A stretch of DNA of 45,164 nucleotides, taken from Clostridiales bacterium. Its GTDB lineage: Bacteria; Bacillota; Clostridia; Oscillospirales; Oscillospiraceae. The stretch is from the NCBI GenBank assembly GCA_014799475.1, contig JAAVHX010000002.1, positions 1 to 45,164 of the forward strand, written 5' to 3'. The position numbers and the translations under genes are program-made. The notes beneath the pieces were generated by a model, which searched no databases, was not told where the DNA came from, and worked only from the letters and a program-made list of their open reading frames with translations. Positions 1-45,164 of the stretch are shown here, in pieces (positions within the stretch are counted from its first letter, which is position 1; the number at the start of each line of letters is the position of its first letter).

Positions 1-57
1 GCCCCCGACTGTCCTTCACCGGCTCAAACCCGGAGCCGGTGAAGGACAGTCGGGGGC
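1..57. repeat. 25-bp perfect inverted repeat starting at base 1
   Basis: Bases 1-25 are the exact reverse complement of 33-57, with a 7-nt loop (26-32). The repeat begins at the very first base and lies inside the reading frame of the aminopeptidase gene. A T-run follows on the + strand (58-61), so a terminator is possible, but the position suggests a fold-back at a contig end. Confidence 0.8.
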
Positions 58-346
58 TTTTCTGCTCCAAAAACCAGTCGATCCGGGCCTTCATATAGCT
101 GGGGTATTCGGAAAAAACGGCCTCGTCTGCCCGGAGGAAGGACTCCCGGGTGAGGAAATCGTCCCCGTAGTAGGCCACCACGTTCCTGGCCCCGCAGTCG
201 TAGCAGGCGGACACGCACAGCCGGGTGAGGTCGGCATACTCGATGTTGCTCTCGATGCTGGGGGTCTGCCCCGGCTGGACGTTCAAGCCCACCTCCACCA
301 GCAGGTGGGCGTATTCGTTGAGCTTTGCTTCAAAATCCTGAACCAT
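1..346 (-). CDS. M29-family (AmpS/AmpT-like) metallo-aminopeptidase, N-terminal part only
   Basis: The first ~96 residues match the N-terminal domain of M29 aminopeptidases, co-catalytic metal enzymes of about 370-410 residues that remove N-terminal amino acids in the cytoplasm. Recognisable pieces are NEYAHLLVEVGLNVQPGQT (from about residue 10) and CGARNVVAYYGDD (about 51). The metal ligands lie in the missing C-terminal part. The ATG at 344-346 has AGGAG at 356-360 and starts 14 bp after the stop of the upstream unknown gene, so the two form an operon. The frame stays open to base 1, but the last residues are encoded inside the 25-bp inverted repeat and may not be genuine. Family fairly sure; the gene is cut by the window edge. 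Confidence 0.7.
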   Translation of the reverse strand, partial: MVQDFEAKLNEYAHLLVEVGLNVQPGQTPSIESNIEYADLTRLCVSACYDCGARNVVAYYGDDFLTRESFLRADEAVFSEYPSYMKARIDWFLEQKSPRLSFTGSGFEPVKDSRG

Positions 347-360
347 TGATATCGTCTCCT

Positions 361-858
361 TTATGCTTTGTTGCCGGGTTTCCACCGGCGGCAGTCCTCC
401 ACCGCCGCCAGCAGCGTTTCAAGCTCCACGCTGATGGGGAAGGCCAGGGCGGCGTTTACGGCCGGCTCCGTGCTTTCCGCGATGCGCGCGGCAATCCCGG
501 CCCTGTCCATCCCGGCATGATAGAAATCCATCAGGTAGTTTTCCACGCCGTAGACCTCGGATCCTTCCGGGAGCCGCTCCCAGTCAAAGGCCAGCGCCGA
601 TTCTCGTGGGAGCTGGAATTCCAGCCAGCAGCCGTCCAGATTGAATCCGATCTCGCACAGGCCCGGCACCTCCACCACCGGAATGGGGAATTCCTCGGTC
701 TGGTATTCGCCGTCCACCTTCACGCTGTGGTTGGCGTACCAGCCCCACTTTGCTTCCATTCCGCTCCGGGACAGCGCCTGGGTAAGGCGGACGGCCCTGC
801 CGCCCAGAGGGGCATAAATCTGGTTCAGCTGTTGAAACAGGGCTTTGTCCACGCGCAC
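361..858 (-). CDS. conserved hypothetical protein, 165 aa
   Basis: I do not recognise the family. The protein is soluble, has no signal peptide or membrane segment, and is rich in Trp and Tyr in the middle (MEAKWGWYANHSVKVDGEYQ, about residues 34-53). The start is a GTG at 856-858 with GGGAG close upstream (about 867-863); no in-frame ATG lies nearby. A TTGTGT-17-TATAAT promoter is at 949-921. It is the first gene of an operon with the M29 aminopeptidase, which begins 14 bp after its stop. Codon use matches the GC-rich core. Nothing in the sequence assigns a function. Confidence 0.7.
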   Translation of the reverse strand: MRVDKALFQQLNQIYAPLGGRAVRLTQALSRSGMEAKWGWYANHSVKVDGEYQTEEFPIPVVEVPGLCEIGFNLDGCWLEFQLPRESALAFDWERLPEGSEVYGVENYLMDFYHAGMDRAGIAARIAESTEPAVNAALAFPISVELETLLAAVEDCRRWKPGNKA

Positions 859-920
859 CGTCTCCCGATATACTGGGCATTTTGCCGGAACTGTCCGGCC
901 CGCCCAATGCAGATATGGAA

Positions 921-949
921 ATTATACCATATCGAAGAAAAGAACACAA
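921..949 (-). promoter_or_regulatory. promoter of the 858-361 operon
   Basis: Minus strand reads TTGTGT (949-944), 17-bp spacer, TATAAT (926-921). It is back to back with the asnA promoter, leaving only a few bases between the two -35 boxes. Confidence 0.65.
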
Positions 950-955
950 TTCAAA

Positions 956-984
956 TTGCATTTTTTTCTGCTGTGTTGTATAAT
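956..984 (+). promoter_or_regulatory. asnA promoter
   Basis: TTGCAT (956-961), 17-bp spacer, perfect TATAAT (979-984), 36 bp before the asnA ATG. Divergent from the promoter at 921-949. Confidence 0.75.
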
Positions 985-1019
985 GGCTTATCTTTGATTG
1001 AGTAAAGGGGTAAAGCAAT

Positions 1020-2033
1020 ATGCTGACCACCGTCATTCCGGAGGGCTACGCCCCCCTGTTGAACCTGTACGATACCCAAAAGGCCATCGGCCTGCTCAAG
1101 CGGCTGTTTGAGGACGATCTGGGCGGCTCCCTCAACCTGCGCCGGGTGTCCGCCCCTCTGTTCGTGGAAGCCTCCACCGGCCTGAACGACGACCTGAACG
1201 GCGTGGAGCGGGCGGTGTCCTTCGATGTGCCCGACGCGGGCCGGGACGCCCAGGTGGTCCACTCCCTGGCAAAGTGGAAGCGCATGGCCCTCCACCGCTA
1301 CCAGTTCTCGGTGGGGGAGGGGCTGTATACCGACATGAACGCCATCCGCCGGGATGAGGAGCTGGACAACCTGCACTCCGTCTATGTGGACCAGTGGGAC
1401 TGGGAGAAGGTCATCGCCCCCCGGGACCGCAACGTGGATTACTTAAAGTCGGTGGTGAAAACCATCGTCACCGCCCTGGCCGCCACCCAGCAGACCCTGC
1501 GCTCGGTATACCCCCAGCTCACCACCCTGCCCCTCATCGACCGGGAGGTATCCTTTGTCACGACCCAGGAGCTGGAGGATCTGTGGCCCGAGCTGTCCCC
1601 CAAGGAGCGGGAGGACCAGTGGGTGAAGGATCACCCCACCACCTTCCTCATGGGCATCGGCGGGGCGCTGAAGTCGGGCAAGCCCCACGACGGCCGCGCC
1701 CCGGACTACGACGACTGGGCGCTGAACGGGGACATCCTGCTGTGGAACTCCCTGCTGGGCCACGCCTTTGAGATCTCCTCCATGGGCATCCGGGTGTCCC
1801 CGGAGTCGCTGGACAGCCAGCTCACCATCTCCGGCCACGACGAGCGCCGGGAGCTGCCCTTCCACCGCGCCCTGCTGGCGGGCGAGCTGCCCCTGACCAT
1901 CGGCGGCGGCATCGGCCAGAGCCGGGTGTCCATGTACCTGCTGGGCAAGGCCCACATCGGCGAGGTGCAGGCGTCCATCTGGGACCCCCGCACGCTGGAG
2001 GCGTGCAAAGAGGCGGGGGTCATCCTGCTGTAA
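1020..2033 (+). CDS. asnA: aspartate-ammonia ligase (asparagine synthetase A)
   Basis: AsnA makes asparagine from aspartate, ammonia and ATP through an aspartyl-AMP intermediate. It is a class II aminoacyl-tRNA-synthetase-like enzyme. At 337 aa it has normal length (about 330). Family blocks are visible: SAPLFVEASTGLNDDLNG (about 44-61), FDVPDAGRDAQVVHSLAKWKR (about 69-89), GLYTDMNAIRRDE (about 101-113), YVDQWDWEK (about 122-130) and the C-terminal GGGIGQSRVSMYLL (about 295-308). ATG 1020 has AAAGGGG at 1004-1010. The gene is monocistronic. Its last 88 bp belong to a 226-bp unit repeated downstream, so the end of the gene has two extra copies behind the stop. Confidence 0.95.
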   Translation: MLTTVIPEGYAPLLNLYDTQKAIGLLKRLFEDDLGGSLNLRRVSAPLFVEASTGLNDDLNGVERAVSFDVPDAGRDAQVVHSLAKWKRMALHRYQFSVGEGLYTDMNAIRRDEELDNLHSVYVDQWDWEKVIAPRDRNVDYLKSVVKTIVTALAATQQTLRSVYPQLTTLPLIDREVSFVTTQELEDLWPELSPKEREDQWVKDHPTTFLMGIGGALKSGKPHDGRAPDYDDWALNGDILLWNSLLGHAFEISSMGIRVSPESLDSQLTISGHDERRELPFHRALLAGELPLTIGGGIGQSRVSMYLLGKAHIGEVQASIWDPRTLEACKEAGVILL

Positions 2034-2487
2034 GATGTGGGGCTTGCCCCCGCCGCAAGTGCGGCGTACGAGCATTTTGCCGCAGGCAAAATCTCGGCGC
2101 AAGGCGGAATTCATTTCCGCCGCGCAAGTTAAATCAAGAGGGGCCCCCATGGGGCTTGACCCATGGGGAGTCAAGGCCCACATCGGCGAGGTGCAGGCAT
2201 CCATCTGGGACCCCCGCACGCTGGAGGCGTGCAAAGAGGCGGGGGTCATCCTGCTGTAAGATGTGGGGCTTGCCCCCGCCGCAAGTGCGGCGTACGAGCA
2301 TTTTGCCGCAGGCAAAATCTCGGCGCAAGGCGGAATTCATTTCCGCCGCGCAAGTTAAATCAAGAGGGGCCCCCATGGGGCTTGACCCATGGGGAGTCAA
2401 GGCCCACATCGGCGAGGTGCAGGCATCCATCTGGGACCCCCGCACGCTGGAGGCGTGCAAAGAGGCGGGGGTCATCCTGCTGTAAGA
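1946..2487 (+). repeat. tandem repeat of asnA 3' end plus spacer, 226-bp unit, 2.4 copies
   Basis: Copies start at 1946, 2172 and 2398; the last stops after 90 bp. Each unit begins with the final 29 codons and stop of asnA and continues through a 138-bp spacer. Copies 2 and 3 agree with each other and differ from copy 1 at one visible position (GCG to GCA, Ala codon). The unit is not a multiple of three, so the extra asnA tails cannot extend the protein. The spacer is a chain of small hairpins: GGGGCttGCCCC, GCCGCAagTGCGGC, ATTTTGCCgcaGGCAAAAT and GGCGGAAttcatTTCCGCC. Confidence 0.95.
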
Positions 2488-2496
2488 GAGAGAAAA

Positions 2497-2533
2497 CAGC
2501 GGCGGCAGAGGAGTTCGTCCTCTGCCGCCGCTG
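2497..2533. terminator. bidirectional hairpin terminator between asnA repeats and lipoprotein gene
   Basis: A perfect 16-bp stem (2497-2512 with 2518-2533) and 5-nt loop. The T-run is on the minus strand side (AAAA at 2493-2496 on +), so it mainly serves the minus-strand lipoprotein gene and may also stop asnA transcripts. Confidence 0.8.
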
Positions 2534-2539
2534 GTCATT

Positions 2540-3022
2540 TCACTGTTGACCGGGTTCTTCCAAAACGCAAATCAAGTATGGTTCTTTTCCACTGGCCGCC
2601 TCGTCCCACTCTTCCCACTGAAAATAGGCGGCTTCACAATTTTCTGCGTCGATATAGAGATAACCATCCGCATTTCCATCAAAATCCGCATTTGAGCATA
2701 CAGCCCTAAAATCACCGGCAACATTATTTATTTGCCCCACAAATTTGCACTCGGTCGGCAAGGAATACACAACTTTTCCATGATAACAATAAAAATTTCC
2801 ATGATAGTAAAACTGCAGTGGAGCGGCCCAAGGCCCTGGCTCTAAACTGACAGAGGCGTCAAATTCATCATGATCAGAGGCGCCGGGCTCTGAATTATGT
2901 TCAGAATTACTATTTGCCGGCATATTGCCGCAGGAAGATAAGATTACGAGACAAAGCGCGATCAATGTGACACACCGGCCGAACCGACCGCATATGTTTC
3001 GCCGCTTCTTTACCGTGTCCAT
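2540..3022 (-). CDS. small secreted lipoprotein, unknown function, 160 aa
   Basis: A basic N-terminus (KKRRN) is followed by a hydrophobic stretch and the lipobox LSSC with Cys31, so the protein is predicted to be lipid-anchored on the outer face of the membrane. After an acidic, Ser/Asn-rich linker it has a globular part rich in Tyr, Phe and acidic residues (FYYHGNFYCYHGKVVYSLP, about 88-106). I do not recognise the domain. I chose ATG 3020-3022; an upstream in-frame ATG at 3070 would add 16 residues before the signal peptide and has no ribosome site, although AAAGGGG lies 13 nt before 3022, which is rather far. A perfect-consensus promoter lies upstream. Likely monocistronic. Confidence 0.7.
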   Translation of the reverse strand: MDTVKKRRNICGRFGRCVTLIALCLVILSSCGNMPANSNSEHNSEPGASDHDEFDASVSLEPGPWAAPLQFYYHGNFYCYHGKVVYSLPTECKFVGQINNVAGDFRAVCSNADFDGNADGYLYIDAENCEAAYFQWEEWDEAASGKEPYLICVLEEPGQQ

Positions 3023-3096
3023 TTTGCCGCATGATCCCCTTTCCAAATTTCTTTCATATTCGATGGACAAGCCTGATCAAAATTTGCTATACTTTC

Positions 3097-3124
3097 ATTA
3101 TACAGGGCGGGGCAACGCTGTCAA
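3097..3124 (-). promoter_or_regulatory. consensus promoter of lipoprotein gene
   Basis: TTGACA (3124-3119), 16-bp spacer, TATAAT (3102-3097) on the minus strand. Both hexamers are perfect consensus. Confidence 0.8.
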
Positions 3125-3130
3125 GGAAAC

Positions 3131-3215
3131 TTTGGTTTACATCGCGCAATCTTCGATTTCCATTGACGTAACTTTTGGTTTCCATTGACGTAACTTTCGA
3201 TTTACATCCGATGAT
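3131..3215. repeat. four ~21-bp iterated repeats in an intergenic region
   Basis: Four units start near 3131, 3152, 3173 and 3194 with the core TT(T/C)G(G/A)TTT(A/C)CAT. The middle two share TTTCCATTGACGTAAC exactly (3157-3172 and 3178-3193). The spacing of about 21 bp is two helical turns. The array sits between the lipoprotein promoter and the L,D-transpeptidase promoter and looks like an operator array. Confidence 0.75.
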
Positions 3216-3311
3216 CTTCCGCTTTACGGCCCCTCATTACAGGCGTATGCCCGCCTGCGCTTGGGGTAGAAAGCGCTTCCAAAACCGATACTGGCGCAGC
3301 CCCCGGATTTG

Positions 3312-3320
3312 TGATATAAT
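3312..3320 (+). promoter_or_regulatory. extended -10 promoter of L,D-transpeptidase gene
   Basis: TGATATAAT (extended -10, TATAAT at 3315-3320), with no good -35 box at the usual distance. A promoter with a weak -35 box next to a repeat array is consistent with activator control. Confidence 0.6.
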
Positions 3321-3356
3321 AAACAAATCCATACATAATGAGGAGAATGCCGCGTT

Positions 3357-4721
3357 ATGAACAAACGAATCAGAAGCCTTCTATTGATGATGACGTTTGC
3401 CCTGTCCCTGCTGGGGTCCGGCTTCCCAACAGCCCAGGCGGCAAGTGCCGTCGCCGGCAACGGACGCCCGTACTACATTACGGTGAACCGGGCCATGAAC
3501 ACGGTGACCGTGTATGGGCTGGACACGAATGGTTATTATACGGTTCCCGTCAAGGCCATGGTCTGTTCTGTGGGGCGCGGCGGGAGCGTCACGCCGCGGG
3601 GTACATTTTCTGTGGGAAGCAAACGGGCGTGGCTGCACATGGTGGATGGCTCCTACGGCCAATACGCCACCCAATTCTACGGAAACTACCTGTTCCACTC
3701 CGTCTGCTATTCCGCCGCCGATCCCTCCACCCTTCTGACCTACGAGTACAATATGCTGGGCAGTCCGGCGTCCTTGGGCTGCGTCCGGCTTCAAACCGCC
3801 GACGCCAAATGGATCTACGACAATTGTGCCGCCGGAACCAAGGTCACGGTCTATGACGACGCCTCCTCTCCCGGCCCGCTCGGGAAACCGGACAAGCTGA
3901 TCCCTGAAATCACGTCCGCCATGGACAACGGCTGGGATCCCACCGATCCCAGGGAAGACAACCCCTGGCGCGGCGTGCTTGTCTCGGAAGTCTCCCTCGG
4001 CGCGGCGGAGGCCACCCTGACCGCCGGGGAGCGGCTCCAGCTCACCGCGGCCCTAACGCCGCCGACGGCCACACTTCCGCAGGCCGCGTGGTCGAGCAGC
4101 GACCCGTCCGTGGCCTCCGTGGACGCCGCGGGGCGGGTGACCGGCTTAAAGTCCGGCGCCGCTGTCATCACCGTTTCCTGCGGGAGCCTTTCGGACAGCT
4201 GCACCGTGAAGGTCGATAAGACGCTGCTGCCCTTTACGGACGTCATCCCGGGTATGTGGTATTACAGCGACATCCGGTACGTATACGAGGCCGGCGCGAT
4301 GAGTGGGACAAGCGATGCCGCGTTCTCCCCGGGAATGCCGGTAACATACGCCATGGCGGAGCGGGAATTATACCATCTGGCCGATGTGGAGGGTGTCGGG
4401 CACCCCGTCACCGACAACGCGGCGGGGACTGGGTCCGACCCAGAGCGGCCGCTCACCCGGCAGGAATTCGCGGTGATGCTTTATCAGTACGAAACGCTGT
4501 TGCGCGGTCGTTCCGCCGACGGCTTTGCCCCGCTTTCCCAGTTTGCCGATGGGGGAGACGTTGATGATGACGCTTTTGAAGCCCTCAGCTGGGCGGTTGG
4601 CAACCATTTGATCCAAGGGACTGCGCAAAGTCTTAATCCCACAGCGCCTGTCAGCCGTGCCCAAGAGGCGGCGATCCTGCACCGCTACCTCCTGTATCGC
4701 CAGCCCACCTTGATCGGCTGA
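3357..4721 (+). CDS. exported L,D-transpeptidase (YkuD) with BIG2 and SLH domains
   Basis: Signal peptide (residues 1-28, cleavage near AQA-AS), then a YkuD catalytic domain (about 35-168) with His114 (LFHSV) and the motif SLGCVR containing the nucleophile Cys142. Such enzymes form 3-3 cross-links in peptidoglycan or attach proteins to it. A bacterial Ig-like BIG2 domain follows (about 205-287; WSSSDPSVASVDAAGRVTGLKSG), then SLH-type repeats (about 290-450; FTDV..GMWYYSDIRYVYEAGAMSGTSDAAFSPGMPVT) expected to bind the cell wall. So the protein acts outside the membrane in the wall. AGGAG (3341-3345) lies 11 nt before ATG 3357. The repeat array upstream suggests regulated expression. Length is typical for this multidomain type. 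Confidence 0.9.
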   Translation: MNKRIRSLLLMMTFALSLLGSGFPTAQAASAVAGNGRPYYITVNRAMNTVTVYGLDTNGYYTVPVKAMVCSVGRGGSVTPRGTFSVGSKRAWLHMVDGSYGQYATQFYGNYLFHSVCYSAADPSTLLTYEYNMLGSPASLGCVRLQTADAKWIYDNCAAGTKVTVYDDASSPGPLGKPDKLIPEITSAMDNGWDPTDPREDNPWRGVLVSEVSLGAAEATLTAGERLQLTAALTPPTATLPQAAWSSSDPSVASVDAAGRVTGLKSGAAVITVSCGSLSDSCTVKVDKTLLPFTDVIPGMWYYSDIRYVYEAGAMSGTSDAAFSPGMPVTYAMAERELYHLADVEGVGHPVTDNAAGTGSDPERPLTRQEFAVMLYQYETLLRGRSADGFAPLSQFADGGDVDDDAFEALSWAVGNHLIQGTAQSLNPTAPVSRAQEAAILHRYLLYRQPTLIG

Positions 4722-4733
4722 TCAAACTTCCCG

Positions 4734-4762
4734 TTGCCATTGACGGAAATTTGTGGTATCAT
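4734..4762 (+). promoter_or_regulatory. promoter of DtxR/MntR-type gene
   Basis: TTGCCA (4734-4739), 17-bp spacer, TATCAT (4757-4762). Confidence 0.6.
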
Positions 4763-4806
4763 ATCAGAGTAAGCATTGGCAAACCCACGTGATCTGGAGG
4801 CGCGCA

Positions 4807-5181
4807 ATGAATATCCACGAATCCGCTGAAAACTATCTGGAGGCCATCCTGGCCCTGGGGGAGAAGGGCCCGGTGCGATCCATCGACGTGGCCCAGCACC
4901 TGAACTTTTCCAAGCCCAGCGTCAGCCGTGCCATGAGCCTGCTGCGGGAGGGGGGCTTTGTGGTCATGGACGAGGGCGGCTTTCTCACCCTTACCGACGA
5001 CGGGCTGGAGATCGCCCAGCGCATTTATGAGCGGCATCTGCTGCTCACCCGCTGGCTCATCCACCTGGGGGTGGACGAGAAGGTGGCCGCCGAGGACGCC
5101 TGCCGCATCGAGCATGACCTGAGCATCGAGTCCTTTGACGCCCTGCGGACCCATATCAACAGGGATCTGGGCATTGAGTAG
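4807..5181 (+). CDS. DtxR/MntR-family metal-dependent transcriptional regulator
   Basis: A 124-aa protein with an N-terminal winged helix (about 1-62; ESAENYLEAILALGEKGPVR and SKPSVSRAMSLLREGGFV) and the family's helical metal-binding/dimer domain (about 63-124; RHLLLTRWLIHLGVD and DACRIEHDLS). The residues E, C and H of EDACRIEHD correspond to the metal-site region. It lacks the C-terminal SH3/FeoA domain of DtxR, like MntR (about 140 aa), and so probably senses Mn2+ or Fe2+. ATG 4807 has GGAGG at 4796-4800; a longer in-frame ORF from 4753 has no ribosome site. No transporter gene is adjacent, so the target genes are elsewhere. Monocistronic with its own promoter and terminator. Confidence 0.88.
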   Translation: MNIHESAENYLEAILALGEKGPVRSIDVAQHLNFSKPSVSRAMSLLREGGFVVMDEGGFLTLTDDGLEIAQRIYERHLLLTRWLIHLGVDEKVAAEDACRIEHDLSIESFDALRTHINRDLGIE

Positions 5182-5188
5182 AGACAGA

Positions 5189-5218
5189 CAAAGCCGCCGC
5201 TGGATAGCGGCGGCTTTG
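5189..5218 (+). terminator. terminator of DtxR/MntR-type gene
   Basis: Stem 5189-5201 with 5206-5218 (13 bp), loop GGAT, followed by CGTTT. A poor T-run but a strong stem. Confidence 0.65.
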
Positions 5219-5235
5219 CGTTTGCGGCGATTTTA

Positions 5236-5253
5236 CCGCACCCGTGGGTGCGG
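5236..5253. repeat. GC-rich palindrome related to the asnA spacer hairpins
   Basis: CCGCACCC gt GGGTGCGG, flanked by ATTTTA and GCGTTACAC. On the minus strand the order of hairpin, TAAAAT and GCCGCA resembles the asnA spacer element (about 2050-2085), so it may be a dispersed palindromic family. Confidence 0.5.
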
Positions 5254-5255
5254 CG

Positions 5256-6248
5256 TTACACGCTCCTCTCCCCGCACAGGCTCTGGGAAAAAAGCGCCCG
5301 CACCTCGTCCAGATCGTCCGTCTGGCCCAGCGCCCACATCAGCTTGGTGACGGCCCCCTCGGTGGTCATGTCATACCCCTGGATGACCCCCTCCGCCAGG
5401 GCTTTCTGTCCCGCCTGGTAGAGGGCGAAGTTGCTGCTCTCGTACAGGCACTGGCTGCACACCACCACCGCCATCCCGGCCTGGGCGGCGTTGTGAAGCT
5501 TTTCGATGAGGTTGCGGCGGATGAAGTGGAGCCCGCCCGCGCCAAATGCCTCGATGACCACCCCCCGGTAGTGCATCCGCAGGAGCATATCGAAGATCTC
5601 CGGGTCCAGCCCTGGGGTGAGCTTGATGAGGAACACCGCCTGACACAGCTCGTCCCGCAGGACGCAGGGGACAGGTACGCAGGGGATGGCCTCCTCCCGG
5701 ATGGTGAGCCCCGCACCGTTGACCACCGCCACCGGCGGCCAGTTCACGCTGTCAAAGGCGGAAAAGTCGGTGGTGTGGGTCTTGACCGCGCGGCAGCCCA
5801 GCATCACCTTGCGCCCGAAGGCCAAAAACACCCCCGGATAGCCGGAGGCCGCCATGGCAAAGGCGGTGCGTAGGTTGTCCAGCCCGTCGGTAAGGGGGTG
5901 CTCGATGGGCAACTGCGCCCCGGTGAGCACCACGGGGATGCCGATGCCCCGCACCATATAGGACAGCACCGAGGCGGTGTACGCCATGGTGTCGGTGCCG
6001 TGGGACACCACGATGCCGTCGAAGTCCTCCCGGGCCTCGTAGACGTTTTGGGCGATGAGCCGCCATTCCTCCGGCTGGATGTTGGACGAGTCCAGGTGCA
6101 GGATGTCCCGGACGGTCAGGTCATAGCTGTCCGCCAGCCCGCCCAGATAATGGGATAGGGCCGCGCCGTCCAGGCCGGGGGCCAGCCCCTCCTCGGTGAG
6201 CCGGGAGGCGATGGTGCCCCCGGTGGTGAGCAGTAAGATGCGTTTCAT
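5256..6248 (-). CDS. ansA: type I-like L-asparaginase
   Basis: Hydrolyses L-asparagine to aspartate and ammonia in the cytoplasm. The 330-aa protein carries both asparaginase signatures: LLTTGGTIAS (residues 6-15, nucleophilic Thr12) and SHGTDTMAYTAS (82-93, His83-Gly-Thr85-Asp86 active site). It has no signal peptide, which fits the cytoplasmic low-affinity type. ATG 6246-6248 has GGAGG six bases upstream, and a good promoter lies at 6311-6283. It is divergent from the flavoprotein gene. Together with asnA in the same window the cell can both make and degrade asparagine. A Glu-tRNA amidotransferase subunit D is a possible relative, but length and context favour asparaginase. Confidence 0.92.
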   Translation of the reverse strand: MKRILLLTTGGTIASRLTEEGLAPGLDGAALSHYLGGLADSYDLTVRDILHLDSSNIQPEEWRLIAQNVYEAREDFDGIVVSHGTDTMAYTASVLSYMVRGIGIPVVLTGAQLPIEHPLTDGLDNLRTAFAMAASGYPGVFLAFGRKVMLGCRAVKTHTTDFSAFDSVNWPPVAVVNGAGLTIREEAIPCVPVPCVLRDELCQAVFLIKLTPGLDPEIFDMLLRMHYRGVVIEAFGAGGLHFIRRNLIEKLHNAAQAGMAVVVCSQCLYESSNFALYQAGQKALAEGVIQGYDMTTEGAVTKLMWALGQTDDLDEVRALFSQSLCGERSV

Positions 6249-6282
6249 AGGACGCCTCCATATCTGTTTTGTCGTTATTTTT

Positions 6283-6311
6283 AGTATACGTTATGGCAGA
6301 TGGCTTTGCAA
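6283..6311 (-). promoter_or_regulatory. asparaginase promoter
   Basis: TTGCAA (6311-6306), 17-bp spacer, TATACT (6288-6283). Confidence 0.7.
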
Positions 6312-6316
6312 GTATA

Positions 6317-6345
6317 TTGTCAGCTTTCGGGGATACTGGTATACT
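6317..6345 (+). promoter_or_regulatory. promoter of thioredoxin-reductase-like gene
   Basis: TTGTCA (6317-6322), 17-bp spacer, TATACT (6340-6345). It is divergent from the asparaginase promoter, with 5 bp between the -35 boxes. Confidence 0.7.
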
Positions 6346-6375
6346 ATAAAGAAAAGAATGAGGAGGATGATCCTG

Positions 6376-7176
6376 ATGAAATACGACCTGCTTGTCGTCG
6401 GCGGCGGCCCCGCCGGTCTCACCGCCGCCATCCACGCCCGCGCCCGGGACAAATCCGTGCTGGTCATCTCCAACGACCCCCTGGCCTCTCCGCTGTGCAG
6501 GGCCCCGGAAATGGCCAACTACCCCGGCCTGCCGGGGGTTACCGGGAAAGAACTGGTGGAGCGGCTGGCGGCCCAGGCCAGGGACCTGGGGGCGGAATTC
6601 AAACAGGGCCGGGCGCTGTCCGTCATGCCCATGGGCAGCTCGGTGATGGTATCCGTGGAGAACGACATGGCGGAGGGCGGCGCCGTCATCCTGGCCCTGG
6701 GGGTGTCGAGGGCCGCGCCGCTGAAAGGGGAGACCGAGCTGCTGGGCCGGGGAGTCAGCTACTGCGCCACCTGCGACGGGATGTTTTACCGCAATAAATC
6801 CGTGGTCTGCGCGGGAGACGCCCCCAACTTTGACGAGGAGGTGGAGTTCCTGCGCTCTATCGGCTGCCAGGTGATGGTGAAGCGGCTGGCGGGGCTGGAG
6901 ATCCTGGGGGAGGGCCGGGTGTCCGGCGTGCGGGACGCCCAGGGGGAGGAGACCCCCTGCGACGGCGTGTTCCTGCTGCGCTCATCCATCGCCCCCGCCC
7001 ACTTGGCCCCGGGGCTGGAGCTGGCGGACGGCTATATCAAGGTGGACGGCCATATGGCCACCAGCTTGCGGGGGGTGTACGCCGCCGGTGACTGCACCGG
7101 CCAGCCCCTCCAGCTGGCCAAGGCGGTGGGCCAGGGGCAGGCCGCCGCCCACTTCGCCCTGGAGGCCCTCGGCTGA
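6376..7176 (+). CDS. thioredoxin-reductase-like flavoprotein without a recognisable NADPH site
   Basis: The FAD-binding GGGPAG (residues 9-14), the redox pair CATC (Cys130-Cys133) and the second FAD motif VYAAGDC (about 235-241) place it in the TrxB family, which passes electrons to thioredoxin. It is 266 aa, against about 305-320 for usual TrxB. The nucleotide-binding loop that should read GxGxxA is CAGDAPNFDEEVEFL (about 145-159), and the HRRxxxR phosphate-binding motif is absent (VMVKR). This is the pattern described for ferredoxin-dependent flavin thioredoxin reductases of anaerobes. AGGAGG (6361-6366) sits nine bases before ATG 6376; an in-frame ATG at 6367 is too close to it. Family certain; electron donor is inference. 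Confidence 0.88.
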   Translation: MKYDLLVVGGGPAGLTAAIHARARDKSVLVISNDPLASPLCRAPEMANYPGLPGVTGKELVERLAAQARDLGAEFKQGRALSVMPMGSSVMVSVENDMAEGGAVILALGVSRAAPLKGETELLGRGVSYCATCDGMFYRNKSVVCAGDAPNFDEEVEFLRSIGCQVMVKRLAGLEILGEGRVSGVRDAQGEETPCDGVFLLRSSIAPAHLAPGLELADGYIKVDGHMATSLRGVYAAGDCTGQPLQLAKAVGQGQAAAHFALEALG

Positions 7177-7213
7177 TTTTTTCCGAATTTTCCATGAACT
7201 TTGCTTTCCTGTA

Positions 7214-7242
7214 TTGAAATTTTGCCGGAAAGATGGTAACAT
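7214..7242 (+). promoter_or_regulatory. promoter of P-loop protein gene
   Basis: TTGAAA (7214-7219), 17-bp spacer, TAACAT (7237-7242). Confidence 0.65.
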
Positions 7243-7292
7243 AGGGATATTACAGGGGACTCCCCCTAAAACCAAGTAAGGAGTGATCCAAA

Positions 7293-7703
7293 ATGGTCAA
7301 GGTTATTATGGGCCTGAAGGGCACCGGCAAGACCAAGCAGATGATCGACCTCATCAACACAGCGGTGGATACGGAGCATGGCAACGTGGTGGCCATCGCC
7401 CACAATTCCAAGCTGAACTATAAAATCAACTATAAGATCCGTCTGGTCGATACGTCCGACTACAGCATCCCTAACTACGACACCCTGCGGGGCTTCCTGT
7501 ACGGCCTGTACGCCAGCAATTATGATATTACCCATGTGTTCATCGAGAGCCTGAACAAGCTGGTGCCCACCGTGGGCAATGAGGATGTGGAGCCCTTCCT
7601 GGCCTGGCTGGACGACTTCTCCCAGAAGAGCGGCATCAAGTACACCATCTCCATCAGCGAGGACGCGGACAAGGCCAGCGACGGCGTAAAGAAGTACTTC
7701 TAA
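7293..7703 (+). CDS. small P-loop protein of unknown function, 136 aa
   Basis: A Walker A motif starts almost at the N-terminus (MGLKGTGKTK, residues 6-15), followed by a region like the first half of an ATPase domain (HVFIESLNKLVP, about 88-99, may be the Walker B strand). It is much shorter than normal P-loop ATPases, with no obvious arginine finger or partner domain. It is cytoplasmic. It has its own promoter, the ribosome site AAGGAGTGAT (7278-7287) and a terminator, so it is a real monocistronic gene. Similar short P-loop proteins may be annotated loosely as PilT-like; nothing here supports a motility role. Confidence 0.75.
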   Translation: MVKVIMGLKGTGKTKQMIDLINTAVDTEHGNVVAIAHNSKLNYKINYKIRLVDTSDYSIPNYDTLRGFLYGLYASNYDITHVFIESLNKLVPTVGNEDVEPFLAWLDDFSQKSGIKYTISISEDADKASDGVKKYF

Positions 7704-7722
7704 AATTGCAGACATATTGAAA

Positions 7723-7751
7723 CCGGGCGGGCTGCGGCCCGTCCGGCTTTT
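7723..7751 (+). terminator. terminator after P-loop protein gene
   Basis: GC-rich stem CCGGGCGGG/CCCGTCCGG (one G-T pair) with loop CTGCGG, then CTTTTAT. Confidence 0.75.
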
Positions 7752-7770
7752 ATTTGAGGAGGAGATCATA

Positions 7771-8280
7771 ATGGACGCTGCTCAGACCATCCGCTCACGG
7801 CGGAGCATCCGCAAATTCAAGCCCGGCGTATCCATCCCCAGAGCTGACGTGGAAAACATGCTGGAGGCGGCCATGATGGCGCCCAGCGCCTGCAACACCC
7901 GGCCCTGGGAATTCTTCGTGGTGGAGAACCCCGAGACAAAGGCGGCGCTCCACGCCGTTCACCCCTATGCCTCCATGCTGGAGACGGCTTCCTTGGCCAT
8001 TGTAGTTTGCGCCCAGCCGGAGGCCCAGGAGGGCCGGTGTTCGGGCTTCTGGCCGCTGGACTGCGGCGCGGCGGTGGAAAACCTGCTGCTCCAGGCGGCG
8101 GCGCTGGGCTACGGCGCCTGCTGGTGCGGCTGCTGGCCCCTGGAGGACCGGGCGGCGGCCGTCCGGGACGTGCTGGGGGCGAAGTCCGTCCCCGTGGCCC
8201 TCATCGCCCTGGGCGAACCCGACGAGGATCCCCCGGCCCGGGGCTTTTACCAGGCTGATAAAGTAACTTGGCTCCATTGA
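7771..8280 (+). CDS. nitroreductase-family FMN oxidoreductase
   Basis: 169 aa with the family signature RSRRSIRKF (residues 8-16; Arg contacts to FMN phosphate), AAMMAPSACNTRPWEFFVV (about 32-50) and the C-terminal GLGYG-like LGYGACWCGCWP (about 113-124), a Cys-rich variant. Such proteins reduce nitro compounds, quinones or flavins with NAD(P)H. The substrate cannot be told. AGGAGGAG lies just before ATG 7771. The debranching-enzyme gene begins 26 bp after its stop, so both may be co-transcribed, though no functional link is evident. Confidence 0.9.
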   Translation: MDAAQTIRSRRSIRKFKPGVSIPRADVENMLEAAMMAPSACNTRPWEFFVVENPETKAALHAVHPYASMLETASLAIVVCAQPEAQEGRCSGFWPLDCGAAVENLLLQAAALGYGACWCGCWPLEDRAAAVRDVLGAKSVPVALIALGEPDEDPPARGFYQADKVTWLH

Positions 8281-8306
8281 GCCGGATCAGGAAGGAAGAT
8301 CGTATT

Positions 8307-10412
8307 ATGAACGGCAAACGCACCCCAACTCCCCAGCCGGAGCCAGGCGTGGTTCTGCCCCGGGCCATCCATCTGGTGCCCATCGACAACATCAACGGTT
8401 TCGACGTCCGCCCCGGCCTGTATGAGACCAACGGAGCCACCGCCATCCCGGGCGGCGTCAACTTTACCGTCTATTCCCACGGAGCCACCGGCATTGAGCT
8501 GCTGCTGTTCCGCCGGGGGGAGTCAGAGCCCTATGCGGTGCTTCCCTTCCCGGAGCACTACCGCATCGGCAACGTGTACTCCATGATCGTGTTCAAGCTC
8601 AACATCGAGGAGTTTGAGTACGCCTACCGGGTGGACGGCCCCTATGAGCCGGACAAGGGCCTGATCTTTGACAAGACCCGGTATCTGCTGGACCCCTACG
8701 CCAAGGCGGTCACCGGCCAGAGCGGCTGGGGCAAAACGCCTCCCCACGGCCAGCACTACCGGGCCCGGGTGGTGAAGGACGACTTCGATTGGGGCAAGAT
8801 GCCTCAGCCCCTGATCCCCGCGGAGGACCTTATCATCTATGAGCTTCACGTCCGGGGGTTCACCAAGGACGGCTCCTCCGGGGTAAAATACCCCGGCACC
8901 TTCGCGGGGCTGATGGAAAAGCTGGACTACCTCCAGGAGCTGGGGGTGAACGCCATTGAGCTGATGCCCATCTTCGAGTTCGACGAGATGCTGGATTACC
9001 GGGAGGTAAACGGGGAGAAGCTGTACAACTACTGGGGCTACAGCACGGTGAGCTTCTTTTCCCCCAACACCAGCTACAGCGCCAGCACCGAGTACAACCG
9101 GGAGGGCAACGAACTGAAGCGGCTCATCCGCGGCTGCAAGGAGCGAGGCATCGAGGTATATCTGGACGTGGTGTTCAACCACACCGCCGAGGGCAACGAG
9201 ATGGGCCCCTTCTTCTCCTTCAAGGGCTTTGACAACAACATCTATTATCTGCTCACCCCGGAGGGGTACTACTACAATTTCTCCGGCTGCGGCAACACGC
9301 TGAACTGCAACCACCCCATCGTCCACCAGATGATCCTGGACTGCCTGCGCTACTGGGTGACCACCTACCGGGTGGACGGCTTCCGGTTCGACCTGGCCTC
9401 CATCCTGGGCCGGGACGAGAAGGGCGCGCCCATGGTGTCCCCGCCCCTGCTCCAGGCCATGGCCTTCGACCCCATCCTGGGCGACGTGAAACTCATCGCC
9501 GAGGCGTGGGACGCGGGCGGGCTGTACCAGGTGGGCACTTTCCCCGCCTGGAACCGCTGGGCGGAGTGGAACGGCCGCTACCGGGACGATATGCGCCGCT
9601 ACCTCAAGGGGGACGAGGGCATGGCCCACGCCGCCGCCCTGCGCCTGTCCGGCTCCAAGGACATCTATGACACCGCCGCGCGGCAGAATGCCTCGGTGAA
9701 TTTCCTCACCTGCCACGACGGGTTCACCCTCCACGACCTGTACACCTATAACCACAAGCACAACGAGCACAACGGCTGGAACAACACCGACGGCGCTAAC
9801 GACAACAACAGCTGGAACTGCGGCGTGGAGGGGGAGACGGACGCCTTTGAGGTCAATGCCCTGCGCCAGCGGATGGTGCGCAACGCCTTCGCGCTGCTGA
9901 TGTGCAGCCGGGGCATCCCCATGTTCCTGGCGGGCGATGAGTTCGGCAACACCCAGTTCGGCAATAACAACGCCTACTGCCAGGACAACATCACCTCCTG
10001 GCTGGACTGGTCGCTGCTGGAGAAGAATCAGGGCCTGTTCCGGTTCTTCCAATATATGATCCGCTTCCGCAAGGAACACCGGGTCCTCCGCCGGGATATG
10101 AGCGGCGGAGCCTGCGGCTTCCCCGATGTCAGCTTCCACGGCGTGGCCCCCTGGAAGGATCAGTTTGACCGCCATGACCGCTATGTGGGCGTCATGTTCG
10201 CCGGCGCGGAGCGCAACGTGGGCCCCCAGATCGTGTATGTGGCATCCAACGCCTACTGGGGCGAACTGAACGCTGCCCTGCCCCAGCTGCCAGCGTCCAT
10301 GCACTGGGAGTGCGTGGTCAATACCTGGGATGAGGGACAGCATTCCTGGATGGTGGACAACAACTGCTTCACCATCGGCCCGCGCAGCGTGATGGTATTT
10401 GTTGCAAAGTAA
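8307..10412 (+). CDS. glgX: glycogen debranching enzyme, isoamylase/GlgX type (GH13)
   Basis: Cleaves alpha-1,6 branches of glycogen. The 701-aa protein has an N-terminal CBM48-like domain (about 40-130; GVNFTVYSHGATGIELLLF) and a GH13 barrel with the conserved blocks DVVFNHT (about 289), GFRFDLAS with nucleophile Asp362, AEAWD with acid/base Glu399 and FLTCHDGFTLHDL (about 464). The insert NEHNGWNNTDGANDNNSWNCG (with Asn/Asp repeats) is typical of GlgX/TreX. The translation start is ATG 8307 with GAAGGAAGA (about 8291-8299); the ORF extends upstream to 8268 without a ribosome site. A strong terminator follows. Confidence 0.94.
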   Translation: MNGKRTPTPQPEPGVVLPRAIHLVPIDNINGFDVRPGLYETNGATAIPGGVNFTVYSHGATGIELLLFRRGESEPYAVLPFPEHYRIGNVYSMIVFKLNIEEFEYAYRVDGPYEPDKGLIFDKTRYLLDPYAKAVTGQSGWGKTPPHGQHYRARVVKDDFDWGKMPQPLIPAEDLIIYELHVRGFTKDGSSGVKYPGTFAGLMEKLDYLQELGVNAIELMPIFEFDEMLDYREVNGEKLYNYWGYSTVSFFSPNTSYSASTEYNREGNELKRLIRGCKERGIEVYLDVVFNHTAEGNEMGPFFSFKGFDNNIYYLLTPEGYYYNFSGCGNTLNCNHPIVHQMILDCLRYWVTTYRVDGFRFDLASILGRDEKGAPMVSPPLLQAMAFDPILGDVKLIAEAWDAGGLYQVGTFPAWNRWAEWNGRYRDDMRRYLKGDEGMAHAAALRLSGSKDIYDTAARQNASVNFLTCHDGFTLHDLYTYNHKHNEHNGWNNTDGANDNNSWNCGVEGETDAFEVNALRQRMVRNAFALLMCSRGIPMFLAGDEFGNTQFGNNNAYCQDNITSWLDWSLLEKNQGLFRFFQYMIRFRKEHRVLRRDMSGGACGFPDVSFHGVAPWKDQFDRHDRYVGVMFAGAERNVGPQIVYVASNAYWGELNAALPQLPASMHWECVVNTWDEGQHSWMVDNNCFTIGPRSVMVFVAK

Positions 10413-10415
10413 ATG

Positions 10416-10451
10416 AAAACTCCCCACCGGTTCATCCGGTGGGGAGTTTTT
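10416..10451. terminator. bidirectional terminator between glgX and fhs
   Basis: Stem AAACTCCCCACCGG / CCGGTGGGGAGTTT with loop TTCAT, flanked by A-run and T-run on opposite sides, so it serves both convergent genes. Confidence 0.9.
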
Positions 10452-10455
10452 GCGT

Positions 10456-12120
10456 TTAGAACAGGCCGCTGATGACCCCGTTCTCGTCCACGTCGATCTT
10501 CTCCGCGGTGGGCGCCTTCGGTAACCCCGGCATGGTCATGATGTCGCCGGTCTGCACCACCACGAAGCCGGCCCCGGCGGACACCTTCACCTTGGACACG
10601 GTGACGGTGAAGCCCTCCGGGCGGCCCAGCTTGGTCTGGTCATCGGACAGGGAGTACTGGGTCTTGGCCATGCACACGGGCAGGCCGCCGAACCCCATCT
10701 CCTCCAGCCTGTCCAGCTCCTTGGAGGCAGCGGCGGAATAGCTGACCCCCGCGCCGCCGTAGACCCGCTTGACGATGGCCTCGATCTTGTCCCGCAGGGG
10801 CAGGTCCAGCTCGTAGGCAAAGCGGAACTCGTGGGGCTGATCGCACAGCCGCAGCACCTCCTGGGCCAGCTCGATGCCGCCCTCGCCGCCGCGGCCCCAT
10901 ACCTCGGATAGGGCTACGTTCACGCCCAGCTCCCGGCATTTGTCCCGGATGAGGGCCAGTTCCCCGTCGGTGTCGTTGACAAAGCGGTTGATGGCCACCA
11001 CGCAGGGCAGGCCGTACACCTGGGTGATGTTCTCCACGTGCTTGAGCAGGTTGGGCAGGCCGCGCTCCAGGGCCTCCAGGTTTTCCGCGCCCAAGTCGGC
11101 CTTGGCCACGCCGCCGTTATACTTCAGCGCCTTGACTGTGGCCACGATGACCACCGCGCTGGGATCCAGTCCCGCCGCTCGGCACTTGATGTCCAGGAAC
11201 TTTTCCGCGCCTAAATCCGCGCCGAAGCCCGCCTCTGTGACCACATAATCCGCCAGTTTGAGGGCGGTGTCGGTGGCGGACACGGAGTTGCAGCCGTGGG
11301 CAATGTTGGCGAAGGGCCCGCCGTGGACCAGGGCGGGGGTGTTCTCCAGGGTCTGCACCAGGTTGGGCTTGATGGCGTCCTTGAGCAGCGCGGCCATGGC
11401 CCCCTGGGCCTTCAGGTCGGCGGCGGTGACGGGCTTGTCGTCGTAAGTGTAGCCCACGATGATCCGGGCCAGGCGCTCCTTCAAATCCTTCAGATCGTCG
11501 GCCAGGCACAGCACCGCCATGATCTCGGATGCCACGGTGATGTCGAAGCCGTCCTCCCGGGGTACGCCCTGCATCCGGCCGCCCAGGCCGTCCACGATGC
11601 TGCGCAGCTGCCGATCGTTCATGTCCACGCACCGCCGCCAGGTGATTTTCTTTACGTCGATGCCCAGGGCGTTGCCCTGCTGAATGTGGTTGTCCAGCAT
11701 GGCCGCCAGCAGGTTGTTGGCCGCGCCGATGGCGTGGAAGTCGCCGGTGAAGTGAAGGTTGATGTCCTCCATGGGCACCACCTGGGCGTACCCGCCGCCC
11801 GCCGCGCCGCCCTTGACCCCGAACACCGGGCCCAGGGAGGGCTCCCGCAGGCAGAGGAGCACGTTTTTGTCCAGCTTGCTCAGCGCGTCGGCCAGCCCCA
11901 CGCTGGTGGTGGTCTTGCCCTCCCCGGCGGGGGTGGGGTTGATGGCGGTGACCAGGATCAGCTTGCCCTTCCGGGGCTTGGCGCGGAGCGGGCCGATGTC
12001 GATTTTGGCCTTCACCCTGCCATAGTGCTCCAGCAGGGCCTCGTCAATGCCGGCCTTTGCCGCCACTTGGCTGATGGGGAGCATTTGGGCGCTCTGGGCG
12101 ATCTCAATGTCGGTTTTCAC
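10456..12120 (-). CDS. fhs: formate-tetrahydrofolate ligase
   Basis: Makes 10-formyl-THF from formate, THF and ATP, supplying one-carbon units and, in acetogens, the methyl branch of the Wood-Ljungdahl pathway. The 554 aa match the usual length of about 556. The P-loop [12 protein letters not shown] (residues 61-72) and [20 protein letters not shown] (about 94-113) are conserved, as is the C-terminal [13 protein letters not shown]. The start is a GTG at 12118-12120 with AGGAGG seven bases upstream. The frame happens to stay open to 12252 but has no ribosome site there. No other folate-pathway gene is adjacent. Confidence 0.97.
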
Positions 12121-12179
12121 GGCGATTCCTCCTAAATCTTGGTTTCCATAACAGCGGTCATAACTCCTGATACGGAGAG

Positions 12180-12210
12180 TTATCCACAACTTCAACAGAG
12201 TTTTCAACAG
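12180..12210. promoter_or_regulatory. DnaA-box-like site with TTCAACAG direct repeats upstream of fhs
   Basis: TTATCCACA (12180-12188) is a perfect DnaA box. It is followed by TTCAACAG at 12191-12198 and again at 12203-12210 (12-bp spacing). On the minus strand this lies about 60-90 bp upstream of the fhs start. A small hairpin (ATAACTC/GAGTTAT) overlaps the box. Binding is inference. Confidence 0.45.
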
Positions 12211-12323
12211 CTTGTATGGGCTGTATTTCAACGGGTCAACGTAAACTTCCATATTTATACAAGACCCAAAACCCTAGTTTTTCATAAACTAAAGCGCCAA
12301 TTTAGTTGACATAACAAAAAATA

Positions 12324-13334
12324 TTACCCTTTGGATATGTCGAGACTTGCCTTAGCGTTTAATTCCCACCTGGCGGTGTGTCCCGCCAGGTACTCATAAT
12401 ATCCCTGACTGCCGATCATGGCGGCGTTGTCGCCGCACAGGGCCAGCGGCGGCAGCCACAGCTTGGCCCCGGCTGCTTGGCAGGCCCGCTCCAGATCGGC
12501 CCGGATGCGGCTGTTGGCGGCCACGCCCCCCGCCACGGCGATCTTGTGATAGCCCGTCATGCGGTCGGCCTCCATCACCCGGGGGATGAGGGAGTCGGAC
12601 ACGGCGGCGGCAAAAGAGGCGGCCAGGTCGTGAAGGTCCAGCTCCTCGCCCTTCTGCTGGGCGTTGTGGATGGTGTTGAGCACCGCCGTTTTCAGCCCGG
12701 AGAAGGACATATCCAGCGGGTGGTCGGCCACGTGGGCGCGGGGGAACAGAAACGCCTTGTCATTGCCGCCCTGGGCCATTTTGTCCATGGGCCCGCCGCC
12801 GGGGTAGCCCAGCCCCAGCACCCGGGCGGTCTTGTCGAAGCACTCCCCCGCCGCGTCGTCCCGGGTGGAGCCCAGCACCTGGAAATGGGTGTAGTCCCGC
12901 ACGTCCACCAGGGCGGTGGTGCCGCCGGACACGCACAGGCACAGGAAGGGGGGCTCCAGGTCGGGGTGGGCGATGTAATTGGCGGCGATATGCCCCCGGA
13001 CGTGGTGGACGGGGATCAGCGGCACCCCCAGGCCGAAGGCGGCGGACTTGGCAAAGGACACCCCCACCAGCAACGCACCGATGAGCCCCGGGGCGTAGGT
13101 CACCGCCACGGCGTCGATGTCCGCCTTGGAGAGATTGGCCTGCCGCAAAGCCTCGTCCGCCAGGCCGGAGATGGCTTCCACGTGCTTGCGGGAGGCGATC
13201 TCGGGCACCACGCCGCCGTAAATGGCGTGCATATCCGCCGAGGAGGCGATCACCGAGGACAGCACCGTGCGGCCGTCTTGCACCACGGCGGCGGCGGTCT
13301 CGTCGCAGGAGGATTCAAAGGCCAGGATATTCAT
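12324..13334 (-). CDS. tsaD: tRNA N6-adenosine threonylcarbamoyltransferase
   Basis: Transfers the threonylcarbamoyl group to A37 of ANN-decoding tRNAs, working with TsaB and TsaE. The 336-aa protein has the N-terminal ESSCDET (residues 7-13), the metal-binding HHVRGH (His111, His115) and CVSGGTTALVDV (about 133-144), all typical of TsaD. GGAGGGGG lies ten bases before ATG 13334. It ends a run of minus-strand genes with rimI, a common neighbour; tsaB and tsaE are not in the window. Confidence 0.96.
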   Translation of the reverse strand: MNILAFESSCDETAAAVVQDGRTVLSSVIASSADMHAIYGGVVPEIASRKHVEAISGLADEALRQANLSKADIDAVAVTYAPGLIGALLVGVSFAKSAAFGLGVPLIPVHHVRGHIAANYIAHPDLEPPFLCLCVSGGTTALVDVRDYTHFQVLGSTRDDAAGECFDKTARVLGLGYPGGGPMDKMAQGGNDKAFLFPRAHVADHPLDMSFSGLKTAVLNTIHNAQQKGEELDLHDLAASFAAAVSDSLIPRVMEADRMTGYHKIAVAGGVAANSRIRADLERACQAAGAKLWLPPLALCGDNAAMIGSQGYYEYLAGHTARWELNAKASLDISKG

Positions 13335-13353
13335 CTAAATCACGCCCCCTCCG

Positions 13354-13593
13354 CTATTTCTGATTGAGCGTCCGGGGGATCATGGCCACCACCACGCCCA
13401 GCCCCGTAGAGCCCAAAAACTTGAGAAAGGCCATGTGGCGCAGGCTGGCCCCGAAGAAGTCCCCGTCAACGGAATCCATCTCGACGCGCAGGGACGGCAC
13501 GCCAAAGCTCATCAGACACCACGTTCCCACGAACGCAAACAGGAACAGCAGTATGGTCAACCCCCTGTTTGCCCACTCGTTTTTCTTGTTCAT
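13354..13593 (-). CDS. small membrane protein, 79 aa, unknown
   Basis: Two hydrophobic segments: about 11-30 (LTILLFLFAFVGTWCLMSFG) and about 54-72 (FLKFLGSTGLGVVVAMIP), with a short polar loop between. The start ATG 13593 overlaps the stop of the GNAT gene as ATGA, and AGGAGG lies seven bases upstream inside that gene, so translation is coupled. An in-frame TTG at 13599 is less likely. No family recognised. Confidence 0.72.
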   Translation of the reverse strand: MNKKNEWANRGLTILLFLFAFVGTWCLMSFGVPSLRVEMDSVDGDFFGASLRHMAFLKFLGSTGLGVVVAMIPRTLNQK

Positions 13594-14222
13594 GTCCAAT
13601 CCTCCTCATCAAATTCCTCCACCCACTCCGGAGCCGGGTGGATCTCCTCGCCGGGGCGCAGGGGAAGCTGGATGTACCGCGCCATGTGGGCGGGGGAGAA
13701 GTACCCGGCGTATACCCCCCGGTGCATGGCCTCCACCTTGCGATCGTCGGTCTCCGGGCCCTGGTAAAGGCAGTTGAACTGCACGCCGAACAGAGCGCAC
13801 TTATAGTCCAGCACCCGGAAGCCGCTGCGCTCATAAAAGGCGATCCGCCGGCGGCGCAGGTCGTTCTCGGCGGGATCGTCCGAGCAGGGAGCCACGGGCT
13901 CAGGAGCCTCCGCCTCGCCAAAGAGCTGGCTGTAGCGCTCCATGAGCAGGGCCAGGATCTTCGTGCCCAGCCCGCCGTTGCGCAGCCCCCGGAGCACGCC
14001 AAAGTATTCCAGCAGGGCCCCAGACCTGTCCTCAGGGAGCCACGCCAGGGCGTAACCCACCGGCTCCCCGTTTTCCGTCACCAGCAAGGGTTCGTAACAA
14101 CCCATGTCCATCAGCCGGAGCATGGCCGCCAGCGGCTTCAGCTCCGATTTGGGGAAGTCTACGGTCATCTCGTTTTGATAGAGGGCGGTCAATTCCTCTT
14201 TATTCATCAACTGTAATTCCAT
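13590..14222 (-). CDS. GNAT-family N-acetyltransferase, 210 aa
   Basis: The central GNAT core is visible: EPVGYALAWLPEDRSGALLEYFGVL (about 53-77, beta4) and the acetyl-CoA loop RGLRNGGLGTKIL (about 79-91). FYERSGFR (about 128-135) is the usual late GNAT motif. The C-terminal third (YAGYFSPAHMARYIQLPL) is an extension of unknown role. The substrate is unknown. AAGGAGA precedes ATG 14222. It lies between rimI and the small membrane gene, whose start it overlaps. Confidence 0.82.
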   Translation of the reverse strand: MELQLMNKEELTALYQNEMTVDFPKSELKPLAAMLRLMDMGCYEPLLVTENGEPVGYALAWLPEDRSGALLEYFGVLRGLRNGGLGTKILALLMERYSQLFGEAEAPEPVAPCSDDPAENDLRRRRIAFYERSGFRVLDYKCALFGVQFNCLYQGPETDDRKVEAMHRGVYAGYFSPAHMARYIQLPLRPGEEIHPAPEWVEEFDEEDWT

Positions 14223-14267
14223 TGGGTATCTCCTTGGCTCTCCGCCCCCTCCGGGGGCGGAGAACGT

Positions 14268-14711
14268 CTAAAAAGTCAACGTCATCAGGATCGCGTCCTC
14301 TTTCGGCGCGTCATAGTAATTTTTCCGCCGCCCCACCGCCGCGAAGCCGTGCTTTTCGTACAGGGCGATGGCAGGGGCGTTGGAAGCGCGCACCTCCAGC
14401 ATGAGGACGGACAGGTGTTCCCGGCCAAAGCCGGTGAGCGCCCCCAGCAATGCGTCCGCCACCCCCCGGCGGCGGGCCTCCGGGGCCACGGCGATGTTGT
14501 CCAGATTGCCCTCGTCCAGTACCACGGACAGCACGGCGTAGCCCAAAATCGCCCCGTCCTCCCCCTCCGCCAGCAGGATTGTGGTGTGGGGGTTGTCCAG
14601 CGCGTCCCGGAACAGCTCCTCGCTCCAGGGGTCGGCGGGGAAGCAGCGCGTTTCCAGCGCGGCCACTTGGGGGAGATGGGCGGCGGTCATGGGCACGACG
14701 CGGTAAGTCAT
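14268..14711 (-). CDS. rimI: ribosomal protein S18 alanine N-acetyltransferase-like
   Basis: A 147-aa GNAT enzyme with the RimI pattern: CFPADPWSEELFRDAL (about 23-38), DEGNLDNIAVAPEARRRGVADALL (about 66-89) containing the acetyl-CoA pyrophosphate loop, and LEVRASNAPAIALYEKHGF (about 101-119). RimI acetylates the N-terminus of S18. The tsaD gene lies two genes downstream, which supports the RimI call over a generic GNAT. The ATG overlaps the stop of the methyltransferase gene by 4 bp. Confidence 0.88.
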   Translation of the reverse strand: MTYRVVPMTAAHLPQVAALETRCFPADPWSEELFRDALDNPHTTILLAEGEDGAILGYAVLSVVLDEGNLDNIAVAPEARRRGVADALLGALTGFGREHLSVLMLEVRASNAPAIALYEKHGFAAVGRRKNYYDAPKEDAILMTLTF

Positions 14712-15316
14712 CGGTTCCCCTCCCGCCGGAACAGGTACTGATGCCAGATGGGCATATCCGAGGGCAGCTCCCGCTGGTAGGCAAACAGCCCACCCGCTCC
14801 CTCTGTCAGTTCGCCCAGGGTGTGGGCGATGAAATTGCGGTCATATTCCTCACCGTCGATCTGCCGGAGGCTCCACTCGTCCAGCTTGCCGGTGCCCTCC
14901 CGGATGGATGCCAGCACCAGCCCGCCGGGCCGCACCACCTTCGCCATCCGGGCAAAGGCCAGGGGCAGGTCTTTCGTCTCGATGTGTACCAGTCCGGCGG
15001 ACAGCAGGACGCCGTCCACCATGCCGATGTGCGAGTAATCGTCCAGCATATCCGCCTGGAAGAAGGGGATACCCGGGTTGCGCTCCCGGGCGATATTCAG
15101 GCTCTCGCCGCTGAAATCCAGCCCCAGCGCGTCAAAGCCCTGGGCCCGGATGCGCCCGGTTTCGTATCCCGCGCCGCAGCACAAATCCAGCACCCGTCCG
15201 CCGGGGGCCAGAAGGGACAGAAATTCGTCCAGACAGGGCAGGTATGCCTTGTCGTCATAGCCGTTGGCGGCCCATTCCGCCGCGGTCTTGTCATAGTATT
15301 CCTGTACGCCGCGCAT
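14708..15316 (-). CDS. class I SAM-dependent methyltransferase
   Basis: 202 aa with motif I VLDLCCGAGYETG (about 41-53), an acidic motif II (LGLDFSGESLNIAR, about 63-76) and the motif-IV-like DGVLLSAGLVHI (about 100-111). The substrate is unknown; this Methyltransf_11/25 pattern is often assigned to small molecules. The stop overlaps the rimI start (ATGA), so the pair is translationally coupled. Confidence 0.85.
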   Translation of the reverse strand: MRGVQEYYDKTAAEWAANGYDDKAYLPCLDEFLSLLAPGGRVLDLCCGAGYETGRIRAQGFDALGLDFSGESLNIARERNPGIPFFQADMLDDYSHIGMVDGVLLSAGLVHIETKDLPLAFARMAKVVRPGGLVLASIREGTGKLDEWSLRQIDGEEYDRNFIAHTLGELTEGAGGLFAYQRELPSDMPIWHQYLFRREGNR

Positions 15317-15334
15317 TTTGGATTTACCTCCGTT

Positions 15335-15787
15335 TTACAATTGGTACTGCATAAAATTGTCGTTTCTCACAAAGCCGAAGCTGGTGTACAGCATCACGCC
15401 CATATCGGAGGCGGTGATCTGAACCGTCCCGCAGCCCTGCGCTCTGGCTTCCTCCACGACCCTGGAAAGCAATTGCTTTGCAATGCCTTTCCTTCGATAT
15501 GCCTGATCCGTAAACATACTGGACAGAAGGCCGATCTTACCGCTTGGGCATCCAAAATACGGCGGCTTTTCCACAATGGACATTCCGCTTGTCCCGATTA
15601 TCGTTCCGTTGTCGACCGCCAGCCATGAAATAAATGTACCGTCCGCCATGTGCCCTTGATAGTACTCTTTCAAAGCGGGTTTCAGGTCAAACTCCTCTTG
15701 CGCGCCTTCCTCCCGCAACTGGTCGATCCGCATTTGGATGAATTGATCCAGTTCGTTCTCGGTCAGCTTCTGGAATATGATCCCCAT
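15335..15787 (-). CDS. GNAT-family N-acetyltransferase, 150 aa
   Basis: The GNAT motifs are clear: FISWLAVDNGTIIGTSGMSI (about 52-71), the acetyl-CoA loop YRRKGIAKQLL (about 97-107) and YTSFGFV (about 133-139). The substrate is unknown. AGGAG lies before ATG 15787. It is 18 bp upstream of the methyltransferase gene and codes with slightly lower GC than its neighbours, so recent acquisition is possible but not shown. Confidence 0.87.
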   Translation of the reverse strand: MGIIFQKLTENELDQFIQMRIDQLREEGAQEEFDLKPALKEYYQGHMADGTFISWLAVDNGTIIGTSGMSIVEKPPYFGCPSGKIGLLSSMFTDQAYRRKGIAKQLLSRVVEEARAQGCGTVQITASDMGVMLYTSFGFVRNDNFMQYQL

Positions 15788-15811
15788 ATGCTTACTCCTA
15801 TCAGAAAGAAC

Positions 15812-16564
15812 TCACAGCTGCGCCGCCGCCTCCAGCGCCACCCGCAGATACTTCTCATAGTCGGAAGCGGGCACCGCCCCCAGGGTGCGGGCGTCCCACG
15901 CCTCCCCGTCCAGGCTGTCCTCGGCGTAGAAGAACTCGTACACCTCCGCCCCCCGGAATTGTGCCACCGCCATGACGGAGGCGCACTCCATGTCCACGGC
16001 GACGCAGCCGTCGGCGCGGCGCTTTTCCATGTTGTTCCGGGTCTCCCGGTAGAGGGCGTCGGTGGTCCACACCCGGCCCTTCACATAGGGGAGCTTCAGC
16101 TCGTCAAAGACCTCCCCCAGCCGCGCCGCCGTGGGCACATCCACATAGTCGCCCACGGGCAGATAGTGGTAGCTGACGCCCTCGTCCCGGTAGGCGGCGG
16201 TGGGCAGGATAAAGCGTCCGGCGGCAAGGGCCGCGTCCAGCACGCCGCAGGCGCCGTAGAGCAGAACCTTTTTCGCGCCCAGAGCCAGCACTTCCTCCAG
16301 CAGTCCCGCCGTGCCCGCCCCGCCGATGAGGGTCTGGAACACGCCGATGTCCCTGCCATGCCAGCAAAGCTTGTAGACCGGGATGGGCCACCCGCCCCGG
16401 AGTGTGGCGGCGACCTCCGTCTCGCAGATGTCCCGCAGGGTCTGGAGGGACTTCTCCTCAAAGGTCATGATGACGGTCTCCGGGAAGCCGTCCACCGGAC
16501 GGTACATGGCGGAAGGAGGAATGATTTCCTCAGAATTGGGGTCAAAGGTATCAAATAAGCTCAT
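15812..16564 (-). CDS. nucleoside phosphorylase family protein
   Basis: 250 aa of the PNP/UDP phosphorylase fold: LIGGAGTAGLLEEVLALGAKKVLLYGACG (about 79-107; substrate and phosphate loop) and VAVDMECASVMAVAQFRG (about 188-205; the ME(C/S)A nucleoside-ribose site). The family splits ribonucleosides with phosphate, feeding salvage. Uridine or purine specificity cannot be decided from the sequence. AAAGGAGCG lies before ATG 16564; polA ends 16 bp upstream, so it is in a run with polA. Confidence 0.85.
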   Translation of the reverse strand: MSLFDTFDPNSEEIIPPSAMYRPVDGFPETVIMTFEEKSLQTLRDICETEVAATLRGGWPIPVYKLCWHGRDIGVFQTLIGGAGTAGLLEEVLALGAKKVLLYGACGVLDAALAAGRFILPTAAYRDEGVSYHYLPVGDYVDVPTAARLGEVFDELKLPYVKGRVWTTDALYRETRNNMEKRRADGCVAVDMECASVMAVAQFRGAEVYEFFYAEDSLDGEAWDARTLGAVPASDYEKYLRVALEAAAQL

Positions 16565-16579
16565 GTCGAGCGCTCCTTT

Positions 16580-19264
16580 CTAATGTGTCTCCGCCCAGGT
16601 GCGGCCCGCCTTCGCGTCGGCCACCAGCGGCACGGACAGCGCCGCGACCCCCTCCATCTCCTCCTGGAGCAGGGCCTTGACCTGTTCCGCCTCCTCTTCG
16701 GGGCATTCCACGATCAGCTCGTCGTGGACCTGGAGGACTAAGCGGGCCTCCAGCCCCTCCGAGCGCAGGCGGCTATCCACCTTTATCATGGCCAGCTTGA
16801 TGATGTCGGCGGCGGTGCCCTGGATGGGCATATTCAGCGCCACCCGCTCGCCAAAGGACCGGGTGTTGAAGTTGGAGCTTTTCAGCTCCGGCAGCCAGCG
16901 CCGCCGCCCGTACATGGTGGACACAAAGCCGTCCTCCCGGCCCCGCTCCACCACCCGGTCCATGTAGGAGCGCACGCCGGAATAGTGCTCGAAATACTTC
17001 TCCATATACTCCTTGGCCTGGGGGACGGACACGTGGATGTCCTCGGACAGGGAGTAGGCGGAGATGCCGTACACAATGCCAAAGTTCACGGCCTTCGCCG
17101 CCCGGCGCAGCTCGGCGGGCACCTCATCCTGAGGAAGCCCGAACACCTGGGAGGCGGTGACGGTGTGGATGTCCACGCCGCTGTGGAAGCCGTCGATCAT
17201 GGCGCTGTCCCCGGACATATGGGCAAGCAGGCGCAGCTCGATCTGGGAGTAGTCCGCGTCCACCAGCACCCTGCCCGCCGGAGCCACGAACATCTTCCGC
17301 ATTTCCGCCCCCAGCGGGGTGCGGACGGGGATATTCTGCAAATTGGGCTCGGTGGAGGACAGCCGCCCGGTAGCGGTGACGGTGTTCTGGAAGCTGGTGT
17401 GGATGCGCCCGTCGGCGGCAATGACCTTGCCCAGTCCCTCCACATAGGTGGAGTTCAGCTTGGTGAGCTGGCGGTAGTCCAGCACCTTGCCCACGATGGC
17501 GTGCTTGGGGCGGAGCTTCTCCATCACGTCCACATTGGTGGAGTAGCCCGTCTTGGTTTTCTTGACCGGGGGCAGGCCCAGCTTGTCAAACAGGATGTGT
17601 CCCAGCTGCTTGGGGGAGAGGATGTTGAACTTCTCCCCGGCCAGCTCGTAGATCTCCGCCGTCAGGGTGTCGATGCCGGTCTGGAGCTGTTTGCCGAAAT
17701 CACTGAGCGCCTGCCCGTCCACCAGCACGCCGATGCGCTCCATCCGGGCCAGCACCGGGCACAGGGGCAGCTCAATATCCGTGAGGACGGACATCAGGCC
17801 GAATTCCTCCAGCTTGGGCTTAAACAGCTCGTAAAACGCCTCGATCCAGGCCACGTCCTCATACCAGGCGGTCTGGGCCTTCAGGCCGTCATCCAGCAGG
17901 GAGAAGGCCGTCTCGTCCTTGTAGGCGGCGTTCAGCTCCACTTCCTTCTTGAAGTAGGACATGGCCAATTTGCGCAGCTCGTAGCTGCCCGCGGTCGGGT
18001 CCAGCAGGTAGGCGGCAAGCTCGGTGTCGAACACAAAGCCGTCCGGGTCAACGCCCTCGTCCAGCAGGGCGCGGCACAGCTCCTTGACGCCGTGGGCGAT
18101 CTTTTTTACTGTAGGGCCGAACAGCGCGGCCAGCAGGGCGTGGTAGTCCCCCTCATAGCGGCTGGCCCGGATGTCGTAGAGGTATGCCTGCTTCCCGTCG
18201 TCCTCGGACAGGGACACCGCGACGCCCGCCAGCCCGGGCAGGGGCAGGACGGTGACGTATTCCGCCGCCTCCCATTTTTGGAGGGCTGCTTGGAAGTCCT
18301 GCCCGGTGAGTACGTCCATGCTAGTTACCCGGACCTCCACCGGCTCCGCCTCGGGGGTGGAAACCGAGGGGCCGGGGGTGAGCTTCAGCTTGTCGATCAG
18401 TTTGGTGAACTCCAGGTTCAGCAGCTTTTCATAGAGGGCGGGGCCGTTGAAGGGCCGGCGCGCCGCCTGTGCCGGGTCAAAGTCCATGGGCGCGTCGCAG
18501 CGGATGGTGGCCAGGTCGTAGCACATTTGGGCGCTTTCCTTGCCTTCGGCCAGCTTTTTCACCAAGCCGGGTTTGGCGGCCACGTTGGGGGCGGAGCAGA
18601 TGTCCGGCATATGGTCATAGAGATGCTCGATGGTGTGGTAAAGTTGTATCAGGGCCATGGCGGTCTTTTCCCCCACGCCCTTCACGCCGGGATAGTTGTC
18701 GGAGGAGTCCCCCATCAGCGCCTTGAGGTCGATGAGGTGGATGGGGTCGAAGCCGTATTCCTCCCGGAAGCCATCGGGGGTGACGTTGCGGGTGGTGGTC
18801 TGGCCCATGCGGGTGGTGACCAGCTTGACGGTGGTGCGCTCGTCGATGAGCTGGAGGGCGTCCTTGTCCCCGGTGACGATGACAGTGTCGCCCCCTTGGG
18901 CGGCGTTCACCCTTGACATGGTGCCCAGCAGGTCGTCCGCCTCCCAGCCCTCCAGCTCGTAGCGGCGGATGTTCATGGCGTCCAGCACCTCCTTCAGCAC
19001 CGGCATCTGGACGGCCAGCTCCTCCGGCATTCCCTTGCGCTGGGCCTTATAGCCCTCGTAAGCCTGGTGGCGGAAGGTGGGGCCGCGCATATCGAAGGCC
19101 ACCGCCAGCCCCTCGGGCTGCTCCTCGTCCAGCAGCTTGAACAGGATGTTGAGGAAGCCGAAAATGGCGTTGGTGGGCAGGCCCTCCCGGGTGGTCAGGT
19201 TCTGGCTGACGCCGTAAAAGGCCCGGTTGACGATGGAATTGCCGTCGATGACCATGAGCTTCAT
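16580..19264 (-). CDS. polA: DNA polymerase I
   Basis: Repair and Okazaki-fragment polymerase, 894 aa. The 5'-3' exonuclease domain (about 1-290) has LMVIDGNSIVNRAFYG and the metal-binding VTGDKDALQL (about 131). A middle 3'-5' exonuclease fold (about 310-470) keeps FDTELAAYLLDP but lacks the DxE pair, so proofreading is probably lost, as in many Firmicutes. The polymerase domain has motif A VDADYSQIELRLLAH (about 665), motif B AKAVNFGIVYG (about 715) and motif C QVHDELIVE (about 845). I take ATG 19264 with AGAGGTG six bases away; an in-frame GTG at 19273 overlaps the ribosome site. Confidence 0.96.
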   Translation of the reverse strand: MKLMVIDGNSIVNRAFYGVSQNLTTREGLPTNAIFGFLNILFKLLDEEQPEGLAVAFDMRGPTFRHQAYEGYKAQRKGMPEELAVQMPVLKEVLDAMNIRRYELEGWEADDLLGTMSRVNAAQGGDTVIVTGDKDALQLIDERTTVKLVTTRMGQTTTRNVTPDGFREEYGFDPIHLIDLKALMGDSSDNYPGVKGVGEKTAMALIQLYHTIEHLYDHMPDICSAPNVAAKPGLVKKLAEGKESAQMCYDLATIRCDAPMDFDPAQAARRPFNGPALYEKLLNLEFTKLIDKLKLTPGPSVSTPEAEPVEVRVTSMDVLTGQDFQAALQKWEAAEYVTVLPLPGLAGVAVSLSEDDGKQAYLYDIRASRYEGDYHALLAALFGPTVKKIAHGVKELCRALLDEGVDPDGFVFDTELAAYLLDPTAGSYELRKLAMSYFKKEVELNAAYKDETAFSLLDDGLKAQTAWYEDVAWIEAFYELFKPKLEEFGLMSVLTDIELPLCPVLARMERIGVLVDGQALSDFGKQLQTGIDTLTAEIYELAGEKFNILSPKQLGHILFDKLGLPPVKKTKTGYSTNVDVMEKLRPKHAIVGKVLDYRQLTKLNSTYVEGLGKVIAADGRIHTSFQNTVTATGRLSSTEPNLQNIPVRTPLGAEMRKMFVAPAGRVLVDADYSQIELRLLAHMSGDSAMIDGFHSGVDIHTVTASQVFGLPQDEVPAELRRAAKAVNFGIVYGISAYSLSEDIHVSVPQAKEYMEKYFEHYSGVRSYMDRVVERGREDGFVSTMYGRRRWLPELKSSNFNTRSFGERVALNMPIQGTAADIIKLAMIKVDSRLRSEGLEARLVLQVHDELIVECPEEEAEQVKALLQEEMEGVAALSVPLVADAKAGRTWAETH

Positions 19265-19292
19265 AGGGGACACCTCTCAATTTGAATAATAT

Positions 19293-19321
19293 AGTATACC
19301 ACTTTGGATGAGAACGCGCAA
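19293..19321 (-). promoter_or_regulatory. polA promoter
   Basis: TTGCGC (19321-19316), 17-bp spacer, TATACT (19298-19293) on the minus strand. Confidence 0.65.
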
Positions 19322-19334
19322 GGGAGCAGCCCTG

Positions 19335-19426
19335 GAAAAAGAAAAAGCCAACACCCCTCAGGATGTTGGCAAGTCCCGCCGCAGGTTCGGGGTGCTGCCG
19401 CCCCGAAAAACGCGATTTCATTCAGC
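19335..19426 (-). ncRNA. candidate ~90-nt small RNA between polA and the nucleoside kinase gene
   Basis: On the minus strand a promoter (TTGGCT, 17 bp, TAATAT, 19461-19433) is followed by two hairpins: TTCGGGG/CCCCGAA (19407-19386) and GCCAACA/TGTTGGC (19370-19347), then TTTTTCTTTTT. That is a complete transcription unit with no good ORF, and polA has its own promoter after the terminator. It does not show the SRP RNA signature or any riboswitch that I know. The 5' end is predicted, not seen. Confidence 0.55.
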
Positions 19427-19432
19427 ATTGTC

Positions 19433-19461
19433 ATATTAGCAGACTTTGGGGCAAAAGCCAA
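19433..19461 (-). promoter_or_regulatory. promoter of candidate small RNA
   Basis: TTGGCT (19461-19456), 17-bp spacer, TAATAT (19438-19433). Confidence 0.55.
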
Positions 19462-19500
19462 GGGGCGAAACATCCTTGTATTTTCCCGCAAAATGTCGTA

Positions 19501-19509
19501 TGATATAAT
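19501..19509 (+). promoter_or_regulatory. extended -10 promoter of nucleoside kinase gene
   Basis: TGATATAAT with TATAAT at 19504-19509, about 80 bp before the start. No good -35 box at 17 bp. Confidence 0.55.
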
Positions 19510-19587
19510 CAGTTGAAAAGAACGCGCGCGGGAAGCAGGTAAACCCGCTGTCTCAGCGGGAAGATGATACATAAAGGAGGTCATCCC

Positions 19588-21258
19588 ATGGAAGAGAAGA
19601 GAATGCTGACAGTCACCGTGGACGGCGTGGAGTATGCCTATCCCCGCGGGACGCCCTACCGCGCCATCGCGGCAGATTTTCAAAGCCGGTTCCCCTATGA
19701 CATCCTGCTGGTCAACCGGGACGGGAAGCTGTGCGAGCTCCACAAAGTGCTGGATCGGGACTGCTCGCTGAAAATGGTCACCGCCCAGGATGTGCCCGGC
19801 ATCCAGACCTATGAGCGCAGCGCCCTTTTCCTGCTGCTGAAGGCCTTCTACGACGTGGCGGGCCGGGAAAACGTGGACCGCGTCTCCGTGGGCTACTCCC
19901 TCAGCCGCGCCCTCTTTCTCCGCGCCAAGGGCGCCTTTACCCTGGATCAGGCCCTGCTGGACCGGGTGGAGGGGCGGATGCGGGAGCTGTCCGCCCAGGC
20001 GCTTCCCATCGAAAAGAAGTCCATCAACACCGACGACGCCATGGAGCTGTTCCGCCGGGAGGGCCTGCTCCACAAGGCCCAGCTGCTCAGCTTCCGGGTC
20101 AACTCCCACGTCAACGTCTACTCCCTGGACGGCTTTGTGGACTATTTCTATGGCTACATGGTGCCGGACACCAGCTACATCAAGTGCTTCGGCCTGGAGC
20201 TGTTTGAGGACGGCTTCATCCTGCGCCTGCCCACTCTGAAGAATCCCAGCCAGTTAGGGGAGTTCCGCCCCTCCATGAAGGTATTCCAAGCGCTGTCTGA
20301 ATCCACCCGGCGCTGTGAGGCGCTGGGCGCCTCCAGCGTGGCGGATTTGAACACCACCATCGCCCAGGGCGGCGCCACGCCGCTGATCCTGGCCTACGAG
20401 GCCATGATGGAGAAACGGATCGGCGACATCGCCGCCGAGATCGCCAGCCGGAAGGACGTCCGCTTCGTCATGATCGCGGGCCCATCCTCCTCTGGCAAGA
20501 CCACCTTCTCCCACCGGCTGTCCACCCAGCTGCGCTCCTGCGGCCTGCACCCCCACGCCATCGCCACCGACAACTATTTTGTGAACCGGGACAAAACGCC
20601 GAAGGACGAAAACGGCAATTACGACTTCGAGGGCCTGGGGGCCATGGACGTGGAGCAGTTCAACACGGATATGGTGCGGCTGCTGAACGGAGAGACGGTG
20701 GAGATGCCCTCCTACAATTTCAAAAAGGGAGCCCGGGAATATAACGGCAATTTCCTCACCCTGAAGGAGGGCGACGTGCTGGTCATCGAGGGCATCCACT
20801 GCCTCAATGACCAATTTACCTACGCGCTGCCCCGGGAGAGCAAATACCGCATCTACATCAGCTGCCTCACCACGCTGAACATCGACGACCACAACCGCAT
20901 CCCCACCACCGACGCCCGCCTGCTGCGGCGCATCGAGCGGGACGCCCGGACCCGGGGCTACAGTGCCCAGGCCACCATCAAAATGTGGCCCTCCGTCCGG
21001 CGGGGGGAGGAGAACAACATCTTCCCCTTCCAGGACAGCGCGGACGTGATCTTCAACTCGGCCCTGATCTACGAGACGGCCCTGCTGAAGCCCTACGTCC
21101 AGCCCCTGCTGTTCGGCGTCCCCCGGGACAGCGAGGAGTACATCGAGGCCAAGCGGCTGCTGAAGTTCCTGAACTACTTCCTGCCCATCCCCGCGGACGA
21201 CATCCCCAAGACCTCTCTCATGCGAGAGTTCATCGGCGGGGGCTGCTACCACGTCTGA
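19588..21258 (+). CDS. TGS-domain nucleoside kinase (uridine kinase-like)
   Basis: 556 aa in three parts: an N-terminal TGS domain (about 1-70), a region like the second additional domain of threonyl-tRNA synthetase (about 75-235; FLLLKAFYDVAGRENVDRVS), and a C-terminal P-loop kinase of the phosphoribulokinase/uridine kinase family (about 285-500) with Walker A GPSSSGKT (298-305), ATDNYFVNRD (about 328) and LVIEGIHCLND (about 394-404). Such proteins phosphorylate nucleosides, probably uridine or cytidine; why they carry ThrRS domains is unknown. AAGGAGG (about 19574-19580) lies before ATG 19588. It is monocistronic with its own promoter and terminator. Confidence 0.9.
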   Translation: MEEKRMLTVTVDGVEYAYPRGTPYRAIAADFQSRFPYDILLVNRDGKLCELHKVLDRDCSLKMVTAQDVPGIQTYERSALFLLLKAFYDVAGRENVDRVSVGYSLSRALFLRAKGAFTLDQALLDRVEGRMRELSAQALPIEKKSINTDDAMELFRREGLLHKAQLLSFRVNSHVNVYSLDGFVDYFYGYMVPDTSYIKCFGLELFEDGFILRLPTLKNPSQLGEFRPSMKVFQALSESTRRCEALGASSVADLNTTIAQGGATPLILAYEAMMEKRIGDIAAEIASRKDVRFVMIAGPSSSGKTTFSHRLSTQLRSCGLHPHAIATDNYFVNRDKTPKDENGNYDFEGLGAMDVEQFNTDMVRLLNGETVEMPSYNFKKGAREYNGNFLTLKEGDVLVIEGIHCLNDQFTYALPRESKYRIYISCLTTLNIDDHNRIPTTDARLLRRIERDARTRGYSAQATIKMWPSVRRGEENNIFPFQDSADVIFNSALIYETALLKPYVQPLLFGVPRDSEEYIEAKRLLKFLNYFLPIPADDIPKTSLMREFIGGGCYHV

Positions 21259-21266
21259 GCTGAACA

Positions 21267-21310
21267 AACACCGCCCCTCGATCCAATGGATCGAGGGGCG
21301 GTGTTCTTTT
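21267..21310. terminator. strong bidirectional terminator
   Basis: A 19-bp perfect inverted repeat (21267-21285 with 21287-21305) followed by CTTTTT, and with an A-rich side for the minus strand. It separates the convergent nucleoside kinase and O-acetylation operons. Confidence 0.9.
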
Positions 21311-22893
21311 TATCCTTCCGCTGTCAGCGTGACCCCGGAATAGCGCAGGTGTACCCCGGCAGTCTCGCCGGGCATCCCGCTGTAGATCAAAAGCTGAAGC
21401 TGATCGCCGCCCTCTTTGGGCGTGAAAAAGCTCCAGGAATAGCCGTGCTCCTCTCCGTACTCCAGGTCGATGACCCCATATTCGATGGCGCTGCTGGTGG
21501 AGGCGTTGTACAGCAGTGTACCGACGCTGGCCGGGCCGCCCTCAAGCAGCTCCGCACCATCGAACCGCAGCGTATACCGCTTCCCATACTCCAGCCCGTC
21601 CGCCACCACCGCGAAATTGTACTGGTTTTCGCTGGCGGGCAGCTCGATCACGTCCTCTTCCACTACGACCTGGGGCTCGCCCAGCGCGCTCTCCCACGCG
21701 GCGGTGGCCGCGCAGCCAAAGTCGGTATAGCCCACCGATGTGCCCACCATATCGGCGCTGATCATCACCATCACGAGATCCGGCTGGCACATGGTGATAT
21801 ATTCCGACACATTGCACGAGGTCATGTAGCGCGGATCCAGCACATGGACCTCCTGGAACATCGTGGAGAAATAGGCCTGCATGGGCAGGGTGAAGCTGTC
21901 CTTGATCATCACGACCTTCAGCTTGTTGGGCGCGGCGGCGTTCCGGTGCTGGACCACAGGGTAGTCGCCGCCGATATAGACGCAGTACGGGCTGAGCTTG
22001 AACAGATCCCGCCGTTCAATGTGCTCCATCCTCAGGACCGCGTCGGAGAAATCGCCATGATAGAACCCATAGTGGATCATGGGTACCGCGCAGGACATCT
22101 CCGTCTCAAACTTTGGCGTATAGTAGGTGATGTCGTCCACGCCGCCGAAAAAGGCGCCCACCCGCTTCCCCTGGGAGCCCAGGAACCAATCCTGATAGCT
22201 GTGGGCCTCCCACTGATTTGGGTCGGTATAGGTCATATCGACGGACTGCTCCGGAACCAGCCGGGCCAGACGCTCCACGATGATGGGGAACGCCTTTAGG
22301 GCGGCGGCGCACGTCCAATGATGGTCGGTGGCAAAGAAATTCTCGGTGGCCGCCTCCGGCGTGGCGCTGAGCGCGGGGCGCAGGTCGCAGGTGGGTACGC
22401 CGCCCGCCTCCAGCCTCCGCAGCAGCTCGTCGGCGTTGCCATTGGCGGGATAGTCCATGCCGTCGGGCATCAGCTCGTCCTCCGCGTCCACCTTGCAGGG
22501 CGCCTGCACATACAGGAGCGGGATGCCCCTGTCCGCCAAAAATTCGTTGAATTCAATGAGATTGTCGGCGGTGGGGTCCATGTCCTTCTGGTAGGACGGG
22601 AACGTCAGCATTCCGTTGTCCAGCCGGATGACGCCATTGCACAGCCGCTGCCCCAGCGCCCGGGAAAACAGCCCATTCAGGTTGACGAACGCCGTTTTTT
22701 CCCGGGTAGCGCCGGTATACGCGGCCTGCACCTCCTGGACAAACTGGGGGAAATTGCTGTCCCCTTTCGCCAGCGCCTTCGCCGGGGCGAAAAGCGCCCG
22801 GATATTCAAAAGCATGACGGCGGCAAGGAATCCCAGCACGGCGACGGTGAGGACACCGGCGGCCGACGGCTTTCCACGCTTTTTGTTCTCCAT
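21310..22893 (-). CDS. AlgJ/AlgX-like (DHHW-type) O-acetyltransferase-associated protein
   Basis: 527 aa with one N-terminal membrane anchor (about 12-33) and a large outer domain. ENFFATDHHWTCAAALKAFP (about 184-203) holds the Asp190-His191 pair of the SGNH-like AlgJ/AlgX fold; the Ser of such sites would be in VVMIKDSFTLP (about 327-337). With the MBOAT partner next door, it probably receives acetyl groups across the membrane and adds them to an extracellular polysaccharide. The C-terminal ~110 residues look like a beta-sandwich, perhaps carbohydrate-binding. The stop adjoins the shared terminator, making it the last gene of the operon. Confidence 0.87.
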   Translation of the reverse strand: MENKKRGKPSAAGVLTVAVLGFLAAVMLLNIRALFAPAKALAKGDSNFPQFVQEVQAAYTGATREKTAFVNLNGLFSRALGQRLCNGVIRLDNGMLTFPSYQKDMDPTADNLIEFNEFLADRGIPLLYVQAPCKVDAEDELMPDGMDYPANGNADELLRRLEAGGVPTCDLRPALSATPEAATENFFATDHHWTCAAALKAFPIIVERLARLVPEQSVDMTYTDPNQWEAHSYQDWFLGSQGKRVGAFFGGVDDITYYTPKFETEMSCAVPMIHYGFYHGDFSDAVLRMEHIERRDLFKLSPYCVYIGGDYPVVQHRNAAAPNKLKVVMIKDSFTLPMQAYFSTMFQEVHVLDPRYMTSCNVSEYITMCQPDLVMVMISADMVGTSVGYTDFGCAATAAWESALGEPQVVVEEDVIELPASENQYNFAVVADGLEYGKRYTLRFDGAELLEGGPASVGTLLYNASTSSAIEYGVIDLEYGEEHGYSWSFFTPKEGGDQLQLLIYSGMPGETAGVHLRYSGVTLTAEG

Positions 22894-22925
22894 ATCCGAC
22901 TCACGCCCCTTTCCGGCTGTTCTTC

Positions 22926-24347
22926 TTAAAAGTTGAAATAGATGAACGGATTATGGGCGTTCATCTCCAAATAGGAGACCCCCACCAGGAACAAAAGAAA
23001 CTGCACGGTGCAGGCGATCCCATTGCACACCGACGCGGCGGCGGGGCCACGGGCGGACAGCCGTTCCCGCAGGATCCTCCAGACCGGGGTGGAGCAGATG
23101 AGCCCCGCCGCCAGGACGGTGAAGCACTCCCGGAACTGGCTCCGGAACGTGTCGTCCACCAGCGCGTTGCCCGCCGCCCCGAACATGGAGCGTAGATAGA
23201 TCAGGGCCGAGGGAAGATCCGCCGCGCGGAACAGCACCCAGCCGAACATGACCACCAGCAGGGTAAACACCTGATACAGTCCGGCGGCGGCAACCGGCTT
23301 CGCCAGACGCTGGGGCAGGGACAGCAGCTTTTCCACCGTGATCAGCACCCCATACAGCAGGCCCCACACGATGAAGTTCCAGCTGGCGCCGTGCCACACG
23401 CCCGTGGCCAGCCACACCACGAACAGGTTGAACACCAGCCGCAGCTTGCTGCCCACCCTGGAGCCGCCCAGCGGAAAATAGATATAGTCCCGGAACCAGG
23501 AGCCCAGCGAGATGTGCCACCTCCGCCAGAACTCGGTCACGGTTTTGGAGATATAGGGATAGTTGAAATTCTCCAGGAAGTGGAAGCCGAACATCTCGCC
23601 CAGTCCGATGGCCATTTCCGAATACCCGCAGAAGTCAAAGAAGATCTGCAAAGAGTAGCACACCGCCCCCAGCCATGCCAGGGCGACGCTGGGCGTTCCG
23701 GCGCTGAAGGCCGCGTCCGCGGCCTGTGACAGCAGGTTGGCCAGCAGCATCTTCTTGTTGAAGCCGTAGAGGAAGCGGAGCATCCCGCCGCAAAAGCCCT
23801 CCCAGGTCACCCGGCGCTCGTTGATCTGATCCTCAATGGTGGTGTAGCGCACAATGGGCCCGGCGATCAGCTGGGGGAACAGGGCGATGTACAGCCCCAG
23901 ATAGGCCGGGTTTTTCTGCACCGGCGTCCCCCGGTACACGTCGATCACATAGCTGACCGATTGGAAAGTAAAGAAGGAGATCCCGATGGGAAGCACAAAG
24001 GAGGTGACCGGGATATTCGCGCCGGGCGCCAAGCTGTGGATGGTTCCGGTGACGAAATTCATGTATTTGTACACGAACAAAATGCCCAGATCCACACAGA
24101 TCGCGATGGCGAGGACCAGCCTGCGCAGGGCGGTCCCCACGTCCAATTCCGCAATGCGCAGGGCCATCAAATAGTTCCACAGGATGGAAAACAGCATGAC
24201 GACAACGAATTTGGGCTCACCCCACGCGTAAAAGAACAGGCTCGCCAACAGAAGCCAATAGTTGCGCGCCTTTGTGGGCAGCAAAAAGTAGAAACCCAGC
24301 GTCAATGGAAAAAACATAAACAGAAATTCCATACTGGTGAAAAGCAT
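22926..24347 (-). CDS. MBOAT-family O-acyltransferase (AlgI/DltB-like)
   Basis: 473 aa with many membrane segments. The MBOAT core is clear: LPIGISFFTFQSVSYVIDVYRG (about 121-142), FFDFCGYSEMAIGLGEMFGF (about 236-255), FWRRWHISLGSWFRDYIYFPLGGS (about 276-299) and GVWHGASWNFIVWG with catalytic His319. It moves acyl groups from a cytoplasmic donor to the outside, here presumably for O-acetylation of a wall or capsule polysaccharide together with the AlgJ/X-like protein 32 bp downstream. AAGGAGGGAC precedes ATG 24347. Confidence 0.93.
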   Translation of the reverse strand: MLFTSMEFLFMFFPLTLGFYFLLPTKARNYWLLLASLFFYAWGEPKFVVVMLFSILWNYLMALRIAELDVGTALRRLVLAIAICVDLGILFVYKYMNFVTGTIHSLAPGANIPVTSFVLPIGISFFTFQSVSYVIDVYRGTPVQKNPAYLGLYIALFPQLIAGPIVRYTTIEDQINERRVTWEGFCGGMLRFLYGFNKKMLLANLLSQAADAAFSAGTPSVALAWLGAVCYSLQIFFDFCGYSEMAIGLGEMFGFHFLENFNYPYISKTVTEFWRRWHISLGSWFRDYIYFPLGGSRVGSKLRLVFNLFVVWLATGVWHGASWNFIVWGLLYGVLITVEKLLSLPQRLAKPVAAAGLYQVFTLLVVMFGWVLFRAADLPSALIYLRSMFGAAGNALVDDTFRSQFRECFTVLAAGLICSTPVWRILRERLSARGPAAASVCNGIACTVQFLLFLVGVSYLEMNAHNPFIYFNF

Positions 24348-24398
24348 GGGCTTGTCCCTCCTTTCTCCCCAGGCGGCTTTGGCCCGCGTTCGGGGACG

Positions 24399-24755
24399 TT
24401 ATTCCCGCTCCGGCGGGTCTTGCCGCGAGCCGGCCTGGTCCCGCTCTCCCCGCAGCTCAAAGTGGATCAGCAGGCTCAGCAGGGCGCGCAGCGCGATCAC
24501 CGCCCCCAGGATCAGCAGCTCGCTCATCTCCCGCACCAGCACCGTTTTCAAAATCTCCGCCGCCATTTTGAACTCCAGTGCTGTGGCCAGGCCGTTGGCC
24601 AGCTCCACCTTGAAATCGAATTCACGGTGGAGCAAAATGGTTTGCAGATATTCCCAGAACGCGTGGAGCGCGCTGAAGCACACCACAAAAATGCCCATCA
24701 GCTCCAAAAAGGATGTGATGGTGGGCAGTATGGCCTCGATCAGCTCTTCCAGCAT
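24399..24755 (-). CDS. DUF1622 membrane protein, 118 aa
   Basis: Three predicted membrane helices: about 6-30, 44-63 (weak) and 72-95 (MSELLILGAVIALRALLSLLIHF). FDFKVELANGLATALEFKMAAEILKTVL (about 45-72) is the DUF1622 core. The function of the family is unknown. AGAGGTGAA precedes ATG 24755; the longer frame to 24992 has no ribosome site. It is the first gene of the O-acetylation operon, 51 bp before the MBOAT start, so it may assist that process, but this is only context. Confidence 0.8.
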   Translation of the reverse strand: MLEELIEAILPTITSFLELMGIFVVCFSALHAFWEYLQTILLHREFDFKVELANGLATALEFKMAAEILKTVLVREMSELLILGAVIALRALLSLLIHFELRGERDQAGSRQDPPERE

Positions 24756-24861
24756 CGCCAGTTCACCTCTTTCCCATAAGATTGACCTTCGCCGCCGCGT
24801 TTCATACAGCATGTTCCAGTCGTATAACATTGTTGCAAGCCGCCATGCGGCATTTCTCGGT

Positions 24862-24890
24862 ATTATAGCAGAAAATGGTGAAAACCACAA
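24862..24890 (-). promoter_or_regulatory. promoter of O-acetylation operon
   Basis: TTGTGG (24890-24885), 17-bp spacer, TATAAT (24867-24862). Confidence 0.65.
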
Positions 24891-24948
24891 GGGGTAATCA
24901 TGCGGTGAGCAGCTCTCCCCATCTGTTAAGCAGAATGGCACAGCCTCC

Positions 24949-24977
24949 TTGACAATTATCCAAAGATGGGGTATTCT
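24949..24977 (+). promoter_or_regulatory. promoter upstream of tRNA-Ser
   Basis: TTGACA (24949-24954), 17-bp spacer, TATTCT (24972-24977), about 170 bp before the tRNA, reading first through the decayed tRNA copy. Confidence 0.65.
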
Positions 24978-25070
24978 ATTCAATGTGGTCACAGAGGCGT
25001 GCTCAGCTGGCTTGAAATCATGCGGGTCAGGAGGGCGGCTCGTGACAGGAAGCGTTTGGAATCAATATGC

Positions 25071-25112
25071 AGCGGTATCGAAGTGGTCATAACGGGGCTG
25101 ACTCGAAATCAA
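25071..25112 (+). pseudogene. decayed 5' part of a second tRNA-Ser
   Basis: This stretch matches 25148-25189 of the intact tRNA-Ser almost base for base, including the D-arm, GGTATCGAAGTGG and the CGA anticodon loop. The anticodon stem has mismatches, and the variable arm, T-arm and acceptor 3' half are missing. The offset from the intact copy is 77 bp, as in a tandem tRNA pair or a remnant of an older insertion. Confidence 0.7.
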
Positions 25113-25145
25113 ATAATCTATCCGGGAAACTGAATATTCATGCAC

Positions 25146-25234
25146 GGAGCGGTATCGAAGTGGTTGTAACGAGCTTGACTCGAAATCAAGTTGTCCGCAA
25201 GGGCACGTGGGTTCGAATCCCACCCGCTCCGCCA
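25146..25234 (+). tRNA. tRNA-Ser (CGA)
   Basis: The acceptor stem GGAGCGG/CCGCTCC, D-arm, anticodon stem CTTGA/TCAAG with loop CTCGAAA, long variable arm (TTGTCCGCAAGGGCAC), T-loop GTTCGAATC and an encoded CCA are all present. It decodes UCG. Its 3' end is followed by a terminator and the integrase, which marks it as the probable attachment site of the next element. Confidence 0.95.
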
Positions 25235-25235
25235 G

Positions 25236-25274
25236 AGACCCCTTGAAAACACTGAGTTTCAAGGGGTCTCCTTT
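25236..25274 (+). terminator. terminator of tRNA-Ser
   Basis: GAGACCCCTTGAAA / TTTCAAGGGGTCTC stem, loop ACACTGAG, then CTTTT. Confidence 0.85.
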
Positions 25275-25312
25275 TGGGCTGGGAGCCAATTTATGAAATC
25301 AAAAAATGAGAA

Positions 25313-25415
25313 ATGGTGCCCATGGTGCCGGGGTTTGTGGTGCCCAGCCAGATTCGGCAGATGAATATAAATGCGGATTCTGAGCGCCGTGGTGCCTAAA
25401 TGGTGCCCGGCACCA
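25313..25415. repeat. cluster of TGGTGCC motifs, candidate integrase arm sites
   Basis: TGGTGCC occurs at 25314, 25323, 25338, 25390 and 25401, and inverted (GGCACCA) at 25409-25415. The pair at 25390-25407 (11-bp spacing) is repeated with one mismatch at 35425-35442. Confidence 0.6.
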
Positions 25416-25488
25416 CAAATGAACCTATGGAAACGAGCGGGGAATTGTGAACGCTGGTCTGCTGAATAAGCTCTGCAAAGGGGCTGCG

Positions 25489-25562
25489 CAGCACTGCGGT
25501 GCTGCGGCACCTCGCGTTCATAAACTTCTACCTGCGGTAGAAGTTTATGAACGCGAGGTTTT
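25489..25562 (+). terminator. double hairpin downstream of integrase
   Basis: CAGCACtgcgGTGCTG (about 25489-25504), then a 23-bp perfect stem (25510-25532 with 25536-25558) and TTTT. The T-run favours + strand transcripts, although the integrase ends here on the minus strand. The 25235-25569 stretch has no gene. Confidence 0.6.
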
Positions 25563-25569
25563 GGGGCTT

Positions 25570-26798
25570 TCATCCCACATCCAGCACAGCCCGATGGTAT
25601 GTATCTAACACCACCAGCTTGCGCTCCAGGCGTACGTCCACGTACTGGGCGGTAACAGCTTCCAGATTGGTGGACAGATTGAGCTGGATACCGATTCCTT
25701 TCAGACTGTGGCCCAAAATTTGCCCCACCGTGTAGAAGTCCCCGGTGAGCTGGTGCATATTAGTCGCTGCGCTGTGACGGGTATCGTGAAACCGCATATG
25801 GGGCATACCCAAGTGACGGAGCAGCTGCCCGAACTCGGTGGATATATGCTGTGTCCGGTCTGGGATGCCGTTAGGCTTGGCGACCACCAAGTCATTGTCA
25901 TAGTATATCTGCCCAGCTGCTGCCATCAGACGCTTCTGTTCCTCCTGCTGTGCGCGGTGCCGCTCAAAATAAGGGCGGGTGCTTTCCGTGATAGGCAGGA
26001 CGCGCTCACTGGACTTCACAGGAGCCATCTCCGCAACCTCAGTAGTCCCAGACGGGAGCCGGAAGGGCGCAGCTGTTCAACCACTGCAAAACTGCCGCCC
26101 TCCAAGTCTACATTCCGCCAGCGGAGGCCAAGAATCTCGCCTGCCCTCAGCCCGTATAAGCCGCCCAGGACGATGATAAGCTCCCACCAAGTCCCCATGA
26201 CATTGGCAAGCAGGCTCCGCATTTGCTCCACGGTGTAGGGGTCCGGGGTCTTGCCCTGTTTTCCGAACTTGGTGATCGTGTCCCTGGCGGGGTTGCTGTC
26301 GATGTAGTGATATTTCCGGGCGTGCTCCAAGGCAACGCCCATGATACGGTGGGCATATTTTACCGAAGATTGGGATAGACCCTTTTCGGAAAGCTGGCGG
26401 TACATATCATCCAGCATGGACGGGGACAGCTGGCCCAGGAATACGTCACCGATGCAGGGGAAGATGTGGTTCTTCATGTGGCTCTGATAGCTGGCCCTGG
26501 TGCTGGGCCTGAGATTTGCTGAACCATGACGATCCAGCCAGTCCGTCATGTACTCTTGGACAGTCTGTTTGCGCTGGGCCGCTCTCGGCGGGGAGTAGAA
26601 AGGGCTTGCCAGCTTCAGCTTCATTTCCGCTTCGTGCTGCTGGGCCTCACGTTTTGAGGGGAATCCCTTGCGGGAATAGGTCTTAGGCTGGCCATCGGAC
26701 TTGTACTTGATGTTTACATCGTACACAGTCCCTGCCCTTCCGGTCAGTTCACCGGAGGAGTTGCGCTTGTTCTTCACAGTTCGTTCTTGAATTGCCAT
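25570..26798 (-). pseudogene. tyrosine-recombinase integrase, broken by a frameshift
   Basis: The reading frame starts at ATG 26798 (AGGAGGTAAGACA upstream). It runs through an arm-binding domain (TYSRKGFPSKREAQQHEAEMK), a SAM-like core-binding domain (QTVQEYMTDWLDRHG) and the first catalytic block GLYGLRAGEILGLRW with the catalytic Arg. It then leaves frame near 26066-26070. The second half continues in another frame (26028-25570) with HDTRHSAATNM (His-x-x-Arg), LGHSLKGIGIQL and EAVTAQYVDVRLERK (catalytic Tyr). Removing two bases, or adding one, at the CTGCGCCC tract restores one protein of about 409 aa. It is adjacent to the tRNA-Ser 3' end, the usual site for such enzymes. Either a decayed gene or a sequence error. 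Confidence 0.85.
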
Positions 26799-26822
26799 TG
26801 TCTTACCTCCTCTTTGCTTCGG

Positions 26823-26866
26823 GTGAGGCCCTGTATATCCTGCAAGCAAGATATACAGGGCCTCAC
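26823..26866. repeat. 17-bp perfect inverted repeat between xis-like gene and integrase
   Basis: GTGAGGCCCTGTATATC (26823-26839) pairs with 26850-26866 around a 10-nt loop. It lies in the leader of the integrase mRNA; no T-run follows on the minus strand. Confidence 0.7.
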
Positions 26867-26897
26867 TGGTTGACATTCCTCTGGCTGTCAGGTAGAA

Positions 26898-27098
26898 TTA
26901 CACTACAGGAACTTTCTCCCGCTGGTAGTAATCCCACAGGGCTTGCATGGTCGTCAGCCTCCGGTTGCCATTTTGCAGGTACTCAATCTTCCCCTCGGCC
27001 ATCAAACGGCGGATCAGGTTGACACCAAGGCCGCTTACTTTGCTGGCCTGCTCCGGTGTTAAGAACAGCGGACGAATCGCTTCGGCTGATTTTCTCAT
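26898..27098 (-). CDS. excisionase-like small HTH protein, 66 aa
   Basis: LFLTPEQASKVSGLGVNLIRRLMAEGKIEYLQNGNRRLTTMQALWDYY is a MerR/Xis-type helix-turn-helix (HTH_17): the position next to the integrase and the size match excisionases that bend DNA during element excision. AAGGAG (within ATGAAGGAGCTG) lies nine bases before ATG 27098. The ORF extends upstream to 27503 only because it overlaps the primase gene in another frame. Confidence 0.75.
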   Translation of the reverse strand: MRKSAEAIRPLFLTPEQASKVSGLGVNLIRRLMAEGKIEYLQNGNRRLTTMQALWDYYQREKVPVV

Positions 27099-27174
27099 GT
27101 ACAACAGCTCCTTCATGATAATGATATGTGTTCCAATTTGCTGGAACGGCTGAAAGCCTTGTGGCTCAATGAAT

Positions 27175-28794
27175 TCATGTCCACTGTTCCAAAGTTCCAT
27201 AGTTGGAAGTTCCCTTCTTAAGCGCGATTCCCATATGGCCTTGGCGGTTTTCGGTTCCAATCCGAACGCGCTTGGCATAGACACCCGGAACCCCTGAAAG
27301 CAAATCATAGAGCACCTGCTTTGAAGCTGCCTCCAGACCATTCCGCTTGCAGTAGGTAACGTAGGCGTCATACAGATCCGTATTAAAGACACGGACCGCA
27401 GGATCGAGGTCGCAGCATTCGGCCAAGAACCCACCGAGGACATTTCCACGCAGTGTGAAAGAATCCAGGAACTTCTTGGAATCCTCCGGCTGGGTGAACT
27501 CAAAGTTGCGCTTTATCGGCCGCTGCACTGCCTGGAGCGCCAACGTCACGATGGAATCCCGCTCGCTCCACAGCTCGTCAGCAAGTCGCTTGTCCTGCTT
27601 TTCTGGCGGGATGCTGTTATTGAATAGCAGCACGCGAATACGATTGACGAATGTAGCGGTTGCATCCGTTTCCGTTGTGAGCGGCAGGGTGTTTCCTGAG
27701 AACAGCAGCTTGCAGCGAGGGGTAAAGTAGAATGGGTCACGTCCCTTAAACTCGCCAGCAATGCGGTCATTTCCGGTGATGGACTTGAAGATTGATATGT
27801 CCCTCAACGCACGGCCCGCAAGCTCACCGGCGACGTTGAGCTTCTTACCAGCTAACTCCGCTCGGAAGAAACGATCTGCCAGTTGATGCAGAGGGATATT
27901 GGACACCAGTTCCTTGTCGAATAAGCGAGCGGCGAACGAGGAAACGACACTCTTACCGCTGTTGGGCTGACCCTTGAAGAATAGGGCGCATTTCCCAGCG
28001 CTTGTGTCGGTGCAGATATACCCCAAGACCTCCAGTAGAAGCTCCCGTTTTGCGGCATTGCCATCCAGAGAGGTCTTGCAGAACCGCTCAAACGCAGGGC
28101 AGGAGATTTCGGAAGGTTCCTCCAAGTATGAGGCATGAACCTGATAGGTGAAGCGATAGCTTGGGTCGTGATCCAGCAATTCGGAGGTTTCCAAATTGAA
28201 CACCCCGTTTTGCAAGTTCACCAATTTGGGGTTACTGTTATAGCTATCCAGATTACACTGAATAGAAGTCTCCCACGATAGCCGTTCCGCAATTTCACGG
28301 ATATTGCGAGAGAGAAGGCTGCGCGTGGTTTTAACTGGGAGCATATTTGCCAGATATGCTTCAAAATTGGTGACAGGCTTGTAGTACCCGCCATCTTCTT
28401 GATAGGCAAACGCTCCCCCAGCTTCGGTTAGGAGCAATTTACCCTCCGCAACGATCCGGTCCACTAAGTCAGACAGAAAACGGGCCTGTACACTGGGAGT
28501 TTTCTCCGGAGCTGGAGATTGCGTAGCTGGAGCAGGAGGCTCGGATACGGTTGTTGAATCAGAGCGAGACGGAAATCCTGTATCTTCATCCTCATCCAAT
28601 TCCGAGATCAAATCATAAAGCTCGTCAGCTTTTGACAGCTTGGCCATTATAGGCGATTCGTACTTCGTGGAGACCTCGCTTTCATCAGAATACCCACCAT
28701 CATAGGGGCCGAATGGGGTGTTGACCATACGTTTAATCAATCCTTTCCATATTTGATGCTGATTGATGTTAAAGGAATTCCTTACGATGGCCAT
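27175..28794 (-). CDS. P4-type phage/plasmid primase-helicase
   Basis: A 539-aa protein with a low-complexity, Ser/Pro-rich N-terminal part (about 60-100), a D5_N-like region (LVNLQNGVFNLETSELLDHDPSYRFTY, split around 190-215) and an SF3-type ATPase with Walker A GQPNSGKS (275-282) and LLFSGNTLPL (about 363-372, sensor). Such proteins start replication of P4-like satellites and integrative elements. No separate primase domain is clear, so this may be the helicase half. The start is uncertain: ATG 28794 has no good ribosome site, and the in-frame ATG at 28728 has AAAGGA 12 nt upstream. It is divergent from the next unknown gene. Confidence 0.83.
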   Translation of the reverse strand: MAIVRNSFNINQHQIWKGLIKRMVNTPFGPYDGGYSDESEVSTKYESPIMAKLSKADELYDLISELDEDEDTGFPSRSDSTTVSEPPAPATQSPAPEKTPSVQARFLSDLVDRIVAEGKLLLTEAGGAFAYQEDGGYYKPVTNFEAYLANMLPVKTTRSLLSRNIREIAERLSWETSIQCNLDSYNSNPKLVNLQNGVFNLETSELLDHDPSYRFTYQVHASYLEEPSEISCPAFERFCKTSLDGNAAKRELLLEVLGYICTDTSAGKCALFFKGQPNSGKSVVSSFAARLFDKELVSNIPLHQLADRFFRAELAGKKLNVAGELAGRALRDISIFKSITGNDRIAGEFKGRDPFYFTPRCKLLFSGNTLPLTTETDATATFVNRIRVLLFNNSIPPEKQDKRLADELWSERDSIVTLALQAVQRPIKRNFEFTQPEDSKKFLDSFTLRGNVLGGFLAECCDLDPAVRVFNTDLYDAYVTYCKRNGLEAASKQVLYDLLSGVPGVYAKRVRIGTENRQGHMGIALKKGTSNYGTLEQWT

Positions 28795-28895
28795 TATCTC
28801 ATATTTGCGAGAAATTACTATACTCGCAGATGTGGTTATTCTGACAAGCTTCTATTGGCACATAGGTGGTAAATTTTATCTTGGAGGGAATTGCT

Positions 28896-29906
28896 GTGGA
28901 TAAGGAGCGGGCGGCATTAGATTCTATTTCTAACTGCATAGCGGCAAGGCTAAGGGGACAGGTCCAATACAGCTCAAAGAATGTAGCGGAGAAGCGACGT
29001 AGAGAAGTACCCGTCATTTCACCGCAAGTTCAAAATTTCTGGGACAGCTGTATTTGCACCTTTGAGGAAAGAATAATCGCTCCCTTTGATGGGCAGAACC
29101 TCAAACTGCGGAAAGGAACAAAGGGGTGCGGAAAAGCTACTTTTGCCCAGGATTCCCCTGCGGAAGATGACGCTGGTCATTCTCACTTTACAGAACCCAT
29201 ATATTCACATATTACGGCATCTGAACAGGCAGTACGCGAATCGAGCCTTGAATTGGTTCAAAAGGAGGATATCATCAAGCTACTTAACGAATTGCGTACC
29301 AAACTGGAAAAGTATGAGGAACGTAATATTCGCAAGCAAGAACTCAACGGCTTCATATTAGGTACGGTTAATCTTGAACGTCTTCCATATATGCTCAATT
29401 TGCAGGATAAGTCTGTATGTGAACTTTTGCCATATCTATTGACTGCTTTCATATTCAACTCCTGGCGCAACCGATCCTTTGCCAAAGAAATGAGGCTGGT
29501 CCTACTAATTTGTGGCGAGGATATAACCTCTCGGGATACAGACCCTCTGGATTCTATTACAATCAGTCGCATGATACCTAAAGCGAAGAAACTTGCTCAA
29601 GTATTCAGCCTAAAGCAAATGTTAGATTCCAAAAATAAGAGAGCCGCATTACTACACCTTGACCCAGGCACGAGGAATGATAGACGTCCAGTGCCTTGGT
29701 ACGCAGCATTCTATCAAATGGATCCACAGAGCATAGAAAGCCCATATATCAAATATAAGGAAATGCTGGATCATGTCTATGACAGTTGGTGCAGTGCGAT
29801 CCAGGAATGTGCACCGTTGGCAGGAATAGAGGCGTTCCCATTGGATATTGACTGGGATGCTTGCCAGAAACTCTATTCCTCTTATACTACGGCATCCAGA
29901 AATTAA
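28896..29906 (+). CDS. hypothetical element-borne protein, 336 aa
   Basis: I do not recognise the family. It is soluble with a charged helical middle (EDIIKLLNELRTKLEKYEERNIRKQE, in two parts about 125-150) followed by a hydrophobic patch (LLPYLLTAFIFNSW). The start is GTG 28896 with TTGGAGGG seven bases upstream; the frame continues up to 28866 without a ribosome site. Lower GC than the core genes. It lies between the primase and an HTH gene, ending at the 23-bp hairpin. Confidence 0.65.
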   Translation: MDKERAALDSISNCIAARLRGQVQYSSKNVAEKRRREVPVISPQVQNFWDSCICTFEERIIAPFDGQNLKLRKGTKGCGKATFAQDSPAEDDAGHSHFTEPIYSHITASEQAVRESSLELVQKEDIIKLLNELRTKLEKYEERNIRKQELNGFILGTVNLERLPYMLNLQDKSVCELLPYLLTAFIFNSWRNRSFAKEMRLVLLICGEDITSRDTDPLDSITISRMIPKAKKLAQVFSLKQMLDSKNKRAALLHLDPGTRNDRRPVPWYAAFYQMDPQSIESPYIKYKEMLDHVYDSWCSAIQECAPLAGIEAFPLDIDWDACQKLYSSYTTASRN

Positions 29907-29951
29907 ATTGGCTGGCAAAGGGGGTGACTCACCCCCTTTGCCAGCCAATTT
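29905..29951. terminator. 23-bp perfect palindrome between convergent genes
   Basis: 29905-29927 pairs exactly with 29929-29951 around one base. It contains the stop of the + gene and the last codons (ITGWQRG-type end) and stop of the minus-strand HTH gene. No clear T-run, so it may end transcription by its stem alone or have another role. Confidence 0.6.
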
Positions 29952-30159
29952 GGCTTATAAGGAATTCATCAATCGCTGCATTCGAAATCCGCCAGCAGTG
30001 TCCTACGCGAACCCCATGCAGCTCCCCCGAGTTCAGCAGCCGGTATATGGTATTCCTCCCCACTCCCAAAATGTCCATGGCCTCAGCTGGGGTAAATACG
30101 ATGGGAAGCTGTTCCTCCTTGCGCTGCTCCAGATTTTCAATGAATGCTTCATTTCTCAT
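29929..30159 (-). CDS. excisionase-family HTH protein, 76 aa
   Basis: LPIVFTPAEAMDILGVGRNTIYRLLNSGELHGVRVGHCWRISNAAIDEFL is an HTH_17/MerR-like DNA-binding domain (about 18-67). It may be a second excisionase or a regulator of the divergent amidoligase cassette. AGGAGGG lies eight bases before ATG 30159. Its last codons lie within a perfect palindrome. Confidence 0.8.
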   Translation of the reverse strand: MRNEAFIENLEQRKEEQLPIVFTPAEAMDILGVGRNTIYRLLNSGELHGVRVGHCWRISNAAIDEFLISQIGWQRG

Positions 30160-30234
30160 GATAAAATCCCTCCTATGGATTATTTAACACCTTGTTGGTC
30201 CTTCCTGTACTTTTCAAACATATATCATTTCAAT

Positions 30235-30287
30235 AGAACACCGGAAACTGCCGATGGTTTTAACCTGGACACAGTTTCCGGTGTTCT
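30235..30287 (+). promoter_or_regulatory. 16-bp stem with 21-nt loop in leader of amidoligase cassette
   Basis: AGAACACCGGAAACTG (30235-30250) pairs with 30272-30287. It lies between the divergent HTH gene and the first micro-ORF. It may be a terminator for upstream transcription or a leader structure; the T-run is poor. Confidence 0.5.
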
Positions 30288-30318
30288 GTCATTCTGAAGA
30301 AAGTGAGGAGGAACTATC

Positions 30319-30405
30319 ATGCTGAAAACGCTGCTGCTGGTCATCCGTGGAATTATTCTGGAGCTTGTCGATCTGCTGCTCCAGGAGGTTTGCAGCCTGG
30401 GGTGA
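30319..30405 (+). CDS. micro-ORF 1, 28-aa hydrophobic peptide
   Basis: A short ORF with a clear ribosome site (GAGGAGGAAC, about 30305-30314). The peptide is hydrophobic with a few charges (MLKTLLLVIRGIILELVDLL then LQEVCSLG) and looks like an amphipathic or membrane helix. Its TGA (30403-30405) overlaps the ATG of the next micro-ORF by one base. Reality is supported by the chain of coupled starts and stops; function unknown. It could be a substrate of the amidoligase (inference). Confidence 0.6.
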   Translation: MLKTLLLVIRGIILELVDLLLQEVCSLG

Positions 30406-30518
30406 TGATGGACGGGAGAAAGGCCATTCAGGACAAGGCCCTGAGTGTCCTTGTTGCTGCTGTGGCCGCGCTGCTCTGTGCGGTCATTGACCATTTGACG
30501 AAGGAGGAACATCCATGA
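30405..30518 (+). CDS. micro-ORF 2, 37-aa membrane peptide
   Basis: Polar ends surround a hydrophobic helix (ALSVLVAAVAALLCAVI, about residues 12-28). It begins at an ATG overlapping micro-ORF 1 (TGATG), with a second in-frame ATG at 30408. Its stop overlaps the amidoligase ATG as ATGA, and the amidoligase ribosome site (AAGGAGGAAC) lies in its last codons. So it is translationally coupled on both sides. Function unknown. Confidence 0.6.
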   Translation: MMDGRKAIQDKALSVLVAAVAALLCAVIDHLTKEEHP

Positions 30519-31633
30519 CCGAAGAAACCTTTACCTGCTCCTGCTGCGGGCATACCTACCCCATGCACGAGCGCACCATCTTTGAGGACGAGGAAATCTG
30601 CCCCCACTGTCTGGATACGGAAACCCGCGTGTGCCAGGTCTGCGGGGAGCGTATCTGGCGGGACGATAACGCCGGGGACGAGGACACTCCCCTGTGTGAG
30701 CGCTGCTATGAGCGGCACTATACCAGCTGTACCCGCTGCGGTGCGCTGCTCCCGCTGGACAGCGCTTACTACCTCAGTGACGATGCTGCGGATGACGATG
30801 ATCCGCTGTGCCATGACTGCTATCTGCTGCGGAGCGCGGACAGGGAAATCCACAATTACTACTACAAGCCTGACCCCATCTTCTATGGGGATGGGGAGCG
30901 CTATTTCGGTGTAGAGCTGGAGATTGACGGGGCCGGGGAACGGAATGACCGGGCCTGCCAGCTGCTGGACATTGCCAACAGGAGCGGCCATGAGCACATC
31001 TATATCAAGCACGATGGCTCCTTGGATGACGGCATGGAGATCGTGACCCATCCCATGACCTTGGCCTATCACATAGCCGAAATGCCCTGGGGTGACGTGG
31101 TGGCCGAGGCTCTGCGCATGGGCTACATCAGCCACAAAGCCTGCACCTGCGGCCTCCATGTCCACGTCAACCGGGACGCCTTTGGTGACACTGACGCAGA
31201 GCAGGAGGAGGTGATTGCCCGAATCCTGTTCTTCGTAGAAAGCCACTGGAACGAGCTGCTGCGGTTCAGCCGACGCTCCCGTTCTCAGATGGAGCAGTGG
31301 GCGGCGCGGTATGGCCGGAAGGACGATCCCAAGGCTGTTCTGGATAACGCCAAGAAGGAGCATTATCAGCGGTATAAGTGTGTGAACCTCACCAATTACA
31401 GTACCATTGAGTTCCGAATGTTCCGGGGAACGCTGAAACTGAACACCCTTCTTGCCACATTGCAGATGGTTGACCGCATCTGTGATGTGGCGCTTTATTT
31501 GACGGATGGGGAAATGCAGGACTTGACCTGGACGGACTTTGCGGCGGGCTGTACTGCCCCGGAGCTGGTGCAATACCTCAAAGAACGGCGGCTGTATGTC
31601 AGTGATCCTGTGACTGCCGCCGAGGAGGTGTGA
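30515..31633 (+). CDS. zinc-ribbon amidoligase (GS-fold amidoligase family)
   Basis: 372 aa. The first ~105 residues carry repeated CxxC pairs (CSCC, CPHC, CQVC, CERC, CTRC, CHDC), giving several zinc-binding knuckles. The rest is the amidoligase (Amidoligase_2) domain: YFGVELEIDG (about 130-139, metal-binding Glu134/Glu136), KHDGSLDDGMEIVTHPMT (about 166-183), CTCGLHVHVNRDAF (about 210-223) and NLTNYSTIEFRMFRGTL (about 291-307). The family shares the glutamine-synthetase fold and is expected to make amide bonds with ATP. The class II amidotransferase begins two bases after the stop, which suggests ammonia from glutamine or a shared amide-bond route. The zinc part may bind the target. Product unknown. 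Confidence 0.88.
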   Translation: MTEETFTCSCCGHTYPMHERTIFEDEEICPHCLDTETRVCQVCGERIWRDDNAGDEDTPLCERCYERHYTSCTRCGALLPLDSAYYLSDDAADDDDPLCHDCYLLRSADREIHNYYYKPDPIFYGDGERYFGVELEIDGAGERNDRACQLLDIANRSGHEHIYIKHDGSLDDGMEIVTHPMTLAYHIAEMPWGDVVAEALRMGYISHKACTCGLHVHVNRDAFGDTDAEQEEVIARILFFVESHWNELLRFSRRSRSQMEQWAARYGRKDDPKAVLDNAKKEHYQRYKCVNLTNYSTIEFRMFRGTLKLNTLLATLQMVDRICDVALYLTDGEMQDLTWTDFAAGCTAPELVQYLKERRLYVSDPVTAAEEV

Positions 31634-31635
31634 CC

Positions 31636-32598
31636 ATGTGCGCCATCTTCGGAGTGCTGGACTTTCGGGGGAAGCTCACCCCGGCCCAGCGGCGGGCAAT
31701 CTTACGGGAGTTAGCTAACGCGGCGCAAATTCGGGGCACCGATGCCAGCGGTGTGGCCTATGTGCGGGACGGGGCCATACAGATCCAGAAAGCCCCCAGG
31801 CCCGCCAGCAAAATGCGTTGGCGGATTCACCCGGAGGCCCGGTATCTTATGGGCCACACCCGTATGACCACCCAGGGGGCCGCCTCCAAAAATTACAATA
31901 ACCACCCATTTCCCGGCAGAGCTGGCAGTCAGCCCTTTGCCCTGGCCCATAACGGTGTGCTGTACAACGATATGGAGCTTCGGCGTACCCAGCGCCTGCC
32001 TGCCACCAAAATTGAGACGGATAGCTATGTGGCGGTGCAGCTGATTGAGAAATGCGGCAGACTGTCTGCCGACAGCCTATGTCAAATGGCCGAGGCTATG
32101 GACGGCACGTTCACCATCACAGTGCTGGACGCAAATGATACGCTGTACTTGGTGAAGGGCAACAACCCGTTGGTGATCCGGCTGTTCCCCGGTCTGGGCT
32201 GCTATCTCTATGCGTCCACAGGCGAGATTTTAGACATTGCTCTGGACGGTCTGGGGTGGTCCCAGCAGGCCCAGACTGGTATTCCCATCACTCGGGGAGA
32301 CATTATGGCGATTGATGCCCAGGGCCGACGCACCATCACCCAGTTTGACGATGTCCGTCTGCGGACACCGGAGTATTTCTGCGGCTGGGGGTGGCCGTGC
32401 CGGACTGCGCCTGATGAACCGGATGACTACCTGGAAACGGTGCTGGACTACGGAAAGCACCACGGTGTGCCAGAGTGGGAGCTTCAGCTTCTGCTGGATG
32501 CCGGGTACGACGCGTTTGACATTGAACAACTCATTTTCGACAATCCGTTCCGGGAGAGCTGTGTCCGTGAGATCATGGCGGACTTTGGGGTGCGCTGA
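31636..32598 (+). CDS. class II glutamine amidotransferase
   Basis: 320 aa starting MCAIFGVLDF, so that Cys2 becomes the N-terminal nucleophile of an Ntn glutaminase. The upstream GTG at 31630 would bury this Cys, which decides the ATG 31636 start (GAGGAGGTG five bases before). RGTDASGVAYV (about 33-43), HTRMTTQGAASKNYNNHPF (about 73-91) and ALAHNGVLYND (about 99-109) are class II GATase blocks. No synthetase domain is attached; the amidoligase gene just upstream is the likely partner. About 90 C-terminal residues (DDYLETVLDYGKHHGVPEWE) are not part of the GATase core. Confidence 0.92.
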   Translation: MCAIFGVLDFRGKLTPAQRRAILRELANAAQIRGTDASGVAYVRDGAIQIQKAPRPASKMRWRIHPEARYLMGHTRMTTQGAASKNYNNHPFPGRAGSQPFALAHNGVLYNDMELRRTQRLPATKIETDSYVAVQLIEKCGRLSADSLCQMAEAMDGTFTITVLDANDTLYLVKGNNPLVIRLFPGLGCYLYASTGEILDIALDGLGWSQQAQTGIPITRGDIMAIDAQGRRTITQFDDVRLRTPEYFCGWGWPCRTAPDEPDDYLETVLDYGKHHGVPEWELQLLLDAGYDAFDIEQLIFDNPFRESCVREIMADFGVR

Positions 32599-32721
32599 GA
32601 TGTGCCAATACTATCATCAACGATACTGATTGCTGATGGGAAGCAGGGTTAAACATATCCTATGTTACGGAAACTCGCAATGAGTAACTCAACACTATTC
32701 GAATGGAGGAATCTATCCTAT

Positions 32722-32892
32722 ATGGGACTTCTTGCCTTAATTTTGACTGCTGTACTGATGTATCTGTACCACAAGCTTTTCACGGTTGTCTATGTAAATG
32801 CGCTCGCTGGTATTCTACGAGAGATCGTAGTCTGCTTCGTCCTGTCAGTAGTGATTCTTGGAATGGTATCTCACGTACTCGGAATCGGATAG
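32722..32892 (+). CDS. small two-helix membrane protein, 56 aa (76 aa if the upstream ATG is used)
   Basis: Two membrane segments: LLALILTAVLMYLY and EIVVCFVLSVVILGMVSHVL. The start at 32722 has GGAGG 12 nt upstream; the in-frame ATGs at 32680 and 32662 have no ribosome site. It lies between the amidotransferase and the membrane-ATPase fusion. No family recognised; it might be a partner of the fusion protein's membrane part. Confidence 0.5.
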   Translation: MGLLALILTAVLMYLYHKLFTVVYVNALAGILREIVVCFVLSVVILGMVSHVLGIG

Positions 32893-32947
32893 AAGCCAGT
32901 GGATGGGAAATCGTATACTTATAAGGCATAACGAGGAGGAAATGTGA

Positions 32948-35413
32948 ATGGGAGCATTTCTTGTATTGGCTGCTGCCGCATTCTTGATTTACGCAATGGT
33001 CATTGAGCCAAGACGCATTGGCTCAATCATTGAAACCCGCGTGTTCGCAGGAGATCTGTTGTCTGGCCAATTCAGCTATCAAGAAATTGCCGAACTGCTA
33101 CAGGCAGCGACATGGATCAGGGACAAGAAGGAAGTCAAGCTGAGTGATCCCGGTGAAGATGACCACTCCGGCCTGATCGAAATGGTCTGCAAAGGTGTTA
33201 CCTATCAGGTGCGCATTGCCTCCTATGGGGAGAACTCGTCAAAGCTGACAGTTTCGGCGGTCTTCAAATCTGAATCCTGGGACATTGAAAGGGTTCGCCG
33301 TCTACAGGAAGCGAACCGGATTCGGTGCCGCATCATGGAACGGGCGAACCCCGGTTTCACGGAGCAGCCCCAGAAATACTATGGTGCAATCAAGACACTG
33401 TGTCTTCTCCAGTATTGCGCAATCGCGCTGATTGCGGCGTTCCTTTGCTATATAGCGGTGCCCCAGATTCTGACCTGGATCTTGGGTGCTGACGTGGTTC
33501 AGGGAATCCACGTTTTGGGTATGATGGTCGTGGTGATCCTGTTTATCTATTCCGGCGTTGCGCTGTCTCCCTATATCATACACACCAGGTCTGAAAAGCT
33601 TCTGGACGGTGTTCCGGTACCGCAGTATTGGAGCAATGACGATCTTATGGAGCTGCTGCGGGATAAGTTGCGTATCAGGACAATGCAAAGTCTCTATTTT
33701 GATGAAACCGGAAGCGTAGCGATCAAGGGGAAACACGCTGCTTATGTGGTCAGGGTTTCCGCCGAGTGTCCCAGGCTGTCTATTGAAATTCGGGACAGCA
33801 ATGAGGCGGCAGCGTATCAGGAGGCCGATTATATCCAGTGCTCTATCGCAAAGCTGTTTAATTCTACCCACCCGGAGAATCCTGAAAAGATGTATCAAAC
33901 GCTGGCTATGATTCGCAGAAGCAGCCTGATGGCGGGAATTTCGGTAGTGGCATTTATTGCGCTTCTTGCCGCGCCGTTCCTGCTTAACCACTTTGGCTCC
34001 AGGGGAATCGCAAATTCCTATTTGACGCAGTATAGCGAAACGGTGACAGTCGGTGAGGCATTTGAGGCGTTCTTCGGCGATCCCAAATGGGAGAGTTATA
34101 AAGCCGGAGCTCAAGAATATGTGGATTTCACCGGGAAATGTACTTACATGGGTGAAAATGCTACAATGAGGATCACATTTGCCGTCTTTGATGATACGTT
34201 TAAGACATTCAAATGCGTCCTGCTCACTGGTGCGCGGCAGACCGGGAAATCCACCATGCTGAAACAGCTCTTTCCCTCCTACAAGTACGTGCCCCTGGAT
34301 GACCCATTCGTGGAGGATCAGGCAAGAGAAAATCCCGATATGTTCCTGATGCTCAACCCGCCCCCGGTGTTCCTGGACGAGGTTCAGCGCACCCCCGGCC
34401 TGTTCCGCTATCTCAAGATGAAGTGCGACGAGAGCGACGAGCGGGGACGGTTCCTACTGTCCGGCTCCCAGCCGCTGGAACTGATGGAGAATGCGTCTGA
34501 ATCCCTGTCCGGACGGGTGTGCATCGTGGAGCTGTCCGGGCTGTCCCTGCGGGAAATTTCCGGGGATGCGTTCAGCGAACCCTTTGTGCCCACCATGGAG
34601 TACATCACCCAACGGAATCAGACGGCCAAGGTCCCCGACAACATCTGGGAGATCATCCATCGCGGCGGATACCCGGAGCTGCAAAACCGGGATGTGGAGT
34701 GGTCGGCGTTCTTTTCCAGCTACGTGAAGACCTATCTTGAACGGGACGTGCGAAAGCTGTCAGCCGTCCAGGATCTGGACGATTTCCGCCGCTTCATGGT
34801 GGCGGTGGCGGCACGCACTGGGCAGATGCTGAACTACTCCAACATTGCCGATGAGATCAGCAAGGACGCCAACACTGTGAAGCGGTGGCTGTCGCTACTG
34901 GAAGCCACCGGCATCGTATACCTACTGGAGCCCTACACGCCCTCGGTGCTGAAACGGGCCATCAAAACACCCAAGGTCTACTTCCGGGATACCGGGCTGG
35001 CCTCCTACCTGACCCGCTGGCTCACGCCGGACACCCTGGCCAACGGCGCTATGAGCGGGGCCATGTTTGAGACATTCGTAATCTCGGAGATCCTGAAATC
35101 CTACTCCAACCGGGGGATCGACTACCGCTATTGCGTATCCTACTATCGTGGGAAAGATAAGAAGAAAGCCCGGGTTGATGGTGCGGAGGTCAATGTTGAG
35201 AGCGAGGTGGACTTGATTATTGAGGAGAACGGCATTCTCCATCCCATTGAGATCAAGAAAAGCGCCAAGGTCACGGCAGATCAGACCGCCGCGTTCACCG
35301 TATTGGATCAGGTGCCTGATAAGAAGCGCGGGGACGGGGCCCTGATCTGTCTATGCCCACAGCCCGGAAAGCTGCGGGAGAACGTGTTCCAAATCCCTGT
35401 ATGGTTCATCTGA
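32948..35413 (+). CDS. in-frame fusion of a membrane protein and an AAA_14/DUF4143 ATPase, 821 aa
   Basis: Residues 1-~417 form a membrane protein: anchors at about 3-20, 142-165, 175-197 and 325-350, two similar soluble repeats (SYQEIAELLQAATW.. and WSNDDLMELLRDKLRI..) and a C-terminal region TVGEAFEAFFGDPKWESY typical of a small Firmicutes domain. From about residue 420 an AAA_14 ATPase follows: Walker A GARQTGKS (428-435), Walker B VFLDEVQ (about 474), LLSGSQPLE, then DUF4143 with EVDLIIEENGILHPIEIKKS (about 756-775), a nuclease-like D-E-K pattern. The usual first ~20 residues of AAA_14 proteins are missing at the join. GC rises sharply at the junction near 34200. AGGAGG precedes ATG 32948. 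Either a new chimera or a remnant that happens to remain in frame. Confidence 0.85.
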   Translation: MGAFLVLAAAAFLIYAMVIEPRRIGSIIETRVFAGDLLSGQFSYQEIAELLQAATWIRDKKEVKLSDPGEDDHSGLIEMVCKGVTYQVRIASYGENSSKLTVSAVFKSESWDIERVRRLQEANRIRCRIMERANPGFTEQPQKYYGAIKTLCLLQYCAIALIAAFLCYIAVPQILTWILGADVVQGIHVLGMMVVVILFIYSGVALSPYIIHTRSEKLLDGVPVPQYWSNDDLMELLRDKLRIRTMQSLYFDETGSVAIKGKHAAYVVRVSAECPRLSIEIRDSNEAAAYQEADYIQCSIAKLFNSTHPENPEKMYQTLAMIRRSSLMAGISVVAFIALLAAPFLLNHFGSRGIANSYLTQYSETVTVGEAFEAFFGDPKWESYKAGAQEYVDFTGKCTYMGENATMRITFAVFDDTFKTFKCVLLTGARQTGKSTMLKQLFPSYKYVPLDDPFVEDQARENPDMFLMLNPPPVFLDEVQRTPGLFRYLKMKCDESDERGRFLLSGSQPLELMENASESLSGRVCIVELSGLSLREISGDAFSEPFVPTMEYITQRNQTAKVPDNIWEIIHRGGYPELQNRDVEWSAFFSSYVKTYLERDVRKLSAVQDLDDFRRFMVAVAARTGQMLNYSNIADEISKDANTVKRWLSLLEATGIVYLLEPYTPSVLKRAIKTPKVYFRDTGLASYLTRWLTPDTLANGAMSGAMFETFVISEILKSYSNRGIDYRYCVSYYRGKDKKKARVDGAEVNVESEVDLIIEENGILHPIEIKKSAKVTADQTAAFTVLDQVPDKKRGDGALICLCPQPGKLRENVFQIPVWFI

Positions 35414-35421
35414 TTTAGGGA

Positions 35422-36003
35422 TCATGGTGCCCAAATGGTGCCTGCGGCCATCCGACGCAGCATAACGACTAAAATCCCCAGGTGTGAGGAAATGTAAGTT
35501 TCTCCACCCTGGGGATTATATTCGATCAGGAAAAGTGACGCTATATTATGATGGATGGCTTCCACACTGTTGAATCCATCCGCATACAGCTTGTGATCGG
35601 CGGCACCCCGCCTATAGTCGTCCTCGTAGCCGAGTGCCTCGGCCTGGGCTGCGGTAAGGATTCGGGCTTCCACTCGGCCCTCGTTCAAATACTTCTGTTC
35701 AAGATAGTAATTGTATTCCATTATGGCTCTTATAGCCCGCAAAGGTGCTAGGGCGCAAGTTTGCCTTACTATTCCCCATGAAGCAGCGGTGAGTACATTT
35801 TCATCAAGGACAATCTCCATAATATTGCCGATCTGAGAATTCAAAGCCACACAGATATGAAGGAGGTCATCTGTCGTAACATTCTGGCCTTTCCCAAGTT
35901 TGGCCATTGAAGCAGAACTGACTTTACCGATTTCCTTCAGCTTCTGCTTATTTATCTTCTTATCAATTGACAGTTTCCATAATTTGTAATAGCTGAAATG
36001 AAT
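35422..36003 (-). CDS. Cro/C1-type HTH protein, probably started at ATT
   Basis: The HTH covers about residues 10-65: KLWKLSIDKKINKQKLKEIG, then KVSSASMAKLGKGQNVTTDD. Homologous proteins begin a few residues before YYKLWK, but here no ATG, GTG or TTG stands in that place. ATT (36003-36001) lies eight bases after GGAGG (36016-36012) and directly after the stop of the ATPase gene, so it is the best candidate start, giving 193 aa. The first ATG (35907) would cut the HTH in half. About 100 C-terminal residues (HKLYADGFNSVEAIHHNIAS..) have no known role. It may control the ABC-3C operon, of which it is the last gene. Confidence 0.65.
   Translation of the reverse strand: MHFSYYKLWKLSIDKKINKQKLKEIGKVSSASMAKLGKGQNVTTDDLLHICVALNSQIGNIMEIVLDENVLTAASWGIVRQTCALAPLRAIRAIMEYNYYLEQKYLNEGRVEARILTAAQAEALGYEDDYRRGAADHKLYADGFNSVEAIHHNIASLFLIEYNPQGGETYISSHLGILVVMLRRMAAGTIWAP
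35425..35442. repeat. right-hand copy of the 18-bp TGGTGCC pair
   Basis: TGGTGCCCAAATGGTGCC differs at one position from 25390-25407. It lies just after the ATPase fusion gene and overlaps the end of the HTH gene. Possible integrase arm site marking the right end of the first element. Confidence 0.6.
35471..35521. repeat. inverted repeat at the end of the HTH gene
   Basis: AATCCCCAGGTG and CACCCTGGGGATT form a 12-bp stem with one bulge around 26 nt. It lies inside the coding end of the HTH gene; it could be a terminator that the gene now reads through. Confidence 0.45.
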
Positions 36004-37695
36004 TTAATTATCCTCCAAATCTGTCTCTGCCGACTCAGGTAACGCTTTTATTTCCGGTGTTTCTTCGTTCCATGCTCTGCCGAACAGCTCATGTCCCGAC
36101 GAAATATTCAATCTGGTGGTTTCCTTTATTATTTCGGGAATCTTGTTCTCATCTGTGTAGGATTCGCCTTTGTCTACCGCTACAAAAAACTGTTTGCTAC
36201 TCTGCCTGTATAATTCCAGAATCCTCAGCATCACCGGATCTTCGACCTGTTTCACGCTTATGGAATCCTGTACTACAGCAGGAAGCAGCGTTTTTTCAGC
36301 AGTCACCAAATCGAACAGGAACATGCCTCTGGTTTGAGAACCGGTACCGACATCATTCGGTGTCGTAAAAATATATTTCTTGGCATTGCTAATTGCAATG
36401 GACGGAGCCGTCTTTCTGCCGCTACAGACGATGCTGTTCAGTTCCCGGAGTCGGATATTGATGTCCGTCTGAAGTTCCGCTGTCAATTCTTCAATCATAC
36501 TGTCGAGTCGCGCCTGTAGCTCCTCGCGTGTGGTCTGCAGCTCATCCTTTTTGACGTAATACTCGTTGGCGTCCCGCAGGTTTTTCATCTCGCGATCAAT
36601 CCCGGAGTAGCTATCCAGTAATGCTTGTGTTAAATGCGGTGTGGCATTCACTTCAGAAACTTCCCGCTCCAGAACAGAGATTTGGACATCAAGCAATTCC
36701 ATCGTATCTTCAATTTTCCGCTGACTATCCTTATATTCTGAATTCAGGACGGATTTCAGCTTTCGATGAAAAGCCTCGATCTCTTCAACATGTTTTATGG
36801 CTGCATCCGGGAAAAACTCCCGCAGTTCACTATAATCCCGCTTAAAACTGGACTCGTCTATCTCCATATCCGCTTTCATGGCGGTGAGTTGGGAACGTAG
36901 CCGCGTTTTTTGCCTGCGTAAGTTAGCAAGCTGGCGTTTCAAATCAGATAGCCTTGCCGCCTGAACGGAATCCATATCCAGAAGATCTTGTGTGCTGCCA
37001 CGCGCAAGTTCTTCTTTTTTTGCCTGAAGCTCGGCAATCCGGGCTTCATTCTTTTTATAATCTTCCTGCCTTGTAACACCGCGAATGTAATGAAACTTAT
37101 ATGCATTTTTATATGTTTTCTCTTTTGACTCAGCCTCTTCAACCAGCGCTGCAAGATCGCCTACAGGTGCATACTTTCCATAAAGCTGGAGCATACGCCG
37201 AATACCGGCCTCCATCGTGTCATTCTGATGCGCTTTCAGCGGGTGCCTTTCATCATAGTTATATCGGCCATAAATCCTGAAGAAGCCGCTGACCAGTTCC
37301 CGAAAGCCGGCTCCGAGATTCTGCATTCCATACTGAAGTGACAAGAAGTTACAGTAGGTATCCAACGTGATTTCTTTGACGGACTCATACTTTTCATTGC
37401 ATTCCATCACTTTCGTATGGTCGCCGGTCGACCGGGAGAAGTAATACGTATTCTCCCCAAACTGAAAGGCGAACTTGATTTCATGGATGCCGATGTTCCG
37501 CTCTACGTCGTTGTTCAGCGTTACATAGTCTTTACCACCGAAAACAAAATCGATAATCATCAAAAAGGTGGATTTTCCGATAGAGTTTGAGGCTCTGGAC
37601 GCGCCAAGAATCGTGTTCAGACCTTTCTCAAATGTGATCGGAGGACGCACTTTGCCGCTGTCCATAAATTTGTCGCAGCGGATTTCAATCAACAT
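36004..37695 (-). CDS. DUF2326 SMC/RecN-like ATPase of a predicted ABC three-component system
   Basis: 563 aa. An ABC-type ATPase head with Walker A GASRASNSIGKST (31-43) is followed by a long coiled coil (about 205-410; EARIAELQAKKEELARG, LSDLKRQLANLRRQKTRLR) and a C-terminal head half with DUF2326 features (GMFLFDLVTAEKTLLPAVVQDS, about 462-484). In ABC-3C conflict systems such an ATPase works with a small middle component and a CTD-containing effector, which are encoded here just upstream. The ATG (37695) overlaps the middle component's stop. Expected to sense invading DNA or proteins; this is family-level inference. Confidence 0.8.
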   Translation of the reverse strand: MLIEIRCDKFMDSGKVRPPITFEKGLNTILGASRASNSIGKSTFLMIIDFVFGGKDYVTLNNDVERNIGIHEIKFAFQFGENTYYFSRSTGDHTKVMECNEKYESVKEITLDTYCNFLSLQYGMQNLGAGFRELVSGFFRIYGRYNYDERHPLKAHQNDTMEAGIRRMLQLYGKYAPVGDLAALVEEAESKEKTYKNAYKFHYIRGVTRQEDYKKNEARIAELQAKKEELARGSTQDLLDMDSVQAARLSDLKRQLANLRRQKTRLRSQLTAMKADMEIDESSFKRDYSELREFFPDAAIKHVEEIEAFHRKLKSVLNSEYKDSQRKIEDTMELLDVQISVLEREVSEVNATPHLTQALLDSYSGIDREMKNLRDANEYYVKKDELQTTREELQARLDSMIEELTAELQTDINIRLRELNSIVCSGRKTAPSIAISNAKKYIFTTPNDVGTGSQTRGMFLFDLVTAEKTLLPAVVQDSISVKQVEDPVMLRILELYRQSSKQFFVAVDKGESYTDENKIPEIIKETTRLNISSGHELFGRAWNEETPEIKALPESAETDLEDN

Positions 37696-37913
37696 AATGC
37701 AGCACCCCCAAATGTTCTATCAGTTCTATCTTTCCCAACGCGTACAGACAATCAAGTATATCCATATACTCGCCGATATCTTCAACCTTGGATTTTTAGC
37801 TTCTTGTATAGCGAAGCCGGAGACATATCCTGTTCCTTGAGACAGGAGAGAATGACCGGAAACTTTGATATGGTGCTTTCTTTGTATGTGATCACTTTAT
37901 TCGGGAGTTTCAT
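37685..37913 (-). pseudogene. ABC-3C middle component, 1-nt frameshift
   Basis: From ATG 37913 the frame reads MKLPNKVITYKESTISKFPV and continues to LYKKLKI, then meets a stop. With one base removed at 37790-37791 (ATCCAAG to ATCAAG) it continues VEDIGEYMDILDCLYALGKI and ends at 37685, overlapping the ATPase start. The corrected product of about 75 aa has the size and pattern of a middle component linking ATPase and effector. It also overlaps the effector's end by 17 bp. As written it is broken. Confidence 0.7.
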
Positions 37914-39086
37914 TGAACACCTCACAATTCTGTACAAAGAAAGAAATCATTGCCTCCAGCGCATCCCGATTGTGGCAGTCAGTCTGGTCTTCCAACCACT
38001 TCACCAGTCGTTCGAAGATTTCTCTCTGTGGCATATTAGCTTCATCAAAGGTCTCAAAGCACTGACTGACTTCATTCTGTACCTTCTTAAAACGAAGCAG
38101 AGACGTCCTTTCACCCTGCTTAAACTGCATTTCGATGTATCTGTAGTACCGGAGCACCCAATATGTGACTCTATCTTGCAACAAGCCATTGTCATCAGGG
38201 ATTTTCTTATCTACCCGAAAAGCTTCCCACTTAGTACGATCTATCGGTTTAGGCGGTTTTTTTATATCTGCTATGGCATCGAGAATTTGACGGATGCCTT
38301 TTTCTACAGCAATGTCATCCACCTTGTCCTGCAGCGATATATCGTCCCGCTGCTGCTTTTTGATCATAAGAAGCCTGCGATACTCAGTAGCAGACGGTGC
38401 AACAAGGTATTCCCCGGCGCAATCTCTGCAAAGAAGGATTTTATTATCCAACAAATCCAGATCATTTGGTGGCGGTGCCACAGCCTTAAAGGAGTTTTGC
38501 TGAATAAGATCTAGCCATGCGGGAACAGGGGAACAACCTCATACTTCTTAAGTGGGTGCCCCTTTACTGTTTTGACGAGCTTATCTCTGCAGAGAGGGCA
38601 ACGCATATTACACTCCTGAAGGAGCGGAAAGTCTTCGTGTTTTACAGGTTCATTTTTATCGATATTCTGGGCTGCAAGTGCAGCCTTTTTCTTTTTTGCA
38701 GAAATTCTCTTTTTAGCAAAGCTGAAGATGATGTTCCGGAAAAGATATGCTGTCTCTTCTGGAATGTTCGCACGGTTCATGTGCGGACAGTGATCCTTTA
38801 GCTGCTGGTAAATCAATTCTTGTGCATCGCTGCCAATACTATTGATATAACTCACGAAGAGCTCTGCGTCTACATAACTCGTAATCTTTGGCGCAAAGCG
38901 AGTCAACTGGCGATCACCCGTGAAGTACGCCTTAAATGTCGGATCGCCGGGATCATCTATCGGATTCGGATCTACATCGTCCGGGATATCTGTAATTTTC
39001 TTGAAGAGTTCTCTTGTAAAGCGGGCAGGATTTGATCCTTTCGCAAGAATGCCCCATAAAGTATTTGCAAACTCGCTAAACTCCAA
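37897..39086 (-). pseudogene. ABC-3C effector/CTD protein with HNH-like zinc motif, 1-nt frameshift
   Basis: The first frame (39086-38511) encodes EFSEFANTLWGILAKGSNPA.. and ends LFPHG-stop just after the first zinc pair (CPLC). The second (38513-37897 region) resumes as AWLDLIQQNSFKAVAPPPND with the second pair LLCRDCAGEYL. One extra C at the TTCCCGCATGG tract (38519-38523 on +) would join both into about 397 aa with CxxC...LFP...N...CxxC, an HNH-like zinc fold. I take TTG 39086 as the start because AAGGAGGG lies eight bases away; the frame is open to 39149. Broken as written, or a sequence error. Confidence 0.72.
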
Positions 39087-39107
39087 AACATAGCCCTCCT
39101 TTACAAA

Positions 39108-39137
39108 ACGTATCTCAACGTATCCCGACGTATCCAA
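39108..39137 (-). promoter_or_regulatory. three 10-bp direct repeats upstream of ABC-3C operon
   Basis: ACGTATCTCA, ACGTATCCCG and ACGTATCCAA stand in line on the + strand (39108-39137). On the coding strand this is (G/A)GATACGT three times, one helical turn apart, immediately before the ribosome site. It looks like an operator, perhaps for the HTH protein of the same operon. Confidence 0.65.
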
Positions 39138-39231
39138 TCGTTCGATCACTTTTTTTCAAAGCAACTATACTATGCCTCGGACAGTCGGGAATTCCTTTTA
39201 ACCACGAATAATTAAAAGGTGCAATTAGATT

Positions 39232-39253
39232 TTATCACAAAATGTTGTGATAA
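39232..39253. promoter_or_regulatory. 9-bp palindrome, operator-like
   Basis: TTATCACAA AATG TTGTGATAA, perfect. It lies about 145 bp upstream of the ABC-3C operon start and between two divergent units, as expected for a dimeric repressor site. Confidence 0.5.
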
Positions 39254-39396
39254 TCAACGAGTCACTTGCAAACCGAGAAATATTTTCGCGGCAGAGGTTA
39301 AAAAGTTTAGCTCCGATTTCCACAGTGTATTGGGTGCTGCGCAGCGATGATCCCGCACTGCGAACAACAGAATAACGCCAGCTTCTCGGCCACCGG

Positions 39397-39451
39397 AGGA
39401 CGAGCAAGCCAATTGAACGGAGTTTCCGTAAAGATTAACATTGCTCGTCCT
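39397..39451. repeat. stem-loop with 11-bp outer stem
   Basis: AGGACGAGCAA (39397-39407) pairs with TTGCTCGTCCT (39441-39451); an inner ACGGA/TCCGT adds a second stem. The 39150-39511 stretch otherwise has no gene. Confidence 0.6.
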
Positions 39452-39478
39452 CGACGACCTTGCTCTGCATCTTCTCAA

Positions 39479-39505
39479 ACCTCCGTTACCAACCAGAACG
39501 GAGGT
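39479..39505 (+). promoter_or_regulatory. hairpin that covers a ribosome binding site
   Basis: ACCTCCGTT (39479-39487) pairs with AACGGAGGT (39497-39505), hiding the GGAGG of the micro-ORF that starts at 39512. Confidence 0.6.
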
Positions 39506-39511
39506 CTTATC

Positions 39512-39589
39512 ATGTCAAAACAACGTTTTTCCCCTGTCCGGCCCAACCCGGATAACATCCACGACATAAACCTTATCTATTTGTGCTGA
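39512..39589 (+). CDS. micro-ORF, 25 aa, upstream of holin-like gene
   Basis: MSKQRFSPVRPNPDNIHDIN then LIYLC-stop, with GGAGG seven bases upstream held in a hairpin. The next gene starts 28 bp after its stop. No family recognised; it may be a leader peptide or the start of a truncated gene. Confidence 0.4.
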   Translation: MSKQRFSPVRPNPDNIHDINLIYLC

Positions 39590-39617
39590 GACGATATGAC
39601 AGTAAGGAGGCAAAAAC

Positions 39618-40019
39618 ATGAGTGAATTCTGGAGCGCGGCATATTCGGTATGCAAAGTAATTGGCAATTGGTACTGGGGCGGATTTGATGGTCTGCTCTC
39701 CTCGCTCGCCGTGTTTATAGTGATCGTCCATATCACAAACGGTATGTGTGCAATTATTGACCGAAGGCCGATTGGCAGAGTTGGTATTCAGGACATTCTT
39801 AAGAGCGCCCTAATTTTTATCTTGGTTGGGATTGGGAATATTCTTGATACCAATGTCCTTACAAACACATCCACTTTGCGCACGGCCGTGATCCTTTTTT
39901 ATCTTTCAGTCGAGGGAAAGATTCTTCTGGAAAATATAGTACATCTTGGCCTTCCAGTACCAGAACAGTTAAGAAAGGCACTGGAACAGATGCGGCAGAA
40001 CAGAATTGACAACACATAG
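39618..40019 (+). CDS. phage holin-like membrane protein (TcdE/holin_4 type)
   Basis: 133 aa with membrane segments at about 22-42, 65-78 and 88-105. WYWGGFDGLLSSLAVFIVIVH (about 19-39) and the later KSALIFILVGIGNILD fit the holin_4/TcdE family, which makes membrane holes for release of endolysin or toxins. No endolysin gene follows, so this is probably a stranded phage-type gene in the mosaic. AAGGAGG precedes ATG 39618. Confidence 0.82.
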   Translation: MSEFWSAAYSVCKVIGNWYWGGFDGLLSSLAVFIVIVHITNGMCAIIDRRPIGRVGIQDILKSALIFILVGIGNILDTNVLTNTSTLRTAVILFYLSVEGKILLENIVHLGLPVPEQLRKALEQMRQNRIDNT

Positions 40020-40024
40020 CCTAA

Positions 40025-40081
40025 GTATATTGTAATCAAGACCGCTCCGAACTGAACGGAGCGGTCTTGATTACAATATAC
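40025..40081. terminator. 25-bp perfect palindrome after holin gene
   Basis: 40025-40049 pairs exactly with 40057-40081 around AACTGAA. No T-run follows, so it may be a transposon-type end or a stem terminator. Confidence 0.65.
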
Positions 40082-40121
40082 CTCAATAATCTGTCGAAGT
40101 TCAGGTAAACCACCAAATTTG

Positions 40122-40182
40122 AACGACCCTACCCAATCCGAACAGCTTGCATGAAACTGACGGATTTAGTAGGGTCGTTTTA
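40122..40182 (+). terminator. interrupted 17-bp stem-loop
   Basis: AACGACCCTAC/GTAGGGTCGTT (40122-40132 with 40169-40179) plus inner AATCCG/CGGATT (40135-40140 with 40161-40166), followed by TTAT. A second hairpin after the holin gene; could be part of a small RNA. Confidence 0.5.
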
Positions 40183-40660
40183 TGGCTGAAAGCCTTGATA
40201 TGAAAAGGTTTTGGACTTTTTTAGCTGGTACATCCCATGTCATCAGTCAAATACAAACAGAGCAAAATCAAAGCGCAAAACGTGTAATTGTGGAAGTTCG
40301 AACCCCTGCTGACATCACTTTGACCTTTTCATTCGCAGGCTCTCATGAACATCCCCGCCATCTGGCACGGTGTTCGGTTTTTCGATGTGCCGTGCGGTCG
40401 TTGTATGTTATGAAACTTAATCTCTTTTCAAACCAAGAGTGTTGCTCTGCTTATTTCGGAGTATGTGTTGTAGAAGATTCCGCGAAAGACATTTATGGCT
40501 TCGCAAAGAATGTGGTCGTCATACTAATCATAGCGCAATTCCAATTCATGTAGCTCCTTTTTCAAAGGGGTTTGAGCAGTACAGTTGACCATTTATAAGA
40601 TCGCCGTCATATTTTTCACAAAGCCTATCAAAGGAAGTGCTTCTAAATGGTTTTCGACTA
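40183..40660. other. non-coding or decayed stretch
   Basis: I see no supportable gene. One ORF (from 40182) has no ribosome site and an unnatural composition after its first third. The stretch includes an imperfect hairpin around GGCACGG..CCGTGC (about 40370-40400). Confidence 0.5.
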
Positions 40661-40700
40661 AAGGCCCTTGCCAGGCGAATCGCTGGCAAGGGCCTTCCTT
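40661..40700. terminator. terminator of HD/YwgA-like operon
   Basis: AAGGCCCTTGCCAG / CTGGCAAGGGCCTT (40661-40674 with 40683-40696), close to the HD gene's stop on the minus strand; the + side continues CCTTTATT. Confidence 0.7.
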
Positions 40701-40702
40701 TA

Positions 40703-42598
40703 TTAATAGGTTTCGATTTTATATCTTCTTAAGTAGACGGTCCTCTGCTGATACGTATTATGCAAAAGAGCGTTGGGACAATCGACAATAAGATCGGGAA
40801 TGGACGCTTTCGCAAGGAACTTCTCATCCATCGCAAAGGCATATTCTTTTTTGATAATTATGGGGATACCGTTGGAAAGGCGGTAAAAATGATTTTGGAA
40901 AGCCTGCTTGGTTTCTTTGCCGTGAAGAAGTGCCCCTTTGTCATCCAGGAAAGCCGCCCTATAAAATTCTTCGAGGGGCAGCTGTTTTGTCATGGAGTAT
41001 TCCTCAAAGCGGAAAGAGTATAATTCTTTCTCCAAATCAGTGTTTTTAATTTCCAAGATGGATTTGGATCCTATTTTTTCAATGACCTTTCGGAATTTAT
41101 CATATGCAGTGCAGCCTTTCATTTCCTCTGCGATTTTGGCTTCGCCAAAGGCCGCGCAGGAGATATCGCTGTCGTCCGGCTCGTTTTCCCTCTTGTCCAA
41201 ATCAAAAGCCGAGTATTTAGTCAGCCTTGATAATTCCATTTTGCATAAATCCCACGCAGAAGCTGACAGGTAATTATAGTGTGCAAACAATTCCGTCATG
41301 ATATACGCATCCGTGAACTTTAGGTAAGCATCAATTTTCCCGTCTTTACAGACAATATCCAGCAGCCCGTCGCCATCGTTTTTGCACTCTTCCGTGCCGA
41401 ATACGCCATATTCCTTCGTCTGGGTCAATCGGACTCTGGCCCAATGCAGCAGCATAAACTCCAGGGCGGAGACATATTTGCTCATAATCATCTGGGTATA
41501 GGCCAAGTATTTATTTTGAAAGAACTGATCGACGCAGCCCACAGCCTTGGGCTTCACGCCCACAAGGTAGTCGACAATTTCCCTGCCGGAGTCGGGAGAA
41601 TCATAGTCCTTGTGCCTGAAAACCGCCATAGTCAGGCTGCTCAAAAGCACACTGATATCCATAAAGCCATAGCTTGTCCCGGAAAAAGTCGAATCTCTCA
41701 GAAGGTAGTCGATATTATCCGCGTCGAGCTCCGAGTGAATGATCTGTACCATAGCGGAATATTTTTTTGCATAAGGATATGCTTTTGCAGTTTCGCCGTA
41801 TTCATAATTCCCAATTACAATGGCGCCAATCAGCTCCAGCAGGTCCTTTGTAAACCTCTCCACATCCTCCTGGGAAAAAACCTTCTTGTTCCGCTCTTCC
41901 TCCGGGACAAACTCAGGCCGGATATATGTCGTTTCAACGCCCTCGTTGACCTCCGCATAGGTAATCAGGGACTCTATAATTGTATCCCGAATGGATGAAT
42001 TGCTGACTATAATCGACCTTCCGATGGCCTCGTGATGATAATCCTTAGAGCCTGAGTAGTCGTTTTCTGCGTAATTTACGGTTTTCCGATATGTGTGAGC
42101 CTCCGGGTCGTCTAATTTGCGGGGATACAGATATTCGGGGCACCCGATAAGATCTTTGAGGCAGTTTACAGCCGGCGTGAACTCCTCCTTGCCATAGATG
42201 TACTCATTTTGCAGCTTATAAGCCTGCTCTATATTGTGGGACATAGGGTAGTGCCCGATATCATGGAGCATGCCGGCGAGACGGATAATCTGCGTTTCCA
42301 CATCGGAAAACATCAAATCCGAATCGACATTCTCGTTGATATGCCTTACCATTTCCGAGGCCATGTGCATTACGCCGATGGAATGAACATACCTGTTATG
42401 CAAGGCGCAGGGAAAGACTAAATTTGTGAATCCAAGCTGTGAAATATTGTGTAAACGTTTGAAAAGCGGAAGCCGTTCTAACTTCCGCTCAACAAAGGTA
42501 ATCCCGATATGACCGTAGACGTTATCGAGTATATGATCCGCGATTTTTAACTCGAACGCAGTTTCATTCTCTTTTATTTTATACTCTTTATTCCCCAT
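40703..42598 (-). CDS. HD-domain phosphohydrolase (COG1078/YwfO/SAMHD1-like), long form
   Basis: 631 aa, against about 430 for YwfO-type proteins. The HD site is intact: NRYVHSIGVMHMA (His72), GMLHDIGHYPMSH (His112-Asp113, His117) and LDADNIDYLLRDS (about 281-293). Enzymes of this type hydrolyse dNTPs or other phosphates. Beyond the HD part the C-terminal ~230 residues (from about 400) have no recognised domain and may set specificity or bind the partner. ATG 42598 has AAGGTGGG upstream and lies 22 bp after the stop of the YwgA-like gene. AT-richer than the core. Possibly a defence module acting by nucleotide depletion (inference). Confidence 0.85.
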   Translation of the reverse strand: MGNKEYKIKENETAFELKIADHILDNVYGHIGITFVERKLERLPLFKRLHNISQLGFTNLVFPCALHNRYVHSIGVMHMASEMVRHINENVDSDLMFSDVETQIIRLAGMLHDIGHYPMSHNIEQAYKLQNEYIYGKEEFTPAVNCLKDLIGCPEYLYPRKLDDPEAHTYRKTVNYAENDYSGSKDYHHEAIGRSIIVSNSSIRDTIIESLITYAEVNEGVETTYIRPEFVPEEERNKKVFSQEDVERFTKDLLELIGAIVIGNYEYGETAKAYPYAKKYSAMVQIIHSELDADNIDYLLRDSTFSGTSYGFMDISVLLSSLTMAVFRHKDYDSPDSGREIVDYLVGVKPKAVGCVDQFFQNKYLAYTQMIMSKYVSALEFMLLHWARVRLTQTKEYGVFGTEECKNDGDGLLDIVCKDGKIDAYLKFTDAYIMTELFAHYNYLSASAWDLCKMELSRLTKYSAFDLDKRENEPDDSDISCAAFGEAKIAEEMKGCTAYDKFRKVIEKIGSKSILEIKNTDLEKELYSFRFEEYSMTKQLPLEEFYRAAFLDDKGALLHGKETKQAFQNHFYRLSNGIPIIIKKEYAFAMDEKFLAKASIPDLIVDCPNALLHNTYQQRTVYLRRYKIETY

Positions 42599-42620
42599 AA
42601 CTGCCCACCTTGCAAAAATA

Positions 42621-43202
42621 TCACGCTGTGATCAGGCCGACGCTGGCTAAGCAGTTCCATGCCTCTAAATTTTGCTGCTCATTTCCAAACGAGGACTTTC
42701 GGATCTGCAATTCCCGGTTTACCTGGTCGAAGTCCCGTCCGGGAAGGACGGTGGTGCCAATATATAACAACGATCCAAGCAATTCCAGATCGTCCGCAGG
42801 ATTGTCGTTCTGACGGATATAGTCGGAAAACACCTGGCCCACCCGGTCCAGCGGAGCCAGCAGGCACGCGGGCAAAAGCTCTGCCAGGGACTTCAGAGTT
42901 TCTTGATTCTCCTGGTAATATCTCGCCACCAGGTCGGCCTTGGAATCAAGGCCGGAGAGGAGCTCCTGAAACTTGCCGGAGAAGGGGCCTCTTCGGTTCC
43001 AGGTGAAGCAGTACGTATTTAGCAGCTTCAGTCGGCTCAAAGTATAGCCAATTTTTTGCGCTTGCACATGGTCTATGCTGATATTTTCGGCATCTCGGTT
43101 TGAGTCTTGAAATTGATAGTCATTTTGAAGAACGTGTCTGTACGTCAACAAAAACAACCTTTCATCATAATTCAACTCAGTGATCGGAATTGATGTATTC
43201 AC
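42621..43202 (-). CDS. YwgA/DUF4065-like protein partner of the HD hydrolase, 193 aa
   Basis: The N-terminal part reads NYDERLFLLTYRHVLQNDYQF (about 11-31), then AQKIGYTLSRLKLLNTYCFTWNRRGPFSGKFQELL (in pieces, about 48-82). The KxxYxL...F.W...GPFS pattern resembles YwgA and the panacea-like DUF4065 fold. The start is GTG 43202 with GGAGG nine bases upstream; TTG 43220 is possible but overlaps the ribosome site. In Bacillus, ywgA lies next to the HD gene ywfO, and this pairing is repeated here in a mobile setting. Family call moderate, function unknown. Confidence 0.6.
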   Translation of the reverse strand: MNTSIPITELNYDERLFLLTYRHVLQNDYQFQDSNRDAENISIDHVQAQKIGYTLSRLKLLNTYCFTWNRRGPFSGKFQELLSGLDSKADLVARYYQENQETLKSLAELLPACLLAPLDRVGQVFSDYIRQNDNPADDLELLGSLLYIGTTVLPGRDFDQVNRELQIRKSSFGNEQQNLEAWNCLASVGLITA

Positions 43203-43244
43203 AATAAAATGCCTCCTCAAATAAAGTCCAGCAATTTTCGATAA

Positions 43245-43396
43245 TTAGGATGGGACATAGATGTCTATGGCCATGTTGCGCGCGTACTTAATCATAGATT
43301 CTGCCCCCCAATGCCTGTCCTTATTACAATTCATCAGAATTGACGGACAATCATAGGGATAAAAATAAGCGCGTCCAGCCGGAAGCGCTCAGCCAT
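43245..43396 (-). pseudogene. possible small gene with a frameshift
   Basis: AGGAG precedes ATG 43396 (MAERFRLD). A neighbouring frame then gives a natural-looking stretch YFYPYDCPSILMNCNKDRHW, GAESMIKYARNMAIDIYVPS, stop. A 1-nt change near 43370 would join them into about 50 aa. It lies just upstream of the YwgA-like gene. Family unknown. Confidence 0.35.
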
Positions 43397-43447
43397 TTAG
43401 GAATCACTCCTTCAACTACCTAAAATCAAAACTTTCAAGATGCTCTC

Positions 43448-43475
43448 TTGACATACATCGAAAGTGTGCTATATT
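43448..43475 (+). promoter_or_regulatory. near-consensus promoter in AT-rich region
   Basis: TTGACA (43448-43453), 16-bp spacer, TATATT (43470-43475). No clear gene follows; a CTTTTTG/CAAAAAG hairpin (about 43496-43525) is downstream. Confidence 0.5.
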
Positions 43476-43645
43476 TGAAACAAATGCTTAATATGCTTTT
43501 TGTCATTATGAACGTCAAAAAGACATCGTCACTATTTTTAATTTATCTACACACAATGCATATAGCATTGTACTATGAATAGAGTCGTTTTGCTACAGGA
43601 AATTTAGAGAAACTTGGAAAAATTTATTGGTTGACCATAAAAGTT

Positions 43646-43673
43646 TTGACAAGTGTCATTACCACAATATATT
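43646..43673 (+). promoter_or_regulatory. promoter overlapped by a palindrome
   Basis: TTGACA (43646-43651), 16-bp spacer, TATATT (43668-43673). CACAA/TTGTG and GTGTCA/TGACAC flank the -10 box, as in a repressor-controlled promoter. Confidence 0.5.
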
Positions 43674-43749
43674 GAGGTTGTGACACGATTAGATGTGTAT
43701 ATATAGAGAATATGGTTTGCATAACACAGCTTCATCTTATCTTCAATAA

Positions 43750-44300
43750 TGAAAAATTCTATAAAATGACGAAAACATTTTGACAGAAATCGACATCACA
43801 ATTTGATGCCAATCCCTTTGTCTCCGGCCTTTCATCGAGACGACGGGGCGGCTTGGCATACCTCAGAAACACTTTGCGGGCGGCAGAATCCTCGCCAACA
43901 AACAGGCGGAAATCAAGGCGGCAATGTGCTGGATCTTTTCCGCTATGTGCCCGTACTGATCCAGAGAAACTTCCGTAATGATAGTGCCAAAGCTGACCGC
44001 GGCGGCAACGCTGGCCCGACGGAGACTCCGCCAACACCTCGATCCTTCCTGTGGTGCCGTATTTTCACAGGTCAAAGTACTCCGCAATAAAACCAGTTTT
44101 CTGGGATATCGTGCTCACCAAGGGCATAACTCTCATGCTCACGTTCTTTGCAACTCACTTGTTAAAATTTTTCTTTTCCACATTGTCCTCTCCTGTTCTC
44201 TGTCTATATGTTAAGTGGCGGCTAATATATTTATTTTATAATGAATCGGGCAGAAAATCAATTGGCCAATTGGGGATATGGATAGGAAAACTTTATATGA
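43750..44300. other. decayed DNA without a supportable gene
   Basis: GC-rich pieces (43800-44090) within AT-rich DNA suggest remnants of coding sequence on the minus strand: ASVAAAVSFGTIITEVSLDQ and a later AALISACLLARIL read like a membrane protein, but stops break all frames. I cannot name it. Confidence 0.4.
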
Positions 44301-44307
44301 ATTGGCA

Positions 44308-44358
44308 GGGGTATTTTGGAAAGATTTTTCTGGGCTGTCCAAAATACCCCCGCCTTTT
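44308..44358 (+). terminator. terminator-like hairpin
   Basis: GGGGTATTTTGGA (44308-44320) pairs with TCCAAAATACCCC (44338-44350), followed by CGCCTTTTT. It borders the IS3 remnant. Confidence 0.7.
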
Positions 44359-44368
44359 TCATCCATCG

Positions 44369-44666
44369 GTTATAATATTCAAGTTCTACCTGATCTGGAG
44401 CTCGATATTAAAACTTTTGATGAGGTTTGGTGCAATTGGAAAAGTTGATGTACTCGTCAATAGATGTCCTCAACTCCGATTCTGGCCGATATGGATGCCG
44501 GGACACCTCTTCGGCCTTTGACATCCCGAAAAAGCTTCGGCCACTGCGTTATTATAAGGACAAGCAGGAGTGGAAAAAGATTACTTGACTCCCAATGCTC
44601 GAAGCAGTTTACGAAACTTATATGCAGTGTACTGTCCTCCTTGATCGCTATGATTAGCTCCTATTA
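44369..44666 (-). mobile_element. IS3-family transposase (OrfB) remnant
   Basis: On the minus strand: NHSDQGGQYTAYKFRKLLRA then LGVK-stop-SFSTPACPYNNAVAEAFF, and in another frame MSKAEEVSRHPYRPESELR, SIDEYINF and CTKPHQKF-stop-YRAPDQVE. This is the C-terminal half of an rve-type DDE transposase with the second catalytic Asp (HSDQG) and the Glu region (NNAVAE). It has two stops, at least one frameshift and no N-terminal half. Dead IS fragment. Confidence 0.85.
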
Positions 44667-44706
44667 GGAAAACACACTGTCAAAAGGGGTTTTGCTTTGG
44701 CGGGGG

Positions 44707-45164
44707 TCAGCCCGCCTCGGCGGTATCGGTGGTGTTGATTTCAATATACTCGGCAATCTTGCGGAACTCGTCCGCGAACTTGAAATGAACGCTGATATTG
44801 CCGTTTTCGTAAACCTTGATGTGGTCTACCAAGTCCGTGAGGATTTCACGGGTCAGCGTTTCGATGCTTTGATACTTTGCAAAGGCTACCAGCGCGGGGT
44901 GTTCCTTGTCAACGCCGTTTGCCAGCTCCGCACGTTCAGCCGTCAGCCGGGCCAGCACGTCCGAGAGGTCAGCGGCCTGCCGTTCATAATCGGCTTTCAT
45001 ATCCCGGTATTCCTGCTGGGTGATTTCTCCGTCTTTCCAATCCTGATACAGTGACTGCTTATAGCGGGTTATCCTGGTCAATTCCTTTTCCTTTGCGGCA
45101 ATCTGGTCGTTAAGGCGGTGGGATTGACTTTTTTTCAGCGGGGCCGAATTGATACGGGCAATCA
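44707..45164 (-). CDS. large serine recombinase, C-terminal part (cut by window edge)
   Basis: RINSAPLKKSQSHRLNDQIA then AAKEKELTRITRYKQSLYQD and a coiled segment (ITQQEYRDMKADYERQAADL) are typical of the C-terminal region of large serine recombinases of TnpX/Tn4451-type conjugative and mobilisable transposons. SIETLTREILTDLVDHIKVYENGNISVHFKF is the usual end block. The catalytic N-terminal domain lies beyond 45164. It indicates another mobile element entering from the right. Confidence 0.9.
   Translation of the reverse strand, partial: IARINSAPLKKSQSHRLNDQIAAKEKELTRITRYKQSLYQDWKDGEITQQEYRDMKADYERQAADLSDVLARLTAERAELANGVDKEHPALVAFAKYQSIETLTREILTDLVDHIKVYENGNISVHFKFADEFRKIAEYIEINTTDTAEAG

What the first reader, a model, noticed from the sequence alone, without database searches (positions are those of the whole stretch)
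30319..35413. Coupled micro-ORF / amidoligase / glutaminase cassette on a mobile element
Two tiny ORFs (28 and 37 aa), a zinc-ribbon GS-fold amidoligase and a class II amidotransferase with N-terminal Cys2 follow each other with overlaps of 1 and 4 bp and a 2-bp gap, and then come a small membrane protein and a membrane-ATPase fusion. Overlapping starts and stops show that the micro-ORFs are translated as part of the set. Established: amidoligases form amide bonds and class II GATases release ammonia from glutamine. Inference: the cassette amidates or cross-links a small peptide, the micro-ORF products, the envelope or a phage component. The six CxxC pairs before the ligase domain may hold the target. 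I know of no described function for this exact arrangement.
Basis: partly seen in the sequence, partly recalled or inferred. Interest (0 to 1): 0.85.

Follow-up and report, generated by a model that had tools for sequence, protein, structure and literature searches.

The report
Micropeptide-headed amidating-enzyme operon on integrative element
A small mobile DNA element of a gut bacterium carries a phage-type pair of enzymes, probably for adding ammonia to an acid group, behind two tiny conserved membrane-type peptides; the peptides turn out to belong to the element rather than to the enzymes, so they are probably not what the enzymes act on.

Summary
In detail: 28- and 37-aa ORFs, an amidoligase and a class II glutamine amidotransferase (GATase) run head to tail with the stated overlaps. 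Both micro-ORFs are under protein-level selection and recur upstream of related amidoligases. In 400 family genomes, strong micro-ORF-2 matches lie at 16 places: 10 head amidoligase-GATase, 5 head DUF932-YqaJ operons (one with an amidoligase remnant), 1 has neither directly behind it. The peptides thus head an element's cargo operon in which the enzyme pair is exchangeable, and are unlikely to be its substrate. The pair is already described in phages: a GATase lies within 2.5 kb downstream in 28 of 29 family loci and 70 of 80 viral loci fetched by amidoligase. Models give a glutamine-synthetase/YbdK fold and an Ntn glutaminase, so ammonia-dependent amidation is the likely chemistry; envelope peptides are the best guess for the substrate. 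The 'membrane-ATPase fusion' is two genes in the closest relative; the window lacks about 805 bp between them. The element spans about 25231-35553, beside tRNA-Ser. New here: the coupled micropeptide pair, its odd start codons, and a covarying leader hairpin in one subtype.

The parts
25231..35553 (.). integrative element, about 10.3 kb; left end at the 3' end of tRNA-Ser, right end inferred
   Evidence: homology to L001/L249 begins at 25231 and ends at 35553, in four blocks (28748-29816 and 32611-32929 do not match); chromosome-side homology in L250 ends at 25234
25146..25234 (+). tRNA-Ser (cga), likely integration site
   Evidence: ARAGORN; homology break at its 3' end
25570..26876 (-). tyrosine integrase region, open only as two overlapping ORFs (26016-26876 and 25570-26028)
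   Evidence: the homologous L001 gene is one 408-aa integrase
26898..27098 (-). excisionase-like protein, 66 aa (in-frame tail of the longer ORF 26898-27503)
   Evidence: ORF list, start counted by me; same family in 9 of 57 loci; HTH_17 and weak Tn916-Xis match for the L238 counterpart
27175..28794 (-). D5-type primase-helicase
   Evidence: DUF5906 2.6e-16, D5_N 6.9e-11; P4-family primase C-terminus 2.8e-47
28866..29906 (+). 346-aa protein of unknown function
   Evidence: no Pfam match above its cut-off
29929..30159 (-). HTH_17 excisionase/AlpA-like regulator, divergent from the operon
   Evidence: HTH_17 8.2e-15; same family in 24 of 57 loci, 1-2 genes upstream on the other strand in 19
30233..30289 (+). 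leader hairpin just upstream of micro-ORF 1
   Evidence: 15 of 20 pairs with compensatory change in 11 chosen sequences, 0 of 500 shuffles as high; RNA fold z -4.8
30319..30405 (+). micro-ORF 1 (m1), 28 aa, hydrophobic
30405..30518 (+). micro-ORF 2 (m2), 37 aa (38 if GTG 30402 is the start), Ala-rich TM-like helix
30515..31633 (+). amidoligase with six CxxC pairs and a GS-fold domain
31636..32598 (+). class II glutamine amidotransferase, Cys2
   Evidence: GATase_6 4.7e-14; Cys2, RGxDA, GHTR, HNG, TDS invariant in 17 sequences; fold of PurF/GlmS glutaminase domains
32722..32892 (+). small membrane-type protein, 56 aa (ORF opens at 32662)
   Evidence: tblastn to L004, L007, L023, L228
32948..35413 (+). 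821-aa ORF: membrane-protein-like N-part joined to AAA_14/DUF4143; two genes in L001

Best explanation
The window carries a roughly 10-kb integrative element (integrase, excisionase, D5 primase, HTH_17 regulator) inserted at a tRNA-Ser. Its right-hand operon starts with two coupled membrane-type micropeptides, m1 and m2, which belong to this element family. Behind them sits an exchangeable cargo. Here the cargo is a two-enzyme amidation unit: the GATase releases ammonia from glutamine, and the GS-fold amidoligase uses ATP to join it (or another amine) to a carboxylate. The most likely target is a peptide or glycopeptide of the host envelope, altered to keep competing phages or elements out, as proposed for related phage modules. 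Shown here: gene order, conservation, selection on m1 and m2, exchangeability of the cargo, predicted folds, conserved catalytic-type residues. Inferred: joint action of the two enzymes, ammonia as the amine, the envelope target, the exclusion role, and membrane location of m1 and m2.
Against: No substrate evidence of any kind was found. GGCT, ATP-grasp and COOH-NH2 ligase partners of the published cell-wall module are not among the window proteins scanned and no GGCT-like motif ORF lies within 5 kb. Some amidoligases lack a detected GATase neighbour (10 of 69 distant viral loci, some at contig ends; 2 of 5 annotated records), so ammonia may not be the only amine. Superinfection exclusion by this pair has no experimental support in what I read. 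The attachment sites are not fully resolved: no tRNA repeat was found at the right end in the window, and the left flank of the element in L001 holds no tRNA.
Confidence: 0.6

Rival explanations
1. m1 and/or m2 are the substrates: the pair amidates or cross-links the micropeptides, as in a ribosomally made modified-peptide pathway.
For: Immediate neighbourhood and coupled frames; m1 and m2 conserved as proteins; 10 of 16 strong m2 places stand before amidoligase-GATase.
Against: At 6 of 16 strong m2 places no intact amidoligase follows, and 47 of 57 amidoligase places in the same genomes have no strong m2 match beside them. C-termini vary; the invariant Asp of m2 persists without the enzyme. 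The pair is widespread in viral contigs without a detected m1-m2.
Confidence: 0.07
2. m1 and m2 are membrane anchors or adaptors that place the cargo enzymes at the membrane, where an envelope substrate is amidated.
For: m2 has an Ala-rich hydrophobic helix and m1 is hydrophobic; unrelated small hydrophobic ORFs stand directly before amidoligase in L035, L040 and L042.
Against: The same m1-m2 stand before DUF932 and YqaJ genes in 5 loci, and a YqaJ exonuclease needs no membrane (established knowledge). m1 amphipathicity is not unusual against shuffles: 120-228 of 2000 at least as high for the four m1 tested.
Confidence: 0.12
3. m1-m2 are an element-maintenance or exclusion module (small-toxin-like or holin-like peptides) under leader control, independent of the cargo.
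For: They track the element, not the cargo; strong leader hairpin in one subtype; weak or odd m2 start codons in some loci suggest tight dosage.
Against: No toxicity data; no known family match; no antisense RNA looked for; the hairpin is missing from 9 of 21 m1-m2 leaders folded; some m2 have an ordinary ATG start.
Confidence: 0.35
4. The amidoligase-GATase pair modifies a soluble metabolite or a protein (host or phage), for instance as counter-defence, and not the envelope.
For: Families of this fold act on soluble substrates (glutamine synthetase, GmaS, glutamate-cysteine ligase; fold matches) and on proteins (Dop); the invariant zinc-ribbon-like Cys array suggests binding of a macromolecule (inference).
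Against: Published genomic context of related phage modules points to peptidoglycan (passages), although that too is a prediction.
Confidence: 0.25

Closest known systems
Phage amidoligase + class II GATase pairs (mycobacteriophage Marvin gp105/gp106; OM43 phages MEP401/402; LUZ24-like UFV-P2)
   Same: Homologous amidoligase with a class II GATase: next gene in Marvin, one HNH gene between them in UFV-P2 (passage), both genes reported in MEP401/402 (passage; order not seen).
   Different: Here the pair lies on a small integrative element without recognised structural genes, behind m1-m2.
Phage 'peptidoglycan modification' cassette (PSA-HP1/RIO-1, phiEco32, 7-11, PaP3, LUZ24, tf)
   Same: Shares amidoligase and glutamine amidotransferase (passage in PMC5498523); PMC11945000 lists amidoligase with GGCT, ATP-grasp, an aminohydrolase and a COOH-NH2 ligase (passage).
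   Different: No GGCT, ATP-grasp or COOH-NH2 ligase match among the window proteins scanned.
YbdK / glutamine synthetase / GmaS / glutamate-cysteine ligase fold
   Different: 8-14% identity; adds the N-terminal array of six CxxC pairs; substrate unknown.
MurT-GatD peptidoglycan amidation
   Same: Same division of labour, separate glutaminase and ATP-dependent ligase (PMC3267633 and PMC5871853, starts of abstracts in listings).
   Different: MurT is Mur-ligase-like (abstract) and GatD is a class I GATase (recalled); these enzymes are GS-fold and class II, so analogous at most.

Membership tests
Amidoligase_2 (PF12224) | score above the curated cut-off | tested here: met
   38.4 bits against 22
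Amidoligase_2 (PF12224) | GS/GCS2-type fold with acidic and His metal-site motifs | tested here: met
Class II glutamine amidotransferase | N-terminal catalytic Cys and glutamine-site motifs | tested here: met
   M1-C2, RGxDA, GHTR, HNG, TDS invariant in 17 sequences; GATase_6 53 bits against 27
Phage peptidoglycan modification module | amidoligase plus GATase | tested here: met
Phage peptidoglycan modification module | GGCT, ATP-grasp, COOH-NH2 ligase | tested here: not met
   no such Pfam match among the window proteins scanned; no GGCT-like motif ORF within 5 kb
Phage peptidoglycan modification module | altered peptidoglycan, superinfection exclusion | not testable with these tools
   needs experiment
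RiPP precursor with modifying enzyme | precursor found with the enzyme and not without it | tested here: not met
   no intact amidoligase behind m1-m2 at 6 of 16 strong m2 places
RiPP precursor with modifying enzyme | conserved core site specific to enzyme-bearing loci | tested here: not met
   C-termini vary; the m2 Asp is kept without the enzyme
Type I toxin or holin-like peptide | toxic membrane peptide with antisense RNA or lysis role | not tested
   only size, hydrophobicity and leader hairpin seen
Phage satellite (PICI-like) or mobilizable element | integrase, regulator, primase, no structural genes | tested here: met
   genes of 25231-35553; no structural gene recognised among those scanned
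Phage satellite (PICI-like) or mobilizable element | helper-phage packaging or conjugative mobilization | not testable with these tools
   no packaging or relaxase gene recognised among the element proteins scanned

The most novel reading that the evidence does not exclude
m1 and m2 are a new family of paired membrane micropeptides that heads the cargo operon of a family of small integrative elements. m2 is made by termination-reinitiation at an NTG overlapping a stop codon, including CTG behind a three-codon ORF (ATG-ATA-AAC-TGA), and one subtype has a dedicated leader hairpin. The pair acts for the element itself (exclusion or maintenance) while cargo such as the amidating pair or a DUF932-YqaJ recombination set is swapped behind it.
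Probability: 0.35. Interest if true: 0.6.

Novelty: new variant of a known kind. Interest (0 to 1): 0.45.

Why it matters
A minimal two-gene version on a small element is a convenient system to find it. Showing that the adjacent micropeptides belong to the element prevents a wrong substrate assignment, and exposes a conserved coupled micropeptide pair that gene callers easily miss because of its size and start codons.

Tried and rejected
Micro-ORFs as chance ORFs: rejected by selection in frame and by profile recurrence. Micro-ORFs as enzyme substrate: disfavoured. Programmed frameshift fusing m1 to m2: m2 lies in different frames relative to m1 in different loci (f2 in the window, f1 in L002, same frame in L067 and L229), so no common frameshift. 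Gln-responsive leader peptide: no run of Gln codons in m1. Known RNA family for the hairpin: only chance-level microRNA models far below their cut-offs. GGCT partner: one convincing neighbour, L056 (read), among 4 motif matches. A viral scan with the m2 profile gave 93 pattern matches, none confirmed; the single-sequence amidoligase viral scan gave 6 pattern matches, none confirmed. The amidoligase profile against PDB sequences gave weak matches to LIM, CTCF zinc-finger and NADH-pyrophosphatase chains over the Cys array and none over the ligase domain. PADLOC gave no match for the pair. Repeat of the tRNA 3' end elsewhere in the window: none of 14 bases or more except within 25071-25257.

Bias told: loci L001-L056 were fetched by GATase, so GATase presence there is by construction; adjacency is therefore quoted from sets fetched by amidoligase, and the GATase profile used was grown on these same loci. 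Of the 49 genome loci fetched by GATase, 10 show no amidoligase: 8 begin within about 1 kb of a contig end, but L045 and L049 have room upstream and none (L049 is only a 28% relative). The m1/m2 profiles were built from 10 loci that also appear in the counts, where duplicates of the window or of one another remain (for example L062 and L066). m1 was found by profile at 13 places (E 1e-4 or better); in L231 and L232 m1 was read by eye only, and in L239 only m2 passed. The 57 amidoligase places include contig-end fragments. Most of the 11 rows of the hairpin alignment were taken because a hairpin was visible, so the covariation counts describe that subtype only; 9 of 21 leaders lack it. The 57 loci may hold near-duplicates.
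Full report
WHAT IS THERE. m1 is MLKTLLLVIRGIILELVDLLLQEVCSLG with an AGGAGG Shine-Dalgarno sequence; m2 is MMDGRKAIQDKALSVLVAAVAALLCAVIDHLTKEEHP. The amidoligase passes Pfam PF12224 (38.4 bits, cut-off 22) and matches PHROG 16683 at 3.4e-92; the GATase passes GATase_6 (53 bits, cut-off 27). m1 matches no Pfam, NCBIfam or PHROG family at E 1; m2 has one chance-level match, E 0.29.

MICRO-ORFS. Closely related loci carry m1 and m2 in the same order upstream of the amidoligase: 23 of 172 amidoligase ORFs have both (one more has m2 alone), counting the 10 seed loci and some duplicates. Pooled pN/pS is 0.34 (m1, 6 pairs) and 0.31 (m2, 4 pairs), against 0.59 and 1.44, and 1.39 and 1.19, in the other frames. 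One m1 pair (L002/L071) has few changes and a ratio of 0.57, and in one shifted frame that same pair gives 0.21, so single pairs are noisy. Of 400 family genomes, 40 have the amidoligase (57 places, fragments included). m2 at E 1e-6 or better lies at 16 places in 14 genomes. Ten stand before amidoligase-GATase (in one, G237, with DUF3846 between). Six do not. L228 (G029) has only a remnant of the amidoligase Cys array and then DUF932, YqaJ and a 255-aa-type protein; L229 and L230 (G305, two copies), L231 (G180) and L232 (G154) have DUF932, YqaJ and the 255-aa-type protein; in L233 (G307) none of these follows m1-m2, and an amidoligase-GATase pair lies about 5.3 kb away in the opposite direction. 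DUF932 and YqaJ were confirmed by Pfam in L232 and by tblastn in the other four; the 255-aa protein has no Pfam match, and 'RecT-like' is my recalled label. On a tree of 78 amidoligases the m1-m2 label (19 rows) needs 6 changes, at least 5 forced by well supported branches; it is clustered (shuffled mean 17.2, 0 of 500 as low) but not one clade. The micropeptides therefore follow the element, and the cargo behind them changes.

HOW m2 IS STARTED. In the window, L001, L003, L004, L019, L021, L023, L025, L029, L068 and L233 the m1 stop TGA overlaps a GTG in the m2 frame (GGGGTGA); in L228 it overlaps an ATG. In L002, L013, L076 and L238 the m2 frame has no ATG, GTG or TTG near its start but a CTG that overlaps the stop of a three-codon ORF (ATG-ATR-AAC-TGA); in L067 the same arrangement has TTG. 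L229-L232 use ordinary ATG. L007, L052 and L074 have no clear start at this point. Termination-reinitiation is the simplest reading for the overlapping cases; it is inference, and metagenome assembly errors could explain single loci.

LEADER HAIRPIN. Between an ATAT(C/T)ATT box and m1 lies an 18-24 bp hairpin whose sequence differs but whose pairing is kept: 91.8% of cells paired, 15 of 20 pairs with changes on both sides in 11 sequences, 0 of 500 shuffles as high, slid controls far lower. Most of the 11 rows were chosen because a hairpin was visible. Of 21 m1-m2 leaders folded, L002, L013, L229, L230, L232, L235, L236, L237 and L238 do not show this stem, and L231 shows a different one. The consensus promoter scan found nothing, and only about 29 nt separate hairpin and m1 start, so the hairpin probably lies in the mRNA leader (inference).

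ELEMENT. Compared with L001 (same contig as L249 by length and alignment), homology runs from window 25231, the tRNA-Ser 3' end, to 35553 in four blocks; 28748-29816 (the 346-aa gene) and 32611-32929 (the small membrane ORF) do not match. In L250 the chromosomal side stops at 25234. L001 has a partial tRNA 3' end about 28 bp beyond its right end, but no tRNA at its left end, and the window shows no tRNA repeat at 35553; the right end is therefore inferred. Gene order is integrase, excisionase, D5 primase, 346-aa protein, HTH_17 regulator, then divergently m1, m2, cargo. In 57 loci longer than 8 kb: GATase family 56 (54 at the next position), resolvase 29, HTH_17 24, D5 primase 21, XRE regulator 20, integrase 18, DUF960 13. 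Mobility type (satellite or mobilizable element) is open.

THE 'FUSION'. L001 has a 612-aa protein with hydrophobic segments and a separate 422-aa AAA_14/DUF4143 protein; window 34202/34203 joins the two regions with about 805 bp missing. The fusion is therefore recent or an assembly effect and should not be read as a functional partner.

PRIOR WORK. Passages read: PMC10580990 (both genes in OM43 phages; cites Iyer 2009 for phiEco32 cell-wall modification and Mageeney 2012 for Marvin), PMC3890496 (UFV-P2), PMC5498523 and PMC11945000 (peptidoglycan modification cassette), PMC11318856 (C. clostridioforme prophages), PMC3485107 (Tn6164: amidoligase next to AIG2/GGCT), PMC3517423 (phage tf). PMC7824862 only cites Iyer 2009, and the passage of PMC5705681 concerns another protein. 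Iyer 2009 and the Marvin paper are not held and were not read. The listings of searches (titles and starts of abstracts) name neither the m1-m2 pair nor an experiment on this enzyme pair; that is all I claim about print. The small-protein catalogues listed were not opened and may contain m1 or m2.

VERDICT. A real, conserved arrangement: a known enzyme pair in a new setting behind a micropeptide pair that I found no description of. Envelope amidation for exclusion is the best guess; the substrate is unknown.

Noticed in passing
window 30233-30289: Long leader hairpin with strong covariation in one subtype of these elements, directly before micro-ORF 1.
   Followed up: yes
window 34202-34203: Apparent deletion of about 805 bp relative to L001 that joins a membrane-protein-like gene to an AAA_14/DUF4143 gene.
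   Followed up: partly
window 25570-26876: Integrase open only as two overlapping ORFs in different frames; the related L001 integrase is one 408-aa ORF.
   Followed up: partly
window 36004-39149: ABC-three-component-like defence genes just right of the element: DUF2326/LmuB-like ATPase, CTD11 protein, and a 212-aa protein without a Pfam match.
   Followed up: partly
window 40703-42598: HD-domain protein with weak dGTPase similarity.
   Followed up: no
window 1946-2487: 226-bp tandem repeat, 2.4 copies, 99% matches, at the 3' end of ORF 1020-2033 (looks like aspartate-ammonia ligase, recalled), repeating its C-terminal coding end.
   Followed up: partly
window 29907-29949: 20-pair stem palindrome between the 346-aa gene and the HTH_17 gene, terminator-like.
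   Followed up: no
L058 (Marvin) 4992-6353: Marvin gp105 is labelled 'glutamine amidotransferase domain protein' but matches the amidoligase profile; gp106 is the GATase.
   Followed up: partly
L228 10418-10735: A 105-aa ORF holding only the CxxC array of the amidoligase, before DUF932: a remnant or a stand-alone zinc-ribbon protein.
   Followed up: partly
   Followed up: no
L043: Two amidoligase-GATase pairs in tandem on one contig.
   Followed up: no
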